Shown one piece after another: positions 1 to 64,000 of a stretch of 64,000 nucleotides of DNA. Source of the stretch: Streptomyces sp. R41 (GTDB taxonomy: Bacteria > Actinomycetota > Actinomycetes > Streptomycetales > Streptomycetaceae); assembly GCF_041053055.1 (NCBI RefSeq), contig NZ_CP163443.1, forward strand, positions 6,307,001 through 6,371,000. The letters run 5' to 3'. The notes beneath the pieces are model-generated. The model ran no database searches. It worked only from the letters and a program-made list of their open reading frames with translations, and was not told the DNA's origin. How positions within the stretch are numbered: position 1 is the stretch's first letter; each line of letters begins with the position of its first letter. The position numbers and the translations under genes were made by a program.

Positions 1-1
1 C

Positions 2-334
2 ATTCAGTACGGCTTCCCGGGCGATGTCTCGGACAACCTGGCGCGCTTCGCGGAGCTGGGCATGCAGACGGCGTTCACGGAGGTGGACGTACGGATGATC
101 CTGCCCGCGGATGCCGAGAAACTGGCGACCCAGGCGACGTACTTCCGCGGCCTGCTGGACGCCTGCCTCGCCACCCGCGGCTGCAAGTCCTTCACCGTCT
201 GGGGCTACACGGACAAGTACTCGTGGGTGCCGGGCGTCTTCACGGGCCAGGGGGCGGCGACGCTGATGGACGAGGGCTTCGTGACGAAGCCGGCGTACGC
301 GGCGGTACGGGAGGGGTTGGCGTCCGGTCGGTAG
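2..334 (+). CDS. GH10 endo-1,4-beta-xylanase, C-terminal part (5' end outside window)
   Basis: The last 110 codons of a secreted endo-xylanase that cleaves internal beta-1,4 bonds of xylan. The reading frame is open from base 2 and contains TEVDVR, which matches the GH10 nucleophile motif (Glu at the end of beta-strand 7), followed by a WGYTDKYSW segment that fits the GH10 strand-8 tryptophan region. The end, with TKPAYAAV, is the usual GH10 C-terminus, so no carbohydrate-binding module follows. The stop codon lies 6 bp from the stop of the convergent P450 gene. Signal peptide and acid/base Glu are outside the window. Confidence 0.9.
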   Translation: MQYGFPGDVSDNLARFAELGMQTAFTEVDVRMILPADAEKLATQATYFRGLLDACLATRGCKSFTVWGYTDKYSWVPGVFTGQGAATLMDEGFVTKPAYAAVREGLASGR

Positions 335-340
335 GTCCGG

Positions 341-1567
341 TCACCAGGCGATCGGCAGGGAGATGGGGCCGCGGATCATCGTGCGCTGCCGGAAGGGGAC
401 CTCATCGGCGGATACGGCGAGGCGGAGGTCCGGGCAGCGCTCCAGCAGGGTGTCGATCAGCAGCTCGATCTGCATACGGCACAGGACGGCGCCCGTGCAG
501 AAGTGCGGCCCGTTGCCGAACGCCATGTGCGCTCCGGCGTCCCGGTCGACGTCGATCCGGTCGGGGTCGGGGAAGACGTCCGGGTCGCGGTTGGCGGCCA
601 GGTAGGAGACGTAGACAGGGTCGCCCGCGCCGATGCGGACGCCCTGGATGACGACGTCCTCCAGGGCGACGCGGGGCAGGCCCACGGCGGTGCGGTGCGG
701 GATGTAGCGCAGGAGTTCGTCGATGACGGCGGGGCGTGCGGCGGGGTCGTTGCGCACGCGGTCCATCAGCTCGGGCCGGGTCATCAGGAGGTAGAACATC
801 TGGCCGCTGTTGTTGGTGAGCGCCTCGCCGCCGATCTGCAGCGGGCCGGCGACGCTGATCGCCTCCTCCTCCTTGAGCTCACCGCTGCGCACCGCGCCGC
901 CGAGCAGCGACAGGACGTCGTCCCCGTCGCCGTCCTGACGATCGCGGATGGCCCGCGCGATCCACCCGAACAGGCCCTTCTTGGCGCGCTCGGAGGCCTC
1001 GGCGCCGCCCGCGGTGGAGATGATCTCCCGCGTCCAGGCGTGCACCTTCTGCCGCTCGTCGGCGGGCACGCCCATGACCTCGCAGACGACGGAGATCGGA
1101 AAGGGCTCGAGGACCCGCTCGATCAGATCGGCGGGCGGCCCGTCCTGCACCATGGCGTCGACCAGCTCGTCGAGCATCTCCTGGGCGCGGGGGCGCAGCC
1201 GCTTCACCGCGCCCACGGTGTACGCGGTCGAGGCGGCGCGGCGGAGCCGGTTGTGGTCGGGCTGGTCGGCCCACGCGAGAGCCCCCGGCCGCGGCGCGAA
1301 GTGCGGCGCCAGCCGCGTGAACTGCCGCACGGAGGCCTCCCTGCGGCTGAACCGGGGATCATTCGTGATCATCTTCACGTCGTCGTACCGCGTCGCCAGC
1401 CACGCCCACTCCTCCTCCCCATGAGGAAGCCGAATCCGCGTCAGCGGCCCTTCCCGCATCAACTCCGCGAGCACCGGGTCGAACTCGGTCCCCTGCACAC
1501 CGACGTCGGGCCAGTCCCGTACGGGGGGAGGGGTCTGCTCGGCGAGGGTGGTGGTGTCTTCTGCCAT
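341..1567 (-). CDS. cytochrome P450, CYP158-like
   Basis: A 408-residue soluble bacterial P450. The heme-binding loop FGNGPHFCTG carries the thiolate Cys near residue 355, ELLR is the ExxR motif, and the I-helix reads GGEALTNNSG instead of the common AGxxTT. From memory the whole chain, including RIRLPHGE, WLATRYDDVK, the I-helix and YVSYLAANRDP, closely resembles Streptomyces CYP158A enzymes, which couple flaviolin to biflaviolin. No type III polyketide synthase gene is next to it, so the substrate is unproven. The start ATG has no good Shine-Dalgarno. Convergent with the xylanase gene. P450 identity is certain; the subfamily is inferred. Confidence 0.93.
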   Translation of the reverse strand: MAEDTTTLAEQTPPPVRDWPDVGVQGTEFDPVLAELMREGPLTRIRLPHGEEEWAWLATRYDDVKMITNDPRFSRREASVRQFTRLAPHFAPRPGALAWADQPDHNRLRRAASTAYTVGAVKRLRPRAQEMLDELVDAMVQDGPPADLIERVLEPFPISVVCEVMGVPADERQKVHAWTREIISTAGGAEASERAKKGLFGWIARAIRDRQDGDGDDVLSLLGGAVRSGELKEEEAISVAGPLQIGGEALTNNSGQMFYLLMTRPELMDRVRNDPAARPAVIDELLRYIPHRTAVGLPRVALEDVVIQGVRIGAGDPVYVSYLAANRDPDVFPDPDRIDVDRDAGAHMAFGNGPHFCTGAVLCRMQIELLIDTLLERCPDLRLAVSADEVPFRQRTMIRGPISLPIAW

Positions 1568-1700
1568 GGGTCCACGATCAGGTGCCTGCGGGGGGCTGTC
1601 GCGCGGGAGTGCTCCGGACGGCGGGTGGGGCGTGGCCGTGTTCCTGCCAAGGCCGGCGTCACAGACCCGAACGCATGTCTTTCCCGGCGGAGGCTTGGCC

Positions 1701-2297
1701 TCAGCCCTCTGGGTAGCGTGGCAGGCCCTCGGTAGAGATCGTCCAGTCGGCGATGGTGATGTCCTCGCCGTACACGAACTCCTTGCGGGTGGCGTAGCGC
1801 GGGCCGTGCGGCGTCTGGTGGATGTCGGAGAGCACTGCCCCCGAGCCCGTGCGCGGATCGAAGATCACGTACAGCGGGATGCCCAGCAGCGGGTAGTCCC
1901 GTACTTTGCTCACCCAGTCGTTGTCCGGGTTGGAGCGGGACACGACTTCGACGGCGGCGATGAGCGTGCGCGGGTCGAAGGAGCCGTCCCCCTCCATGTC
2001 GGCCTCGGCGATCAGCATCACGTCGGGGTGGCGCATGATGCCCTCGGGTACGTCCTCCACGTCCGGGGTGCCCGTGTGAGCCACGAGGTCCTCCGGCATG
2101 ACCTTCTCGAGGCGTTTCCGGACGCGCAGCGCGGTGAGTTCGTGCTGCTTCACGGGCGACATCATGTCGTGAACGATCCCCTCCTTGGTGATCTCGAACT
2201 TGCCGGGAAGGGTGTCGTCCATCGACTGAACGAAATCCCGCATCGTCCGGTACAGGTGGTGGGTGTCCCGCCGCGCGTCGTCCGGGGCGATGCTCAT
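1701..2297 (-). CDS. Uma2 family (DUF820) restriction-endonuclease-like protein
   Basis: A 198-residue protein of the Uma2/DUF820 family, which has a PD-(D/E)XK nuclease fold; the cellular role of these proteins is unknown, although actinomycete genomes carry many copies. The core is visible as HPDVMLI, then VEVVSRSNPDND and the YPLLGIPLYVIFDP strand that ends most family members. The start at 2297 is preferred to upstream in-frame codons because GAGGAG lies about 8 nt before it and the family N-terminus begins there. The gene is transcribed alone, between the P450 and a DNA-binding protein on the same strand. Confidence 0.85.
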   Translation of the reverse strand: MSIAPDDARRDTHHLYRTMRDFVQSMDDTLPGKFEITKEGIVHDMMSPVKQHELTALRVRKRLEKVMPEDLVAHTGTPDVEDVPEGIMRHPDVMLIAEADMEGDGSFDPRTLIAAVEVVSRSNPDNDWVSKVRDYPLLGIPLYVIFDPRTGSGAVLSDIHQTPHGPRYATRKEFVYGEDITIADWTISTEGLPRYPEG

Positions 2298-2349
2298 GGC
2301 GTGCGCTCCTCGTCGTCTCTGCCCAGGGGCAAGGGTCGTCACGTTCATG

Positions 2350-3198
2350 CTAGGCGGCCTCCACGAGGTCGGATCGGCAGTCGCGGCAGCGACCGGGTTC
2401 GGGGGCGCGAAAGGCACGGTCGCAGCCCTCGCAGTTCTGGAGGGGGTGCGGGCGTAGCACGACAGGGGCTGCGGGCAGGGGCGGCGGCAGCAGTTCCGTA
2501 AGGCGGTGCGCGAGGAGGGCTGCCGGGCGGTGGAGGGGCTCGCAGGGGAGGCTCGCTGTCAGGGTGCGGCGTACGGCACGGGGGTCGGCGCCGCGTTCCA
2601 GCCACGCGGTGACGGCCGGGGCGAGGCGGTGCACGTCGCGTTCGGGGAGCAGGAGGCGGGGGTCGTCGCGGTGCAGGCTCGCCAGGAGTGCGGTGGCTGT
2701 GCGGTGGTGGGCCAGGTCGTGGGTACGGGGTTCGGGCAGTGGGGGCTTCGGGCGGGACTCGACGCGCGGCGTCGACGGAATCTCGACGACGGGCCGTACG
2801 GGGGCGGGGACCGGCTCTTTCCTGGGGGCGGGCCGGGGTTGCGAAACGCGTGCCGGCTGGTTGTACGACACCGTGTGCGTGACGACGCGACCACTCGGGA
2901 GACGTTCGCGCCTGCGGGCCAGATAACCGTGCGCCTCCAGCTCCCGCAGCGCCGCCGCGATCCTCGTCTCGCCCTCGGGGAAACGGGCCGCGAGCGTCTT
3001 GATGTCGACGCGGGCACCGGCGGGCAGCGACTGGATGTGGGCGGCGAGGCCGATCGCGGTGAGGGTCAGCTCGCGGTGCTGGGCGAGGTGGTTGCCGATC
3101 ACCGTGTAGCGGGTGGTGTGGCGGACGTTGATGTGGGTGATGCCCCGCGGATTCCGGGGCTGGGCGCACGGGGGCGCGCTAGGGTGCTGCGTATCCAT
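2350..3198 (-). CDS. helix-turn-helix DNA-binding protein with C-terminal zinc ribbon
   Basis: A 282-residue protein. Residues about 25-105 look like a winged helix: LTLTAIGLAAHIQSLP, then KTLAARFPEGETRIAAALREL as the recognition region, then a GYLARRRERLPSGRVVTHT wing. A Pro/Arg-rich linker follows, then a helical region, and the C-terminus has CEGC...CRDC, a four-Cys zinc ribbon. Proteins of this layout are common in Streptomyces and have no assigned function. The start at 3198 was chosen because the conserved part begins there and a purine-rich AGAGG lies upstream; the open frame continues 117 codons further. An inverted repeat lies about 150 bp upstream. Confidence 0.75.
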   Translation of the reverse strand: MDTQHPSAPPCAQPRNPRGITHINVRHTTRYTVIGNHLAQHRELTLTAIGLAAHIQSLPAGARVDIKTLAARFPEGETRIAAALRELEAHGYLARRRERLPSGRVVTHTVSYNQPARVSQPRPAPRKEPVPAPVRPVVEIPSTPRVESRPKPPLPEPRTHDLAHHRTATALLASLHRDDPRLLLPERDVHRLAPAVTAWLERGADPRAVRRTLTASLPCEPLHRPAALLAHRLTELLPPPLPAAPVVLRPHPLQNCEGCDRAFRAPEPGRCRDCRSDLVEAA

Positions 3199-3345
3199 CG
3201 GGAAGCCTCTGTCTCTTCCTCGTTGGTCAGGCCCTCGATCGGGATGCCAGTCCCGGCCGGGGGCCGTCGCATGTCTGCGGTTGTGGTGCTTGTGGTCGCG
3301 AGCATATGCGTGCCAACGGGCGGGAAATCCAGCTGAGTTGGTGAT

Positions 3346-3365
3346 CGTCACCCTTGCGAGTGACG
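3346..3365. promoter_or_regulatory. inverted repeat, possible operator
   Basis: CGTCAC and GTGACG arms separated by 8 nt form a perfect 6+6 inverted repeat in the 245-bp gap upstream of the zinc-ribbon DNA-binding gene. It could be an operator, possibly autoregulatory. This is inferred from symmetry only. Confidence 0.35.
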
Positions 3366-3443
3366 GGAGGCTGGTGGGGTTGGGAGGGGTTTTCTCCCCG
3401 GGGAATTCAAAAGCTTTGATGTCGCTACCGCCCGCTTCGCGGT

Positions 3444-3848
3444 TCACCGGGACGTGGCGGGCCGCGTTCCGGTGAGAGCCCCATCGCGTCGGAGAATCGG
3501 CTCGGCCCAGACCGTCTTGCGCGGCGGCGGGCCGGTCGTCACGCCCCACCGGTCGGACAGCGCCTCGACCAGGACGAGGCCGCGCCCTGACTCGCCCTGA
3601 GGGGCGGCCGGTTGAGCGCGGGGCAGCCGATCACCCCGCGTTTCCGCCACCTCGACGCGGAGGACGCTCTTCGTCGCCGTAAGGCTGAGGTGGAAGTCCC
3701 GCCCCGGTGCACGCCCGTGGGTCGCGGCGTTGGCCGCCAGCTCCGCGACGATGTGAACCCCCAGGGCTCGCGTCTCCACTTCGCGCCCGCCGTGTGGGCC
3801 AACTTCGTGTCGTACGCCTCTCAGAGCTGATCCACGTCTCTCGCCCAC
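3444..3848 (-). CDS. ATP-binding protein, RsbW/SpoIIAB-like anti-sigma regulatory kinase family (short N-terminus)
   Basis: A 134-residue HATPase_c protein of the very expanded Streptomyces anti-sigma-factor-like family. VAELAANAATHG is the N-box that binds Mg-ATP, VEVAETRG fits the G1 segment and GRGLVLVEALSDRWGV fits the G2/ATP-lid region. Full-length relatives have about 20-30 more residues before the N-box, usually with an R-G-A-R-LAR helix; here that part is degenerate (ALRGVRHEV), so the gene may be truncated or frameshifted. GTG start. Divergent from the RHS gene. Confidence 0.75.
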   Translation of the reverse strand: MGERRGSALRGVRHEVGPHGGREVETRALGVHIVAELAANAATHGRAPGRDFHLSLTATKSVLRVEVAETRGDRLPRAQPAAPQGESGRGLVLVEALSDRWGVTTGPPPRKTVWAEPILRRDGALTGTRPATSR

Positions 3849-3909
3849 CTCCGGTAAATTCGCTGAAGCGTACGAGAGTTACTGAGGCGAACGTGACGGG
3901 GGTTGCGGC

Positions 3910-6900
3910 GTGGCGGGGAACCGGCCGAAGGATTGGCATGTCCTGGACTTGGACAAGGACCCCACTCCCGGTGACCCGGACCGGGTCCGGCACCTGGCCA
4001 AGAACCTGCACGACTTCGCCGATGACGTCGGGGACGCGCTCCGCCTGATCAAGGGGATGGCGGACGAGGACGCGGTCCTGAAGTGGGCCGGCAAGTCCGC
4101 GAAGGCGTTTCAGGACGAGTTCTCGGGTGTGCCGAAGCAGCTGAAGAAGCTGAAGAAGTCGTACGAGATGGCGGGGGATGCCCTCACTGACTACTGGCCG
4201 AAGCTGGAGCGCGCGCAGGCGCTGGCGGACAAGGCCCTGGCGAAGGGCCGCGAGGCGCAGTCGGACCTCTCCTCGGCCAAGTCCCGTCTGTCGTCGGCCG
4301 ATTCGTGGGTGACGAAGGCCAACAAGGAAGCGGACAAGTACAAGGACGACCCCACCGGCAGCAAGGACACCGAGAAGCCGGACGAGGCGAAGGTGCGGGC
4401 CGCCACCCGGGACGCGCAGCACGCCAAGTCGGCGCAGACTTCGGCCCAGTCGGATGTGACGTCCGCGAACGGCGCGTTGGACGCGGCGAAGAAGATGGCC
4501 GAGGACGCCCGCAAGATGCGGGAGGAGGCGGCGAAGACCGCCAAGGACAAGATCGACGAGGCCTCGGACGCGGGGATCCGCAACCGCAAGTGGTGGGAGG
4601 AGGTCGGGGACTGGTTCTCCGACAACTGGGACACCATCGTCGCGGTCTGCAAGGTCGTCGTAGCGGTGGTCGGCATCATCGCGATGATCATCGGTGGCCC
4701 GATCCTGGGCGCCATCGTGCTCATCGCAGCGCTCGTCGTCCTTGCGGACACGCTCAACAAATACGCGAAGGGCCAGGCCTCGCTGTGGGATGTGGCGTTC
4801 GCGGCGCTGGACTGCATACCCGGGATGAAGGGGATCACCACCCTGGGCGGTCTGGCGAAGGGGCTCAAGGGTGGGATGGCCGCCCTCAAGGGCATCAAGG
4901 GTGGGCTGAAGGGTCTGGGCCTTGCCGCGAGCGGGCTGGGCAGGTCGGCCCGCGGTGCCCTTGCGGACGGAGCGAAGGGCGCTTACAACCGGCTCAAGAG
5001 CGTGGTCCGTTCCAAGGGCAGCGACCCGGTGGACATGGCCACCGGCGCGATGTTCCTGCCCCAGACAGACATCATCCTCCCCGGTACCTTGCCGTTGGCT
5101 TTCACCCGCCGAGTCGCCTCCGACTACCGCACTGGCTGGTGGTTCGGCCCCACCTGGGCCTCCACCATCGACCAACGCCTCGAAGTAGACGAGAACGGCA
5201 TCGTCTTCGTCACCGAGGACGGCCTGCTCCTCGCGTACCCCCATCCCATAAGCCCGGAGACCCCGGTCCTGCCCGAGGCCGGCCCCCGCTGGCCCCTGAT
5301 CCTGCTCGACAACGGCGGTTACCGCATCGACGATCCGCTCCTGGGACATGGCCGCCACTTCTCCCTCCCAGCAGACGGCATCGCCCTGCTCACCCGCATC
5401 TTCGACCGTAACTCCAACACGATCAGCTTCGACTACGACGAGCACGGCACTCCCCTCGCCATCCGCCACTCCGGCGGCTATCACCTCAAACTCACCACCG
5501 ACGAAGGCCGCGTGACCACCCTGGCCCTGGCTGGAGCCGCGGAAGACGGTTCCGACGGCATTGTCAGGGCGTATACCTACGCCGACGGAGTCCTGACCGC
5601 CGTCATCAACGCAACTGGCCACCCGCTCAACTTCACGTGCGACGAGCGGCAGCGCATCACTTCGTGGACCGACAGCAACAACTGCAGCTACACGTACGCC
5701 TACGACAGTCGCGACCGCTGCATCGCTGAAGGAGGCGAGGGCGGCCACCTCACCATCACCCTCGACTACGACGGTGCTGACCCTGCCTGGCCCGACTGCC
5801 GTGTCACGACCCTCACGACGGCCGAAGGCGCAGTGTCTCGCTTCGTAGTCAATGACAGCAGCCAGGTAGTAGCCGAAATAGACGCCCTCGACGGGACGGT
5901 CCGCACCGCGTACGACGAGCATCACCACCTGCTGACACGAACCGATGAACTTGGCCACACCACACGGTTCATCAACAACGACCTAGGGCAGCCCGTCGAA
6001 GTCTCTCTGCCCGATGGTTCAGTCTTCCAGTACGCGTACGACGCAATGGGTCAGCCCACAGAAGGCCATCTGCCTGATGGCACTGCCTGGTACCGGGAGT
6101 ACGACGAACGAGGAAACTGCACGGCTGTCACGGATGCGGGCGGGGCAACGTACCGATACGAGTACTCCGTCGCGGGGCATGTCTCGGCGATCACCGACCC
6201 AATGGGGTACGCCACGACGTTGGAGTGCAATTCCGCAGGACTGCCCTTCCGCTCGATCGATCCCCTCGGGACCACGAGCCGGTGGGAGCGCAACGCGGCA
6301 GGGGCACTGGTCACCTATGTAGACCCCCTGGGCCACTCAACCCATTTCAAATGGACCGCTGAGGGGCTGCTCCAGAGTCGCACGACACCGGATGGTGCCA
6401 CCGAGGCCTGGAACTACGACGGCGAGGGCAACTGCACCAGTCATACCGACGCAGTCGGCGCGACAACCCACTTCGAATACACGCACTTCGATCTACTGGC
6501 CGCCCGCATCAACCCGGACGGTGTCCGATACGCATTCGAGTACGACACCTCCTTGCGGCTCACTCGGATTCGCAACCCGCAGGGACGGGAGTGGCAGTAC
6601 ACCTATGACCCTGCTGGTCGCCTGGTCGCGGAGACCGACTTCGATGACCGAGTCGTCACGTATACACGCGATGCGGTCGGCCGACTCGCCTCGCGCGCAA
6701 ATACTCTGGGTCAAGTCGTGCACTACACGCACGATGTTCTGGGCCGGGTGACGCGCAAGAACGCGGATGGCCAAATCACCGACTTCACCTATGACCACAG
6801 CGGTCAACTGGTCCACGCATCCAACAGCTATGCCGAGCTCAAGTTCCGCCGAGACGAAATGGGCCGAATTGTCGAGGAGAGCGTAAACGGCCGCGCTATC

Positions 6901-8499
6901 CTCAACCGTTACAACACCCTCGGGCAACGAACGCAGCGCATCACCCCTTCGGGTTCGAGTACCCTCTGGACGTATGATGCCGCCGGTAATATAGGGGAAT
7001 TGAACGCATCCGGCCGCGTGATTCGATTCGATCGCGATCACGCCGGTCGGACAATCAGCCAACGTGTCGCGTCAAATGTACACTTGACGAACACCTTCGA
7101 CGAAGTCGGCCGCCTTACCGCGCAGAATGTGATATCTCCCGGTCTACCGGATAATCTGCATCGCTCCTATTCCTATCGTCCGGACGGGTATCTGATCCGT
7201 CTCGTTGATCACGCAAACGGGATACGTGACTTTGATCTTGATGTGGCCGGCCGTATTATTTCTCTTCGCTCCCCAAACTGGTCCGAGCGGTACGCGTATG
7301 ACGAAGTCGGCAATCAAATCGAAGCGGATTGGCCCGGCTCGCACCCGGGTCAGTCCGCCGTAGGTGCCCGCAGTTATGCCGGCACGCGAGTAATGCGTGC
7401 GGGCAACACCCGCTACGAATATGACGATCTAGGGCGCGTGACGCTGCGTCAAACAGCACGAATATCTCGCAAACCCGACTCCTGGCGGTACAAGTGGGAT
7501 GCCGAAGACCGTCTGGTTGAGACGGTAACCCCTGACGGGACCCATTGGTGTTACGAGTATGACGCTCTCGGGCGACGTACCGCGAAGCAGCGTCTATCAG
7601 CTGATGGTGCATCAGTCGTTGAGGAAACCAAGTTCACCTGGGACGGCTCATTCCTGTGTGAGCAGGCGACATACACTCGGGATCTTCCTCACGTCATCAC
7701 TCTCACCTGGGATCACGAGAACCTCCACCCGATCGCTCAAACTGAACGCATCGCCTCAGTCGACACGCCGCAGCGTGAAATCGACTCGCGCTTCTTTGCG
7801 ATCGTCACTGATCTGGTAGGAACACCGAGTGAGCTCATCGACGAGGCAGGTGCCATCGCCTGGCGAGCGCGCTCCACGCTCTGGGGGAAGACGGCATGGG
7901 CAACTGATTCCGCGGCGTACACACCTCTGCGTTTCCCCGGGCAGTACTATGACCATGAAACAGGGCTTCACTACAACTATTTCCGCCACTACGACCCCGA
8001 GACTGCCCGCTATCTCAGCCCCGACCCGCTGGGCATAGCGCCGGCCCCTAATCCGGTTACGTACGTCAGTAACCCCCACCGATGGACCGACCCGCTTGGG
8101 CTTTCTCCATACGTGGCTGTAGATACCAATCCCATGATTGACGCACTCAATGGTTCGCGGACCGCCGAAGTGGATGCTGCTTTGGCTGGCAGGACGCCGG
8201 TCCTCTCGCCGCAGGCGCACCGTGAACTGATCGAGGGCGGGCATTCACCTGAAGCCATCAGTAACTGGCTGGCAGAACGCGGTGGCCGAATGGGGCCGGA
8301 AGCCACGGCGGAGGGGGTCTCGGACATTCAAGGGCGACTTAAGGCCATGTGGAAGGGGAAGTCCTTCAATCCCATGATTCGTACGGACGATGCCAAGGTT
8401 CTGCATTCCGCGGCGCAGGAAGGGCTGTCGCTCATTACGAATGATAAGAAGTTTTATCAGAATGCGGAGAGGCTCGGCTATACGACTGAGCGGTATTAG
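3910..8499 (+). CDS. RHS/YD-repeat polymorphic toxin with WXG-like N-terminus and PIN-like C-terminal toxin domain
   Basis: A 1529-residue contact- or secretion-dependent toxin. Residues 1-110 are helical and contain a WAG turn (WXG100-like), suggesting type VII secretion. Residues 110-215 are Lys/Ala-rich coiled coil. Two hydrophobic helices lie near 243-280. A DUF6531-type entry domain begins with DPVDMATGAMF near 376. Dozens of YD/RHS repeats follow (YDxxGRxxxxxxxxG). The RHS core RYLSPDPLG leads to the DPLGL junction near 1394. The last ~130 residues after it are unlike the repeats: VDTNPMIDALN, an HREL-containing helix, IRTDDAKVLHSA and LITNDKKFY are spaced like the acidic residues of a PIN-domain RNase. 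GTG start after GGGGG. GC content falls in the 3' half, suggesting transfer. Confidence 0.88.
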   Translation: MAGNRPKDWHVLDLDKDPTPGDPDRVRHLAKNLHDFADDVGDALRLIKGMADEDAVLKWAGKSAKAFQDEFSGVPKQLKKLKKSYEMAGDALTDYWPKLERAQALADKALAKGREAQSDLSSAKSRLSSADSWVTKANKEADKYKDDPTGSKDTEKPDEAKVRAATRDAQHAKSAQTSAQSDVTSANGALDAAKKMAEDARKMREEAAKTAKDKIDEASDAGIRNRKWWEEVGDWFSDNWDTIVAVCKVVVAVVGIIAMIIGGPILGAIVLIAALVVLADTLNKYAKGQASLWDVAFAALDCIPGMKGITTLGGLAKGLKGGMAALKGIKGGLKGLGLAASGLGRSARGALADGAKGAYNRLKSVVRSKGSDPVDMATGAMFLPQTDIILPGTLPLAFTRRVASDYRTGWWFGPTWASTIDQRLEVDENGIVFVTEDGLLLAYPHPISPETPVLPEAGPRWPLILLDNGGYRIDDPLLGHGRHFSLPADGIALLTRIFDRNSNTISFDYDEHGTPLAIRHSGGYHLKLTTDEGRVTTLALAGAAEDGSDGIVRAYTYADGVLTAVINATGHPLNFTCDERQRITSWTDSNNCSYTYAYDSRDRCIAEGGEGGHLTITLDYDGADPAWPDCRVTTLTTAEGAVSRFVVNDSSQVVAEIDALDGTVRTAYDEHHHLLTRTDELGHTTRFINNDLGQPVEVSLPDGSVFQYAYDAMGQPTEGHLPDGTAWYREYDERGNCTAVTDAGGATYRYEYSVAGHVSAITDPMGYATTLECNSAGLPFRSIDPLGTTSRWERNAAGALVTYVDPLGHSTHFKWTAEGLLQSRTTPDGATEAWNYDGEGNCTSHTDAVGATTHFEYTHFDLLAARINPDGVRYAFEYDTSLRLTRIRNPQGREWQYTYDPAGRLVAETDFDDRVVTYTRDAVGRLASRANTLGQVVHYTHDVLGRVTRKNADGQITDFTYDHSGQLVHASNSYAELKFRRDEMGRIVEESVNGRAILNRYNTLGQRTQRITPSGSSTLWTYDAAGNIGELNASGRVIRFDRDHAGRTISQRVASNVHLTNTFDEVGRLTAQNVISPGLPDNLHRSYSYRPDGYLIRLVDHANGIRDFDLDVAGRIISLRSPNWSERYAYDEVGNQIEADWPGSHPGQSAVGARSYAGTRVMRAGNTRYEYDDLGRVTLRQTARISRKPDSWRYKWDAEDRLVETVTPDGTHWCYEYDALGRRTAKQRLSADGASVVEETKFTWDGSFLCEQATYTRDLPHVITLTWDHENLHPIAQTERIASVDTPQREIDSRFFAIVTDLVGTPSELIDEAGAIAWRARSTLWGKTAWATDSAAYTPLRFPGQYYDHETGLHYNYFRHYDPETARYLSPDPLGIAPAPNPVTYVSNPHRWTDPLGLSPYVAVDTNPMIDALNGSRTAEVDAALAGRTPVLSPQAHRELIEGGHSPEAISNWLAERGGRMGPEATAEGVSDIQGRLKAMWKGKSFNPMIRTDDAKVLHSAAQEGLSLITNDKKFYQNAERLGYTTERY

Positions 8500-8547
8500 C
8501 AGCAGGTCGGTGAAGGCTGCCCATGATCACTGAGGAGGGAATCTGTC

Positions 8548-8910
8548 ATGCATGAGGGTGGAAGCATGCCGGATGAAGAAGTCGGGCAAGAAATCGATCT
8601 CGACGAAATTGAAGAGGTATGTTCTGCGGCTACGCCGGGTCCATGGTTCGTCAGGAGCTTGGACGACGACTATGCCATGAATCTCGTAGCGGTGAGCACC
8701 GTGGAAGATACGGGACAGGGGGAGAGATGGCCCAATTTCGACCACCGCGAGATGATCGCTGCGACATTGGTACAACATCCCCGTTACGTCGATTGTGCAG
8801 ATGAACGCTGGGATGAGAATGCGGCGTTCATCGCGATGGCAAGGGAAGCAGTGCCACAACTCGTGAAGGAGATCAAACGTCTTCGGCGTTTGCTTTCTTC
8901 TGCCGAGTGA
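8548..8910 (+). CDS. small ATPGPW-motif protein, candidate immunity protein for the RHS toxin
   Basis: A 120-residue acidic, cytosolic-looking protein. It contains ATPGPWFV near residue 30, a middle segment, then a helix AAFIAMAREAVPQLVKEIKRLRRLL at the end. The combination of ATPGPW with a terminal AR..VP.L..E...LR helix recurs in phage and actinobacterial hypothetical proteins. It starts 48 bp after the toxin stop with a strong GAGGAGG 9 nt before the ATG, and shares the low-GC composition of the toxin tail. Position and size fit an immunity gene; homology does not prove it. Confidence 0.6.
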   Translation: MHEGGSMPDEEVGQEIDLDEIEEVCSAATPGPWFVRSLDDDYAMNLVAVSTVEDTGQGERWPNFDHREMIAATLVQHPRYVDCADERWDENAAFIAMAREAVPQLVKEIKRLRRLLSSAE

Positions 8911-9317
8911 GGCTCGGTTTCGCTGGCAGCGCGTGCTTGAGTAACGACGCTGCGGTTCGCGTCCGGCGCAGCTGCGAGCGCCTGAGGCGGTGGAGGCGAT
9001 CCGCGCTCTTGTACATGTTCCGGGCGGCAGGGCCGTGTAGCCCGAGCTGCTCACGACGACCGTATCCGCTCGGTCCTGACGCAGAGTCAGGGAGGAGTGG
9101 GCTGTTGGGGCCGGTTGAGCTGTGCGCGTGGCAGCGTCGTGGGTCGACCGGTTCGGGTTCCGGTTGGTGACGGTGAGCGTGACCCGGTCGAACTGGTAGT
9201 TGGACGAGTGGGGCCCGGGATGTCCCGGGCCCCATTACTTCGCGGCGGCGGGTTCGTGAACGTGGCCACGCCCTGCCGCCGGGCGGGCCGGTCCCGCACT
9301 ACCGGCCCTCAGTGCTG
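8911..9317. other. 407-bp intergenic region with one hairpin
   Basis: Between the candidate immunity gene and the convergent secreted-protein gene. No frame here has a supported start, and the open frames lack family features. The only clear structure is the terminator-like hairpin at 9209-9234, annotated separately. Confidence 0.6.
9209..9234 (-). terminator. terminator hairpin for the secreted-protein gene
   Basis: Two perfect 12-nt arms (TGGGGCCCGGGA and its complement) flank a TG centre. The hairpin lies 84 bp beyond the stop of the minus-strand gene and may also stop plus-strand transcripts. There is no long T tract, as usual in Streptomyces. Confidence 0.75.
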
Positions 9318-9845
9318 TCAGGTGGTGCCCCCGCCGTAGTTGCTGGGGGTGAAGCAGAAGTCGGCGTGGCTGACCGCGGGGAGCTGGCCGCCGTTGTTGA
9401 GCGGGGAGATGAGCCCCGTGTCGAACGCAATGCCGTTGGGGAAGCCGGTCACGGCGTTGTAGAGGTAGCGGTTGGCGTCGTCCCCGCCCTTGACGGTGAC
9501 CTGGCTGACCGCGATGGTGCCCGTGGTGGTGAAGCTGACCCGCCTGGGACCGTCGCCGACATTGTCGCTGAACGTGACGGTGACGGAGCCGGTTCCGTCG
9601 TTGGGGATGGTGACCGGGATCGTCTGCGGGTTGGTGCTGGGGGACACTCTGATCGCGTTCGAGCGGTCGGGACAGCTCCCTTTTTCGGTCGGATTGTCCG
9701 CCACAAAAATGGGCGGCACCGCCGCGGCCGCCGCGGGTCCGGCGCTGATGCCGACCGCCGCGGCCGTGGCCAGGCCGGCGCCGAGAAGCCGGGCTCCCCA
9801 TCTCGTGCGTCGCGACCGGGTCTTTACTCGGGTGGCTACTCGCAT
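9318..9845 (-). CDS. small secreted protein of unknown function
   Basis: A 175-residue protein. A Sec-type signal peptide is clear: Arg-rich n-region (RVATRVKTRSRRTRW), hydrophobic core LLGAGLATAAAVGISAG, and an AAAA cleavage site near residue 38. The mature part is Thr/Val/Ser-rich and probably all-beta (VTVTFSDNVG, RRVSFTTTGTIAVSQVTVKGG), with two Cys residues (SCPDRS near the start and FCFTPS near the end) that may pair. The ATG at 9845 is preferred to a GTG 9 bp upstream because AAGGAGGA sits 9 nt before it. No enzyme motif recognised. Confidence 0.8.
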   Translation of the reverse strand: MRVATRVKTRSRRTRWGARLLGAGLATAAAVGISAGPAAAAAVPPIFVADNPTEKGSCPDRSNAIRVSPSTNPQTIPVTIPNDGTGSVTVTFSDNVGDGPRRVSFTTTGTIAVSQVTVKGGDDANRYLYNAVTGFPNGIAFDTGLISPLNNGGQLPAVSHADFCFTPSNYGGGTT

Positions 9846-10460
9846 AACGAGCACTCCTCCTTGTTTTCTGGGTGTACCGGACCTGCCCTCGCGGACGCTC
9901 GCGCCTTTTCAATCGGCAGTTCGAGTTTTGAAGAACTGTCCGTCACCGGGCGTCACATCATTTGCATGATCGGACCGCCATCACGCCGCACGACTCCATT
10001 TCCTGAGCCGTTCGGGCTTCAAATGGGGGCCGGAAAGGTGAAGCGCGGCGTCGCGGCGCCGCGAGAAATCGAGGCGCGATCCGCGCCGGCCCGGCCCGGC
10101 CGGCCCCCGAGTGGCGAGCTGACGCCCGAGCTGTACGCCGAGGGACCCCGCGGCTTCCCCGACCGACGCCATCGACGACACGCCGACGTTCGAGCCGTTT
10201 CGGAAGCTGCCGCCGTGGTTCAAGTGGCGATGGATGCCGACAGCGGTGTGGGGCACCGTGCGGGGCTGGTGGGGCGGCTGCGGACCGTGGACGTGGTCGG
10301 CGGGGCCAGGCGGACCCGGCGCGGACGCGGCTCCTCAGGGAGGCGGGCAGCCTGTATGCGGTCGGTGTCCCCGGCTGGGCGGGCTGGTGGGTGAGGGCGG
10401 GACGTGACCCAGGTGCGGCCCCTTGGAGGTCCCAGTCCCGCGATCCCGGCCGGCCAGGGT

Positions 10461-10488
10461 TTGACCTGCGTCACCCTCGGGGTACGAT
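10461..10488 (+). promoter_or_regulatory. S10 operon promoter
   Basis: TTGACC and TACGAT separated by 16 nt match the vegetative sigma (HrdB) consensus. Transcription from here would give a leader of about 380 nt before rpsJ. Confidence 0.65.
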
Positions 10489-10563
10489 CCTCGGCTCGAT
10501 TGGCCAGCCCCCTGCCCCGTATGGCAGACTAACGGGGTTGCTCGGTCGAGTGCCGATGCTGCG

Positions 10564-10604
10564 CGCCTCCCGCCGGGAGGACTGGAAGCGAGTCCCACAG
10601 TACT
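10564..10604 (+). promoter_or_regulatory. structured segment of the rpsJ leader with competing hairpins
   Basis: CCTCCC-GCC-GGGAGG forms a stable hairpin at 10564-10578. Directly after it GGACT (10577-10581) can pair with AGTCC (10589-10593), or CGAGT (10587-10591) can pair with ACTCG (10600-10604); the last two share bases and exclude each other. This could be autogenous control of the S10 operon, but it is inferred from pairing only. Confidence 0.35.
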
Positions 10605-10872
10605 CGTCGCTCAATCTGCCGGAAGGCAGCGCTGGGGCGGACGTACGGGAATCTTCCGGGAAGTGTCAGCGGGGTGCAGACCAGGCGCCCGGTGGGTGTT
10701 CAGCCCCCGGTCCAGCGGTTGTTTTTGGGCCGCGTCCCTCGGTAGGGAAATCCGTAACACGGATATCTCTGTCAGCAGGAGCGCGACACGCCCGACCGCG
10801 TGGGTCGGAGGTAAGGGACGCGGACCCCCGGGTACCAGAGCGTTTTACGAGACAAAGGACTACTGAGTAGCC

Positions 10873-11181
10873 ATGGCGGGACAGAAGATCCGCATCCGGC
10901 TCAAGGCCTACGACCACGAGGTCATCGACTCCTCGGCGAAGAAGATCGTCGAGACGGTGACGCGCACTGGTGCGTCGGTCGCGGGCCCGGTGCCGCTGCC
11001 CACTGAGAAGAACGTGTACTGCGTCATCAAGTCGCCGCACAAGTACAAGGACTCGCGCGAGCACTTCGAGATGCGCACGCACAAGCGCCTGATCGACATC
11101 CTCGACCCGACGCCCAAGACCGTTGACTCTCTGATGCGACTCGACCTCCCGGCCGGTGTCGACATCGAGATCAAGCTCTAG
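10873..11181 (+). CDS. rpsJ: 30S ribosomal protein S10
   Basis: 102 residues, full length. S10 binds the 3' major domain of 16S rRNA in the small-subunit head and, as NusE, joins transcription antitermination complexes with Nus[20 protein letters not shown] and the [13 protein letters not shown] segment are diagnostic. First gene of the S10 operon, 17 bp ahead of rplC. Confidence 0.98.
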
Positions 11182-11198
11182 GGATCGGTGATCTGAGA

Positions 11199-11843
11199 AT
11201 GGCTAAGCAGATCAAGGGCATCCTGGGCGAGAAGCTCGGCATGACGCAGGTGTGGGACGAGAACAACCGTGTTGTTCCGGTCACCGTCGTCAAGGCCGGC
11301 CCCAACGTCGTCACCCAGGTCCGTACGAACGACACCGACGGCTACGAGTCGGTCCAGATCGCCTTCGGCGAGATCGACCCGCGCAAGGTGAACAAGCCCC
11401 TCAAGGGCCACTTCGCCAAGGCCGACGTCACTCCCCGTCGTCACCTCGTCGAGATCCGTACCGCTGACGCCAGCGAGTACACCCTCGGCCAGGAGATCAC
11501 TGCCGAGACCTTCGAGGCCGGCATCAAGGTGGACGTGACCGGCAAGAGCAAGGGCAAGGGCTTCGCCGGTGTCATGAAGCGTCACAACTTCAAGGGCCTC
11601 GGCGCCGGTCACGGCACCCAGCGCAAGCACCGCTCTCCCGGCTCCATCGGTGGCTGCGCCACCCCGGGTCGTGTGTTCAAGGGCCTCCGCATGGCGGGTC
11701 GTATGGGCAACGAGCGGGTCACCACCCAGAACCTGACCGTTCACGCCGTTGACGCGGAGAAGGGCCTGCTCCTTATCAAGGGCGCGGTTCCTGGTCCGAA
11801 CGGCGGCCTCGTCCTGGTCCGCACCGCGGCCAAGGGGGCCTGA
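11199..11843 (+). CDS. rplC: 50S ribosomal protein L3
   Basis: 214 residues. L3 is an early-assembly protein binding domain VI of 23S rRNA, with a long loop reaching the peptidyl transferase centre. [13 protein letters not shown] at the N-terminus and the conserved [15 protein letters not shown] loop are present; that loop carries the pleuromutilin/linezolid resistance positions. Five bp separate it from rplD. Confidence 0.98.
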
Positions 11844-11848
11844 GGACT

Positions 11849-12505
11849 ATGAGCACCATTGACATTCTGTCGCCCTCCGGCGACACCGCCGGGACTGTTG
11901 AGCTCCCGGCCGAGATCTTCGACGTAGAGAAGATCAGCGTTCCGCTGCTTCACCAGGTCGTCGTCGCACAGCTGGCCGCCGCCCGTCAGGGCACGCACAA
12001 GGTCAAGCGTCGTGGCGAGGTCCGCGGTGGCGGTAAGAAGCCTTACCGTCAGAAGGGCACCGGCCGCGCGCGCCAGGGTTCGACCCGTGCGCCGCAGTTC
12101 GCCGGCGGTGGCGTTGTCCACGGCCCCACGCCGCGTGACTACTCGCAGCGGACCCCGAAGAAGATGAAGGCCGCGGCCCTGCGCCACGCCCTCACCGACC
12201 GGGCCCGCAACGCTCGCATCCACGTCATCACCGGCGTGATCGAGGGCGAGACCCCCTCCACGAAGGCCGCGAAGAGCTTCCTCGGCAAGGTCAGCGAGCG
12301 CAAGAACGTGCTCCTGGTCATCGAGCGCTCCGACGAGGCCGCGCTGCTTTCCGCGCGCAACCTGCCCCAGGTCCACATCCTGGAGCCGGGCCAGCTGAAC
12401 ACGTACGACGTTCTCGTCTCGGACGACGTGGTCTTCACCAAGGCCGCTTTCGAGTCCTTCGTGTCTGGCCCCCAGGCCGCTGACACCGAAGGGAGCGAAG
12501 CCTGA
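11849..12505 (+). CDS. rplD: 50S ribosomal protein L4
   Basis: 218 residues. L4 binds domain I of 23S rRNA and its extended loop lines the exit tunnel near the macrolide site; [20 protein letters not shown] is that loop, with wild-type-looking sequence. Its stop overlaps the rplW start by one base (TGATG), so the two are translationally coupled. Confidence 0.98.
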
Positions 12506-12921
12506 TGGCTACGCGTCACCCGAGCATCGCCTCGAAGGCCGCCAAGGCCAAGAAGGTCGCGCGCGTCGCCAAGGCGAAGCGCCACGAGGCCGAGGGCAAG
12601 AACACCGTAGAGACGCCGCTGAGCAAGAGCTTCACGGATCCCCGTGACGTCCTCCTCAAGCCGGTCGTCTCCGAGAAGAGCTACGCGCTGCTCGACGAGG
12701 GCAAGTACACCTTCGTCGTGGACCCGCGGGCCAACAAGACCCAGATCAAGCAGGCCGTCCAGGCGGTCTTCTCGGTCAAGGTCACCGGGGTCAACACGAT
12801 CAACCGCCAGGGCAAGCGCAAGCGCACCCGCACCGGCTTCGGCAAGCGTGCGGACAGCAAGCGCGCGATCGTGACCCTCGCTGAGGGCGACCGTATCGAC
12901 ATCTTCGGCCAGGCCTCCTAA
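12505..12921 (+). CDS. rplW: 50S ribosomal protein L23 with N-terminal extension
   Basis: 138 residues. L23 sits at the tunnel exit and docks trigger factor and SRP. The core starts at [16 protein letters not shown] near residue 47; the preceding Lys/Ala-rich extension is usual in Streptomyces L23 and absent from most other bacteria. The core ends with the [18 protein letters not shown]-binding hairpin. Confidence 0.97.
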
Positions 12922-12960
12922 CGGAGCGCCCTGGTCCGAATATCGGACGAGGACTGAGAA

Positions 12961-13797
12961 ATGGGAATCCGCAAGTACAAGCCGACTACGCCGGGCCGTC
13001 GTGGCTCCAGCGTCGCCGACTTCGTCGAGGTCACGCGGTCCACGCCGGAGAAGTCGCTGGTCCGCCCGCTGCACAGCAAGGGCGGCCGTAACAACGCCGG
13101 TCGTGTGACCGTTCGCCACCAGGGTGGCGGACACAAGCGCGCCTTCCGAGTGATCGACTTCCGTCGTCACGACAAGGACGGCGTGCCGGCGAAGGTCGCG
13201 CACATCGAGTACGACCCCAACCGCACCGCGCGCATCGCGCTGCTGCACTACGCCGACGGCGAGAAGCGCTACATCCTCGCCCCGCGCAACCTGCAGCAGG
13301 GTGACCGCGTCGAGAACGGTCCCGGGGCCGACATCAAGCCGGGCAACAACCTGGCCCTCCGCAACATCCCGGTCGGTACCACGATCCACGCGATCGAGCT
13401 CCGTCCCGGTGGCGGTGCCAAGTTCGCCCGCTCCGCCGGTACCTCCGTGCAGCTGCTCGCGAAGGAGGGCCAGATGGCCCACCTGCGCATGCCGTCCGGA
13501 GAGATCCGCCTGGTCGACGTGCGCTGCCGCGCCACCGTCGGCGAGGTCGGCAACGCCGAGCAGTCGAACATCAACTGGGGCAAGGCCGGCCGCAAGCGCT
13601 GGCTGGGCGTTCGCCCGACCGTTCGCGGTGTGGCGATGAACCCGGTTGACCACCCGCACGGTGGTGGTGAGGGCAAGACCTCCGGTGGTCGCCACCCGGT
13701 CTCCCCGTGGGGTCAGAAGGAGGGTCGTACTCGTTCGCCGAAGAAGGCTTCGAACAAGTACATCGTCCGCCGCCGCAAGACGAACAAGAAGCGCTAG
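12961..13797 (+). CDS. rplB: 50S ribosomal protein L2
   Basis: 278 residues. L2 is needed for subunit association and peptidyl transferase activity. [32 protein letters not shown] and the [13 protein letters not shown] motif with the conserved His near residue 230 are all present. The 39-bp gap after rplW holds a small GTCCG/CGGAC hairpin. Confidence 0.98.
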
Positions 13798-13809
13798 GAG
13801 CGGGTTTAG

Positions 13810-14091
13810 ATGCCGCGCAGTCTCAAGAAGGGGCCCTTCGTCGACGACCACCTGATCAAGAAGGTGGACGCCCAGAACGAAGCCGGTTCCAAGAACGTCA
13901 TCAAGACCTGGTCCCGTCGCTCGATGATCATCCCGGCCATGCTCGGCCACACGATCGCGGTGCACAACGGCAAGACCCACATTCCGGTGTTTGTCACCGA
14001 GTCGATGGTCGGCCACAAGCTCGGCGAGTTCTCGCCGACGCGCACCTTCCGGGGTCACGTCAAGGACGACCGGAAGTCGAAGCGCCGCTAA
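13810..14091 (+). CDS. rpsS: 30S ribosomal protein S19
   Basis: 93 residues. S19 lies in the small-subunit head near the A site and forms a complex with S13. [35 protein letters not shown] and the [14 protein letters not shown]-terminal segment identify it. Confidence 0.98.
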
Positions 14092-14132
14092 CGCGGGGTG
14101 GAATGACCATGACAGACACTGGAAGGACAACC

Positions 14133-14480
14133 ATGGAAGCCAGGGCCCAGGCGCGGTACATCCGCGTTACGCCCATGAAGGCCCGCCGCGTGGTGGACCT
14201 TATCCGTGGCATGGATGCCACGGAGGCTCAGGCGGTCCTGCGTTTCGCCCCGCAGGCCGCGAGCGTGCCGGTCGGCAAGGTGCTTGACAGCGCCATCGCC
14301 AACGCCGCGCACAACTACGACCACACCGACGCCGACAGCCTCTTCATCTCCGAGGCGTACGTCGACGAGGGTCCGACCCTGAAGCGGTTCCGTCCGCGCG
14401 CCCAGGGCCGTGCCTACCGGATCCGCAAGCGGACCAGCCACATCACCGTGGTCGTCAGCAGCAAGGAAGGAACCCGGTAA
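14133..14480 (+). CDS. rplV: 50S ribosomal protein L22
   Basis: 115 residues from the chosen start. L22 contacts all 23S rRNA domains and its beta-hairpin lines the exit tunnel; [18 protein letters not shown] is the conserved hairpin and C-terminus. The ATG at 14133 has GGAAGGA 5 nt upstream; in-frame ATGs at 14103 and 14109 would add 10 or 8 residues and have weaker sites. The stop overlaps the rpsC start (TAATG). Confidence 0.95.
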
Positions 14481-15322
14481 TGGGCCAGAAGGTTAACCCG
14501 CATGGGTTCCGGCTCGGCATCACCACGGACTTCAAGTCCCGTTGGTACGCCGACAAGCTGTACAAGGACTACGTCAAGGAAGACGTCGCCATCCGTCGGA
14601 TGATGACGTCCGGCATGGAGCGCGCCGGTATCTCGAAGGTTGAGATCGAGCGCACCCGTGACCGCGTGCGGGTGGACATCCACACCGCGCGTCCCGGCAT
14701 CGTCATCGGCCGCCGTGGCGCCGAGGCCGACCGCATCCGCGGTGACCTCGAGAAGCTCACGGGCAAGCAGGTCCAGCTGAACATCCTCGAGGTCAAGAAC
14801 CCCGAGACGGACGCTCAGCTGGTTGCTCAGGCCGTTGCCGAGCAGCTGTCCTCCCGCGTCTCCTTCCGCCGTGCCATGCGTAAGAGCATGCAGTCGGCGA
14901 TGAAGGCGGGCGCCAAGGGCATCAAGATCCAGTGTGGTGGCCGTCTCGGCGGCGCCGAGATGTCCCGCTCGGAGTTCTACCGCGAGGGCCGTGTGCCCCT
15001 GCACACGCTCCGCGCGAACGTCGACTACGGCTTCTTCGAGGCCAAGACGACCTTCGGCCGCATCGGTGTGAAGGTCTGGATCTACAAGGGCGACGTCAAG
15101 AACATCGCCGAGGTCCGCGCCGAGAACGCCGCTGCCCGCGCCGGCAACCGCCCGGCCCGTGGCGGTGCTGACCGCCCGGCCGGCCGTGGTGGCCGTGGTG
15201 GCGAGCGTGGCGGTCGCGGCCGCAAGCCGCAGCAGCAGTCCGCGCCGGCTGCCGAGGCCCCCAAGGCCGAGGCTCCCGCCGCCGCTGCCGCTCCGGCTGA
15301 GAGCACCGGAACGGAGGCCTGA
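14480..15322 (+). CDS. rpsC: 30S ribosomal protein S3
   Basis: 280 residues. S3 forms the mRNA entry site; the KH domain shows as [16 protein letters not shown] near residue 75. After the globular C-terminal domain (about residue 215) comes a disordered tail of about 65 residues, first Arg/Gly-rich ([14 protein letters not shown]) then Ala/Pro/Glu-rich, as in other actinobacterial S3 proteins. Confidence 0.98.
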
Positions 15323-15327
15323 CCGAC

Positions 15328-15747
15328 ATGCTGATCCCCCGTAGGGTCAAGCACCGCAAGCAGCACCACCCCAAGCGCCGTGGTCAGGCCAAGGGCGGTA
15401 CGCAGGTTTCGTTCGGCGAGTACGGCATTCAGGCCCTCACGCCGGCGTACGTGACCAACCGCCAGATCGAGGCGGCCCGTATCGCGATGACCCGCCACAT
15501 CAAGCGTGGTGGCAAGGTCTGGATCAACATCTACCCGGACCGCCCGCTGACGAAGAAGCCTGCCGAGACCCGCATGGGTTCCGGTAAGGGTTCGCCCGAG
15601 TGGTGGGTCGCGAACGTGCACCCGGGCCGGGTCATGTTCGAGCTGTCCTACCCCAACGAGAAGATCGCCCGTGAGGCCCTGACTCGCGCAGCCCACAAGC
15701 TGCCGATGAAGTGCCGGATCGTCAAGCGCGAGGCAGGTGAAGCGTGA
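15328..15747 (+). CDS. rplP: 50S ribosomal protein L16
   Basis: 139 residues. L16 binds 23S rRNA and positions A-site t[22 protein letters not shown] and [14 protein letters not shown] are signature segments; the Arg following [12 protein letters not shown] corresponds to the family's hydroxylated-Arg region. Stop overlaps the rpmC start by one base. Confidence 0.98.
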
Positions 15748-15971
15748 TGTCGGCCGGTACCAAGGCGTCCGAGCTGCGCGAACTGGGTGACGAGGAGCTT
15801 CTTGCGAAGCTTCGCGAAGCCAAGGAAGAGCTGTTCAACCTCCGCTTCCAGGCGGCGACCGGTCAGCTCGAGAACCACGGTCGGCTCAAGGCCGTCCGTA
15901 AGGACATCGCGCGGATCTACACCCTGATGCGTGAGCGCGAGCTGGGCATCGAGACGGTGGAGAGCGCCTGA
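15747..15971 (+). CDS. rpmC: 50S ribosomal protein L29
   Basis: 74 residues, two long helices near the tunnel exit. [23 protein letters not shown] is the family core. The ATG at 15747, overlapping the rplP stop as TGATG, is preferred to the GTG one codon upstream. The stop overlaps rpsQ by one base (TGATG). Confidence 0.96.
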
Positions 15972-16255
15972 TGAGCGAGAGCAACGTGACTGAGCAGAAG
16001 ACCGACCGCGGATTCCGCAAGACCCGTGAGGGTCTGGTCGTCAGCGACAAGATGGACAAGACCGTCGTCGTCGCCGTCGAGGACCGCGTCAAGCACGCGC
16101 TGTACGGCAAGGTCATCCGCCGTACCAGCAAGCTCAAGGCCCACGACGAGCAGAACGCCGCCGGCGTCGGCGACCGTGTCCTCCTGATGGAGACCCGGCC
16201 GCTGTCCTCGACGAAGCGCTGGCGCATCGTCGAGATCCTCGAGAAGGCCAAGTAA
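15971..16255 (+). CDS. rpsQ: 30S ribosomal protein S17
   Basis: 94 residues. S17 is a primary 16S rRNA binder with an OB fold: [15 protein letters not shown] and [16 protein letters not shown] are diagnostic. Its end is followed by two hairpins before rplN, the largest internal gap in the S10-spc series before rpsZ. Confidence 0.97.
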
Positions 16256-16258
16256 TTA

Positions 16259-16327
16259 CCTCAGGGGTTTCCCTGAGGTTCGTTCCGCCAGGCTCGGGGT
16301 GGGGTCGCCGTAAGGCGCCCCGCCCCG
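16259..16327 (+). promoter_or_regulatory. tandem hairpins between rpsQ and rplN
   Basis: The first hairpin (16259-16278) has perfect arms CCTCAGGG/CCCTGAGG with a GTTT loop. The second (16295-16327) pairs CGGGGTGGGGTCGCC with GGCGCCCCGCCCCGG around GTAA with a few wobbles. They may attenuate transcription or mark an mRNA processing boundary between the S10 and spc parts. Confidence 0.55.
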
Positions 16328-16355
16328 GGAACCGGCAGACAATCAGGAGATAGAC

Positions 16356-16724
16356 GTGATCCAGCAGGAGTCGCGACTGCGTGTCGCCGACAACACTGGT
16401 GCGAAGGAAATCCTTTGCATCCGTGTGCTCGGTGGCTCCGGTCGCCGCTACGCGGGCATCGGTGACGTCATCGTCGCCACCGTCAAGGACGCGATCCCCG
16501 GTGGCAACGTGAAGAAGGGTGACGTCGTCAAGGCGGTCATCGTTCGCACCGTCAAGGAGCGCCGCCGTCCGGACGGCTCGTACATCCGCTTCGACGAGAA
16601 CGCCGCCGTCATTCTGAAGAACGACGGCGACCCTCGCGGCACCCGCATCTTCGGCCCGGTCGGGCGTGAGCTGCGCGAGAAGAAGTTCATGAAGATCATC
16701 TCGCTGGCTCCGGAGGTGCTGTAA
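16356..16724 (+). CDS. rplN: 50S ribosomal protein L14
   Basis: 122 residues, full length. L14 forms intersubunit bridges and is contacted by the silencing factor Rsf[19 protein letters not shown] at the start and [20 protein letters not shown] at the end are unmistakable. Ribosome-binding site AGGAG lies upstream of the ATG. Confidence 0.98.
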
Positions 16725-16726
16725 GC

Positions 16727-17050
16727 ATGAAGATCAAGAAGGGCGACCTGGTCCAGGTCATCACCGGTAAGGACAAGGGCAAGCAGGGCAAGGTCATTGC
16801 CGCTTACCCGCGCGACGAGCGCGTCCTGGTCGAGGGTGTCAACCGGGTCAAGAAGCACACGAAGGCCGGCCCCACCGCTCGCGGTTCGCAGGCCGGTGGC
16901 ATCGTGACCACCGAGGCCCCGATTCACGTGAGCAACGTTCAGCTCGTCGTGGAGAAGGACGGCAACAAGGTCGTCACGCGCGTCGGTTACCGCTTCGACG
17001 ACGAGGGCAACAAGATCCGCGTTGCCAAGCGGACGGGTGAGGACATCTGA
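16727..17050 (+). CDS. rplX: 50S ribosomal protein L24
   Basis: 107 residues. L24 is an assembly initiator with a KOW motif ([20 protein letters not shown]). Two bp follow the rplN stop and the stop overlaps the rplE start by one base, giving tight coupling. Confidence 0.97.
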
Positions 17051-17607
17051 TGGCTACCACCACCACTCCGCGTCTCAAGACGAAGTACCGCGAGGAGATC
17101 GCGGGCAAGCTGCGTGAGGAGTTCTCGTACGAGAACGTCATGCAGGTTCCCGGCCTCGTCAAGATCGTGGTCAACATGGGTGTGGGCGACGCCGCCCGCG
17201 ACTCCAAGCTGATCGAGGGCGCCATCCGCGACCTCACCACGATCACCGGTCAGAAGCCGGCCGTCACCAAGGCCCGCAAGTCCATCGCGCAGTTCAAGCT
17301 GCGTGAGGGCCAGCCGATCGGTGCCCACGTCACGCTCCGTGGCGACCGCATGTGGGAGTTCCTGGACCGCACCCTGTCGCTCGCGCTGCCGCGCATCCGC
17401 GACTTCCGCGGCCTGTCCCCCAAGCAGTTCGACGGCCGTGGCAACTACACCTTCGGTCTCACGGAGCAGGTCATGTTCCACGAGATCGACCAGGACAAGA
17501 TCGACCGCGTCCGGGGTATGGACATCACCGTGGTGACCACGGCGACCAACGACGCTGAGGGCCGTGCCCTTCTCCGTCACCTCGGCTTCCCCTTCAAGGA
17601 GGCGTAA
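17050..17607 (+). CDS. rplE: 50S ribosomal protein L5
   Basis: 185 residues. L5 binds 5S rRNA and contacts P-site t[19 protein letters not shown] and [19 protein letters not shown] are conserved signatures. Confidence 0.98.
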
Positions 17608-17612
17608 GCGAG

Positions 17613-17798
17613 ATGGCGAAGAAGGCTCTGATTGCCAAGGCTGCTCGTAAGCCCAAGTTCGGTGTGCGTGCGTACACCCGCTGCCAGCGCTGCGGCCGTC
17701 CGCACTCCGTGTACCGCAAGTTCGGCCTGTGCCGCGTGTGCCTTCGTGAGATGGCTCACCGTGGCGAGCTGCCGGGCGTGACCAAGAGCTCCTGGTAA
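17613..17798 (+). CDS. rpsZ: 30S ribosomal protein S14, zinc-binding type
   Basis: 61 residues, the short type-Z form. CQRC and CRVC form the Cys4 zinc ribbon around [12 protein letters not shown]. Actinobacteria usually also keep a longer zinc-free paralogue elsewhere under zinc-uptake control; it is not in this window. Confidence 0.97.
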
Positions 17799-17815
17799 TC
17801 CCCTACTTCGGGATT
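17797..17815 (+). other. small hairpin after rpsZ
   Basis: AATCCC and GGGATT arms with a 7-nt loop overlap the rpsZ stop codon. It is weak for a terminator and may only partly attenuate. Confidence 0.35.
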
Positions 17816-17869
17816 CCAGAGGCTCTCGGTAAGTAAAGGGCTCTGTCAGGTGCCCTGCTCTCCATGGCT

Positions 17870-17875
17870 TAGGCT
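17870..17875 (+). promoter_or_regulatory. possible internal spc promoter (-10 TAGGCT)
   Basis: TAGGCT in the 210-bp rpsZ-rpsH gap resembles the -10 hexamers of other promoters in this window. No convincing -35 is visible at 17-18 nt, so support is partial. Confidence 0.35.
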
Positions 17876-18008
17876 AGGAGGGTTGGGCGCCTGACGCCCG
17901 TACGACTTACTACGCCGTAGGTCCCCGCACCGCACCCGTCCCGCCTCTGAGCGGGGAGAGGGATGGCGCATACAGGAAACCCCGGCGAGAGAGGCCGAAG
18001 GCCAATTC

Positions 18009-18407
18009 ATGACCATGACTGATCCGATCGCAGACATGCTTACGCGTCTGCGTAACGCGAACTCGGCGTACCACGACTCCGTGGCTATGCCGCACAGCAA
18101 GATCAAGTCGCACATCGCGGAGATCCTCCAGCAGGAGGGCTTCATCACGGGCTGGAAGGTCGAGGACGCCGAGGTCGGCAAGAACCTCGTCCTCGAGCTG
18201 AAGTTCGGCCCGAACCGTGAGCGCTCCATCGCGGGCATCAAGCGGATCTCCAAGCCCGGTCTCCGGGTTTACGCGAAGTCCACCAACCTGCCGAAGGTGC
18301 TCGGCGGCCTCGGCGTGGCGATCATCTCCACGTCCCACGGGCTCCTCACCGACAAGCAGGCCGGCAAGAAGGGCGTAGGCGGAGAAGTTCTCGCCTACGT
18401 CTGGTAA
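18009..18407 (+). CDS. rpsH: 30S ribosomal protein S8
   Basis: 132 residues. S8 is a primary binder of the 16S central domain and the classical translational repressor of spc operons. [16 protein letters not shown] and [12 protein letters not shown]...GGEVLAYVW are diagnostic. The ATG begins after a 210-bp gap. Confidence 0.98.
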
Positions 18408-18431
18408 CGGAAGGGAACGGAGGAAACAGCT

Positions 18432-18971
18432 ATGTCGCGCATTGGCAAGCTCCCCATCACGGTTCCCGCCGGCGTGGACGTCACCATCGACGGCCGTACG
18501 GTCCAGGTGAAGGGCCCCAAGGGCTCGCTCTCCCACACCATCGCGGCGCCGATCGAGATCGCTAAGGGCGAGGACGGCGTTCTGAACGTCACCCGCCCGA
18601 ACGACGAGCGTCAGAACAAGGCCCTCCACGGCCTGTCCCGCACGCTGGTGGCGAACATGATCACCGGCGTGACCCAGGGTTACGTGAAGAAGCTCGAGAT
18701 CAGCGGTGTCGGTTACCGCGTCCTGGCGAAGGGCTCCAACCTGGAGTTCTCGCTCGGCTACAGCCACCCGATCACCGTCGAGGCCCCCGAGGGCATCACC
18801 TTCAAGGTGGAGGCCCCCACCCGTTTCTCGGTCGAGGGCATCGACAAGCAGAAGGTCGGCGAGGTTGCGGCCAACATCCGCAAGCTGCGCAAGCCTGACC
18901 CGTACAAGGCCAAGGGCGTCAAGTACGAGGGCGAAGTCATCCGCCGCAAGGTCGGAAAGGCGGGTAAGTAA
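18432..18971 (+). CDS. rplF: 50S ribosomal protein L6
   Basis: 179 residues. L6 lies near the factor-binding site at the stalk base. [16 protein letters not shown] and the C-terminal [19 protein letters not shown] are conserved. GGAGGAAAC precedes the ATG. Confidence 0.98.
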
Positions 18972-18974
18972 GCC

Positions 18975-19358
18975 ATGGCATACGGTGTCAAGATTGCTAA
19001 GGGCGACGCTTACAAGCGTGCTGCCATCAAGCGTCGTCACATCCGGATCCGTAAGCACATCTCGGGTACGGCTGAGCGTCCGCGCCTGGTCGTGACGCGC
19101 TCGAACCGCCACATCGTGGCCCAGGTCATCGACGACGTTAAGGGTCACACCCTGGCGTCGGCGTCGACCCTGGACACCACGATCCGTGGTGGCGAGGCCG
19201 ACAAGTCCGCGCAGGCCAAGCAGGTCGGCGCCCTGGTCGCCGAGCGTGCCAAGGCCGCCGGTGTCGAGGCTGTCGTATTCGACCGTGGTGGCAACCAGTA
19301 CGCCGGGCGCATCGCTGCCCTGGCGGACGCCGCCCGCGAAGCCGGACTCAAGTTCTGA
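18975..19358 (+). CDS. rplR: 50S ribosomal protein L18
   Basis: 127 residues. L18 carries 5S rRNA into the central protuberance with L5 and L25. [20 protein letters not shown] and [22 protein letters not shown] are signature segments. Three bp after rplF. Confidence 0.98.
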
Positions 19359-19398
19359 GCCGCTTCCGTAGCTAGCGGAAACAGAGAGAGGTAATCCA

Positions 19399-20004
19399 AT
19401 GGCTGGACCCCAGCGCCGTGGAAGCGGTGCCGGTGGCGGCGAGCGGCGGGACCGGAAGGGCCGTGACGGCGGCGCTGCTGCCGCCGAGAAGACCGCGTAC
19501 GTTGAGCGCGTTGTCGCGATCAACCGCGTCGCCAAGGTTGTGAAGGGTGGTCGTCGCTTCAGCTTCACTGCGCTCGTCGTAGTGGGCGACGGTGACGGCA
19601 CCGTGGGTGTCGGTTACGGCAAGGCCAAGGAGGTGCCGGCCGCCATCGCCAAGGGTGTGGAGGAGGCCAAGAAGCACTTCTTCAAGGTCCCCCGCATCCA
19701 GGGCACCATCCCGCACCCGATCACGGGCGAGAAGGCCGCGGGCGTCGTCCTGCTCAAGCCTGCTTCCCCCGGTACCGGTGTTATCGCCGGTGGCCCGGTG
19801 CGTGCCGTGCTCGAGTGCGCCGGCGTTCACGACATCCTGTCGAAGTCGCTCGGCTCGTCCAACGCGATCAACATCGTGCACGCGACCGTGGCGGCCCTCA
19901 AGGGCCTGCAGCGTCCCGAGGAGATCGCGGCTCGCCGTGGTCTGCCCCTCGAGGACGTCGCCCCCGCGGCTCTTCTCCGTGCGCGTGCCGGGGCTGGTGC
20001 GTAA
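19399..20004 (+). CDS. rpsE: 30S ribosomal protein S5
   Basis: 201 residues. S5 forms the mRNA entry pore and influences accuracy. [17 protein letters not shown] starts the double-stranded-RNA-binding-like core, with the spectinomycin-loop region just ahead of it. The N-terminal 30 residues are Gly/Arg-rich and disordered ([20 protein letters not shown]), usual in actinobacteria. Stop overlaps rpmD (TAATG). Confidence 0.98.
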
Positions 20005-20186
20005 TGGCGCAGCTCAAGATCACGCAGGTGAAGTCGTACATCGGCAGCAAGCAGAACCACCGTGACACCCTGCGCTCCCTTGGTCTCAAGGGCATCAACA
20101 CGCAGGTCGTCAAGGAGGACCGCCCCGAGTTCCGCGGCATGGTGCGCCATGTCCGCCACCTCGTGACGGTCGAGGAGGTCGACTGA
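20004..20186 (+). CDS. rpmD: 50S ribosomal protein L30
   Basis: 60 residues. [20 protein letters not shown] and [15 protein letters not shown] show the ferredoxin-like L30 fold. The start is the ATG overlapping the rpsE stop; the frame upstream of it is only a shadow of rpsE. L30 is absent from some bacterial phyla but kept here. Confidence 0.96.
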
Positions 20187-20188
20187 TC

Positions 20189-20644
20189 ATGGCGGAGAAC
20201 AACCCGCTCAAGATCCACAACCTCCGTCCCGCCCCGGGCGCCAAGACCGCCAAGACCCGTGTGGGTCGTGGTGAGGCGTCGAAGGGTAAGACGGCCGGTC
20301 GTGGTACCAAGGGCACAAAGGCCCGCTACCAGGTTCCGGAGCGCTTCGAGGGCGGGCAGATGCCCCTCCACATGCGCCTCCCGAAGCTCAAGGGCTTCAA
20401 GAACCCGTTCAAGACCGAGTTCCAGGTCGTGAACCTCGACAAGCTGGCCGCGCTGTACCCGGAGGGTGGCGAGGTCACCGTCGAGGGTCTCGTCGCCAAG
20501 GGTGCCGTTCGCAAGAACAGCCTCGTCAAGGTCCTCGGCCAGGGCGAGATCTCCGTGGCGCTGCAGGTGACGGTCGACGCCGTCTCCGGCTCCGCCAAGG
20601 AGAAGATCACCGCCGCCGGCGGTACCGTCACCGAGCTCGTCTGA
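20189..20644 (+). CDS. rplO: 50S ribosomal protein L15
   Basis: 151 residues. L15 is a late-assembly protein with an extended N-terminal tail that penetrates 23S rRNA ([30 protein letters not shown]). Last gene of the spc series before the terminator. Confidence 0.98.
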
Positions 20645-20679
20645 TCTTTTCAGGTGTCTCGATGACTTGAGCGATCCCG

Positions 20680-20713
20680 ACCGGGGATGCCCCACAAATG
20701 GGGCATCCCCGGT
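20680..20713 (+). terminator. strong terminator separating rplO from secY
   Basis: A perfect 14-bp stem (ACCGGGGATGCCCC and complement) with loop ACAAAT lies 36 bp after rplO. It implies that secY is read mainly from its own promoter. Confidence 0.8.
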
Positions 20714-20803
20714 TGGTCGTTCCAAGGGGGGCAGTGTCGCCGGTAAGGTGGCCTGCACTGCAAATTTTCGTCCGGTGGGCCTCACGGGAACTCCGGACAG
20801 CAT

Positions 20804-20832
20804 TTGACTGTTGGTTAGCTGTCAGTTATCCG
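20804..20832 (+). promoter_or_regulatory. secY promoter
   Basis: TTGACT is followed by TATCCG at 17 nt (or TTATCC at 16 nt), about 57 bp upstream of secY and after the terminator. The -35 is close to consensus; the -10 is weaker. Confidence 0.5.
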
Positions 20833-20888
20833 TCGAACCTCAAGACCGTCACCTCTGACGCACTTGCGCGGGGGTCGCAGGAGGCACC

Positions 20889-22202
20889 GTGCTCACCGCG
20901 TTCGCCCGGGCGTTCAGGACGCCCGACCTGCGCAAGAAGCTGCTCTTCACGCTCGCCATCATCGTGGTGTTCCGGGTCGGTACGCACATCCCGATCCCCG
21001 GCGTCGACTACAAGTCTGTCCAGACCTGTATGGATGTGGCCAGCTCGAACCGCGGCCTGTTCAGTCTGATCAATATGTTCAGCGGTGGCGCGCTGCTCCA
21101 GATCACTGTCTTCGCGCTCGGCATCATGCCGTACATCACGGCGAGCATCATTCTCCAGCTGCTGACCGTGGTCATCCCGCGACTGGAAGCCCTCAAGAAG
21201 GAGGGGCAGGCCGGCACGGCGAAGATCACGCAGTACACCCGTTATCTGACGGTGGCGCTCGCGATTCTGCAGGGCACCGGCCTGGTGGCCACCGCTCGCA
21301 GCGGCGCGCTCTTCCAGGGCTGCCCCGTCGCGAACCAGATCGTGCCCGACCAGTCGATCTTCGCCACCATGACCATGGTCATCACCATGACGGCCGGCAC
21401 CTGTGTCGTCATGTGGCTCGGCGAGCTCATCACCGACCGTGGCATCGGCAACGGCATGTCGATCCTCATGTTCATCTCGATCGCCGCGACCTTCCCGAGT
21501 GCGCTGTGGACCGTCAAGCTCCAGGGCAAGCTGGCCGACGGCTGGATCGAGTTCGGCACGGTGATCGCGGTCGGTCTGTGCATGGTCGGCCTGGTCGTGT
21601 TCGTCGAGCAGGCCCAGCGGCGGATCCCGGTCCAGTACGCGAAGCGCATGATCGGTCGCCGGGCATACGGCGGAACATCCACGTACATCCCGTTGAAGGT
21701 CAATCAGGCGGGTGTCATCCCCGTGATTTTCGCCTCTTCGCTGCTCTACATCCCCAGCCTGGTGGCCCAGTTCGCGGGCGGTAACTCCGGCTGGAAGACA
21801 TGGATCAGCAACAACCTGACCAAGGGCGATCACCCGATCTACATCGCCACGTACTTCCTGCTGATCGTCTTCTTCGCCTTCTTCTACGTCGCGATCTCCT
21901 TCAACCCCGAGGAAGTCGCCGACAATATGAAGAAGTATGGTGGCTTCATCCCGGGCATCCGGGCTGGCCGACCGACCGCTGAGTATCTGAGCTACGTACT
22001 CAACCGGATCACCTGGCCGGGTTCGCTGTATCTGGGCCTGATCGCTCTCGTGCCGACGATGGCGTTGGTTGGTTTCGGGGCAAACCAGAACTTCCCGTTC
22101 GGTGGCACGAGCATCCTGATCATCGTGGGTGTCGGGCTCGAGACGGTGAAGCAGATCGAGAGCCAGCTCCAGCAGCGCAATTATGAAGGGTTCCTCCGCT
22201 GA
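20889..22202 (+). CDS. secY: preprotein translocase subunit SecY
   Basis: 437 residues, ten transmembrane helices: the protein-conducting channel of Sec[23 protein letters not shown] starts the cytosolic N-helix, followed by TM1 and the TM2 region; [11 protein letters not shown] and the [14 protein letters not shown] cytosolic loop (SecA/ribosome contact) are conserved. GTG start. The stop overlaps the adk ATG by one base. Confidence 0.97.
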
Positions 22203-22858
22203 TGCGAATCGTCCTCGTCGGGCCGCCCGGTGCCGGCAAGGGAACGCAGGCCGCGTTCCTCGCCAAGAACCTGTCGATCCCGCACATCTCCACGGGCGAC
22301 CTGTTCCGCGCCAACATCAGCCAGCAGACGGAACTCGGCAAACTGGCGAAGTCCTACATGGACAAGGGCGAGCTGGTGCCGGACGAGGTCACCATCGCGA
22401 TGGCCAAGGACCGCATGGAGCAGCCCGACGCGGAGAACGGCTTCCTCCTCGACGGCTTCCCGCGCAACGTCTCCCAGGCCGAGGCGCTCGACGAGATGCT
22501 GCAGGCCGAGGCCATGAAGCTGGACGCGGTCCTGGACCTGGAGGTCCCCGAGGACGAGGTGGTCCGGCGCATCGCGGGCCGCCGCATCTGCCGCAACGAC
22601 TCGTCGCACGTCTTCCACGTCGCCTACAAGGCGCCGAAGAAGGATGGCGTCTGCGACGTCTGCGGTGGCGAGCTGTACCAGCGCGACGACGACTCCGAGG
22701 AGACCGTCCGCACGCGCCTGGAGGTCTACCACACGCAGACTGAGCCGATCATCGACTACTACAAGGCCCAGGGCCTGGTCGTCACGATCTCGGCGCTCGG
22801 CAAGGTGGAAGAGGTCACGGGGCGCGCCATGGAGGCCCTGTCGCGTCAGGCCGCGTAA
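22202..22858 (+). CDS. adk: adenylate kinase (long form)
   Basis: 218 residues. Converts ATP + AMP to 2 ADP in the cytosol. The P-loop is [10 protein letters not shown] at residue 7; [13 protein letters not shown] and the LID are intact. The LID resembles zinc-type long adenylate kinases with CDVC, but the first half ([12 protein letters not shown]) has only one Cys where a C-x2-C would be expected, so metal binding may be lost or use other ligands. Coupled to secY, a common arrangement. Confidence 0.97.
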
Positions 22859-22878
22859 GCGGTAGCTGTACGTCGCTC

Positions 22879-22911
22879 CGGCCGCGGCACCCCGGGAGGG
22901 TGCCGCGGCCG
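22879..22911 (+). terminator. terminator after adk
   Basis: A 14-bp stem (CGGCCGCGGCACCC and complement, loop about CGGGA) 21 bp after the adk stop. Confidence 0.75.
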
Positions 22912-23049
22912 AAGTGTGAGCCGGGCCCCTCCGCCCTGCCCGTCACCCTTACCCGTGACCGCGCGTTCGCCTCGCGCCGCGGGGCCGGTGGTGTCCCCCG
23001 TATCGTTGGAGAAGTCCGTACTCTCCGGTCCAGAAAGGCCGCAGCCGCC

Positions 23050-23889
23050 ATGGTGCAGATCAAGACCCCCGAGCAGATCGCCAAGATGCGCGAGGCGGGG
23101 CTGGTCGTCGCCGCCATTCATGCGGCCACGCGTGAGGCGGCCGTACCCGGGGCCACGACCAAGGATCTCGACGAGGTCGCCCGCAAGGTGCTCGCCGAGC
23201 ACGGGGCGAAGTCGAACTTCCTGGGGTACGGCGGTTTCCCGGCGACCATCTGCACCTCGGCCAACGCGGTCGTCGTCCATGGCATCCCGAGCGACGAGGT
23301 CGTCCTGAAGGACGGCGACATCATCTCCATCGACTGCGGCGCCATCGTGGACGGCTGGCACGGGGACGCGGCGTACACGGCGTTCGTGGGCTCCGGGCAC
23401 GCTCCGGAGCTGATCGAGCTCTCCCGGGTGACCGAGGAGTCGATGTGGGCCGGCATCGCGGCGATGAAGCAGGGCAACCGGCTCGTCGACGTCTCCCGTG
23501 CCATCGAGACGTACATCCGCCGTCAGCCGAGGCCCGGCGGCGGGCGCTACGGGATCATCGAGGACTACGGCGGCCACGGCATCGGCACCGAGATGCACAT
23601 GGACCCGCACCTGCTGAACTACGTCGAGCGCAAGCGCGGCAAGGGCCCCAAGCTGGTCCCCGGCTTCTGCCTCGCCATCGAGCCGATGGTGTCTTTGGGC
23701 ACACCGAAGACCGAGGTCCTCGAGGACGACTGGACGGTCATCACGACCGACGGCACCTGGTCCTCCCACTGGGAGCACTCGATCGCGCTGACCGAACAGG
23801 GCCCGCTGGTGCTGACGGCTCCGGACGGCGGCAGGGCGAAGCTCGCCGAGTACGGGATCACCGCGGCCCCGGATCCCCTGGCCCACTGA
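23050..23889 (+). CDS. map: methionine aminopeptidase type I
   Basis: 279 residues. Removes N-terminal Met from nascent proteins. The metal ligands are visible: SIDCGAIVDGWHGD (two Asp), GGHGIGTEMH (His), IEPMV (Glu) and WSSHWEHS (Glu); VVVHGIPSD holds the substrate His. The ATG at 23050 starts the conserved MVQIKTPEQIAKMREAG; AGAAAGG lies upstream. Longer in-frame starts only read through the intergenic region. Confidence 0.96.
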   Translation: MVQIKTPEQIAKMREAGLVVAAIHAATREAAVPGATTKDLDEVARKVLAEHGAKSNFLGYGGFPATICTSANAVVVHGIPSDEVVLKDGDIISIDCGAIVDGWHGDAAYTAFVGSGHAPELIELSRVTEESMWAGIAAMKQGNRLVDVSRAIETYIRRQPRPGGGRYGIIEDYGGHGIGTEMHMDPHLLNYVERKRGKGPKLVPGFCLAIEPMVSLGTPKTEVLEDDWTVITTDGTWSSHWEHSIALTEQGPLVLTAPDGGRAKLAEYGITAAPDPLAH

Positions 23890-23899
23890 CGTCAGCCCG

Positions 23900-23935
23900 C
23901 CCCGCCCATCGCGCATACCGCGTCGATGGGCGGGG
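23900..23935 (+). terminator. terminator after map
   Basis: Perfect 12-nt arms (CCCCGCCCATCG and complement) with a 12-nt loop, 11 bp after the map stop. Confidence 0.75.
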
Positions 23936-24079
23936 CATCGTCATGAGTGGCGAACAGGACCGGGGTAATTCGTCTTTCCGGGTGCGCTGACGTAGACTGA
24001 CTCGTCGGCTCTCGTGCACCCGCATGTCTTCATGCGCTCGTGCGGAGTCGATCAAGGTAGTCGATTCGAAGGGCGAAGC

Positions 24080-24301
24080 GTGGCCAAGAAGCAAGGTGCC
24101 ATCGAGATCGAAGGCACTGTCGTCGAGTCTCTTCCGAACGCCATGTTCAAGGTGGAGCTCCAGAACGGCCACCAGGTCCTGGCACACATCAGCGGCAAGA
24201 TGCGTATGCACTACATCCGCATCCTCCCTGACGACCGGGTCGTGGTGGAGCTGTCTCCGTACGACCTGACGCGTGGCCGGATCGTCTACCGGTACAAGTA
24301 G
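24080..24301 (+). CDS. infA: translation initiation factor IF-1
   Basis: 73 residues, an OB-fold protein that blocks the A site during initiation. [19 protein letters not shown] and [23 protein letters not shown] identify it. GTG start. A -10-like TAGACT at 23993-23998 lies in the gap after the map terminator and would give a leader of about 80 nt. Confidence 0.97.
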
Positions 24302-24371
24302 ATCTTGCCTTTACTCCGTGCTCCCGATTCCGGGACGCGGGGGGTGGCACTGACCCGGAGAACCTCACCTA

Positions 24372-24485
24372 ATGAAGGTCAAGCCGAGCGTCAAGAAGAT
24401 CTGCGACAAGTGCAGGGTGATCCGCCGTCACGGCCGGGTCATGGTCATCTGCGAAAACCCGCGCCACAAGCAGCGCCAGGGCTGA
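24372..24485 (+). CDS. rpmJ: 50S ribosomal protein L36
   Basis: 37 residues: [16 protein letters not shown] at the start and RQG at the end. The C-x2-C...C-x4-H zinc ribbon is intact (CDKC, then CENPRH), so this is the zinc-binding form. It lies 70 bp after infA in the usual infA-rpmJ-rpsM-rpsK-rpoA-rplQ order. Confidence 0.97.
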
Positions 24486-24580
24486 CGCACGACCGAACCT
24501 TCTGCATCCGCAGATATTCGCGCGACGCAAGCAGTACATGTTCATACGCAGAATCCAGGGCTGAGTTTCAGGCCTGACAC

Positions 24581-24599
24581 CCCCGGTCGGAGGCCGGGG
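24581..24599 (+). other. hairpin in the rpmJ-rpsM gap
   Basis: CCCCGG and CCGGGG arms with a 7-nt loop in the 189-bp non-coding gap before rpsM. It may be a leader structure; the rest of the gap shows nothing clear. Confidence 0.35.
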
Positions 24600-24674
24600 A
24601 CCCAGTTCGTACCTCATACGGCGGCTGGGAGCCGGTTCTGCGGAAGACCTCCGAACGACAACTGGAGCCATTGA

Positions 24675-25055
24675 ATGGCACGCGTTTCCGGTGTTGACAT
24701 CCCGCGCGAAAAGCGTGTGGAGGTCGCCCTCACCTACGTGTTCGGCATCGGCCGGACCCTTTCCCAGCAGACGCTGGCCGAGACCGGCGTGAACCCGAAC
24801 ACGCGCGTTCGTGACCTCTCCGAGGAGGAGCTGGTCAAGATCCGCGAGTACGTGGACGCCAATCTGAAGACCGAGGGTGACCTCCGTCGCGAGATCCAGG
24901 GCGACATCCGCCGCAAGATCGAGATCGGCTGCTACCAGGGTATTCGCCACCGCCGTGGCCTGCCCGTCCACGGTCAGCGCACCAGCACGAACGCCCGTAC
25001 CCGCAAGGGCCCGCGTCGCGCCATCGCCGGTAAGAAGAAGCCGGGCAAGAAGTAG
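24675..25055 (+). CDS. rpsM: 30S ribosomal protein S13
   Basis: 126 residues. S13 lies in the head and contacts the large subunit and P-site t[23 protein letters not shown] and the basic tail [20 protein letters not shown] are characteristic. Confidence 0.98.
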
Positions 25056-25153
25056 TCCTCAGCGGACGCTGCGGATTTTCCGGGTCTGCCCCGGAGCGCC
25101 GCAAACCAGCGGTCTTCGCTGTAGGACCGACCACCTCCCCGTAGGAGTAATAG

Positions 25154-25558
25154 ATGCCCCCCAAGGGTCGTCAGGGCGCTGCCAAGAAGGTGCGCCGCAA
25201 GGAAAAGAAGAACGTCGCTCACGGGCACGCTCACATCAAGAGCACGTTCAACAACACGATCGTCTCGATCACGGACCCCTCGGGCAACGTGATCTCCTGG
25301 GCCTCCGCCGGCCACGTCGGCTTCAAGGGCTCGCGCAAGTCCACCCCCTTCGCCGCGCAGATGGCCGCCGAGTCGGCCGCCCGCCGCGCGCAGGAGCACG
25401 GCATGCGCAAGGTTGACGTCTTCGTGAAGGGCCCGGGCTCCGGTCGCGAGACCGCGATCCGCTCCCTCCAGGCCACTGGCCTCGAGGTCGGCTCCATCCA
25501 GGACGTCACCCCCACCCCGCACAACGGCTGCCGTCCGCCCAAGCGCCGCCGCGTCTGA
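25154..25558 (+). CDS. rpsK: 30S ribosomal protein S11
   Basis: 134 residues. S11 lines the platform near the E-site codon. [20 protein letters not shown] and [20 protein letters not shown] are signature segments; the C-terminal [11 protein letters not shown] is complete. Confidence 0.98.
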
Positions 25559-25579
25559 GGCTCGGTTGTCTTGAGGATT

Positions 25580-25645
25580 CGGGCGGTACGGCTTTTCGGC
25601 CGTGCCGCCCGTACCCTTGCAATACCCGCACTGTGAAACGTGCGG
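25580..25645 (+). terminator. two hairpins between rpsK and rpoA
   Basis: The first (25580-25611) is a 13-bp stem with one G-T pair, CGGGCGGTACGGC against GCCGTGCCGCCCG. The second (25626-25645) pairs CCGCAC with GTGCGG. They probably reduce read-through, implying extra transcription of rpoA from its own start. Confidence 0.55.
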
Positions 25646-25698
25646 TTCCGTCGGGCGTCAAATAGCGGGCGTCCACGAAAGAAGGATCTGATCCACAC

Positions 25699-26721
25699 AT
25701 GCTGATCGCTCAGCGTCCCTCGTTGACCGAAGAGGTCGTCGACGAGTTCCGCTCCCGGTTCGTGATCGAGCCGCTGGAGCCGGGCTTCGGTTACACCCTC
25801 GGCAACTCCCTGCGTCGTACGCTCCTCTCCTCGATCCCGGGTGCGGCGGTCACGTCCATCCGCATCGACGGCGTTCTGCACGAGTTCACCACCGTGCCGG
25901 GCGTCAAGGAGGACGTCACCGACCTGATCCTCAACATCAAGCAGCTGGTCGTCTCCTCGGAGCACGACGAGCCTGTCGTGATGTACCTGCGCAAGCAGGG
26001 CCCGGGCCTGGTCACCGCCGCCGACATCGCGCCCCCGGCCGGTGTCGAGGTGCACAACCCCGACCTCGTCCTCGCCACGCTCAACGGCAAGGGCAAGCTG
26101 GAGATGGAGCTGACCGTCGAGCGCGGTCGCGGCTATGTCTCCGCCGTTCAGAACAAGCAGGTCGGTCAGGAGATCGGGCGCATCCCGGTCGACTCGATCT
26201 ACTCGCCGGTGCTGAAGGTCACGTACAAGGTCGAGGCGACCCGTGTCGAGCAGCGCACCGACTTCGACAAGCTGATCGTCGACGTCGAGACCAAGCAGGC
26301 CATGCGTCCGCGGGATGCCATGGCGTCGGCCGGTAAGACCCTGGTCGAGCTGTTCGGTCTGGCCCGCGAGCTCAACATCGACGCCGAGGGCATCGACATG
26401 GGCCCGTCCCCCACGGACGCCGCCCTTGCCGCCGACCTCGCGCTGCCGATCGAGGAGCTGGAGCTCACGGTCCGCTCCTACAACTGCCTCAAGCGTGAGG
26501 GCATCCACTCCGTGGGTGAGCTCGTCGCCCGCTCCGAGGCCGACCTCCTGGACATCCGCAACTTCGGTGCGAAGTCCATCGACGAGGTCAAGGCGAAGCT
26601 GGCCGGCATGGGCCTGGCCCTCAAGGACAGCCCGCCCGGATTCGACCCGACCGCCGCGGCCGACGCCTTTGGCGCCGACGACGACGCGGACGCCGGGTTC
26701 GTGGAGACCGAGCAGTACTAA
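25699..26721 (+). CDS. rpoA: DNA-directed RNA polymerase subunit alpha
   Basis: 340 residues. The N-terminal domain (residues 1-230) drives dimerisation and assembly: [20 protein letters not shown] is the conserved loop. An acidic linker precedes the C-terminal domain (about 250-315), where [14 protein letters not shown] and the [19 protein letters not shown] helix bind UP elements and activators. The acidic tail ends in TEQY. Confidence 0.98.
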
Positions 26722-26775
26722 AGGCTCCGCGAGGACCGTTTTGGCTGCGGGCCGGCTCCGGCCGGCCACGCGGTT

Positions 26776-26802
26776 CCCCGCGGCCCCTTACGGGGCGCGG
26801 GG
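26776..26802. repeat. dispersed Streptomyces GC-rich hairpin element (copy 1)
   Basis: CCCCGCGG-CCCCTTACGGGG-CGCGGGG between rpoA and rplQ, preceded by GGTT. The same core (GTTCCCCGCGCCCCTTA then GGGGC) occurs at 50651-50682 and, inverted, at 59374-59397. Confidence 0.6.
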
Positions 26803-26880
26803 TCTCCGACGGGCAATCGCCCGCTCGGACACTGACCTCGGTACCTGATACGGCCGGGGCAGACACCTAGGAGAAACACC

Positions 26881-27399
26881 ATGCCGAAGCCCACCAAGGG
26901 TGCCCGTCTGGGCGGCAGCGCCGCGCACGAGAAGCTGCTCCTCGCGAACCTCGCGAAGTCGCTCTTCGAGCACGGCCGCATCACCACCACCGAGGCGAAG
27001 GCCCGTCGCCTGCGCCCGTACGCGGAGCGTCTGGTCACCAAGGCGAAGAAGGGTGACCTTCACAACCGCCGTCAGGTGCTCTCGGTGATCACGGACAAGA
27101 GCATCGTGCACACGCTCTTCACCGAGATCGGCCCGCGCTACGAGAACCGCCCGGGTGGTTACACCCGTATCACCAAGATCGGTAACCGTCGTGGCGACAA
27201 CGCGCCCATGGCTGTCATCGAGCTGGTGGAGGCCCTGACCGTGGCCCAGCAGGCCACCGGTGAGGCCGAGGCGGCGACCAAGCGTGCCGCCAAGGACGCC
27301 GAGGCTCCGGCCGCCGAGGCCAAGACCGAGGCTCCGGCCGAGGTTGTCGAGGACGCGGCTCCGGCTGCCGCCGAGGGCGACGAGTCCAAGGACGCCTGA
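26881..27399 (+). CDS. rplQ: 50S ribosomal protein L17 with acidic C-terminal extension
   Basis: 172 residues. The L17 core is residues 1-120: [20 protein letters not shown] and [21 protein letters not shown]. It is followed by about 50 Ala/Glu/Pro-rich residues without parallel in E. coli L17 but common in actinobacteria. Last ribosomal gene of the alpha group. Confidence 0.97.
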
Positions 27400-27416
27400 G
27401 CTTCGGCTCGCGTCTG

Positions 27417-27450
27417 AGCGGGTCCGCCCCCTTCGGGGCGGGCCCGCTTT
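27417..27450 (+). terminator. terminator after rplQ
   Basis: A 14-bp stem (AGCGGGTCCGCCCC paired with GGGGCGGGCCCGCT, one G-T pair) with a CTTC tetraloop and a short T run. Confidence 0.8.
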
Positions 27451-27574
27451 CGCGTTCCGCGGTGGCGTGCTTCTCGCCGCCTGCGTCTGCGGGTCGGCTG
27501 TGCCCGCCCGTTACCGCCCCAGCGGAACGACTGCCCACAGCCGGTACGGCGTAAGGGCCTGAGAGGATCTAGGT

Positions 27575-28432
27575 GTGAGTGACGAAGTACAGCCCGGTTT
27601 TGTACGGGTGCGGCTGGACCTTTCCTACGACGGGACCCAGTTCTCCGGGTGGGCCAAGCAGGCCGGTGGGCAGCGGACCGTGCAGGGGGAGATCGAGGAC
27701 GCCCTGCGGACGGTCACGCGGTCGAAGGACACCACGTATGAGCTGACCGTGGCCGGGCGGACCGATGCCGGGGTGCATGCTCGGGGGCAGGTGGCGCATG
27801 TCGATCTGCCGGTCGAGCTGTGGGCCGAGCATCAGGAGAAGCTGCTGAAGCGGCTGGCCGGGCGGCTGTCGAAGGACGTGCGGGTGTGGTCGCTCACCGA
27901 GGCACCCGAAGGGTTCAACGCGCGGTTCTCGGCGATCTGGCGGCGGTACGCCTACCGCGTCACCGACAACCCCGGCGGTGTGGATCCGCTGCTGCGCAAT
28001 CATGTCCTGTGGCACGACTGGCCGTTGGACGTCGATGCCATGAACGAGGCCGCTCAACGGCTGGTCGGGGAGCACGACTTCGCCGCCTACTGCAAGAGGC
28101 GTGAGGGCGCGACGACCATTCGTATGCTCCAGGAGCTGAGCCTGGTGCGCGGTGACGACGGGATCATCACCGCCACCGTCCGCGCCGACGCCTTCTGCCA
28201 CAACATGGTGCGTTCGCTGATCGGGGCGTTGCTGTTCGTGGGGGACGGGCATCGCGGGCCGGACTGGCCCGGGAAGGTGCTGGCCGCCGGGATACGCGAC
28301 TCCGCCGTGCATGTCGTACGGCCGCACGGACTGACCCTGGAGGAAGTCGGGTACCCCGCCGACGAGTTGCTGGCCGCGCGCAACAAGGAGGCGCGGAACA
28401 GGCGGACGCTGACCGGGGGCGGCTGCTGCTGA
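27575..28432 (+). CDS. truA: tRNA pseudouridine(38-40) synthase TruA
   Basis: 285 residues. Isomerises uridines 38-40 in the tRNA anticodon stem. The catalytic Asp is in [13 protein letters not shown], near residue 66; the N-terminal [16 protein letters not shown] and the [11 protein letters not shown] helix are typical. GTG start. Convergent with the acyltransferase gene. Confidence 0.96.
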
Positions 28433-28442
28433 CCGCAGGAGC

Positions 28443-28469
28443 GGCGGCCGGGCCGGGCGCCCGGCCGCC
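28443..28469. terminator. bidirectional terminator between truA and the acyltransferase gene
   Basis: Perfect 11-nt arms (GGCGGCCGGGC and complement) with a 5-nt loop fill the 42-bp gap between two convergent genes. Confidence 0.75.
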
Positions 28470-28474
28470 CGGAC

Positions 28475-30805
28475 TCACTTCTTCAGGGCCGTGGCCAATG
28501 ACTTCTCCAGCCACGGGGTGACATAGCCCATGCCGACCTTGGTGAGATGCACGCCGTCACCGTCGGGGTAGAGGCGCTTGCCCTTGGCGTTGTACTGCAC
28601 GCACTCGCCGTCGGGGCAGAGGAAGGCGTCGAGGTTCAGCAGGGAGACTTCGGCCGGGGCCGACTTCACGTACGTGGAGATCACGTCGTTGAAGCAATCG
28701 CCCCACTTCTCGATGATGGCGCCGTTGGCGCGTCGCTCGTTCATCAGCAGGATCTTGGTGTTCGGCGCCTGCTTCTGGACCACGGCGACGGCCGCCGTCA
28801 ACTGCTTCAGATAGCGGGTGCGGTAGGCCGAGTCGCAGGAAGTCAGCCACCTGCCGCCGATCTTCTGCTCGGCGGCGTCCCATCCGACGTGGACGAGGAC
28901 GGCGTCGGGCTGGGTGTTCTCCAACTGGTCGGCCCAGTAGTTCTTCCAGCCGATGCAGGAGTTCCAGTTCGTCAGGACCTTGCCGACGCGGTCGCGCACC
29001 GCCTGCGGGGACATGACGCCACAGCCGCCCTGGCCTCCGTCGATGACCGCGTAGCCGTTGCCGTGCTGGGCCAGGGAGGTTGCGAAGTCCTCCGCCATCG
29101 AGTCGCCCAGGGTCAGGACGAGCGGCTTGCCGTCCGGGCGCATCGAGTCGGCGACGTAGGTGGGCAGGTAGTACGAGCCGAGGCCGATGACCAGGGACGC
29201 CACGGTGAACACCGGGACGGCCCGCATGGGGCGCCAGTCGCGCACCCGATACTGCTCGATCGAGTAGTGCATGACCATCGACAGCAGCCAGGTGAGCCCG
29301 GCACCCAGCAGAAACAGGGCGTACGGCTTCATGTCCGGGTAGGCCATGAGCAGCACCCAGTACACCGGCAGGTGCAGCAGATACATGCTGTACGAGATCT
29401 GGCCGATCTCCATCAGCGGCTTCAGGCGCAGGGCCCGTGCCAGCGGGCCGCGGTCCGTGCTCAGGCAGGCGGCGGTCAGCGCGATCAGGAGGGCGACGAC
29501 GGCCAGTCCGCCCTGGTAGAGCCAGGGCTCGTGGTAGGTGCTCACCTTGATGCTGAGGTACACCACCGCGGCCAGGGACACGATCGCCGTCAGCGAGGCG
29601 AGGTGGTACACGAAGCCGCCCCCGGACCCGCCGTCGCCACCGTCCTCGGAGGCGCGGCGGCTCTCCGCGGCCGTGCGCTGCACCAGGTACACGACGAACG
29701 CGGCCGCCGCGCCCGCCATGAAGGCCACCGCACGGGTGTGGGTGGCCAGGTACAGGAAGTCGGTGTCGTGGTTGCCGCCGCGCCACAGCACGGGTGCGAC
29801 CAGCGCCGACGCGGCGAAGAGCAGCACAGCGAGGACGGCGACCGGCAGCACCCGGCGGCGGAAGACCGCGAAGGCGGCGACCAGGACCAGCGGCCACACG
29901 ACGTAGAACTGCTCGGTGATGCTCAGCGACCACATCGCGGAGAGCGGCTGGATGGCTCCGAAGTGGTCCCAGTAGGAGTCGCCGCGGGCGATCTGGGCCC
30001 AGTTGCCCACCTGGAAGAGGGCGCCGAGCGCCTGCTGCGAGACCGCGCGGGACTCCTTCAGCGGGCTCGTGAGGTACGAGAGGGCCACCACCAGGGCCAG
30101 GGCCACCATCAGGCCCGGCAGCAGGCGCTTGAAGCGGCGGCGGTAGAACCGCCCGACGCGGATACGGCCGGTGCGCTGCACCTCGCGGATCAGCACGAGC
30201 GTGGTGAGGAAGCCGGAGAGTACGAAGAAGGCGTCCACGCCGAACAGACCGTTGCTGAACCAGTTGGTGTGGTACAGCAGCACGGAGAGGATGGCGATTC
30301 CGCGCAGGCCGTCCACGGCCTCGAAGCGGGACCGCATGGGCGCGGGCTTCGACGCCTTGTCCGCCGGGGGCTTCTCGCTTCGGGCGGGCTTCGGCGCCGG
30401 CTCGGGATCCGACGCGGATACGGCCGGTGCGACAGGGGTCTGGACGACCGCCGTGCCGTGGCCGCCGTACGGCTGGTCCGCCTGTGGCTGCCGGGGGATC
30501 TGGGGCGTGTACTGCTGCTGCGGCTGGGCCTGGGGCTGCCCCGGATGCTGCGGGATCAGCTGCCCGACGTACTGCTGGGGCGGCGCGGGCGGGCGGCCGT
30601 ACTGCTGCCCGTATGCCTGCTGGTCGTACCCCGGGCGGCCCTGCCGGCCGTACGCCTGCTGCTGACCTTGCTGCCCGTACGGCTGCTGTTGCCCCTGCTG
30701 CCCGTACGCCTCCGGCTGTCCCTGCTGTCCGTACCCCTGCTGCCCGTAGGGCTGCTGTTCGTGGCCGTCAGGGCCCGGGTGTTCAGTGGGCGGCTGACGA
30801 TGCAT
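28475..30805 (-). CDS. AT3-SGNH membrane O-acyltransferase (OatA-like) with a Gln/Gly/Tyr/Pro-rich N-terminal tail
   Basis: 776 residues. Residues 1-135 are low complexity with repeated YGQQG units. Residues about 160-530 are an acyltransferase-3 membrane domain with about ten helices: [19 protein letters not shown] carries the conserved His, and DAFFVLSGF and [14 protein letters not shown] the R-rich motif. The C-terminal ~200 residues form an extracellular SGNH domain: [10 protein letters not shown] (nucleophile Ser), HVGWD, and DGDGVHLT (Asp and His). AT3-SGNH proteins move acetyl groups across the membrane onto surface glycans. Last gene of the putative mannan operon; its ATG lies 23 nt inside the preceding gene. 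Substrate is inferred from context. Confidence 0.9.
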
Positions 30806-31928
30806 GGGGTACTCCAGAGTGAGCGACGGCCTGCGCGGTGCAGGGAGCGGGGGATGCGGAGGTGCGGACGCCGTGGGCGGGCAGGAAGGCCCCGCAGGCG
30901 ATGCGCAGACCCGGCGGGAGTTCGTTGCCCTCGGCCACCCGGGCGCCGTCGCCGACGACCACCGCGTCCAGGACGCTGTCCTCGCCGATCACGGCGTGGC
31001 GTCCGACCACGGACGCGGACAGGCTGGCGCGGGCGGCGACCCGGGCACCGGTCAGCAGCACGCTGCCGTCGACCACCGCTCCCGCGCCGACCTCGGCGCC
31101 GGGGCCGACCACGGTGCCCCCGCTGAGCACGGCGCCGGGGTGCACCCGGGCGCCCGGCAGGACGAGGGACTCGCCGGTCGGGCCGGGCAGCGCAGGGGAG
31201 GTGACCCGGCCGCGCACGAGGTCCGCCGAGCCCTGGACGAACGCGGCCGGGGTGCCCAGGTCGAGCCAGTAGCTGTCGTCGACGACTCCGCGCACATGGG
31301 CGCCCGAGGCGAGCAGCTCGGGGAAGGTCTCGCGTTCCACGGAGACGTTCCGGCCGGCCGGGATCCGGTCGATCACCGAACGGGTGAAGACATAGCAACC
31401 CGCGTTGATCTGGTCGGTGGTGATCTCCTCGGGCGTCTGGGGCTTCTCCAGGAAGGCCCGGACGCGTCCTTCGGCGTCGGTGGGCACCAGGCCGAAGGCG
31501 CGCGGGTCGGCCACGCGCTGGAGGTGCAGGGTGACATCGGCCCGCGAGGCGACATGGCTGTCGCGCAGCGCGGCGACATCCAAGCCGGAGAGGATGTCGC
31601 CGTTGAAGACCAGCACCGGTTCGCCGGGGGCGCTGCGCAGTCGCTCGGCCGCGTTGCGGATGGCTCCGCCGGTGCCGAGGGCCACCTCTTCGGTGACGTA
31701 CTCGAGTTCCAGTCCGAGGCGGGAGCCGTCGCCGAACTCCTCCGCGAACAGCTCGGCGAGGTAGGAGGTCGCGAAAACGATCCGGGTGATCCCCGCGGCC
31801 GCGGCCCGCGCCAGCTGGTGCGTGAGGAACGGTACTCCGGCCACGGGCAGCAGCGGCTTGGGAATGTGGCTGGTCAGGGGCCGAAGCCGGGTGCCCTGAC
31901 CGCCGACGAGAAGGATCGCTTCAGTCAT
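30783..31928 (-). CDS. mannose-1-phosphate guanylyltransferase-like nucleotidyltransferase
   Basis: 381 residues. The N-terminal ~235 residues form a nucleotidyltransferase domain: [20 protein letters not shown] is the signature loop, VFNGDIL holds the metal-binding Asp, and INAGCYVF and VERETFPEL follow. Residues about 250-355 are left-handed beta-helix hexapeptide repeats ([19 protein letters not shown]). This layout fits enzymes making GDP-mannose from mannose-1-phosphate, or less likely ADP/UDP-glucose. It lies 57 bp after the GH113-like gene and overlaps the acyltransferase start, consistent with supplying the sugar donor for the GT2 synthase. Confidence 0.85.
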
Positions 31929-31985
31929 GTGGTGTCCGCCTTGGGTCGCGGGGACGGGTCATGGATGCGTGGGGGGATGTCTCCA

Positions 31986-33236
31986 TTACTGGGCGGCCGC
32001 GCTGCCGGGCCCGGCGTAGTCGGAGGTGAAACAGGTCTTGACGGCTTTCTCACTCTTGGGGCGCCCGGCGAAGTCCAGGCGGGAGGCCGTTTTGTCGTCC
32101 GGTGGGGTGTTGGGGTCGTCGTCGAAGTAGATCGACCACCAATAGACGCCGCTCATTCGGCGTTCCTGGACGACCTTGCAGACGGCCGTGTACCAGTTGG
32201 CCTGCACCTGCGGGTTGACGGGATTCTTCGTGTAGAAGTCGCCGGGTGACTTGTACGCGCCGTTCATCGCGCCGATTCCGGCCTCGGCGAGGGTGATGTT
32301 GGGCAGGTCGCCCGTGGTCTTCTTGTCGAGCCAGGTGTTCCAGCCCTCCGCGAGCCGGTCGACGGAGGCGTTGTCGGGCACCTTGACGGGAAAGTAGGCG
32401 TCTACGCCGAGGTGGCTGACCGGCATGTTGATGCGGCCCGAGACGTAGTTGTCCCAGTTGGCGTCGTAGGCCACCTCACCGGAGAAGACCTTCTCCGCCG
32501 AGGCCACCAGAGAGTCCCAGCCCGGGGCGCCCTCCATGGAGTTCAGCTCGGTGCCGATCACGAAGGTGTTCGCCTTGTCCTGGTCGGCGACCTTGAGATA
32601 CGGGGTGAGGAGCTTCAGGTAGGAGGCGAACCAGGCGGAGCGGGAGGCGGGCTCGATGTTGCCGCGCCAGCCGGTCGGCGGGTCGAGCGAGGCCTCGTCC
32701 ATGATCGGCCGGACCGTGGTGCGGAAGCCGGCGTCCTCGAACACCTTCAGCACCTTCTGCAGGCGCTCCGCGGACGGCGTCTTCGCGCCGGCCGTCAGGG
32801 TGTTGGACGTACGGCCCCCGGTGTAGAAGGGGAACGAGATCGACACCGAGTTGGCGCCCAGGCTGATGAGGTACTTCGCGTGCTTGCGCGCCTGCTCGAC
32901 GACGAAGTCGTCGGACCGCTTCTTGGTCTCCTCCTCCCAGTACAGCTGCACGCCCCACTGAGGCATGCCCTCCTTCCAGGCCTTGGCGACCTTGAGGGTG
33001 TCCTCGGAAGCGGAGCCGGAGGAAGAGGAGGAGTTCGGGGACGCGGACTTCTTGGTTCCGGTCGCCGAGGTGGAGTTCCCAGCGCCGGAGCCGTCGTTGC
33101 CGAAGACGAGCCTGGGCAGGACGGAGCCGGAGTCCCAGCGCACCGGCTGGTTGCCGATGAACAGGGGCGTGCCGACCACTACGGCGAGGACGGACAGGGG
33201 AAAGACGGCCAGCATCGGCAGTCGCGAGCGCTTCAT
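31986..33236 (-). CDS. secreted GH113-like beta-mannanase
   Basis: 416 residues. An N-terminal hydrophobic signal/anchor (LPMLAVFPLSVLAVVVGTPL) is followed by a Ser/Thr-rich linker and a TIM barrel from about residue 85. Features match GH113: ANSVSISFPFYTG, VRPIMDEASLDPPTGWRGNI, FVIGTELNSM (likely acid/base Glu), VAYDANWDNY, SHLGVDAYFP, and ITLAEAGIG (likely nucleophile Glu). GH113 enzymes cleave beta-1,4-mannan. Sixteen to 19 bp after the synthase gene, so it may trim or release the polymer, like the cellulase in cellulose operons. A GTG 3 bp upstream could also start translation. Confidence 0.8.
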   Translation of the reverse strand: MKRSRLPMLAVFPLSVLAVVVGTPLFIGNQPVRWDSGSVLPRLVFGNDGSGAGNSTSATGTKKSASPNSSSSSGSASEDTLKVAKAWKEGMPQWGVQLYWEEETKKRSDDFVVEQARKHAKYLISLGANSVSISFPFYTGGRTSNTLTAGAKTPSAERLQKVLKVFEDAGFRTTVRPIMDEASLDPPTGWRGNIEPASRSAWFASYLKLLTPYLKVADQDKANTFVIGTELNSMEGAPGWDSLVASAEKVFSGEVAYDANWDNYVSGRINMPVSHLGVDAYFPVKVPDNASVDRLAEGWNTWLDKKTTGDLPNITLAEAGIGAMNGAYKSPGDFYTKNPVNPQVQANWYTAVCKVVQERRMSGVYWWSIYFDDDPNTPPDDKTASRLDFAGRPKSEKAVKTCFTSDYAGPGSAAAQ

Positions 33237-33255
33237 CACGGGTGCTTTCGTGCGG

Positions 33256-34707
33256 TCAGGCGGGTTTGGCGATCACGACGAACTTGTTCTCCTCGCGCCG
33301 GAGGAACTTCAGGAAGCCCTTGAAGCCTCCGAGCCCTTCCAGTACGGAGAAGACGGGGATGAGGGCGATCACGACGACCGGCTCCCACCACTTGCGCCGG
33401 CCGCTCGCCGAGGCGATGGCGTTGAGGCGCAGCCCTTCCCAGTAGGTCCAGATGACGTAGGCGAAGTTGAGGGCCCACAGGATGACGACGGACTGGGTGA
33501 CGGGCGAGGTGTTGAGGTCGCCGACGAGCAGTCCGATGCAGAGCACCGCGACGATGTGCTGGAGCGGACCGAGGATCCAGGTGGCCACGCACACGGAGAG
33601 GAACCAGCGGTAGCGCCACGGAATGGTGCGGTTGAAGCAGAGCGCCACCAGGCCCCAGGCCCAGCGGTCGCGCTGTTTGACGAAGTCCTTGGTGGTGGCC
33701 GGGGAGGCGCCGTAGCAGCGTCCGTTGAACCAGTCGCTGCGGCCGGGGTAGCGGCGGCAGAAGCTGAGGGCGAGTTGGGCGTCCTCGACGATCGCCTTCG
33801 GCCCGAAATCCCAGCCGATGGTGGCCTCGATGGACGCGCGGAGCACCAGCAGTTCGCCGTGGACTCCGGCCGCCGGGGTGCCCATGCCGGTCAGCGCCCG
33901 GAAGCGGGCGATGTCGTCGGCGGGTCGCACCGCGTCGGCGAGCCAGGTGAAGAGGTTGACCGCGTTCTCGCGGGGATACGTGAGGATGCCCTGGGCCATG
34001 TGCTTGGCCTCGTCGGGGTGGGCGCGGCGCTGGCGGTTGATGAACTGGGCGAGCGAGGCCGCCGTGTCGGGGCCGACGCCGGTGTCGTCGTCCATGTGCA
34101 GCACCCACACGTGGTCGAGGGCCTCGCCCTCCTCGATCCGCAGCTCATGCGCGTAGTTGTTGGCGCGAGCCTTGAAGCGGGTCCCGTTGGCGGTCACGTA
34201 CGCCTTGGGCGTCTCCACTACGCGGATGAGCGGGTTCGAGGCGGCGAGCCGGTCGATCGACTGGGTGGCCTCGCAGCCCTCCTCGGTGAGGACGTCGACG
34301 CGCATGTAGGGGAAGTACTCGGGCAGGTGCTCGACATAGGAGAGCACCGAGCGCTCCAGCGCCGGGTAGGTGTCGTGCCGACCGATCGTCGGTACGAGGA
34401 CGATCAGGAAGTCCTGGTCGACGGGGGCCGGCGGCACCATACGGTCGCTCTGCCGCACCCGGCGCCGGATGAGCAGGGCGCCCTGGATGCCCACCATCAC
34501 ACCGATCACCGGCAGCGACCAGACGACGGTGAGCGCCCAGCTCAGCGGAGAGGAGCTGGGGCGGTAGGTGTACAGCCCGAAGAACAGCAGCAGCACGAAA
34601 GGCAGGAGGAACGGCACGATGCCAGGTCTCCAGGCCTCAGTGCGCTTCGCCAGTTTCGCGTTGTGACGAGAGTGCGAGGCACCCCCGTCGACCATTGTCG
34701 ACGCCAT
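33256..34707 (-). CDS. membrane glycosyltransferase family 2, Egghead/BRE-3-like beta-mannosyltransferase or polysaccharide synthase
   Basis: 483 residues. Two N-terminal transmembrane helices (about 28-50 and 56-80), a cytosolic GT-A domain (about 95-335), then three or four C-terminal membrane helices. The catalytic motifs of processive GT2 enzymes are present: VLHMDDDTG (DxD), AIVEDAQLA (catalytic ED) and QRDRWAWG (QxxRW). The IVEDA...WFNGRCYGASPAT..DF..QRDRW order resembles eukaryotic Egghead/BRE-3 beta-1,4-mannosyltransferases more than cellulose synthase, and no PilZ domain is visible. First gene of the operon, with its own regulatory region upstream. Probably polymerises and exports a mannose-containing chain; linkage is inferred. 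Confidence 0.82.
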   Translation of the reverse strand: MASTMVDGGASHSRHNAKLAKRTEAWRPGIVPFLLPFVLLLFFGLYTYRPSSSPLSWALTVVWSLPVIGVMVGIQGALLIRRRVRQSDRMVPPAPVDQDFLIVLVPTIGRHDTYPALERSVLSYVEHLPEYFPYMRVDVLTEEGCEATQSIDRLAASNPLIRVVETPKAYVTANGTRFKARANNYAHELRIEEGEALDHVWVLHMDDDTGVGPDTAASLAQFINRQRRAHPDEAKHMAQGILTYPRENAVNLFTWLADAVRPADDIARFRALTGMGTPAAGVHGELLVLRASIEATIGWDFGPKAIVEDAQLALSFCRRYPGRSDWFNGRCYGASPATTKDFVKQRDRWAWGLVALCFNRTIPWRYRWFLSVCVATWILGPLQHIVAVLCIGLLVGDLNTSPVTQSVVILWALNFAYVIWTYWEGLRLNAIASASGRRKWWEPVVVIALIPVFSVLEGLGGFKGFLKFLRREENKFVVIAKPA

Positions 34708-34723
34708 GACGACTGCTCAGCTC

Positions 34724-34765
34724 CCGTGAAATCAGTGGCGCGCTGGAGCAGTGGCGATTTCACGG
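34724..34765 (-). promoter_or_regulatory. leader inverted repeat upstream of the GT2 synthase
   Basis: CCGTGAAATC (34724-34733) and GATTTCACGG (34756-34765) are perfect 10-nt arms. They lie 17-58 bp before the GT2 start and could form a leader hairpin or bind a regulator. Confidence 0.45.
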
Positions 34766-34774
34766 CATGACACA

Positions 34775-34798
34775 AAAGGCGCGCGTCGGCGCGCCTTT
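34775..34798. terminator. terminator between the GH26 gene and the GT2 operon
   Basis: AAAGGCGCGC and GCGCGCCTTT arms with a GTCG loop. On the minus strand it is followed by T's, fitting a terminator for the upstream GH26 gene and making the GT2 operon a separate unit, unless the GT2 promoter lies upstream and the hairpin acts as an attenuator. Confidence 0.7.
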
Positions 34799-34881
34799 GT
34801 TCCCGGGCCCCCACCCTCCAACACCTTCTTCGGTGCGTCGGCCTCTCAGATGCCCCCCCAGGCGCCCGAAGCTCAGGCCGA

Positions 34882-34903
34882 ACAGAAACGTGATTCTGTC
34901 ACG
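34882..34903. promoter_or_regulatory. overlapping inverted repeats, candidate operator of the GT2 operon
   Basis: ACAGAA-N6-TTCTGT (34882-34899) overlaps CGTGA-N5-TCACG (34889-34903); both are perfect. The second resembles a CRP-family site with one base less in the centre. On the minus strand, TTGAAC-18-TTCCAT just upstream could be a promoter. Confidence 0.45.
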
Positions 34904-34958
34904 CAAGTAGTTGAGTATGGAACAGGTGTGAGCAGGATGTGTTCAAGAAGTAACAAAC

Positions 34959-36350
34959 CTAGGGCTTGTGCAGTGATGTCCAGTCGACATCCGACTCAAG
35001 GGCCCTCCCACCGCCGGTGATGACCTTTGGTGAGCCGTAGGTCTGCTTCACGTCCGTGGCGGTGTTCTTGCCCCGGGGCGAGGACACGTTGTCGAACGTC
35101 AGCGCCTGCCCCCACACCGTCCACAGCACCCACGGAGTCCTGGTCAGGGTGTCCGGCCGGGCCGCGTTGAGCGGCACATGGAAGGACTCGGCCACGATCC
35201 GGGGCTTGCGGTACTCCTCCAGGCCGCGGTACCAGACCTCGGTCCAGGCACCGTCGCCGAACGGCTCGGCAGGGGAGTCGCTGTAGTCGTCGACGCCCAC
35301 GACGTCGACGTAACGGCCGCCCGGGTAGTACGCCCGCGGCTGCCGTCCGTAGGCGCCGTCCCAGGAGTTGGGCGCCCAGACGAAGATCAGGTTGTGCAGT
35401 CCGCGGCGGTCCACGAGGTAGTCGTGGGTGAGCCGCCAGAGCTTCCGGTACGCGGACGGGTCCTGGCCCGCCCACCAGAAGCCGTTGCGGTCGGGCGCCG
35501 TGTTCATCTCGTGGTACGGGCGGAGCAGGACCGGCACCCCGTGGTCCGCGAGATAGCCCAGGTGATCGGCGAGGTAGTCGAGGTCGCGCAGCAGCTCCCG
35601 GTGTTCGGTGCTGCCCGGGGTGACCACCCGGCCGAACCAGCCCGGGTCCTTCGCCCCGGGGGAGTGGCGGCGCAGCGTCGCGTCGAAGCCCTTCACCGTG
35701 CTGCCCGGGTACGGCTGGTGGAAGGAGACCCCGACCAGGCCCGCCGGGGCGCCGCCGTTGTCCGGCAGGGTGACCTCGGTGCCGGAGGCGCAGTCCGTGT
35801 GCGTGCCGGAGGGGTGGTAGGAGCCGTCCGCCCCTCGGGGCAGGCCCGCCCAGACGCCGAGCGCGAGGTCCACGACGTCGTCGGCGTACCCCCAGTACTC
35901 ACGGCAGCTCGGCCAGGAGCGGGAGTACGAGCGGGACTCGCCCACCGCCCAGCCCGGCCGGTCGTAGCCGGGACCGAGGTCCAGCTCCACGAAGCCGGGC
36001 AGCCGTCCGGTGATGTCGCGCACCTTGCGGTAGTAGTAGCCCGGCTGTTTGGTGCCCTTGTAGTCGCCGTACAGCGCGTTGTACCGCTCGTTGTGCAGCT
36101 CGACGTGCTGGCCGATCACGGTGCGGCCCGGGCGGCCCAGGCGCGCGCGGTTCTCCAGGCCCGCCAGCATCGCGTAGACCCGGCGCGCCGCGGGGGTCGC
36201 CGCCGGGTCCCGCTGGCGCAGATCGGTGGGGACGGTGCGGGGGCCGGGCGCCGGCTCGTCGCCCTTCGGCCAGGCCCATATCGCGAGCGGAGCCAGCAGC
36301 GCCGCCCCGGCCGCGGCCCCGATCAGCCGGACTCTCCCGCGCGCCCGCAC
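34959..36350 (-). CDS. secreted GH26 beta-mannanase
   Basis: 463 residues. An N-terminal signal or anchor (VRLIGAAAGAALLAPLAIWAW) precedes a GH26 TIM barrel. GVSFHQPYPGS, VLLRPYHEMN (acid/base Glu near residue 280), NLIFVWAPNSWDG, YVDVVGVDDYSD and RIVAESFH (nucleophile Glu near 407) match GH26 endo-beta-1,4-mannanases in order and spacing. GTG start. Its own promoter lies about 45 bp upstream. A second mannanase fold next to the GH113-like gene supports a mannan-type substrate for the locus. Confidence 0.9.
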   Translation of the reverse strand: MRARGRVRLIGAAAGAALLAPLAIWAWPKGDEPAPGPRTVPTDLRQRDPAATPAARRVYAMLAGLENRARLGRPGRTVIGQHVELHNERYNALYGDYKGTKQPGYYYRKVRDITGRLPGFVELDLGPGYDRPGWAVGESRSYSRSWPSCREYWGYADDVVDLALGVWAGLPRGADGSYHPSGTHTDCASGTEVTLPDNGGAPAGLVGVSFHQPYPGSTVKGFDATLRRHSPGAKDPGWFGRVVTPGSTEHRELLRDLDYLADHLGYLADHGVPVLLRPYHEMNTAPDRNGFWWAGQDPSAYRKLWRLTHDYLVDRRGLHNLIFVWAPNSWDGAYGRQPRAYYPGGRYVDVVGVDDYSDSPAEPFGDGAWTEVWYRGLEEYRKPRIVAESFHVPLNAARPDTLTRTPWVLWTVWGQALTFDNVSSPRGKNTATDVKQTYGSPKVITGGGRALESDVDWTSLHKP

Positions 36351-36392
36351 GCTGCTACGCCGGTTCCACGATGAGCCGCCCGAAGGGAAGGT

Positions 36393-36420
36393 GGTGTATG
36401 GACGTGTGCTGAGTGGTCAA
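36393..36420 (-). promoter_or_regulatory. promoter of the GH26 gene
   Basis: On the minus strand TTGACC and TACACC are separated by 16 nt, about 43 bp upstream of the GTG start. Confidence 0.5.
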
Positions 36421-36489
36421 GGGCCGGTCCCCATGGACAGTTGATCGCTGACTGGCGATTGCCGACTGGGGGGAGAGTGTCACATGCCG

Positions 36490-37377
36490 CTACTCGTTGG
36501 CCGCCGCCGACGCCTGGGCCTCGCCTCGCCTGCGGATCTGCCGGAAGGCGAACTCGGCGATGTCGTCGCCGCTCGTGAAGACCTTGGTGTCCTTCGTCGT
36601 CACGTCCTTGCCGTTGGTGAACCCGGCGAGCGTGAAGTAGGCGTAGCGGCCGTAGGAGTTGGTGGTCGAGCGGCAGACGGCGGAGTTGCAGAAGGACTTG
36701 ACGCCGTTGCCGGACAGGGAGGTGACGATGCTCTTCTTGTCCGCCGCGCCCTTGGCCTTGGCCGCCTGCGCCTCGGTGTCGAAGACGGCCACGCCGACCG
36801 TCACCGCGACACCGTCCTTGGTGTAGGTGACGCGCAGGACGCGTGTGCAGCCGTTCTTGGTGAGGACCGCGGGGAGGGTGCCCTTCGTGGCCGAGGCGCA
36901 GTTCTTCGTGTCCGCCGTCGGGCCCTTGCGGTAGACGCGGTCACCCATCGTCAGCTGCGTACCGGGGAAGAGGATGTCCGGGCTGAGCGGTGCCGTGTCC
37001 TTCTTCGCGCTGGATATGAAGTCCTTCGGATCCAGCGGGGGAGGCGCCGAGGTCGGCTCGAACGAGGGGGCCGGCGCGGTGGTCTCGCTCGGGATGTTCG
37101 CGGTGGCGGGCAGGTTCGAGGGCTGGTTCGAGGCCCGGCTGTCCCCGTTCGCGGACACCACGGCCACGGCGACGGCCGCGCCGACCGCCATCGTGGCGAG
37201 CGCTCCGCCGCCGATGAACAGCAGTCTGCGGCGTTTGTTGCGCGTCTCGGACGCCTCGGCGAGTGCCGCCCAGTCAGGAGTCCGATCGGCGGTCTGGTTG
37301 CCCCATTGAGGCTGCTGAGAACCCGGCTTCCAGGGATCCCACGGGGGCTGCCCCTGCCCACCCTGCCCATAACTCAT
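36490..37377 (-). CDS. single-pass membrane-anchored protein of unknown function
   Basis: 295 residues. A cytosolic Gly/Gln/Pro-rich N-terminus (SYGQGGQGQPPWDPWKPG) is followed by one transmembrane helix (RRRLLFIGGGALATMAVGAAVAVAVV, about 52-77), a Thr/Pro-rich linker and an extracellular domain of about 170 residues with four or more Cys (NCAS, GCTR, FCNSAVCRS). No catalytic motif recognised. The start at 37377 is 7 nt from a TAAGAT -10 element, so the mRNA is probably leaderless. Divergent from the GT87 gene. Confidence 0.8.
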   Translation of the reverse strand: MSYGQGGQGQPPWDPWKPGSQQPQWGNQTADRTPDWAALAEASETRNKRRRLLFIGGGALATMAVGAAVAVAVVSANGDSRASNQPSNLPATANIPSETTAPAPSFEPTSAPPPLDPKDFISSAKKDTAPLSPDILFPGTQLTMGDRVYRKGPTADTKNCASATKGTLPAVLTKNGCTRVLRVTYTKDGVAVTVGVAVFDTEAQAAKAKGAADKKSIVTSLSGNGVKSFCNSAVCRSTTNSYGRYAYFTLAGFTNGKDVTTKDTKVFTSGDDIAEFAFRQIRRRGEAQASAAANE

Positions 37378-37384
37378 GCGCCGC

Positions 37385-37390
37385 ATCTTA
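37385..37390 (-). promoter_or_regulatory. -10 element TAAGAT, leaderless promoter
   Basis: Minus-strand TAAGAT ends 7 nt before the start codon at 37377; no Shine-Dalgarno is present. Confidence 0.5.
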
Positions 37391-37438
37391 GACGGGCGTC
37401 GGGGGGTGCCGTTCCGCATCACGGCGCACTCGAGCCCC

Positions 37439-37444
37439 TAGCGT
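37439..37444 (+). promoter_or_regulatory. -10 element TAGCGT, leaderless promoter of the GT87 gene
   Basis: TAGCGT ends 7 nt before the ATG at 37452. It pairs with the divergent leaderless promoter at 37385-37390. Confidence 0.45.
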
Positions 37445-37451
37445 GACCTGC

Positions 37452-38660
37452 ATGAACGAGGGCAAAAGTGACATCTCCGGGTGGTTGGTGCGGCGGGCTT
37501 CCTGGCATGCGTGGGCGGTGTTGGCCGTGGTGCTGTGCGTCCCCGTCGTGAACGTCGCGCGCAGGAGCCCGGACGGCGGGATGGACAACGCGATCGTCGT
37601 CCGGGCGGCCCGGACCTGGCTGGACGGCGGCTCGCCGTACGCCGACCCGCACTTCCTCTATCTGCCCGGCGCGGTGCTCGCGGCGGTGCCGCAGGCGCTG
37701 CTGCCGCTCGCCGCGCTGCGGGTGCTCGTGCCGCTGGCGGTGACCGGGCTGCTGGCGGCGGGCTGGGGCTGTGCGCTCCGCATCCACGGGGTCGCCTGGC
37801 GCAGCCGCTTCGCCGTGCTCGGTCTCATCGGGCTCGCGCTGGGCTTCGCGCCCTTCGGGCATCTGGTGACGCTCGGCAACTGGACCGTGACGGCGGCGGT
37901 GGCGCTGCCGCTGGGGTTGCTGTGTGCGGTGCGGGGGCGGTGGGTCGCGGCGGGCGTGGTGATCGGTGCCGCGATCGTCCTCAAGCCGCTGCTCGCGCCG
38001 GTGGCGCTGCTCTTCGTTTTCGCCCGGCAGTGGCGGGGGCTGGGCTCCCTCGTGCTGCTGCCCGCGGTGGTCTCCGGTGGGGCGGCGCTGCTCATGCCCG
38101 ACCCTGCGGGGTTTGTCACACGGACGTTGCCGTTTCTGCTGCGGGGGCACGACAGGTTCGTACGGCTGTACGAGGCTTCGCCGGGGGCGGTGCTGGCGCG
38201 GCTCGGGGTGCCGCAGGAGCTGGCTTCCCTTGCCGCCTTCGTGGCCGCCGGGGCGGGGGTGTGGTGCGCTTACCGGCGCTGGTGTCGTGCCGACGCCGGG
38301 CCATTGCGGGTCGTCGAGACCGCCGTGACGCTGATGCTCTCGGCGTTTGTGGTGTCCCGGCCGTCGTACGACCACTATCTGCTGGTCGTGGTGCCGCTGC
38401 TGGTCGCGGGTGTGCCGTTTCCTGGCGCGGTGGCCCGTAGCCCGTGGTTCTGGCTTGCGCTGGTGCCGCAGGTGCCCGGTTTCAGCTGGCCCTGGCTGGA
38501 GCCGGTGACCCGGCGGGCCTTTCGGGACTGCCTTACCTTGTGTGTGCTGGCCGCTGCGGTGGCCGTGCGGCCGGTGCTGCCCTTGGCGCGTGTCGCAAGG
38601 CGCCCTGCGCTGCAGGCTGTGCCCACCCGTCCCGCCCTGCGGGACGATTGCCCACAGTAG
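37452..38660 (+). CDS. GT87 family (DUF2029) polyprenyl-phosphate-mannose-dependent mannosyltransferase-like membrane protein
   Basis: 402 residues with about ten transmembrane helices. MDNAIVVRAARTWLDGGSPYADPHFLYLPGA carries the acidic residue after TM1 and the SPY...YLPG segment typical of GT87/GT-C enzymes; GNWTVTAAVALPLG, ALKP-like IVLKPLLAPVALL and SYDHYLLVVVPLL follow. In mycobacteria GT87 enzymes extend lipomannan branches using polyprenyl-phosphomannose. The role here is unassigned; proximity to the mannan-like operon is suggestive only. Start chosen at the ATG 7 nt after TAGCGT. Confidence 0.82.
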   Translation: MNEGKSDISGWLVRRASWHAWAVLAVVLCVPVVNVARRSPDGGMDNAIVVRAARTWLDGGSPYADPHFLYLPGAVLAAVPQALLPLAALRVLVPLAVTGLLAAGWGCALRIHGVAWRSRFAVLGLIGLALGFAPFGHLVTLGNWTVTAAVALPLGLLCAVRGRWVAAGVVIGAAIVLKPLLAPVALLFVFARQWRGLGSLVLLPAVVSGGAALLMPDPAGFVTRTLPFLLRGHDRFVRLYEASPGAVLARLGVPQELASLAAFVAAGAGVWCAYRRWCRADAGPLRVVETAVTLMLSAFVVSRPSYDHYLLVVVPLLVAGVPFPGAVARSPWFWLALVPQVPGFSWPWLEPVTRRAFRDCLTLCVLAAAVAVRPVLPLARVARRPALQAVPTRPALRDDCPQ

Positions 38661-38697
38661 TAACGACAGTCGTAGCCGTACGTGCTCGACCCGCGTT

Positions 38698-38727
38698 TTG
38701 ACCCACGCAGGTCGCCGCGGGTAGGCT
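38698..38727 (+). promoter_or_regulatory. rplM-rpsI promoter
   Basis: TTGACC and TAGGCT separated by 18 nt, giving an rplM leader of about 175 nt. Confidence 0.65.
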
Positions 38728-38910
38728 TGCGGTTCGTTATGTGTATTGGCTTGCTCATTCTCACGTGAGGGGCCCTTACACCGGTCCACCGGGGCCGATG
38801 ACCAGCGACCAGCACGCGGTATGCGTCACCGCAGTGCGGTCAGGGCTGTCGTGATCGTCCGTGGTGGCCTTGTCAGGACCCACTCACTGAAGAAGCGAAG
38901 GCTACGAACC

Positions 38911-39354
38911 GTGCGTACGTACAGCCCCAAGCCCGGCGACATCACTCGCCAGTGGCACGTCATCGACGCCCAGGACGTCGTCCTGGGACGTCTGGCGACC
39001 ACTGCCGCCACCCTCCTGCGGGGCAAGCACAAGCCGATCTTTGCCCCGCACGTCGACGCTGGTGACTTCGTCATCATCATCAACGCGGACAAGGTGCACC
39101 TGTCCGGCAACAAGCGGACGCAGAAGATGGCGTACCGCCACTCCGGTTACCCGGGTGGTCTGCGCTCCGTCCGCTACGACGAGCTGCTGGACAAGAACCC
39201 CGAGAAGGCCGTCGAGAAGGCCGTCAAGGGCATGCTCCCCAAGAACACCCTGGGCCGTCAGATGCTCTCGAAGCTGAAGGTCTACTCGGGCGACCAGCAC
39301 CCGCACGCTGCCCAGCAGCCGGTGCCGTTCGAGATCACCCAGGTCGCGCAGTAG
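38911..39354 (+). CDS. rplM: 50S ribosomal protein L13
   Basis: 147 residues. L13 is an assembly protein binding domain II of 23S r[22 protein letters not shown] and the [19 protein letters not shown] helix identify it. The GTG at 38911 begins the conserved N-terminus; the frame upstream is leader. rplM-rpsI is the usual two-gene unit. Confidence 0.98.
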
Positions 39355-39396
39355 TTCCGGCCACCCCCTAAGACGAAAAGAAATCTGAGGAGAATC

Positions 39397-39918
39397 GTGG
39401 CCGAGACCACCGTTGAGCAGCCGGTCGAAGAGACTGAGCTCGTCGACATCGACCAGTACACCACCGAGTCCGAGGTCCCCGTCGAGGGCGAGTACACCTC
39501 GGAGTCCCTGGCGTCCCGCTTCGGCGAGCCGCAGCCGGCCGCCGGCCTGGGCCGTCGCAAGAACGCCATCGCGCGTGTTCGCATCGTGCCCGGCACCGGC
39601 AAGTGGAAGATCAACGGGCGTACGCTCGAGGACTACTTCCCGAACAAGGTCCACCAGCAGGAAGTCAACGAGCCCTTCAAGGTGCTCGAGCTCGACGGCC
39701 GCTACGACGTCATCGCCCGCATCTCGGGTGGCGGCGTCTCCGGCCAGGCCGGCGCCCTGCGCCTCGGTGTCGCCCGCGCGCTGAACGAGGCCGACGTCGA
39801 CAACAACCGCGGCGCCCTGAAGAAGGCCGGCTTCCTCAAGCGCGACGACCGTGCGGTCGAGCGCAAGAAGGCCGGTCTCAAGAAGGCCCGCAAGGCCCCG
39901 CAGTACAGCAAGCGTTAA
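39397..39918 (+). CDS. rpsI: 30S ribosomal protein S9 with N-terminal extension
   Basis: 173 residues. The first ~45 residues are acidic ([18 protein letters not shown]), an actinobacterial extension. The core begins at [17 protein letters not shown] and ends with the conserved [10 protein letters not shown], whose final Arg contacts P-site tRNA. GTG start, 42 bp after rplM. Confidence 0.97.
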
Positions 39919-39960
39919 TCTTCGCTGCCTGCTCGTACGCGTAGTACGCGTAGTACGTCC

Positions 39961-40000
39961 GAACGCCCCGGCGGCACGCCACAGTGCCGCCGGGGCGTTC
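39961..40000 (+). terminator. terminator after rpsI
   Basis: A perfect 17-bp stem (GAACGCCCCGGCGGCAC and complement) with loop GCCACA and a T-rich tail, 42 bp after rpsI. Confidence 0.85.
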
Positions 40001-40095
40001 GTTTATCACAGCCATGGGCGTATAACGGCACAAGGTGCTCAAAGGCTCGTGTGATCGGATGACTTCCGAACTCTGAAGCTTCCTCAGGAGGACAA

Positions 40096-41454
40096 GTGGG
40101 ACGACTCTTCGGCACGGACGGCGTGCGCGGTGTCGCCAACGCGGATCTGACGGCCGAGCTCGCGCTCGGGCTCTCCGTGGCGGCGGCGCACGTACTGGCC
40201 GAGGCGGGCACGTTCGAGGGCCACCGGCCGGTCGCGGTGGTCGGGCGGGACCCGCGCGCGTCCGGGGAGTTCCTGGAAGCCGCCGTGGTCGCGGGCCTGG
40301 CCAGCGCGGGCGTGGACGTCCTGCTCGTCGGTGTGCTGCCCACCCCCGCGGTGGCGTACCTCACTGGTGCGCTGGGCGCCGACCTCGGCGTGATGCTCTC
40401 CGCGAGCCACAACGCCATGCCCGACAACGGGATCAAGTTCTTCGCCCGCGGCGGCCACAAACTCGCCGACGAGCTGGAGGACCGGATCGAGGGCGTGTAC
40501 GAGGAGCATCGCACCGGCGCTCCCTGGGACCGGCCCACAGGCTCCGGGGTCGGGCGCGTGCGCGCGTACGAGGAAGGGTTCGACCAGTACGTCGCCCACC
40601 TCCTCGGCGTACTCCCGAACCGCCTCGAGGGTGTGAAGGTCGTCCTCGACGAGGCGCACGGTGCCGCCGCCCGGGTGTCGCCCGAGGCCTTCACGCGGGC
40701 CGGCGCCGAGATCATCACCATCGGCGCGGAGCCGGACGGGCTCAACATCAACGACGGCTGCGGCTCCACCCACCTGGCCAAGCTCCAGGCCGCCGTCCTC
40801 GAACACGGCGCCGACCTCGGCATCGCGCACGACGGCGACGCCGACCGCTGCCTCGCCGTGGACCACACGGGCGCCGAGGTGGACGGCGACCAGATCCTGG
40901 CCGTACTCGCGCTGGCGATGCGGGAGCGTTCCGCACTGCGCTCCGACACCGTTGTCGCGACGGTCATGTCCAACCTGGGCTTCAAGCTCGCCATGGAGCG
41001 TGAGGGCCTGTCGCTCGTCCAGACGGCGGTCGGTGACCGTTACGTGCTGGAGGAGATGAAGGAGCACGACTACGCGCTCGGTGGCGAGCAGTCCGGGCAC
41101 GTCATCATCCTCGACCACGCCACCACCGGCGACGGCACGCTGACCGGCCTGCTGCTGGCGGCCCGGGTCGCGCAGACGGGCCGTACGCTCCAGGACCTCG
41201 CCTCGGTCATGGAGCGGCTGCCGCAGGTGCTCATCAATGTGCCCGACGTCGACAGGTCGCGGGTGAGGACCTCGGCCGAGCTGGCCGCCGCGGTGGCCGA
41301 CGCCGAGCGCGAACTCGGATCCACCGGCCGGGTGTTGCTCCGTCCGTCGGGCACCGAGCCACTCGTACGGGTGATGGTCGAGGCCGCCGACATCGATCAG
41401 GCGCGCTCGGTGGCCGCGCGGCTCGCGGACGCGGTGAAGTCGGCGCTCGGCTAG
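40096..41454 (+). CDS. glmM: phosphoglucosamine mutase
   Basis: 452 residues. Interconverts glucosamine-6-phosphate and glucosamine-1-phosphate for UDP-GlcNAc and peptidoglycan. The catalytic phospho-Ser is in [19 protein letters not shown] binds Mg; GEQSGH and [12 protein letters not shown] bind sugar and phosphate. GTG start 6 nt after AGGAGGA. Functionally paired with glmS 2.2 kb downstream. The TAG stop is the first triplet of a long inverted repeat shared with the next gene. Confidence 0.97.
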
Positions 41455-41536
41455 GCCCTGTCGTCACATTCCCGTCGTCCGCCCGGAGGGCGGGCCCGGC
41501 GTCGCGAGGCAGGCGGGAATGTGACGAAAGGGCCTA
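41452..41536. repeat. 85-bp near-perfect inverted repeat spanning both stop codons
   Basis: The 23-nt ends (41452-41474 and 41514-41536) match as inverted repeats at 22 of 23 positions (TAGGCCCTG/T, then TCGTCACATTCCCG), around a 39-bp GC-rich centre. The outer TAG of each arm is the stop codon of glmM and of the convergent DUF389 gene. It probably acts as a bidirectional terminator and may be a small mobile or dispersed palindrome. Confidence 0.75.
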
Positions 41537-42481
41537 GAACCGGCTGAGTACGGCGGTGCGTTCACGCTGTCGGGCCCAGAGCCACTTCTGGGCCAGCAGC
41601 GTGAGCGTGCCGGCCATCACGATGCCCAGCAGGTTCAGCAGCAGCTGCTCGGCGGAGCCCCACGCCTGGTGGTATTCGGTGTAGCTGAAGGCGACGGCGG
41701 CGTTCGCGGCGGCCGGGACCGTGGTCACCGAGATCGCGACGCCCACCAGGGCGCCCGACTTGGCGGACGTCAGGGACAGCGTGCCCGCGCATCCGGCGAG
41801 GACGGCCACGACGAACGAGAACCAGTCGGGCCGGTAGATGAAGTTGGTGTTGGGGCGCTCGGCGTCCAGCTGCTTGGCGCTGAACAGGCCGACCGCGTCC
41901 ATGAAGTAGCTGAAGGCCACCGTCACCAGCATCGCGACGGCGAAGCCCACGAGCAGCGCGGTCAGCGAGCGCCACGCGAGCCGCGGGGCGCGCCGCACCA
42001 GGGCCGTGCAGAAGCCGGCCAGCGGTCCGAACTCCGGTCCGACCGCCATCGCGCCCACGATCAGGATCGCGTTGTCGAGGACCACACCGCAGGCGGCGAT
42101 CATCGTGGCCAGCGTGATGAACGCGACGTAGGTGACCGAGAGCGTGGACTCCTCGTGCGTCGCGTCCGTCAGGTGCTCCCACAGCACCGCGTCGGCGCCC
42201 TCGCCCGGCGCTTCCTCCTCCGCCTTGTCGGCCCGCTTCGACAGCGACAGGTCGATGTTCTCGACGGCGATCGAACCGGTCCGGTCGATCCCCAACTCCT
42301 GCAGCCCGGTGAGGAGTTCGTCGCCGGCCTCCCGGGCGACATCGCACATGACGACATCGCCGACGGGGTTGCGGGCCGCCCCCGGCAGCACGGCCAGGTG
42401 GGTCGTGCCGACCGTCCGCTCGATCAGTCGTACGACGTCATCGGTGCGGTCGGCGGGGGTGATCAGGCGCAGATGCAGCAT
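41534..42481 (-). CDS. DUF389 family membrane protein
   Basis: 315 residues. The N-terminal ~80 residues form a small soluble ferredoxin-like region, then about six transmembrane helices with the family core ILIVGAMAVGPEFGPLAGF and SAKSGALVGVAISVTTVPAA. Function unknown; the family has been discussed as transporters. The start is 6 nt from a TACGCT -10 element located between the coaA stop and this ATG, so it can be transcribed alone as a leaderless mRNA despite following coaA. Confidence 0.87.
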   Translation of the reverse strand: MLHLRLITPADRTDDVVRLIERTVGTTHLAVLPGAARNPVGDVVMCDVAREAGDELLTGLQELGIDRTGSIAVENIDLSLSKRADKAEEEAPGEGADAVLWEHLTDATHEESTLSVTYVAFITLATMIAACGVVLDNAILIVGAMAVGPEFGPLAGFCTALVRRAPRLAWRSLTALLVGFAVAMLVTVAFSYFMDAVGLFSAKQLDAERPNTNFIYRPDWFSFVVAVLAGCAGTLSLTSAKSGALVGVAISVTTVPAAANAAVAFSYTEYHQAWGSAEQLLLNLLGIVMAGTLTLLAQKWLWARQRERTAVLSRF

Positions 42482-42487
42482 GGCCGC

Positions 42488-42493
42488 AGCGTA
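42488..42493 (-). promoter_or_regulatory. -10 element TACGCT, leaderless promoter of the DUF389 gene
   Basis: Minus-strand TACGCT lies in the 16-bp gap after coaA and ends 6 nt before the ATG. Confidence 0.45.
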
Positions 42494-42497
42494 ATGG

Positions 42498-43487
42498 TCA
42501 GAGTTTGCGCAGGCTCAGGCGCTGCACCTTGTGGTCGGGGCCCTTGCGTACGACGAGGGTCGCCCGGCCGCGTGTCGGGGCCACGTTCTCCAGCAGGTTG
42601 GGCTTGTTGATGGTCCGCCAGGTCGTACGGGCGTAGTCGAGCGCCTCCTCCTCGGAGACCTGGGTGTACTTGCGGAAGTACGAGTGGGGGTTCTGGAAGG
42701 CGGTCTGGCGCAGCTTCTTGAAGCGGTTGAGGTACCAGCGCTCGATGTCCTCGGGCCGGGCGTCGACGTACACGCTGAAGTCGAAGTAGTCCGCGAGGCC
42801 GACGCGGGTGCGGCCGTCCTTGCCGGGCAGGGCCGGCTGCAGCACGTTCAGGCCTTCGACGATGAGGATGTCGGGGCGACGGACCGTGAGCCGCTGGCCC
42901 GGGACGATGTCGTAGATCAGATGCGAGTAGACGGGGGCGGTGACCTCGTCCTTGCCCGCCTTGATGTCGGCGACGAACCGGGTCAGGGCGCGGCGGTCGT
43001 ACGACTCGGGGAAGCCTTTCCGCGACATCAGACCGCGCGCTTCCAGCTCCTTGGTGGGCAGCAGGAAGCCGTCCGTGGTGACCAGCTCGACGCGCGGGTG
43101 CTCGGGCCAGCGGGAGAGCAGGGCCTGCAGGAGCCGGGCGACGGTGGACTTGCCGACGGCCACCGAACCGGCGACCCCTATGACGAAGGGGGTGCCCGAC
43201 TGGGAGCCCTTCTCGCCGAGGAAGGTGTTCAGAGCCCCTCTGAGTCCGTCCGTGGCGCCGACGTACAGATTGAGCAGTCTGGACAGCGGGAGATAGATGT
43301 CCCGCACTTCGTCGAGGTCGATGACATCGCCCAGACCGCGCAGCTTCTCGACCTCCTCGGCGTTCAGCGGGAGCGGCGTCTTTTCGCGCAGCGCGCTCCA
43401 CTCGGCACGGGTGAGGTCGACGTAGGGAGTCGCCTCCGGCTTGGACCGGTGGGCGCTCCGGGATATCGAGGAGACCGGAGAGATCAC
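42498..43487 (-). CDS. coaA: pantothenate kinase, type I
   Basis: 329 residues. First committed step of coenzyme A synthesis: phosphorylation of pantothenate by ATP. The P-loop is [12 protein letters not shown] near residue 107; [25 protein letters not shown] and VEGLNVLQP are the type I signature segments. GTG start, about 170 bp from divergent glmS. Confidence 0.96.
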
Positions 43488-43642
43488 AGTCCATTGTTAC
43501 GGGAGTATGGACGGGATGGGGGGTGGGGTCCGTCACGCCGGGTTACACAGGGTCGCGTCGGGGGCTCCGGGCCGGGCGCCGAGGGCGGCTGGAATTTCCG
43601 ATATCGGGCACGCAGTGCCGGGATCGGGCGGGTGCGGGCCCT

Positions 43643-43648
43643 TAGGCT
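43643..43648 (+). promoter_or_regulatory. -10 element TAGGCT, leaderless promoter of glmS
   Basis: TAGGCT ends 6 nt before the ATG at 43655. A leaderless transcript leaves no room for a glmS ribozyme. Confidence 0.55.
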
Positions 43649-43654
43649 GCGGCC

Positions 43655-45502
43655 ATGTGCGGAATCGTGGGATACGTGGGGTCGCAGTCGGCGCTTGACG
43701 TGGTGATGGCCGGACTGAAGCGGCTGGAGTACCGGGGATACGACTCGGCGGGCGTCGCCGTGCCGGCGGACGGCGGGCTCGCCGCCGCGAAGAAGGCCGG
43801 CAAGCTGGTCAACCTGGAGAAGGAGCTGGTCGACCGGCCGCTGCCGACAGGGACGACGGGCATCGGGCACACCCGCTGGGCCACTCACGGCGGTCCCACG
43901 GACGCGAACGCGCATCCGCATCTGGACAACGCGGGCCGGGTCGCGGTCGTCCACAACGGGATCATCGAGAACTTCGCCCTGCTGCGCGCCGAGTTGGCCG
44001 AGCGAGGACACGACCTGGTCTCCGAGACGGACACCGAGGTCGTCGCGCATCTTCTCGCCGAGGAGTTCTCGTCCTGCGCCGACCTGGCGGAGGCGATGCG
44101 GCTGGTGTGCCGGCGGCTGGAGGGCGCGTTCACCCTGGTCGCGGTGCACGCGGACGAGCCGGATGTGGTGGTCGGAGCGCGCCGGAACTCGCCGCTGGTG
44201 GTGGGCGTCGGAGAGGGCGAGGCCTTTCTCGCCTCGGACGTCGCCGCGTTCATCGCCCACACGCGGTCGGCGATCGAGCTGGGTCAGGACCAGGTGGTCG
44301 AGCTGCGCCGGGACGGCGTGACGGTCACCGGCTTCGACGGCCGCCCCGCCGATGTGCGCTCGTACCACATCGACTGGGACGCCTCCGCGGCCGAAAAGGG
44401 GGGTTATGACTACTTCATGCTCAAGGAGATCGCCGAGCAGCCCAAGGCTGTCGCCGATACCCTCCTCGGCCGTATCGACGCGTCCGGCTCGCTGACGCTG
44501 GACGAGGTGCGCATCCCGGCGTCGGTGCTGCGCGAGGTCGACAAGGTCGTCATCGTGGCCTGCGGTACGGCCTTCCACGCCGGGCTGATCGCCAAGTACG
44601 CCATCGAGCACTGGACGCGGATCCCGTGCGAGGTGGAGCTGGCGAGCGAGTTCCGCTACCGGGATCCGATCCTCGACCCGCGCACCCTGGTCATCGCGAT
44701 CTCGCAGTCCGGCGAGACCATGGACACGCTGATGGCGCTGCGGCACGCCCGTGAGCAGGGCTCCAAGGTGCTGGCGATCTGCAACACGAACGGCTCGACG
44801 ATCCCGCGCGAGTCGGACGCGGTGCTGTACACGCACGCGGGTCCCGAGGTCGCCGTCGCGTCCACGAAGGCGTTCCTCACCCAGCTGGTCGCCTGCTACC
44901 TGGTCGCCCTGTATCTGGGCCAGGTCCGCGGCACGAAGTGGGGCGACGAGATCCAGGCCGTCGTCCGCGAGCTGTCCCGGATCTCGAGCGAGGTCGAGCG
45001 GGTCCTGGAGACCATGGAGCCGGTACGGGAGCTGGCGCGCTCCCTCGCCGACAAGGACACCGTGCTGTTCCTGGGGCGGCACGTGGGCTACCCGGTCGCG
45101 CTCGAAGGCGCCCTCAAGCTCAAGGAACTGGCGTACATGCACGCCGAGGGCTTCGCGGCGGGCGAGCTGAAGCACGGGCCGATCGCGCTGATCGAGGAGG
45201 ACCTGCCGGTGGTGGTCGTGGTGCCGTCCCCGCGCGGCCGCTCGGTCCTGCACGACAAGATCGTGTCCAACATCCAGGAGATCCGGGCGCGGGGCGCGCG
45301 CACGATCGTCATCGCGGAGGAGGGCGACGAGGCGGTCGTGCCGTACGCCGACCACCTGATCCGCATCCCCGCGACGCCCACCCTCCTTCAGCCGCTGGTG
45401 TCGACGGTCCCCTTGCAGGTGTTCGCCTGCGAGCTGGCGACGGCTCGGGGCAACGAGGTGGACCAGCCGCGGAACCTGGCGAAGTCGGTGACGGTGGAGT
45501 GA
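43655..45502 (+). CDS. glmS: glutamine-fructose-6-phosphate aminotransferase (isomerizing)
   Basis: 615 residues. Makes glucosamine-6-phosphate. Cys2 after Met is the glutaminase nucleophile (MCGIVGYVG); GIGHTRWATHG and VHNGIIENF complete the class II amidotransferase domain. Two SIS domains follow: VACGTAFHAGL, AISQSGETMDTLMAL, EGALKLKELAYMHAEGFAAGELKHGP, and the C-terminal KSVTVE. Works upstream of GlmM. Confidence 0.97.
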   Translation: MCGIVGYVGSQSALDVVMAGLKRLEYRGYDSAGVAVPADGGLAAAKKAGKLVNLEKELVDRPLPTGTTGIGHTRWATHGGPTDANAHPHLDNAGRVAVVHNGIIENFALLRAELAERGHDLVSETDTEVVAHLLAEEFSSCADLAEAMRLVCRRLEGAFTLVAVHADEPDVVVGARRNSPLVVGVGEGEAFLASDVAAFIAHTRSAIELGQDQVVELRRDGVTVTGFDGRPADVRSYHIDWDASAAEKGGYDYFMLKEIAEQPKAVADTLLGRIDASGSLTLDEVRIPASVLREVDKVVIVACGTAFHAGLIAKYAIEHWTRIPCEVELASEFRYRDPILDPRTLVIAISQSGETMDTLMALRHAREQGSKVLAICNTNGSTIPRESDAVLYTHAGPEVAVASTKAFLTQLVACYLVALYLGQVRGTKWGDEIQAVVRELSRISSEVERVLETMEPVRELARSLADKDTVLFLGRHVGYPVALEGALKLKELAYMHAEGFAAGELKHGPIALIEEDLPVVVVVPSPRGRSVLHDKIVSNIQEIRARGARTIVIAEEGDEAVVPYADHLIRIPATPTLLQPLVSTVPLQVFACELATARGNEVDQPRNLAKSVTVE

Positions 45503-45507
45503 CCGAC

Positions 45508-45545
45508 GGGTGGGTGCGGTCGCCCGCGGGCGACCGCACCCACCC
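45508..45545. terminator. bidirectional terminator between glmS and the M16 gene
   Basis: A perfect 18-bp inverted repeat (GGGTGGGTGCGGTCGCCC and complement) in the 54-bp convergent gap. Confidence 0.8.
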
Positions 45546-45556
45546 ACCCGGCCGGA

Positions 45557-47278
45557 TCAGCCGCTTCTGCGGCGGCGGTACAGCCGCCACGTCAGGAAGA
45601 GGCAGGGCAGCTCCAGCACCCACAGGCCGATGATGGCCTCGGAGTCCGGGTGCGCCGCACCGGCCTCGTCGAGGGTGACGAGCACGCTGAGCAGGCCCCA
45701 CACCGCGGCCACCGAGCCGACGAGCCAGAGCGCGAGGGTCCAGCCCCAGTGCGCCTTGCCCTGGGAGGCCGGAGCGGGCGTGGGTGCCTCGGGCCGCGGG
45801 ATGCGGGAGGGGTCCCGCTGCGGCATGCGCACCACCGCCGCGGGCGGTACGGCCGCGTCCACCGCCGCGATCCGCTCGGGCGTCACGCTCCGGTACAGGG
45901 TCGGCTCGATGGTGACCGAGAAGCCGTCGTACCCGGTCAGCGTGCGGGCTCCGTCCGGGCGGGCGGTCAGCGCCGCGCAGGCGTCGTACCGGACGGTGAC
46001 GGGACCGCCCGGGGTCGACAGGGACACCCCTTCCGTCCCGATCGTCAGCGTGACGCGCTCGTCCTCCAGCGAACGGTGCCGGGTGCCCTCCAGCGCGTGC
46101 GTCGAGTACTGCGGGGCGAGGAAGAATCCCGCCCAGTCGGCGCCCCGGCCCGGCACCTGGAGCAGCCCGGTCGACCACATCTCGCGGGCGACCTCGCGCA
46201 GATCCGCGACGGTCAGCGCGCTCAGCTCGGCCCGGTGCGCGTCCGGGGTCAGGATGCGGTGGCCGAGAAGCAGGCTGAGCGCGTACGAGGGCAGCGAGGC
46301 GGCGGCGAGCTCCGGAGTCTCGTACATCTTCAGGGCCTTGGCGCGCGCCGAGTCGAGCTCGGCCTGCTCGATGCGGCCCGCCCGCAGCCGGGCGAGGACG
46401 TCGACGAAGCCGCCGACCACCGCGTCCTGCTTCTGCGGCAGTGCGTCGGCGTACGCGGTGAGCGTGGCGAAGTCGGCGTCGCGCGGGGTGTAGTCGCAGT
46501 CGGCGGTGTACGAGTAGCCGCCCTTCTGGCGCAGGTCCTGGAAGAGGGCGCGGCCCAGGACGTCGGCGAAGACGGCGCCCGCGGTGGAGCGGCGCAGCAC
46601 CGCGTTGAAGACGACATGGCCGTCGTCGCCGTGGATGTAGGCGGGGGTGACCGGCAGCGCGTTCGACGCGGCGGGGGCCGGGAGTCGGGTGCCCGCGGGC
46701 AGCGTCAGGTCCAGGCCGTCCGGCACGGATTCGCTGGTGATCCACAGCACCGCGTTGTCCCGGGTGAACCGGGTCTGTGCCCAGTGCCGCACCTCGTCCG
46801 GGGTCAGCCGCCAGGTGCCCAGCTCGCTGTAGCTCGACAGACCGTAGCCCTGTGCGCCGTAACGCCACAGCGGCATCTGGTGGTTGGGCCCGACACTGCG
46901 GCTCGACGCCTCGGTCCGCAGGATCTCCTTCTCGGTCTCCAGGCGGTCGAGCGGCAGGTCGCGCAGGGCGGCGCAGACGCTGTTGAGGTAGGAGACCACC
47001 TCATCCTCGCTGCCCGTGACGTGGAAGAGGGTGTACGCGTTCGCCGTCGTGCCGTTGTAGTGCAGATCGGACAGGCCCAGGCGGTGCAGTGCCAGGTGCT
47101 CGACGAGATGGGTGATCCCTGCGCTGGCGAGGGTCTCGTCGGCGCGTCCCACCCGGAAGAAGAGCCCGGCGGTGATCTCGCCCTGGCGGGGCGCGTAGAG
47201 GGTGGGGATGCCCTGGGTGGTGGTGTGGCCGACGAGCCCCGACAGCTGGGCCACGGGGTTGTTGAGCTCGGTGGTCAT
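45557..47278 (-). CDS. M16 family zinc metallopeptidase-like protein with C-terminal membrane helices
   Basis: 573 residues. The inverted zinc motif HLVEH lies near residue 60 with the third ligand in ETEKEILRTEA about 75 residues later, as in M16 peptidases. A second M16-like half follows (FQDLRQKGGYSYTADCDY), then an unrelated beta domain. Two transmembrane helices end the chain (TLALWLVGSVAAVWGLLSVLV and IIGLWVLELPCLFLTWRLY), which is unusual for M16. The ATG overlaps the stop of the upstream gene as ATGA, so the pair is translationally coupled. Substrate unknown. Confidence 0.85.
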   Translation of the reverse strand: MTTELNNPVAQLSGLVGHTTTQGIPTLYAPRQGEITAGLFFRVGRADETLASAGITHLVEHLALHRLGLSDLHYNGTTANAYTLFHVTGSEDEVVSYLNSVCAALRDLPLDRLETEKEILRTEASSRSVGPNHQMPLWRYGAQGYGLSSYSELGTWRLTPDEVRHWAQTRFTRDNAVLWITSESVPDGLDLTLPAGTRLPAPAASNALPVTPAYIHGDDGHVVFNAVLRRSTAGAVFADVLGRALFQDLRQKGGYSYTADCDYTPRDADFATLTAYADALPQKQDAVVGGFVDVLARLRAGRIEQAELDSARAKALKMYETPELAAASLPSYALSLLLGHRILTPDAHRAELSALTVADLREVAREMWSTGLLQVPGRGADWAGFFLAPQYSTHALEGTRHRSLEDERVTLTIGTEGVSLSTPGGPVTVRYDACAALTARPDGARTLTGYDGFSVTIEPTLYRSVTPERIAAVDAAVPPAAVVRMPQRDPSRIPRPEAPTPAPASQGKAHWGWTLALWLVGSVAAVWGLLSVLVTLDEAGAAHPDSEAIIGLWVLELPCLFLTWRLYRRRRSG

Positions 47279-48252
47279 CGCGACTCCCCCCAGGCCGCCG
47301 ACAGCGCGGCCTTGCGGTACTTGATGAAGGCGGCCGACGGGTCGGACATGTACTGCCACGGGAACTCGGCGGCCCGGTCCTCGAGTTCGAGGAAGTGCGG
47401 GATCGCGTCGTCGTGATGGCCGCCGAGCGAGAAGGCGAGGGCGAACGCGCTGTGCGCGCCGATGCCGTGGAAGCCGGGCCGGTAGTCCTTGTGCAGCACG
47501 GACACCTGGGCCGCGAACCGCAGGTCGTCACGGACGGTCAGACCACGCATGTACGCGGCGCCCTCCGCGCTCTCCAGCTCCAGCCAGTGCTCCAGGTGCG
47601 CGAGGGCGACCAGGGCGCCGGAGTGCGAGCCGTCCGGGGCGGCGGCCGCGCACTCGCGGGCGAAGCCGTGCGCCGCCTCCCAGGAGCCGCTCCACTTGGG
47701 GCACAGGTTCTGCAGCAGCTGCGTCTGCGCCGGGTAGTGGTGCGGGTGGTGGGCGGCCAGCCGGTCGTAGCGGCGCCGGGCCTCGGTCTGCCCGAGCTCC
47801 AGGCCGCGCGCGGTGGTCACGCGGACCGTCCAGGCATGGGCGTACGAAGGGTGCTCCGCGCACACCTCGATCAGCAGCTGCTCCGCCCGCCGCAGCCATT
47901 CGTGGAACCGGTCGAACTGGTCCCGCGAGACATGCTGCGCGCGGGCACCGCTGCGGATGTCCCAGCCGATGCGCAGATAGCGGTCGGCGAGCAGCGTACG
48001 GGGCAGCGGGTCGCCGGGCAGGGCGGCCGCGGCCTGCTCCAGATATCGCTCCACCCCGTCGATTCCGGCCAGCACGCCCGACGCGAAGGAGCGCTGCTCC
48101 TCCGTGCCGAGGCCCGCGAAGAACGCCGCGGTGGCGGGCCAGTCGCCGTACGTCGCCGCGGTGCGCAGCGCGACGAGTTCGGGCAGGGTGTCGAACGGGT
48201 CGAAACGGGGTGGCGCGGATATGCCGCCCGCGCCGCCAGTTGTGCTGGTCAT
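47275..48252 (-). CDS. all-alpha, TPR-like protein of unknown function coupled to the M16 gene
   Basis: 325 residues, rich in Ala, Trp and His, with helical pairs such as WLRRAEQLLIEVCAEHPSYAHAW and RRYDRLAAHHPHHYPAQTQLLQNL that look like degenerate TPR repeats. No signal peptide or catalytic motif. The start at 48252 has GGGGGCGGAGG upstream. It shares a 4-nt overlap with the M16 gene and may regulate or assemble with that protein. Confidence 0.75.
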   Translation of the reverse strand: MTSTTGGAGGISAPPRFDPFDTLPELVALRTAATYGDWPATAAFFAGLGTEEQRSFASGVLAGIDGVERYLEQAAAALPGDPLPRTLLADRYLRIGWDIRSGARAQHVSRDQFDRFHEWLRRAEQLLIEVCAEHPSYAHAWTVRVTTARGLELGQTEARRRYDRLAAHHPHHYPAQTQLLQNLCPKWSGSWEAAHGFARECAAAAPDGSHSGALVALAHLEHWLELESAEGAAYMRGLTVRDDLRFAAQVSVLHKDYRPGFHGIGAHSAFALAFSLGGHHDDAIPHFLELEDRAAEFPWQYMSDPSAAFIKYRKAALSAAWGESR

Positions 48253-48393
48253 GCCTCCGCCCCCATGGCGTACGTGAATGTGTCCGCGCACCGGCAGGCC
48301 CCCCGTGCCTGTGCGCTCGATGTGAAGTCGCCGCAGGCTAGCAGGGGGGTGAGACATTCCCGTCGTGCGGACGGGCACCCGTGCCCCGCCCCT

Positions 48394-48399
48394 TAGGGT
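48394..48399 (+). promoter_or_regulatory. -10 element TAGGGT, leaderless promoter of acpS
   Basis: TAGGGT ends 7 nt before the ATG at 48407. Confidence 0.45.
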
Positions 48400-48406
48400 G
48401 CGAGGC

Positions 48407-48778
48407 ATGAGCATCATCGGGGTCGGTATCGACGTGGCCGAGATCGACCGGTTCCGGGCGTCGCTGGAGCGCACGCCGGGACTGGCCGAACGAGTCTTCC
48501 TCGAGCAGGAGTTGTACCTGCCGAGCGGTGAGCGCCGGGGCATCGCGTCCCTCGCCGCGCGCTTCGCCGCGAAGGAGGCGCTGGCCAAGGCGCTGGGCGC
48601 CCCGGCGGGTCTGTACTGGACCGACGCCGAGGTCTACGTCGAGGACAGCGGCCAGCCGCGCCTGCGGGTGAAGGGCACGGTGGCGGCCCGAGCAGCCGAA
48701 CTGGGCGTGCGCGCGTGGCACGTGTCGCTGAGTCATGACGCGGGGGTGGCTTCGGCGGTGGTGGTGGCGGAGGGGTAG
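48407..48778 (+). CDS. acpS: holo-[acyl-carrier-protein] synthase
   Basis: 123 residues. Transfers 4'-phosphopantetheine from CoA to Ser of the acyl carrier protein. [17 protein letters not shown] gives the Mg-binding Asp, and [14 protein letters not shown] the Glu and Lys. The start is the ATG 7 nt after TAGGGT. CoA from CoaA, encoded nearby, is its substrate. Confidence 0.96.
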
Positions 48779-49110
48779 GACGGGGGCTGCTGGTTGGGCG
48801 GGGCGGTGGTGGAGGGGCGCTTCGGCGGGGCGGTGGTGGGTGCGGCTGTTGTGCCTGGCCGTGGGGGTGCGAGGCCGGCTGTGGGTGCGTGGGTGCTTTG
48901 TGCTGGGTGTCGGCGCGGTGGTCCCCGCGGGCTGTGCCGAGTTCGGAAGGGCGCTTCGGCGGGGCCGTGGTGGTGGGCGCGGCTGTGGCTGCTGTGCCTG
49001 GCCGCGGGCGTGTGGGCGCGTGGCGGCGTCGCACGCGCCGTGGTGGGTTCGGACCGGCGTCGGTGCCTCGAAGGCGGCACGGCGGGCGTAGGTACGGGAG
49101 ACTCGGCGGT
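48779..49110. repeat. 332-bp acpS-nnr gap with an imperfect direct repeat
   Basis: GGGCGCTTCGGCGGGGC starts two related blocks of about 57-72 bp, at 48815-48871 and 48949-49020, both continuing through GTGGTGG, GCGGCTGT and TGTGCCTGGCCG. The plus-strand frames encode similar low-complexity peptides (GRFGGAVV...VPGRG) but without a credible start. No gene is called here. Confidence 0.6.
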
Positions 49111-50541
49111 ATGCGTACTGCGTACAGCGTGGAGACCGTAAGAACTGCCGAGCGGGAGCTGATGGCGCGGCTTCCCGAGGGGGCGTTGATGCAGCGCGCG
49201 GCCGCCGGACTGGCCGCGGCCTGCGCCGAGTTGCTGGGACGGGTGTACGGCAGCCGGGTCGTGCTGCTCATCGGCAGCGGCGACAACGGCGGCGACGCCC
49301 TCTACGCGGGGGCCCGCCTCGCCCGCCGCGGCGCGGGCGTCACCGCGGTGCTGCTCGCCCCCGAACGGACGCACGTCGGGGGGCTGGCGGCGCTGCGGCG
49401 GGCGGGGGGTACCTCGGCCGCACCGGCCGCCGCCGAGCGGCTCGTCCGGCGAGCCGACCTCGTCGTCGACGGCATCGTCGGAATCGGCGGCAAAGGCGGG
49501 CTGCGGCCCGATGCCGCGCCGCTGGCCGAGCTCGCCGCGGACTCCCGTGCCGCCGTGGTCGCCGTCGACCTGCCGAGCGGCATCGAGGCGGACACCGGGG
49601 AGGTCCTCGGCGCGGCGGTGCGAGCCGATCTGACGGTGACCTTCGGGACGCACAAGCCGGGGCTGCTCATCGATCCGGCACGCGGGTACGCCGGTTCCGT
49701 ACGCCTCGTCGACATCGGGCTAGAACTGCCCGCCGAGGCCGAGCTGGAGGCCCTGCAGCACGCGGATGTCGCGGCGCGGCTGCCGGTGCCCGGGGCGGAG
49801 AGCGACAAGTACCGGCGCGGTGTCGTCGGGATCGCCGCCGGATCCGCCCGCTATCCCGGGGCGGCGGTGCTCGCCGTGTCCGGTGCGCTGCGGGGCGGGG
49901 CGGGTGCGGTGCGGTACGTCGGCCCCGCGGGGGACGCGGTGATCGCGCGCTTCCCGGAGACCCTCGTCTCCCGCCAGGGGCCCGCGCGGGCCGGGCGGGT
50001 CCAGGCGTGGGTCGTGGGGCCCGGGGCCGGGGACGACGCGTCGGCCGTCGCGGAGGTGCTGGGGGCGGAGGTGCCGGTGCTGGTGGACGCGGACGGGTTG
50101 CGGCTCGCGGACCGGGACGCCGTACGTGCGCGGAGTGCGCCCACGCTGATGACCCCTCACGCTGGGGAGGCCGCCGCGCTGCTCGGGGTTTCGCGTGAGG
50201 CCGTGGAGGGGGCTCGGCTGGCTTCCGCGCGGGAGCTTGCGGGGGTGTACGGGGCGACGGTGTTGCTCAAGGGGGCGACGACGTTGGTGGCCGACGCGGG
50301 GGGTGGGGCTGTGCGGGTGAATCCCACGGGGACGGCTTGGCTGGCCACCGCGGGGAGTGGCGACGTGTTGTCCGGTCTTGCCGGGTCGCTGCTCGCGGCC
50401 GGGCTGTCCGCGCTGGACGCGGGGAGCGTTGCCGCGTACCTCCATGGGCTCGCGGGGCGCTTTGCCGCGGACGGGGCGCCTGCCGGAGCCCACGACGTGG
50501 CCTCCGCCATCCCGGACGCGTGGCGCGACGTTCGCGACTGA
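49111..50541 (+). CDS. nnr: bifunctional NAD(P)H-hydrate epimerase / dehydratase
   Basis: 476 residues. Repairs hydrated NAD(P)H. The N-terminal YjeF_N epimerase (residues 1-210) shows GSGDNGGDALYAGARLA and VDLPSGIEADTG. The C-terminal ribokinase-like dehydratase (about 230-470) shows TPHAGEAAALLG, VLLKGATTLVAD and the ATP-site GTAWLATAGSGDVLSGLAG. The ATG at 49111 begins RTAYSVETVRTAERE; upstream in-frame codons read through the repeat region. Confidence 0.95.
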   Translation: MRTAYSVETVRTAERELMARLPEGALMQRAAAGLAAACAELLGRVYGSRVVLLIGSGDNGGDALYAGARLARRGAGVTAVLLAPERTHVGGLAALRRAGGTSAAPAAAERLVRRADLVVDGIVGIGGKGGLRPDAAPLAELAADSRAAVVAVDLPSGIEADTGEVLGAAVRADLTVTFGTHKPGLLIDPARGYAGSVRLVDIGLELPAEAELEALQHADVAARLPVPGAESDKYRRGVVGIAAGSARYPGAAVLAVSGALRGGAGAVRYVGPAGDAVIARFPETLVSRQGPARAGRVQAWVVGPGAGDDASAVAEVLGAEVPVLVDADGLRLADRDAVRARSAPTLMTPHAGEAAALLGVSREAVEGARLASARELAGVYGATVLLKGATTLVADAGGGAVRVNPTGTAWLATAGSGDVLSGLAGSLLAAGLSALDAGSVAAYLHGLAGRFAADGAPAGAHDVASAIPDAWRDVRD

Positions 50542-50588
50542 ACGCCCGGGAGTTTCTTCGCCCCCTCCGCCCCTACCCGTTCCCGTAC

Positions 50589-50609
50589 CTGGGGGGCTTC
50601 GCCCCCCAG
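50589..50609. repeat. GC-rich hairpin after nnr
   Basis: CTGGGGGGC-TTC-GCCCCCCAG, a 9-bp stem. It commonly precedes the GTCGCGCAGTTCCCCGCGCC element in Streptomyces, as it does here. Likely terminator for nnr. Confidence 0.6.
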
Positions 50610-50650
50610 ACCCCCTGGGTTGTTCTTTTGGTGCGGGTGCGTGGGGGCTT

Positions 50651-50682
50651 GTCGCGCAGTTCCCCGCGCCCCTTACGGGGCG
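50651..50682. repeat. dispersed Streptomyces GC-rich hairpin element (copy 2)
   Basis: The longest copy, starting GTCGCGCAGTTCCCCGC; the terminal CGCCCC-TTAC-GGGGCG forms a hairpin. Lies between nnr and the L,D-transpeptidase gene. Confidence 0.6.
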
Positions 50683-50767
50683 GCAGATCTTAAAGCCTTG
50701 GCCGAACGGGGGACCCGGGCCGCGCGGCTCACCCGGATTCGGGGCCCCGTTGCGTATGGCTGATCGC

Positions 50768-51661
50768 ATGATGATCAGACGTATGAGGTGCCGGAGCGCG
50801 GCGGCGGTGCTCGCGCTGGTGGCCGTGTTGCCCGTTGAGAGTGCCGTGGCGGAGAGTGGCCCCCCTGCCCCCGGTCCGGTGAGTGAGTTGGTGCCCGGCG
50901 TGGCCCCGGGTCCGCATCAGCCGTGGCAGATCGACACACCGGACCAGATGCTCGCGCCGAAGGTGTACACCCCCACCGCCGCGGAGGACGCCGTCGAGCC
51001 ACGGAACGCGCCGGCCAGAACGGACGCGCTCATCGAGTACGTACCGCTCAGCGACGCCGCCGCGGGCAAGGCCGTGACGTGCAGCAAACGGACGGGGCCG
51101 TATCAGCGGCAGGTGGAGCGTTGGCTGAAGCGGAAGGTGGACGGGAAGCAGTCCTCGGCCGATTGTGTGGCGATTCGGGCGTTTCAGACGCGGTATGGGA
51201 TCAAACCGAACAGCGGGTTCGCCGGGCCCGTCACCTGGGCCCATATGCAGCTGCTCGCGGCGAAGAAGAACCCGAACGCGGCAGGAAAGTGTCCCGTCCG
51301 GACGTACCGCGTCGCCTGCGTGGACCTGACCCGTCAGCTCGCCTGGGCGCAGAAGGGGAAGAAGGTGCTGTGGGGGCCGGTTCCGATGCGGAGCGGGCGG
51401 GCCGGGTACCGGACCCGTACGGGCTGGTTCAAGATCTACTGGAAGCACAAGAACCACTGGTCGTCGCTGTACAACAGCCCCATGCCGTACAGCCAGTTCT
51501 TCAGCGGCGGACAGGCCTTCCACGCCATCTACGGCAGCATCTACAACCCCAACGGCTCGTGGGGCTGCGTCAATCTGCGCCTGGCCGACGCCCGCAAACT
51601 GTGGAGCGTCACGAAGACGGGCGACCACGTGTACGTGTGGGGACGCAGGGCCGGCACCTGA
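50768..51661 (+). CDS. secreted L,D-transpeptidase (YkuD) with peptidoglycan-binding-like domain
   Basis: 297 residues. Signal peptide MMIRRMRCRSAAAVLALVAV...AVA, a Pro-rich spacer, a PG-binding-1-like helical region (ERWLKRKVDG...VAIRAFQTRYGIKPNSGFAG) and a C-terminal YkuD domain. The catalytic stretch is AFHAIYGS then NGSWGCVNLRLADARKLW: the nucleophile Cys and both Gly are kept, but Trp replaces the usual His of SHGC. These enzymes make 3-3 peptidoglycan cross-links or attach proteins. An ATG 12 bp upstream (50756) is also possible; neither has a good Shine-Dalgarno. Confidence 0.88.
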   Translation: MMIRRMRCRSAAAVLALVAVLPVESAVAESGPPAPGPVSELVPGVAPGPHQPWQIDTPDQMLAPKVYTPTAAEDAVEPRNAPARTDALIEYVPLSDAAAGKAVTCSKRTGPYQRQVERWLKRKVDGKQSSADCVAIRAFQTRYGIKPNSGFAGPVTWAHMQLLAAKKNPNAAGKCPVRTYRVACVDLTRQLAWAQKGKKVLWGPVPMRSGRAGYRTRTGWFKIYWKHKNHWSSLYNSPMPYSQFFSGGQAFHAIYGSIYNPNGSWGCVNLRLADARKLWSVTKTGDHVYVWGRRAGT

Positions 51662-51738
51662 TGTCGGACGGCCAGACGGCCCCCTACGGGTACCGGCGCC
51701 GGGGCGCTGTCAGCCCCCTCTGAGACACTGGGGGCGCG

Positions 51739-52896
51739 ATGAACGAGACAGCACCCCTGCGCGCCCGCGCCGAGATCGACCTGGCAGCCCTGCGGGCCAA
51801 CGTGCGGACCCTGCGCGCCCACGCGCCGTCCGCGGCCGTGATGGCCGTGGTCAAGTCCGACGCGTACGGCCACGGGGCGGTGCCGTGTGCCCGCGCGGCG
51901 CGCGAGGCGGGCGCCACCTGGCTCGGCACCGCCACCCCCGAGGAGGCCCTCGCGCTGCGCGCGGCCGGACTCGAAGGGCGGATCATGTGCTGGCTCTGGA
52001 CCCCCGGCGGTCCCTGGAGGCAGGCCATCGAGGCCGATCTCGACGTGTCGGTGAGTGGCATGTGGGCGCTTCGGGAAGTGGTGCGGGCGGCCCGGGAGGC
52101 CGGCGCGCCCGCCCGCGTCCAGCTCAAGGCCGACACCGGCCTCGGGCGCAATGGATGTCAGCCCGCCGACTGGCCCGAGCTCGTCGCACAGGCCCTGAGC
52201 GCCGAGGCCCAGGGGCTGATCACCGTCACCGGGCTCTGGTCGCACTTCGCCTGTGCCGACGAGCCGGGTCACCCTTCCATCCAGGCCCAACTCACCCGTT
52301 TCCGCGAGATGGTGGCGTACGCCGAGGAGCAGGGCGTCCGCCCCGAGGTGCGGCACATCGCCAACTCGCCCGCCACGCTGACCCTTCCCGAGACCCACTT
52401 CGACCTCGTCCGCACGGGCATCGCGGTCTACGGCATCTCGCCGAGCCCCGAGCTCGGCACCCCGGCCGACTTCGGGCTGCGCCCGGTGATGACGCTGAGC
52501 GCGTCGCTCGCGCTGGTGAAGCACGTTCCCGGGGGGCACGGCGTCAGCTACGGGCACCACTACACCACGCCCGGCGACACCACCCTCGGCCTCGTGCCCG
52601 TCGGCTACGCGGACGGCATCCCGCGCCACGCCTCCGGCACCGGCCCGGTGCTGGTCGGCGGCAAATGGCGTACGGTCGCCGGCCGGGTCGCGATGGACCA
52701 GTTCGTCGTCGATCTCGGCGGGGACGAGCCGGAGCCCGGCGCGGAGGCGGTCCTGTTCGGCCCGGGCGACCGCGGCGAGCCGACCGCCGAGGACTGGGCC
52801 CGGGCGGCGGGCACGATCGCATACGAAATCGTCACCCGGATCGGAACCCGCGTTCCGCGCGTCTACGTGAATGTGAATGAGGAACGAGACGGGTAA
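51739..52896 (+). CDS. alr: alanine racemase
   Basis: 385 residues. PLP enzyme giving D-Ala for the cell wall. AVVKSDAYGHGAVPCAR holds the PLP Lys near residue 38; HVPGGHGVSYGHHYTT holds the second catalytic Tyr; VAMDQFVVDLG and RHIANSPATL are conserved. ATG preceded by GGGGGCGCG. It lies 55 bp ahead of the hydrolase gene, probably in one operon with it and tsaE. Confidence 0.96.
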   Translation: MNETAPLRARAEIDLAALRANVRTLRAHAPSAAVMAVVKSDAYGHGAVPCARAAREAGATWLGTATPEEALALRAAGLEGRIMCWLWTPGGPWRQAIEADLDVSVSGMWALREVVRAAREAGAPARVQLKADTGLGRNGCQPADWPELVAQALSAEAQGLITVTGLWSHFACADEPGHPSIQAQLTRFREMVAYAEEQGVRPEVRHIANSPATLTLPETHFDLVRTGIAVYGISPSPELGTPADFGLRPVMTLSASLALVKHVPGGHGVSYGHHYTTPGDTTLGLVPVGYADGIPRHASGTGPVLVGGKWRTVAGRVAMDQFVVDLGGDEPEPGAEAVLFGPGDRGEPTAEDWARAAGTIAYEIVTRIGTRVPRVYVNVNEERDG

Positions 52897-52951
52897 CACC
52901 CACTGACAGAGCAGAACCCGGCGGCGAGCGAAGAACGAAGAGGAGCGGGAC

Positions 52952-54187
52952 GTGAGCGAGAGCAGCGCGGAGGTCGTCGCGAGTGCGGCCTCGGCGGCCG
53001 CCGCCTCCGCCGGGAACTGGCGCAAGGCCGGTGTCGTGGGCGCCGCGATAGGCGTCGTCGCGGCGGGCGCCGCCGCCGGAGTCGCCATAGAGCGGCTCAC
53101 GGTCGGCCGCGGCATGCGCCAGAAGGCCCGCCTCGCCCTCGACTCGGCGGGCCCGTACGGCTCGCTGCGCGGCACCCCCGGCAAGGCGTACGCCGATGAC
53201 GGCACCGAGCTGTATTACGAGGTCGACGACGCCGAGCCGGAGGCCCCGCTCGCCCCGCGCCGCCGCCGGCTCTTCGGCCGCAAGGCCCCGGCCCCCGTCA
53301 CCGTCGTCTTCAGCCACGGCTACTGCCTCAACCAGGACTCCTGGCACTTCCAGCGTGCCGCGCTGCGCGGTGTGGTGCGCACCGTGCACTGGGACCAGCG
53401 CAGCCACGGGCGGTCCGGGCGGGGCGTCGCCCAGACGGATGAGGGAAAGCCGGTCACCATCGACCAGCTCGGGCGTGACCTGAAGGCCGTCATCGACGCG
53501 GCCGTGCCGGACGGGCCGATCGTGCTGGTCGGGCATTCCATGGGCGGCATGACCGTCATGGCCCTCGCCGACCAGTTCCCCGAGCTGATCCGCGACCGGG
53601 TCGTCGCCGTCGCCCTCGTCGGCACGTCGTCGGGGCGGCTCGGCGAGGTCAACTTCGGGCTGCCCGTCGCGGGCGTCAACGCGGTGCGGCGCGTGCTGCC
53701 CGGCGTACTGAAGGCGCTCGGGCAGCAGGCCGCCCTGGTGGAGAAGGGGCGAAGGGCCACGGCCGATCTGTTCGCCGGGGTCATCAAGCGGTACTCGTTC
53801 GCCACCCGGGACGTCGATCCCGCGGTCGAGCGGTTCGCCGAGCGGATGATCGAGAGCACTCCGATCGACGTGGTCGCCGAGTTCTATCCGGCGTTCACCG
53901 AGCACGACAAGACCGCCGCGCTCACGCACTTCACCGAGATGCCCGTCCTCGTCCTCGCCGGGGTCAAGGACCTGGTGACCCCGAGTGAGCACAGCGAGGC
54001 GATCGCCGACCTGCTGCCGGACGCCGAGCTGGTGCTCGTACCCGACGCCGGGCACCTGGTGATGCTGGAGCACCCCGAGGTCGTCATAGACCGTCTCGCA
54101 GACCTCCTCATGCGCGCGGGCGCGGTCCCGGCAGGGGCTACCGTGGGTGGCTATGGAAGCACCAGCAGCACCGCACAACCCGGCTGA
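52952..54187 (+). CDS. alpha/beta hydrolase with N-terminal membrane anchor
   Basis: 411 residues. Residues about 22-45 are hydrophobic (AGVVGAAIGVVAAGAAAGVAI), a likely anchor. The hydrolase fold begins near residue 115 with VVFSHGYCLNQDSW; nucleophile elbow LVGHSMGGM; Asp in LVLAGVKDLVTP; His in VPDAGHLVML. The natural substrate is unknown, but the alr-hydrolase-tsaE order is widely kept in Streptomyces. GTG start 9 nt after AGGAG. Its end overlaps tsaE by 35 nt. Confidence 0.88.
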   Translation: MSESSAEVVASAASAAAASAGNWRKAGVVGAAIGVVAAGAAAGVAIERLTVGRGMRQKARLALDSAGPYGSLRGTPGKAYADDGTELYYEVDDAEPEAPLAPRRRRLFGRKAPAPVTVVFSHGYCLNQDSWHFQRAALRGVVRTVHWDQRSHGRSGRGVAQTDEGKPVTIDQLGRDLKAVIDAAVPDGPIVLVGHSMGGMTVMALADQFPELIRDRVVAVALVGTSSGRLGEVNFGLPVAGVNAVRRVLPGVLKALGQQAALVEKGRRATADLFAGVIKRYSFATRDVDPAVERFAERMIESTPIDVVAEFYPAFTEHDKTAALTHFTEMPVLVLAGVKDLVTPSEHSEAIADLLPDAELVLVPDAGHLVMLEHPEVVIDRLADLLMRAGAVPAGATVGGYGSTSSTAQPG

Positions 54188-54686
54188 GTCCGCGCAGGAC
54201 GGCGTCAGCCTGCAGATCACCGTCAACTCCCCCGAACAGATGCAGGAGTTGGGCCGCCGACTCGCCAAGCTGCTGCGCGCGGGCGACCTCGTCCTGCTGA
54301 ACGGGGAGCTCGGCGCGGGCAAGACCACGCTGGCCCGCGGGCTCGGCGAGGAGCTCGGCGTCCGGGGCGCGGTCACCTCCCCGACCTTCGTCATCGCGCG
54401 CGTGCACCCCTCTCTCGGGGACGGTCCGCCGCTCGTCCACGTGGACGCGTACCGCCTGGGTGGCGGGCTCGACGAGATGGAGGACCTCGACCTCGACGTC
54501 TCGCTCTGCGACTCGGTGATCGTCGTGGAGTGGGGCGAGGGCAAGGTCGAGGAGCTGACCGACGACCGGCTGCAAGTCGTCATCCACCGGGCCGTCGGGG
54601 ACACGACCGACGAGGTACGGCACGTCACGCTGACGGGGCTCGGCGAGCGCTGGGCGGCGGCCGATCTGAGCGTGCTGTCGGCCTGA
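54153..54686 (+). CDS. tsaE: tRNA threonylcarbamoyladenosine biosynthesis ATPase TsaE
   Basis: 177 residues. ATPase that cycles the TsaB-TsaD complex making t6A37 in ANN-decoding tRNAs. Walker A is GELGAGKTTLARGLG; TSPTFVI, HVDAYRLGGG and VVEWGEG are TsaE signatures. The ATG at 54153 is 8 nt from a TACCGT hexamer; a GTG 6 bp upstream is an alternative. Confidence 0.95.
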   Translation: MEAPAAPHNPAESAQDGVSLQITVNSPEQMQELGRRLAKLLRAGDLVLLNGELGAGKTTLARGLGEELGVRGAVTSPTFVIARVHPSLGDGPPLVHVDAYRLGGGLDEMEDLDLDVSLCDSVIVVEWGEGKVEELTDDRLQVVIHRAVGDTTDEVRHVTLTGLGERWAAADLSVLSA

Positions 54687-54836
54687 TCGGTGCGGCGTGC
54701 TTCCGGCTGCCCGGCCACCGCCTCCCGGCCTGGGCGTTCGTAGGTTCCGACCAGTTCTGCATGAAGGTTCCGACAAGACGTCGGCAAGATATTGCGTTCG
54801 GCATCCCGGCCGTGGTCACATGGACATCAGTCCGTA

Positions 54837-54852
54837 GTTAGGTCTACCTAAC
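54837..54852. promoter_or_regulatory. palindrome GTTAGGT-CT-ACCTAAC, possible operator
   Basis: Perfect 7-nt arms with a 2-nt centre, 34 bp before the 59-residue gene. The half-sites equal those of the DmdR/IdeR iron box, but the canonical spacing (7 nt) is not kept. Confidence 0.45.
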
Positions 54853-54885
54853 CACGCTTGGCCCCCGAAGCCCCAGGAGGCGTCC

Positions 54886-55065
54886 ATGCCGGCTTCAGAA
54901 CGTGACGTGCCGGCGCAGCCGAGCGTGATGGCCGGGGTGTCGATGCGGGATCTGCTGGCGTCGTGCGCCGCGGCCGAGGCGGTGTCGAGGCCGCCGCGCG
55001 AGCCCGCGCCCTGCGCGACGGAGCCCGTGGAGGCGCCGCGCGTACGGCGCCAGGAGGCGGCGTAA
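54886..55065 (+). CDS. small protein of unknown function (59 residues)
   Basis: 59 residues; starts MPASERDVPAQPSVMAG, contains MRDLLASCAAAEAV, then a Pro/Arg-rich tail. A perfect AGGAGG lies 5 nt before the ATG, codon use is typical of the genome, and a palindrome precedes it, so translation is likely. It has two Cys (SCAAA and PCATE). No family recognised. It lies between tsaE and the convergent YkuD-like gene, whose stop is only 3 bp away. Confidence 0.7.
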   Translation: MPASERDVPAQPSVMAGVSMRDLLASCAAAEAVSRPPREPAPCATEPVEAPRVRRQEAA

Positions 55066-55068
55066 CCG

Positions 55069-55623
55069 CTACTGGATGACGACGACCTTCACGCCGATCG
55101 TCGCGAACGCCCACATCGCGTTGCCGTCCGCGCGGGACTCGCGGATGCCGCCGAGCTTCTTCGAGGAGTCCGGCGCGGCCGTCGAGCCGTTCACCGCCGC
55201 GCTGAAGCCGATCGCCAAGCCGTCGACCAGCGTGAACCGTACGACGTGCTCGATCTCCACCCCGTCCGATCCGGTGACCTCACGGTTGCGCGACGTGACC
55301 GCGTAGGTGCCGGCGGCCGGGTCGACCGTGCCCGGGGTGACCTTGAAGGTGCGCTGGACCTTGTTGCTCGCGCCGACCAGCCACACGCGGTCGTCGTCGG
55401 TCGAGTAGACGACCCGCTCACCGGTGCCGGACCGGGCGGGCAGCGCCGCGGGGTTCTTCTTGTCCCGGGGGGCCTTGGAGACGGAGGCCTTGGGTGACGC
55501 GCTCGTCTGCGGTTTGCCCAAGGTGTCCGGCACGTTCGCGGACGCCTGGTAGGCGAGGAAGCTGACTGCGGCGATCGCCGCCACGGTGAGCCCGGCCACG
55601 AATCCCGAGCTGCTCCTAGCCAC
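55069..55623 (-). CDS. membrane-anchored YkuD-like protein lacking catalytic residues
   Basis: 184 residues. One N-terminal transmembrane helix (GFVAGLTVAAIAAVSFLAY), a Ser/Lys/Pro linker, and a C-terminal domain whose order resembles L,D-transpeptidases: RVWLVGASNKVQRTFKVTPG, PAAGTYAV, GLAIGFSAA (where IHGT would be) and GGIRESRADGNAMWAFATIGVKVVVI (where HGCIRM...LW..V..GT.V.I would be). The catalytic His and Cys are absent. It may bind the cell wall or act structurally. GTG start. The fold assignment is an inference. Confidence 0.72.
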   Translation of the reverse strand: MARSSSGFVAGLTVAAIAAVSFLAYQASANVPDTLGKPQTSASPKASVSKAPRDKKNPAALPARSGTGERVVYSTDDDRVWLVGASNKVQRTFKVTPGTVDPAAGTYAVTSRNREVTGSDGVEIEHVVRFTLVDGLAIGFSAAVNGSTAAPDSSKKLGGIRESRADGNAMWAFATIGVKVVVIQ

Positions 55624-55721
55624 CTTGTGTGCCCACCTCTCGTACCGCGTACGTCTTTGTTGTGACGGTAGCAGCAGGGGAGCGGCGGACCTGGGCGGCC
55701 GTGCCTTGGCCTCCGGCGCCG

Positions 55722-55727
55722 TAGGCT
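55722..55727 (+). promoter_or_regulatory. -10 element TAGGCT, leaderless promoter of tsaB
   Basis: TAGGCT ends 6 nt before the GTG at 55734. Confidence 0.5.
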
Positions 55728-55733
55728 GTTTGC

Positions 55734-56381
55734 GTGCTCTTGCTCGCTCTGGATACCGCCACCCCCGCCGTGACCGTCGCCCTGCACGACGGCACGTCCG
55801 TCATCGCCTCGTCGAGCCAGGTGGACGCGCGTCGGCACGGAGAACTGCTGCTGCCCGCCGTCGACCGGGTGCTCGCCGAGGCGGGCCTCGGGCTGGACGC
55901 CGTGACGGGCATCGTCGTCGGCGTGGGCCCCGGCCCGTACACGGGGCTGCGCGTCGGCCTCATGACCGCCGACACCTTCGGGCTCGCCCTCGGCGTGCCC
56001 GTGCACGGCCTGTGCACCCTCGACGGGCTCGCCTACGCCGCCGACATCGAGGGCCCCTTCGTCGTGGCGACGGACGCCCGGCGCAAGGAGGTCTACTGGG
56101 CGCGCTACGCCGACCGCCGTACGCGCGTGTCGGAGCCCGCCGTGGACCGCCCCGGCGACCTGGACCTCGGCGTCCTTCCCGCCGTCGGTGCGGGCGCGCT
56201 GCTCTATCCCGACACGTTCCCGGACGCCCGCGCGCCCGAGCACGTCTCGGCGGCCGCGCTGGCCGCCCTGGCCGCGGAGAGACTCGCCGCCGGCGAGGAG
56301 CTGGAGGCACCCCGGCCGCTGTATCTGAGGCGCCCGGACGCCCAGGTGCCCAAGAACTACAAGGTGGTCACCCCGAAGTGA
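55734..56381 (+). CDS. tsaB: tRNA threonylcarbamoyladenosine biosynthesis protein TsaB
   Basis: 215 residues. Inactive ASKHA-fold paralogue of TsaD and scaffold of the t6A complex. LLALDTATPAVTVALHDG, GVGPGPYTGLRVGL and VVATDARRKEVYWARY are signature segments. GTG start at the leaderless position. The stop overlaps the rimI start (GTGA). Confidence 0.95.
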   Translation: MLLLALDTATPAVTVALHDGTSVIASSSQVDARRHGELLLPAVDRVLAEAGLGLDAVTGIVVGVGPGPYTGLRVGLMTADTFGLALGVPVHGLCTLDGLAYAADIEGPFVVATDARRKEVYWARYADRRTRVSEPAVDRPGDLDLGVLPAVGAGALLYPDTFPDARAPEHVSAAALAALAAERLAAGEELEAPRPLYLRRPDAQVPKNYKVVTPK

Positions 56382-56896
56382 CGGCCGAGCTGCGCGAGAT
56401 GCGCTGGTGGGACATCGATCCCGTCCTGGAGCTGGAGAAGGACCTCTTCCCCGAGGACGCCTGGTCGCGGGGGATGTTCTGGTCCGAGCTGGCCCATTCC
56501 CGCGGGGCGGAGGCGACGCGGCGGTATGTCGTCGCCGTGGAGGGCGGTCGGCTCGTCGGATACGCGGGACTCGCCGCCTCCGGCGACCTCGGCGACGTAC
56601 AGACGATCGCCGTCGCCCGCGACCAGTGGGGCACCGGGCTCGGCGCCCGGCTGCTGACCGAGCTGCTGCGGGCCGCGACCGCGTTCGAGTGCGCCGAGGT
56701 GATGCTCGAATGCCGCGTCGACAACGTCCGCGCGCAGAAACTGTACGAGCGCTTCGGCTTCGAGCCCATCGGCTTCAGACGTGGCTACTACCAGCCGGGG
56801 AACATCGACGCCCTGGTCATGCGACTGCACACGGCATCCGACAGCGGCTCCGCCGCGGGCTCCACATCGGTACAAGGAAACGAGATCAATGGCTGA
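56378..56896 (+). CDS. rimI: ribosomal-protein-alanine N-acetyltransferase (RimI-like GNAT)
   Basis: 172 residues. GNAT enzyme acetylating protein N-termini. [23 protein letters not shown] contains the acetyl-CoA loop, and [22 protein letters not shown] the terminal motif B. The GTG overlaps the tsaB stop; the C-terminus overlaps tsaD by 8 nt. tsaB-rimI-tsaD is a conserved trio. Confidence 0.94.
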
Positions 56897-57998
56897 CGAA
56901 CCTCTCGTCCTCGGCATCGAGACCTCCTGCGACGAGACCGGCGTCGGCATCGTCCGCGGCACCACCCTGCTCGCGGACGCGGTCGCCTCCAGCGTCGACG
57001 AACACGCGCGCTTCGGCGGTGTCGTGCCGGAGGTCGCCTCCCGCGCCCACCTGGAGGCGATGGTGCCGACCATCGACCGGGCGCTGAAGGAGGCGGGGGT
57101 GAGCGCGAAGGACCTGGACGGGATCGCGGTCACCGCCGGGCCCGGGCTCGCCGGCGCGCTGCTCGTCGGGGTCTCGGCCGCGAAGGCGTACGCGTACGCG
57201 CTGGGCAAGCCGCTCTACGGGGTCAACCACCTCGCCTCCCACATCTGCGTGGACCAGCTGGAGCACGGGGCACTGCCGGAGCCGACGATGGCGCTCCTCG
57301 TCTCGGGCGGGCACTCCTCGCTGCTCCTCTCCACGGACATCACGTCCGACGTACGGCCGATGGGCGCGACCATCGACGACGCGGCGGGCGAGGCCTTCGA
57401 CAAGATCGCGCGCGTGCTGAACCTCGGCTTCCCGGGCGGCCCGGTCATCGACCGGTACGCCAAGGAGGGCGACCCGAAGGCGATCGCGTTCCCGCGCGGG
57501 CTCACCGGGCCGCGTGACCCGGTGTACGACTTCTCCTTCTCCGGTCTGAAGACCGCCGTGGCCCGTTGGATCGAGGCCAAGCGGGCGGCGGGGGAGGAGG
57601 TGCCGGTGCGCGATGTGGCCGCGTCCTTCCAGGAGGCCGTGGTGGATGTGCTCACGCGCAAGGCCGTACGGGCCTGTCGCGACCAGGGCGTCGACCACCT
57701 CATGATCGGCGGCGGCGTGGCCGCGAACTCCCGGCTGCGCGTGCTCGCCCAGGAACGCTGCGAGGCCGCCGGGATCCGGCTGCGGGTGCCGCGGCCGAAG
57801 CTGTGCACGGACAACGGGGCGATGGTGGCCGCGCTGGGCGCGGAGATGGTCGCGCGAAACCGTGCCGCTTCCGACTGGGACCTGTCGGCGGACTCGTCGC
57901 TGCCGGTGACGGACCCGCATGTGCCGGGGCGCGGGCATTCTCACGATCACTCGCATGATCATGTGCATGAGGTCAGCAAGGAGAACCTCTACTCGTGA
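56889..57998 (+). CDS. tsaD: tRNA N6-adenosine threonylcarbamoyltransferase TsaD with His-rich tail
   Basis: 369 residues. Catalytic subunit of t6A synthesis. [20 protein letters not shown] (the two metal-binding His), [24 protein letters not shown] and [11 protein letters not shown] are all present. After the normal C-terminus there is an unusual extension with [15 protein letters not shown], a potential metal-binding tail. The start is the ATG within the rimI end. Confidence 0.96.
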
Positions 57999-58246
57999 CC
58001 GTCGCGCTGATGTGGGAGGCCCGGGCGGTCGCCGGGAGGGGCGAGGAGTTGCTCGACTGGGTGCGGCGGCAGCAGCCGGCGGCCCCGCCGCTGCGCCAGG
58101 AGATCTTGCGGGCTCCCCAGGACCGTGTGCTCGTCATCACGTGGTGGGACGCGCCGTACGACGCTGATCTGCCCGAACTGCCGGAACCGGATGGGGAGTT
58201 GGTGACCCGGGCCGTGCATCGCTGGCGGTTCGAGTCGGTCTCCTGA
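57995..58246 (+). CDS. small protein of unknown function downstream of tsaD
   Basis: 83 residues; GTG start overlapping the tsaD stop by 4 nt, so it is co-translated. [31 protein letters not shown] and [10 protein letters not shown] suggest a small alpha/beta dimeric barrel of the monooxygenase/YdhR kind, but this is only an impression. A conserved neighbour of tsaD in Streptomyces as far as I recall. Confidence 0.75.
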
Positions 58247-58285
58247 CAACGCCGGTTCCGGCCGGACTTCCCGCCGACCTCGGTT

Positions 58286-58312
58286 TTCCGGAAGACTCCT
58301 GCAAAGTTTCGC
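58286..58312. promoter_or_regulatory. candidate LacI operator upstream of the regulator gene
   Basis: TTCCGGAAGA followed 5 nt later by GCAAAGTTTCGC, a near-palindrome. In inverse orientation a similar arrangement occurs upstream of the binding-protein gene at 59501-59526. Confidence 0.45.
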
Positions 58313-58367
58313 TGGTGCGGGCGGCGCGGTAGGGGGAGTCTTGGACACGTCGACGGAGGTGGGCGCA

Positions 58368-59384
58368 GTGGCCCGGGAGAGCATCAAGAACAAGGTGACG
58401 ATCACCGAGATCGCCCGGCAGGCCGGGGTCTCGGTGCCCACCGTGTCGCGTGTCGTCAACGGCCGCTCGGATGTGTCCCCGGAGACCCGGGCCCGGGTCG
58501 AGGACCTGCTGCGCCACCACGGCTACCGGCGCAAGTCGTCCGCGCCGGGCGACCGGGCCGCCCTCATCGACCTGGTCTTCAACGACCTCGACAGCCCCTG
58601 GGCCGTGGAGATCATCCGGGGCGTCGAGGAGGTCGCGCACGCCTCGGGCGTGGGCACGGTGGTCTCCGCGATCCACGGCGCGTCGGGTTCGGCCCAGCAG
58701 TGGATGACCAATCTGCGCGCCCGCGCCTCGGACGGGGTGATCCTGGTGACCTCCGTCCTCGAACCCCGGCTGCACGAGGAGCTGCGGCGCCTCGGTGTGC
58801 CGCTCGTCGTCGTCGACCCGGCGGGGTCTCCGTCCCTCGACGCGCCCACCGTCGGCGCCACCAACTGGGCGGGCGGCATGGCCGCGACGGAGCATCTGCT
58901 CGGCCTCGGCCACCGCCGTATCGGCTTCATCGCCGGACCACCGCGGCTGCTGTGCTCGCGAGCCCGCCTCGACGGCTACCGGGCGGCACTGGAGGGTGCG
59001 GACATCGCGGTCGACGACGCCCTGATCGTGCCGGGCGACTTCTACCACGCGTCCGGCTTCGACGGCTGCAACACCCTGCTCGACCTGGACGAGCCGCCGA
59101 CCGCGCTGTTCGCCGCCAGCGACCAGATGGCGCTCGGCGCGATCGAGGCGCTGCGCCGCCGTGGCCTGCGGGTTCCCGAGGACATGAGCGTCGTCGGCTT
59201 CGACGACCTGCCGGAGGTCCGCTGGTCGGCTCCACCGCTGACTACGGTCCGTCAGCCACTGGCGGACATGGGGAAGCTGGCGACGCGGACGGTGCTGCGG
59301 CTGGCGCTGGGCGAGGAGCCGGCGTCGCCGAGGGTGGAGCTTGCGACGGAACTGGTGATCCGGGCGAGCACAGGCGCCCTTTAG
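58368..59384 (+). CDS. LacI family transcriptional regulator (BxlR-like)
   Basis: 338 residues. The helix-turn-helix is VTITEIARQAGVSVPTVSRVVNG, followed by the hinge HHGYRRK; the periplasmic-binding-like ligand domain includes IGFIAGPP, ALFAASDQMALGAIEAL and VVGFDDLPEVRW. By position it controls the adjacent xylo-oligosaccharide transporter. The GTG at 58368 has GGAGG 8 nt upstream; a TTG at 58341 would add nine residues. The stop lies inside a dispersed repeat hairpin. Confidence 0.88.
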   Translation: MARESIKNKVTITEIARQAGVSVPTVSRVVNGRSDVSPETRARVEDLLRHHGYRRKSSAPGDRAALIDLVFNDLDSPWAVEIIRGVEEVAHASGVGTVVSAIHGASGSAQQWMTNLRARASDGVILVTSVLEPRLHEELRRLGVPLVVVDPAGSPSLDAPTVGATNWAGGMAATEHLLGLGHRRIGFIAGPPRLLCSRARLDGYRAALEGADIAVDDALIVPGDFYHASGFDGCNTLLDLDEPPTALFAASDQMALGAIEALRRRGLRVPEDMSVVGFDDLPEVRWSAPPLTTVRQPLADMGKLATRTVLRLALGEEPASPRVELATELVIRASTGAL

Positions 59385-59397
59385 GGGCGCGGGGAAC
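59374..59397. repeat. dispersed Streptomyces GC-rich hairpin element (copy 3, inverted)
   Basis: GCGCCCTTTAGGGGCGC then GGGGAAC; the TAG in the loop is the stop codon of the regulator gene. Likely terminator. Confidence 0.6.
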
Positions 59398-59456
59398 GGC
59401 TCGACCGGCCAACCGCGACCCGCAGCCGAAGAACCACCCGATATTTGTCAGGAGCG

Positions 59457-59485
59457 TTGACATACCTGCCCCACGCCCGTAATTT
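59457..59485 (+). promoter_or_regulatory. promoter of the xylo-oligosaccharide transporter operon
   Basis: A perfect TTGACA -35 and a TAATTT -10 separated by 17 nt, 50 bp upstream of the binding-protein gene. The downstream TAATTTTCGA and CTTCCGGAAG palindrome are candidate repressor sites. Confidence 0.75.
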
Positions 59486-59500
59486 CCGTGCGCACTCGAC

Positions 59501-59526
59501 CGATAATTTTCGACACTCTTCCGGAA
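59501..59526. promoter_or_regulatory. candidate LacI operator upstream of the binding-protein gene
   Basis: CGATAATTTTCGACA followed by CTCTTCCGGAA; shares TCTTCCGGAA and the TTT(C/G) half-site with the site upstream of the regulator. Lies between the -10 and the start codon, suitable for repression. Confidence 0.5.
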
Positions 59527-59534
59527 GGTGCGCG

Positions 59535-60839
59535 ATGCGAGCGTTGGGCAACACCTCTCCTTTCTCCCGCCGAGGATTCCTGGCGGCTACCGCGGCGACC
59601 GGCCTCGGCGCGGCCGGGCTGAGCGCGTGCGGCTCCTCGGACGACAGCGGCTCGGGCAAGAAGACGATCGAGTGGTGGAACATCACCACGACCCAGCCCG
59701 CGAAGAAGCTGTGGGCCCAGCGCGCCAAGGAGTTCGAGGCCGCGCACCCGGATGTGAAGATCAAGGTCGTGACGCTGGAGAACGAGGCGTACAAGTCGAA
59801 GATGACCGCGCAGATCGCCTCGGGCAAGCTGCCGGACATCTTCCACACCTGGGGCGGCGGCGTCCTCAAGCAGCAGCTCGACGCGGGACTGGTCGAGGAC
59901 CTGACGGACCGGGTCGCCTCGTGGACCGGCAACTACGTACCCGCCTCGATGGCGGCCTACAAGTTCGACGACAAGCTGTACGCCGTCCCCTTCGACATCG
60001 GCGCGGTCGGCTTCTGGTACAACAAGGCGCTCTTCAAGAAGGCCGGCATCACCGCACCGCCCACCACCTGGTCCGGCTACCTCGACGCCATCAGGGCCCT
60101 CAAGAAGGCGGGCATCACGCCCATCGCCCTGGCCGGCAAGGAGAAGTGGCCCGGCATGTACTACTGGGCGTACCTCTCGATGCGCGTCGCCGGTCTCGAC
60201 GCGATGCAGAAGGCCTCCGACGACGCCGACTTCACCGGCGACGACTTCGTCAAGGCCGGCCAGCACCTCAAGGACCTCGTCGCGCTGCAGCCCTTCCAGA
60301 AGGGGTTCCTCGGCGGTGCCTACTCCGACCCCAACGGTGAGGCGGCCCTGATGGGCAACGGCAAGGCGGCCATGGAGCTGATGGGCCAGTGGGCGCCGAT
60401 CGTCGAGGCCGACTCCGGCAAGGGCATCGGCAAGGACCTCGGCTTCTTCTCCTTCCCCGCGGTCGAGGGCGGAAAGGGCGCGCTCACCGAGGTGTTCGGC
60501 GGAGGCGGCGGTCACGCGCTGCGCAAGGGTGCGCCGCAGGAGGCGCTGGACTTCCTGAAGTTCTTCGCGGAGAAGGAGTTCGCCGAGAAGCTCATCAAGG
60601 AGACCGGCCTGATACCCGTCTCCAAGGACACGGCCGGCGCGCTCACCGACCCCAACCTCACCGCCGTCTCCGAGATGCTGACCAAGGCCACCGGCTTCCA
60701 GCTCTACCTCGACCAGGCGTACGCCCCCGCCGTCGGCCAGGAGATCAACGACAGCGTCGCCGCGCTCATCGCGGGCTCCAAGTCGCCCGAGCAGGTGACG
60801 CGTTCGGTCACCCAGGTCGCCAAGAGCGAGAAGAGCTAG
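59535..60839 (+). CDS. ABC transporter sugar-binding lipoprotein (BxlE-like)
   Basis: 434 residues. The signal peptide has a twin-arginine motif and lipobox: SRRGFLAATAATGL then LSAC with lipid Cys near residue 27. The mature part is a family 1 solute-binding protein (IEWWNITTTQPAKKLW, GKLPDIFHTWGGG, GIAPIAL-like GITPIALAGKEKW). Context with two permeases and a GH3 enzyme fits xylo-oligosaccharide uptake as in Streptomyces bxlEFG. The ATG at 59535 has GGAAGG 6 nt upstream. Confidence 0.9.
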   Translation: MRALGNTSPFSRRGFLAATAATGLGAAGLSACGSSDDSGSGKKTIEWWNITTTQPAKKLWAQRAKEFEAAHPDVKIKVVTLENEAYKSKMTAQIASGKLPDIFHTWGGGVLKQQLDAGLVEDLTDRVASWTGNYVPASMAAYKFDDKLYAVPFDIGAVGFWYNKALFKKAGITAPPTTWSGYLDAIRALKKAGITPIALAGKEKWPGMYYWAYLSMRVAGLDAMQKASDDADFTGDDFVKAGQHLKDLVALQPFQKGFLGGAYSDPNGEAALMGNGKAAMELMGQWAPIVEADSGKGIGKDLGFFSFPAVEGGKGALTEVFGGGGGHALRKGAPQEALDFLKFFAEKEFAEKLIKETGLIPVSKDTAGALTDPNLTAVSEMLTKATGFQLYLDQAYAPAVGQEINDSVAALIAGSKSPEQVTRSVTQVAKSEKS

Positions 60840-60847
60840 CGCCGCCG

Positions 60848-61879
60848 ATGACCCACTCGACTTCGACCTCCGCGACCTCTTCGGCGGGCTCGGCGCCGTA
60901 TGTGCCCGAGGTCGGCAAGTATGACGACCAGGACTTCGCCGCCCTCGGCCCGGGGCGCCGCAGGTCGTCGCTGCGCCGGGTGCGCGACTGGCTGTCGGCC
61001 GTCGTGTTCACGGTCCCCGCCCTCGTCCTGTTCGGCATGCTCGTGCTGGTGCCGATGGGCTACGCGGTCTACGTCAGCTTCTTCAACTGGGGCGGATTCG
61101 GCTCGCCTTCGGACAGCGTCGGCCTCGACAACTACACACGGCTCTTCAAGGACCCGGTGTTCCTGGGCGACTTGGGGCGCGGCGCGCTGCTCATCGGCTT
61201 CTCCATCCTCGTGCAGCTGCCGTTCGCGCTCGCCATGGCCGTGCTGCTCAACCAGAAGCTGCGCGGCCGGGCCGTGTACCGGATGCTGTTCTTCGCCCCG
61301 TACATCCTGTCCGAGGTCATCACCGGCGTGCTGTTCAGCATGATCTTCGCGCCGGGGGAGGGGCTCGCCGACAAGGTCCTCGACAAGGTCGGGCTCGGCG
61401 GGCTGGGCGGCGACTGGTTCGCCGGTCAGCACAGCGTCCTGCCGACCCTTTTCATCGTCATGACCTGGAAGTACTTCGGCTTCCACATGATGCTCTACCT
61501 GGCGGGCCTGCAGGGCATCCCGGCCGAACTGCAGGAGGCGGCGCGCATCGACGGCGCCGGCACCTGGCAGCGCTTCTGGCACATCACGCTGCCGCTGCTC
61601 GCGCCGACCCTCCGGATCAGCGCGTTCCTCTCCGTTGTCTACTCCATCCAGCTCTTCGACCTGGTCTGGGTCATCACCACCGGCGGCCCTGACCACGCCT
61701 CCGAGACCATGGCGATCAGCATGGTCCAGTACGGCTTCAAGCGCTATCAGATGGGCTACGCCGGCGCCCTCAGCGTCGTGATGTTCCTGATCAGCCTGGT
61801 CTTCGCCCTCGCCTACCAGCGCTTCGTGCTGCGCCGGGACACCGAAGGAGCCATCACCACCATGCGAGGAAAACGATGA
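60848..61879 (+). CDS. ABC sugar transporter permease (BxlF-like)
   Basis: 343 residues. MalF-type permease with a 45-residue cytosolic N-terminus, six transmembrane helices and the ATPase-contact EAA loop EAARIDGAGTWQRFWHITLP. Eight bp after the binding-protein gene. The ATP-binding subunit is not encoded here; a shared MsiK-type ATPase is usual in Streptomyces. Confidence 0.92.
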   Translation: MTHSTSTSATSSAGSAPYVPEVGKYDDQDFAALGPGRRRSSLRRVRDWLSAVVFTVPALVLFGMLVLVPMGYAVYVSFFNWGGFGSPSDSVGLDNYTRLFKDPVFLGDLGRGALLIGFSILVQLPFALAMAVLLNQKLRGRAVYRMLFFAPYILSEVITGVLFSMIFAPGEGLADKVLDKVGLGGLGGDWFAGQHSVLPTLFIVMTWKYFGFHMMLYLAGLQGIPAELQEAARIDGAGTWQRFWHITLPLLAPTLRISAFLSVVYSIQLFDLVWVITTGGPDHASETMAISMVQYGFKRYQMGYAGALSVVMFLISLVFALAYQRFVLRRDTEGAITTMRGKR

Positions 61880-62766
61880 GCGCCACGACGGAGACGGAGA
61901 CGCGGGAGGGCGCCGCGGCGGAGCTGCGGAAGAGCAGGCTGCGGCGCCGACGGCTGCGCAGCCTCCCCGTGTACGTGATCCTCTGGGTGGTCGGCGTCTT
62001 CATGGTCACCCCGCTGCTCTACGCCCTGATCTCCGGCTTCAAGTCCACCGACCAGCTTTCCTCCAACCCGTTCGGGCTGCCCTCGCCGTGGGTGACCTCG
62101 AACTACACCTCGCTGCTCGGCTCGGGCTCGTTCTGGCGGTCCATCGGCAGCAGCACGGTCATCGCGGTGGGCGCCACCGCGCTGACGGTGACGACGGCCG
62201 CCCTGGCGGCGTTCGCGCTCGCCCGGTTCGCCTTCCGTGGGCGGGAGTTGATGTTCACCCTGTTCACGATGGGGCTGATGTTCCCGTTCGCGGTGGCGAT
62301 CCTGCCGCTGTTCATCCTGCTGCGCACCTTCGGGCTGCTGGACAACCCGTGGGGTGTGATCCTGCCCGAGGCGGCCTTCGGACTGCCGGTGACGATCATC
62401 ATCCTGCGCGGCTTCTTCCGGGAGATCCCGGGGGAGTTGGAGGAGGCGGCGACCCTCGACGGCTGCACCCGCTTCGGGTTCTTCTGGCGCATCCTGCTGC
62501 CGCTGGCCCGGCCCGCGCTGGGCACGGTCTCCGTCCTCGCGATCGTGAGCAGCTGGAACCAGTTCCTGCTGCCGCTGCTCGTCTTCAGCGAACCCACCTG
62601 GTGGACGATCCCGGTCGGCATCCAGCAGTTCCAGGGCCAGTACGCCTCCGACGTGGCCCGCATCTTCGCCTACCTGGTGCTCGCCATGGTGCCCGCCCTC
62701 GCCTTCTACGCGGTCGCGGAGCGGCAGCTGATCGGCGGCATCACGCTCGGCGCGACCAAGGGCTGA
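61876..62766 (+). CDS. ABC sugar transporter permease (BxlG-like)
   Basis: 296 residues. MalG-type permease, six transmembrane helices, EAA loop EEAATLDGCTRFGFFWRILLP, and the final GGITLGATKG. The ATG overlaps the stop of the previous permease gene (ATGA). Confidence 0.92.
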   Translation: MSATTETETREGAAAELRKSRLRRRRLRSLPVYVILWVVGVFMVTPLLYALISGFKSTDQLSSNPFGLPSPWVTSNYTSLLGSGSFWRSIGSSTVIAVGATALTVTTAALAAFALARFAFRGRELMFTLFTMGLMFPFAVAILPLFILLRTFGLLDNPWGVILPEAAFGLPVTIIILRGFFREIPGELEEAATLDGCTRFGFFWRILLPLARPALGTVSVLAIVSSWNQFLLPLLVFSEPTWWTIPVGIQQFQGQYASDVARIFAYLVLAMVPALAFYAVAERQLIGGITLGATKG

Positions 62767-62809
62767 CCGATCTCCGGGGACCGATCCCCCTCTCCACGTG
62801 AGGAGTTAC

Positions 62810-64000
62810 ATGACCCACCCCTGGCAGGACCCCGCTCTGCCCGCAGGCGTCCGCGCCGCCGATCTGCTCGCCCGCATGACCCCCCAGGAGAAGATCGCCC
62901 AGCTCTACAGCGTCTGGCCCGGCTCGAACGAGACCCCGGGCGGTGACATGGCGCCGCTGCAGCACGCCCTGTCCGAGGAGATCGACCTGACGGAGCTGCT
63001 CCCGCACGGCCTCGGCCAGTTGACCCGCCCCTTCGGCACCGCGCCGGTCGATCCGTCGGAGGGCGCGGCCCGGCTCGCCTCCCTCCAGGAACGCGTACGC
63101 TCCGCGAACCGCTTCGGGCTGCCCGCCCTCGCGCACGAGGAGTGCCTCACCGGCTTCACCGCCTGGCAGGCGACGATCTTCCCGACCCCGCTCGCCTGGG
63201 GCGCGAGCTTCGACCCCGCCCTGGTGAAGGAGATGGCGTCCGCGATCGGCGCCTCGATGCGGTCGGTCGGCGTGCACCAGGGGCTCGCCCCCGTCCTCGA
63301 CGTCGTACGCGATCCCCGCTGGGGCCGCACGGAGGAGTCGATCGGCGAGGACCCCTACCTCGTGGCGACCGTCGGCACCGCCTATGTGCAGGGCCTGGAG
63401 TCGGCGGGCATCGTCGCCACGCTCAAGCACTTCGCCGGGTACTCGGCCTCGCGCGGTGCCCGCAACCACGCGCCCGCGTCGATCGGCCCGCGCGAACTGG
63501 CGGACGTCATCCTGCCGCCGTTCGAGATGGCCGTACGGGAGGGCGGCGCGCGCTCGGTGATGGCCGCGTACAACGACCTCGACGGCCTGCCCGCCCACGC
63601 CCACCACCCCCTCCTCACCCAACTCCTGAGGGAGGAATGGGAGTTCACCGGCACGGTCGTCGCCGACTACTTCGGCGTGTCCTTCCTGGAGTCGGCGCAC
63701 GGACTCACCGACTCCCCGGCGGGAGCGGCCGCACTCGCCCTCGCGGCGGGCGTGGACGTGGAGCTCCCGGCGGTGCGCTGCTACGGCGCCGGGCCTCTCG
63801 ATGAGGAGTTCGTGGACCGGGCCGCCCTGCGGGTGCTGACGCAGAAGTGCGAGCTGGGGTTGCTGGACCCGGACTGGGCCTCGCCCGCGACTGCCTCCGG
63901 GATCGCAGCGGCCTCCGCTGCGGCCTCCGGTTTGGCTCTCGGCTCCGCCGATGGCTCCGGCTCCGCTGCAACGACTGCGTCCGGCTCTGGCGTCGTGACT
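62810..64000 (+). CDS. GH3 beta-xylosidase (BxlA-like), N-terminal part, cut by window end
   Basis: 397 codons, no stop before the end. GH3 barrel motifs are clear: SLQERVRSANRFGLPALAHE, LAPVLDVVRDPRWGRTEE, GIVATLKHFAGYS, and TGTVVADYFGVSFLES, where the Asp of VADYFG is the nucleophile; AHEECLTGFTAWQATIFPTPLA and VADYFGV favour beta-xylosidase over beta-glucosidase. No signal peptide, so it acts on imported oligosaccharides. Near residue 360 the sequence turns into a Ser/Ala/Gly/Thr-rich stretch of more than 30 residues that I do not expect in this family. ATG after AGGAG, 43 bp after the permease gene. Confidence 0.92.
   Translation, partial: MTHPWQDPALPAGVRAADLLARMTPQEKIAQLYSVWPGSNETPGGDMAPLQHALSEEIDLTELLPHGLGQLTRPFGTAPVDPSEGAARLASLQERVRSANRFGLPALAHEECLTGFTAWQATIFPTPLAWGASFDPALVKEMASAIGASMRSVGVHQGLAPVLDVVRDPRWGRTEESIGEDPYLVATVGTAYVQGLESAGIVATLKHFAGYSASRGARNHAPASIGPRELADVILPPFEMAVREGGARSVMAAYNDLDGLPAHAHHPLLTQLLREEWEFTGTVVADYFGVSFLESAHGLTDSPAGAAALALAAGVDVELPAVRCYGAGPLDEEFVDRAALRVLTQKCELGLLDPDWASPATASGIAAASAAASGLALGSADGSGSAATTASGSGVVT

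Follow-up and report, generated by a model that had tools for sequence, protein, structure and literature searches.

A candidate beta-mannan synthase of the Egghead family and its mannanase-family partners in Streptomyces sp. R41

Five adjacent genes of Streptomyces sp. R41, located in the 64,000-nucleotide stretch of contig NZ_CP163443.1 that was analysed (the window), probably form a synthase-dependent system that builds an O-acylated polysaccharide at the cell surface or outside the cell, either a beta-1,4-mannan or a glucomannan rich in mannose, a reading to which we assign a probability of roughly 0.78. We infer the product, the processivity of the synthase, the acyl group and the role of the system, including that the product would be O-acylated and polymeric rather than a lipid-linked oligosaccharide. 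Glucose may be part of the polymer, since mannanases cut glucomannan too. A preliminary description of this DNA had also proposed a mannose-based polymer, and that proposal is supported by the presence of an Egghead-family GT2, a GDP-mannose enzyme and mannanase genes in related loci. In the literature searched we found no earlier description of an Egghead-family synthase paired with mannanases for a mannose polymer.

Table 1. Genes of the proposed system (positions within the window).
Feature	Position	Strand	Basis
GH26 mannanase-family protein, 463 aa, N-terminal hydrophobic segment, upstream of GT2	34959..36350	-	PF02156
Egghead-family membrane GT2, 483 aa, proposed beta-mannan synthase	33256..34707	-	PF13632, Egghead homology, AlphaFold model
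GH113 mannanase-family protein, 417 aa, N-terminal hydrophobic anchor or signal	31986..33239	-	PF22612, solved beta-mannanase matches
Mannose-1-phosphate guanylyltransferase (NTP gene), 381 aa, proposed GDP-mannose supply	30783..31928	-	NF052502
AT3-SGNH O-acyltransferase, 776 aa, Q/G/Y-rich N-terminal tail	28475..30805	-	PF01757 + PF19040

The gene set claimed in the preliminary description (GT2, GH113, guanylyltransferase-like enzyme, AT3-SGNH and adjoining GH26) was borne out by five intact reading frames within 28475-36350, all on the minus strand, and by their matches to Pfam and NCBIfam profiles judged against the cut-offs of those profiles. GH26 and GT2 are separated by 251 bp, GT2 and GH113 by 16 bp, and GH113 and the NTP gene by 57 bp, while the start of the AT3-SGNH gene lies 23 bp inside the NTP gene. 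Across the whole genome (10.46 Mb) the mannanase count, confined to the GH26 and GH113 profiles, came to one and two matches, respectively; since this locus holds the sole GH26 and one of the two GH113s, the mannanase genes are here by more than chance. Streptomyces genomes either carry the gene set as an island at the truA-rplM slot or lack it. The neighbouring gene at 36490-37422 belongs to the Streptomyces core (38 of 41 genomes, this one included) and lies outside the system.

Based on its sequence, the GT2 is an Egghead-family protein. BLASTP aligned it with an insect Egghead at 27% identity across 325 residues (111 bits; E 8e-31 for one comparison), and a profile built from 10 insect Eggheads scored it at 99.4 bits. 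The same profile gave 2.9 bits for E. coli BcsA, 0.4 for PgaC and -1.5 for NfrB, and of the other PF13632 matches in the genome, eight in number, five were scored, at 19.6, 8.8, 7.4, 5.9 and -2.1 bits. A tree also puts the protein in the Egghead family, although long-branch warnings apply. Grouping with non-mannose synthases, the first outcome that the preliminary description had named as refuting its reading, was not what BLASTP, profile or tree returned. The motifs MDDDT at 205, VEDA at 307 and QRDRW at 345 provide further agreement with that description, as the acidic D-x-D/E pair, ED and QxxRW align in register with those of Egghead/BRE-3. Pfam detected only PF13632 in the GT2 (85 bits), as expected from the earlier statement that PilZ is absent. 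Similarly, no BcsB was found in the window or in 79 related loci, with a single E. coli BcsB sequence as the sole, weak probe.

The AlphaFold model of the GT2 (pLDDT 89.6) has a predicted cellulose-synthase-like fold. In a structure comparison the model was equally like BcsA, hyaluronan synthase and the archaeal mannosyltransferase PcManGT, so the structural support is weaker than that from sequence. BcsA and hyaluronan synthase polymerise and export their chains.

The product of the NTP gene scored 526.1 bits against NF052502, the profile for Rv3264c-type mannose-1-phosphate guanylyltransferases (curated cut-off 440), which agrees with the sugar nucleotide expected by the preliminary description. 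Two genes in the genome exceed this cut-off, the other (564 bits) lying elsewhere. The AT3 (PF01757, 96 bits) and SGNH (PF19040, 39 bits) domains, both over cut-off, are fused in one protein having LYH, GDSM and DGVHLT stretches, which we take to be motifs of AT3-SGNH proteins. In an alignment of AT3 with 46 mixed relatives, only A171, D191, W269 and P287 reached 97% identity, and none of these is a presumed catalytic residue.

The GH113 protein matched PF22612 (90.9 bits, cut-off 27) and solved beta-mannanases (best E 5.6e-08), and its hydrophobic segment spans residues 10-28. Its Glu231 and Glu319 align with glutamates of the solved mannanase 5ylh and are kept in 68 of 68 and 67 of 68 related GH113s, respectively. 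The GH26 protein scored 98.2 bits against PF02156 (cut-off 20.2), the match covering only positions 124-232 of the 311 in the profile; the solved proteins nearest to it are beta-mannanases. Both Glu281 and Glu388 are kept in all 44 relatives, and Glu388 is likely the nucleophile. Against our reading, a Streptomyces GH113, CCK30803.1, is described in PMC9032380 as soluble yet inactive on mannans.

A search of gene neighbourhoods, as had been suggested, showed that mannanase-family genes (GH113, GH26 or GH5) accompany related GT2s in 75 of 79 loci, with GH113 present in 68 and always on the GT2 strand. Weighing against our reading, an NTP gene was near the GT2 in only 35 of the 79 and AT3 in only 46, although contig ends cut some loci. 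In five Dactylosporangium loci the GT2 partner is a GH5, presumably of subfamily GH5_8. One of these GH5s (L076) was compared with solved structures, and the other four were recognised by their similarity to it. It scored 220-374 bits against eight solved chains, six of which are named beta-mannanase; the other two are an "Endoglucanase" (4y7e, which scores like the mannanase 3wsu) and a "Cellulose-binding family II" protein (4fk9), while the remaining cellulases gave at most 36 bits.

Across 150 Streptomyces genomes, all 14 that carry the GT2 also have a close GH113, against 1 of the 136 that lack it (Fisher 8e-19, kinship uncorrected), and that sole exception is decayed. A close GH26 was found in 10 of the 14 and in 4 of the 136, or 5 counting one remote match (~1e-9, kinship uncorrected). 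Kinship links the members of both samples (79 loci, 150 genomes), and a few species occur twice among the loci. GT2 and GH113 form a single protein in two distant relatives, which are themselves akin; the fusion that was scanned, P0191, has a hydrophobic segment separating the two domains, and its GH113 part matches solved beta-mannanases (E 1.6e-26). The GT2-GH113 pair is the core of the proposed system, and GH26, NTP and AT3 are variable partners.

Under the mannan reading, the NTP transferase would make GDP-mannose in the cytosol, as expected from its family, and the GT2, whose family and fold are those described above, would link mannose beta-1,4 at the cytosolic face and may also move the growing chain across the membrane. 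The GH113, probably anchored at the outer face, would then trim or cut the chain in the manner of BcsZ on cellulose. The exported GH26, assigned by family, could make a second cut or release the polymer. The AT3-SGNH protein would, judging from its family, bring acyl groups across the membrane and attach them to the chain outside.

The GT2 could instead make a beta-mannosyl glycolipid or short lipid-linked oligosaccharide, as animal Egghead does, with the hydrolases editing the glycolipid. Egghead works in glycosphingolipid synthesis according to part of PMC10337751, in which a cited title (Wandall 2003) calls it a beta-1,4-mannosyltransferase. Because the animal enzyme adds mannose to a lipid, membership of this family is no proof of polymerisation. 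However, three mannanase families recur next to the GT2, and the operon includes an AT3-SGNH protein, a type typical of surface polymers. In addition, active GH113 enzymes of clades 2-4 released chiefly M3 and M4 when given mannans (PMC9032380), and we consider a glycolipid product unlikely. A polymer of ManNAc or another modified sugar, cut by a GH113 of shifted specificity, is less likely still. This idea draws on a second locus of the same genome, L112 (GH113, DUF2334, GT2 and WecB), which resembles the GT2-GH113-WecB-deacetylase locus of C. difficile for which a ManNAc-rich polymer is proposed in part of PMC7710045. In contrast, the window operon holds a GDP-mannose enzyme, its GT2 is unlike that of L112 (5.5 bits with profile A2), its GH113 is only 29% identical to the L112 GH113, and searches that used the WecB and DUF2334 proteins of this genome as probes gave no match in the window or in any of the 79 loci. 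Mannan degradation is the classical role of GH26, GH5_8 and GH113, and Streptomyces degrade plant polymers. GH26 is also absent from 4 of the 14 GT2 genomes and present in 4 without the GT2, which counts against our reading; nevertheless, hydrolases that digest plant mannan and adjoin the GT2 by chance or shared regulation are a very improbable explanation, given the fusions, the co-occurrence of GT2 and close GH113, the pair's common strand and 16-bp spacing here and recurrence in 68 of 79 loci, and the lack of any Pfam carbohydrate-binding module in the GH113 or GH26 of the locus.

The mannan system we propose has counterparts in BcsA-BcsZ, Streptomyces CslA-GlxA-CslZ and Clostridial CcsZ, in which a membrane GT2 synthase is likewise joined by a cognate hydrolase, although there the partner is a cellulase and here it is of a mannanase family. 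The modelled fold is shared overall with BcsA, but the window GT2 belongs to another GT2 branch, as the BcsA score with the Egghead profile indicates, and lacks PilZ. The likeness to animal Egghead/BRE-3 (GDP-mannose beta-1,4-mannosyltransferases) covers the greater part of the catalytic region and of the C-terminal membrane region and includes common motif positions and the stretch LAD-xx-R-xx-DD; the animal enzymes act on glycolipid, whereas the bacterial GT2s, which we propose to polymerise, have mannanases next to them or in the same protein. In Bacteroidetes loci GH113 also adjoins a GT2, with polymer building or remodelling proposed (PMC9032380), and the C. difficile locus shares GH113 and GT2 but has WecB and a deacetylase; the excerpts of PMC9032380 and PMC7710045 name no Egghead-family synthase for either. 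Rhizobium leguminosarum GmsA glucomannan, likened here by description, is likewise a surface polymer of a bacterium that contains mannose and has its own synthase gene (PMC4149787, in part). As here, a GH26 lies in an actinomycete polysaccharide cluster in Actinoplanes wps-1, but that cluster is predicted to be of the Wzx/Wzy type and the excerpt of PMC13390465 mentions no Egghead-type synthase.

More broadly, we lean modestly towards the view that the bacterial Egghead family is a separate class of synthases that make beta-mannan processively, with a core of synthase and outer-face mannanase that is sometimes one polypeptide. If so, a dedicated beta-mannan synthase family would add a polymer and a synthase branch to the synthase-dependent polysaccharides, give a reason for the placing of actinomycete GH113 enzymes next to a membrane synthase, and provide a small genetic system with which acylated mannans could be made. 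On this view the animal glycolipid enzyme Egghead would be a non-polymerising relative of bacterial polysaccharide synthases, and its tie to them makes the choice between single sugar and chain directly testable. Part of the GT2 family may act otherwise, since in three of the four loci lacking mannanase genes the GT2 has CHAT, caspase, patatin or TIR genes as neighbours. A sister branch of the family carries N-terminal MshEN domains, so some synthases may be switched by c-di-GMP.

Domain scans confirmed the gene set proposed in the preliminary description, an operon of GT2, GH113, NTP transferase and AT3-SGNH genes with an adjoining GH26 gene, as all five proteins exceeded the curated cut-off for their families. 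The five genes are located on the minus strand between truA and the rplM region, in a window (6307001-6371000 of one 10.46-Mb contig) whose close relatives are from Streptomyces and its kin. They are closely spaced, with 251 bp between the end of the GH26 gene and the start of the GT2 gene, 16 bp between GT2 and GH113, 57 bp between GH113 and the NTP transferase gene, and a 23-bp overlap of the NTP and AT3 genes. The most likely account of the operon is a sequence of sugar-nucleotide supply, polymerization by the GT2, processing by GH113 and GH26, and acylation.

Features of the five-gene set and its border (window coordinates)
Feature	Position	Strand	Remark
truA	27575-28432		one border of the set; rplM region on the other side
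AT3-SGNH	28475-30805	-	O-acyltransferase family
NTP transferase	30783-31928	-	guanylyltransferase-like
GH113	31986-33239	-	mannanase family
GT2	33256-34707	-	Egghead family
GH26	34959-36350	-	mannanase family

We scanned genome contigs for relatives and examined the best 80 of 87, which represent 79 loci with a few species present twice. In 75 of the 79, the fetched flank contains a mannanase-family gene (GH113, GH26 or GH5): 42 loci carry both GH113 and GH26, 26 have only GH113, two only GH26 and five a GH5. All 68 GH113 genes share the strand of the GT2; for scale, the entire genome of R41 has one GH26 match and two GH113 matches. The GH5 of Dactylosporangium roseum matched eight solved chains (220-374 bits), six of them named beta-mannanase. 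The others are 4y7e, labelled "Endoglucanase", which scores like mannanase 3wsu, and a chain labelled "Cellulose-binding family II". Scores of other cellulases were ≤36 bits. The remaining four GH5 partners were assigned solely via their similarity to the D. roseum protein. The four loci lacking a mannanase-family gene are L074 and three with distant GT2s. The distant GT2s of L095, L099 and L102 adjoin CHAT and PQQ, caspase and patatin, or TPR-S and TIR proteins, contexts that resemble bacterial conflict systems. A BcsA-like gene (query, E. coli BcsA) is present in two of the 79 flanks (L068, 19926-21449; L101, 4565-6985), apart from the GT2. In S. viridochromogenes NRRL 3413 (L075, 2063-6199) a single long frame spans part of the GT2 and GH113, which may be a natural fusion, a deletion or an assembly fault.

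The GT2 was found in 14 of 150 sampled Streptomyces genomes, R41 included. A close GH113 (44-100% identity) was present in 14/14 of these versus 1/136 GT2-negative genomes, based on an identity line between close and remote set once the hits had been seen; five further GT2-negative genomes with only remote GH113s (25-28% identity) were left out of the count. Fisher's test, uncorrected for kinship, gives 8e-19 for this association. The tie of GH26 to the GT2 is looser, as GH26 was detected in 10/14 GT2-positive versus 4/136 GT2-negative genomes, with 53-54% identity in the latter four and a further, more remote hit at 36% (~1e-9, again uncorrected for kinship). The single GT2-negative exception for GH113, G014, has two internal stop codons in that gene, and its truA slot (L116, 6627-7738) holds decayed remnants of GT2, GH113 and AT3, with no working set. 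Its frequency (14/150) and this decayed copy mark the five-gene set as an island that is either present or absent. Two genomes without the GT2 (L117, L119) have the core gene of the slot directly after truA.

Both hydrolases have conserved glutamates. Glu231 and Glu319 of the window GH113 align with glutamates of the solved mannanase 5ylh and are conserved in 68/68 and 67/68 related GH113s, respectively. The window GH26 covered only the middle of its profile in the domain scan, its nearest solved structures are beta-mannanases, and both members of its candidate catalytic Glu pair are conserved in 44/44 relatives. A simple hydropathy scan placed one hydrophobic segment at the N-terminal start of each hydrolase, which suggests export or membrane anchoring.

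Fusion of the two domains was found among the 120 listed of 234 matches to a distant family member (L103), where at least two proteins (860 and 862 residues) combine a GT2 and a GH113 domain in a single polypeptide. The fusion was confirmed by hmmscan (GH113, 144 and 140 bits), and as the proteins are 74% identical they count as one case. In one of them, P0191, the GT2 half has 30% identity to its window counterpart. The GH113 half has 32% identity to the window GH113 and is similar to solved endo-beta-1,4-mannanases (1.6e-26). A hydrophobic segment (498-516) between its domains occupies the place taken in the window by the N-terminal segment of GH113 itself.

Two R41 genes exceed the mannose-1-phosphate guanylyltransferase cut-off, one in the operon (526 bits) and one elsewhere (564 bits), the latter presumably the housekeeping copy. 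With some loci ending at contig ends, a related NTP gene (≥300 bits) was detected in 35/79 loci and AT3 (≥50 bits) in 46/79. Since the 27 truA-rplM slot loci have NTP in 26 and AT3 in 25, versus 9 and 21 of the 52 loci elsewhere, these genes seem to accompany the slot version and not the GT2 family as a whole. Each is of two types, and the types matched in 29/29 loci with both (slot, L024-L102), as if swapped as one cassette, although kinship could also produce the pairing. The one type-B NTP examined exceeded the guanylyltransferase cut-off (451 bits). The AT3 alignment (46 relatives, a mixed set) has only four near-invariant columns, none presumed catalytic. The N-terminal ~130 residues of AT3-SGNH (~30415-30805, minus strand) are Q/G/Y/P-rich with repeats like PYGQQGQQQ, and are probably disordered and cytosolic.

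We infer a mannan-making role for this system, in which the NTP enzyme would supply GDP-mannose and the GT2 would assemble a chain, either beta-1,4-mannan or one rich in mannose, and pass it out. GH113, at the outer face of the membrane, would cut or edit the chain, GH26 would provide a second kind of cut or release it, and the AT3-SGNH protein would acylate it. The strongest rival reading has the GT2 making a mannosyl glycolipid, in line with the part that animal Egghead plays in glycolipid synthesis (passages of PMC10337751). For the proposed action of GH113 on a mannan chain, caution comes from one Streptomyces GH113 reported as inactive (in part of PMC9032380), which may belong to a GT2-DUF2334-WecB type of locus. 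R41 has a second GH113 locus (L112, C1:2926001-2946000, 6508-12537) with a DUF2334 protein, an unrelated GT2 and WecB, resembling the C. difficile locus proposed for a ManNAc polymer (section of PMC7710045).

A synthase with a cognate hydrolase is a known scheme; what we rate as new is the synthase branch and the proposed polymer. In the portions of the literature searched, we found no description of an Egghead-family bacterial synthase or of such an operon. The sections consulted describe GH113 genes in the vicinity of GT2 genes in Bacteroidetes, with polymer building or remodelling suggested (PMC9032380), a GH26 within a Wzx/Wzy-type cluster in Actinoplanes (PMC13390465), CslA-GlxA as the Streptomyces cellulose complex (PMC11022532), Rhizobium glucomannan (PMC4149787) and PcManGT (PMC10569066).

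The domain scan detected no MshEN domain in the window GT2. Among the 120 listed matches, at least four Egghead-family GT2s have N-terminal MshEN domains (P0183, P0186, P0202 and P0214, the last two with two stretches each). MshEN domains of other proteins bind c-di-GMP, and by analogy a c-di-GMP switch is possible in these GT2s.
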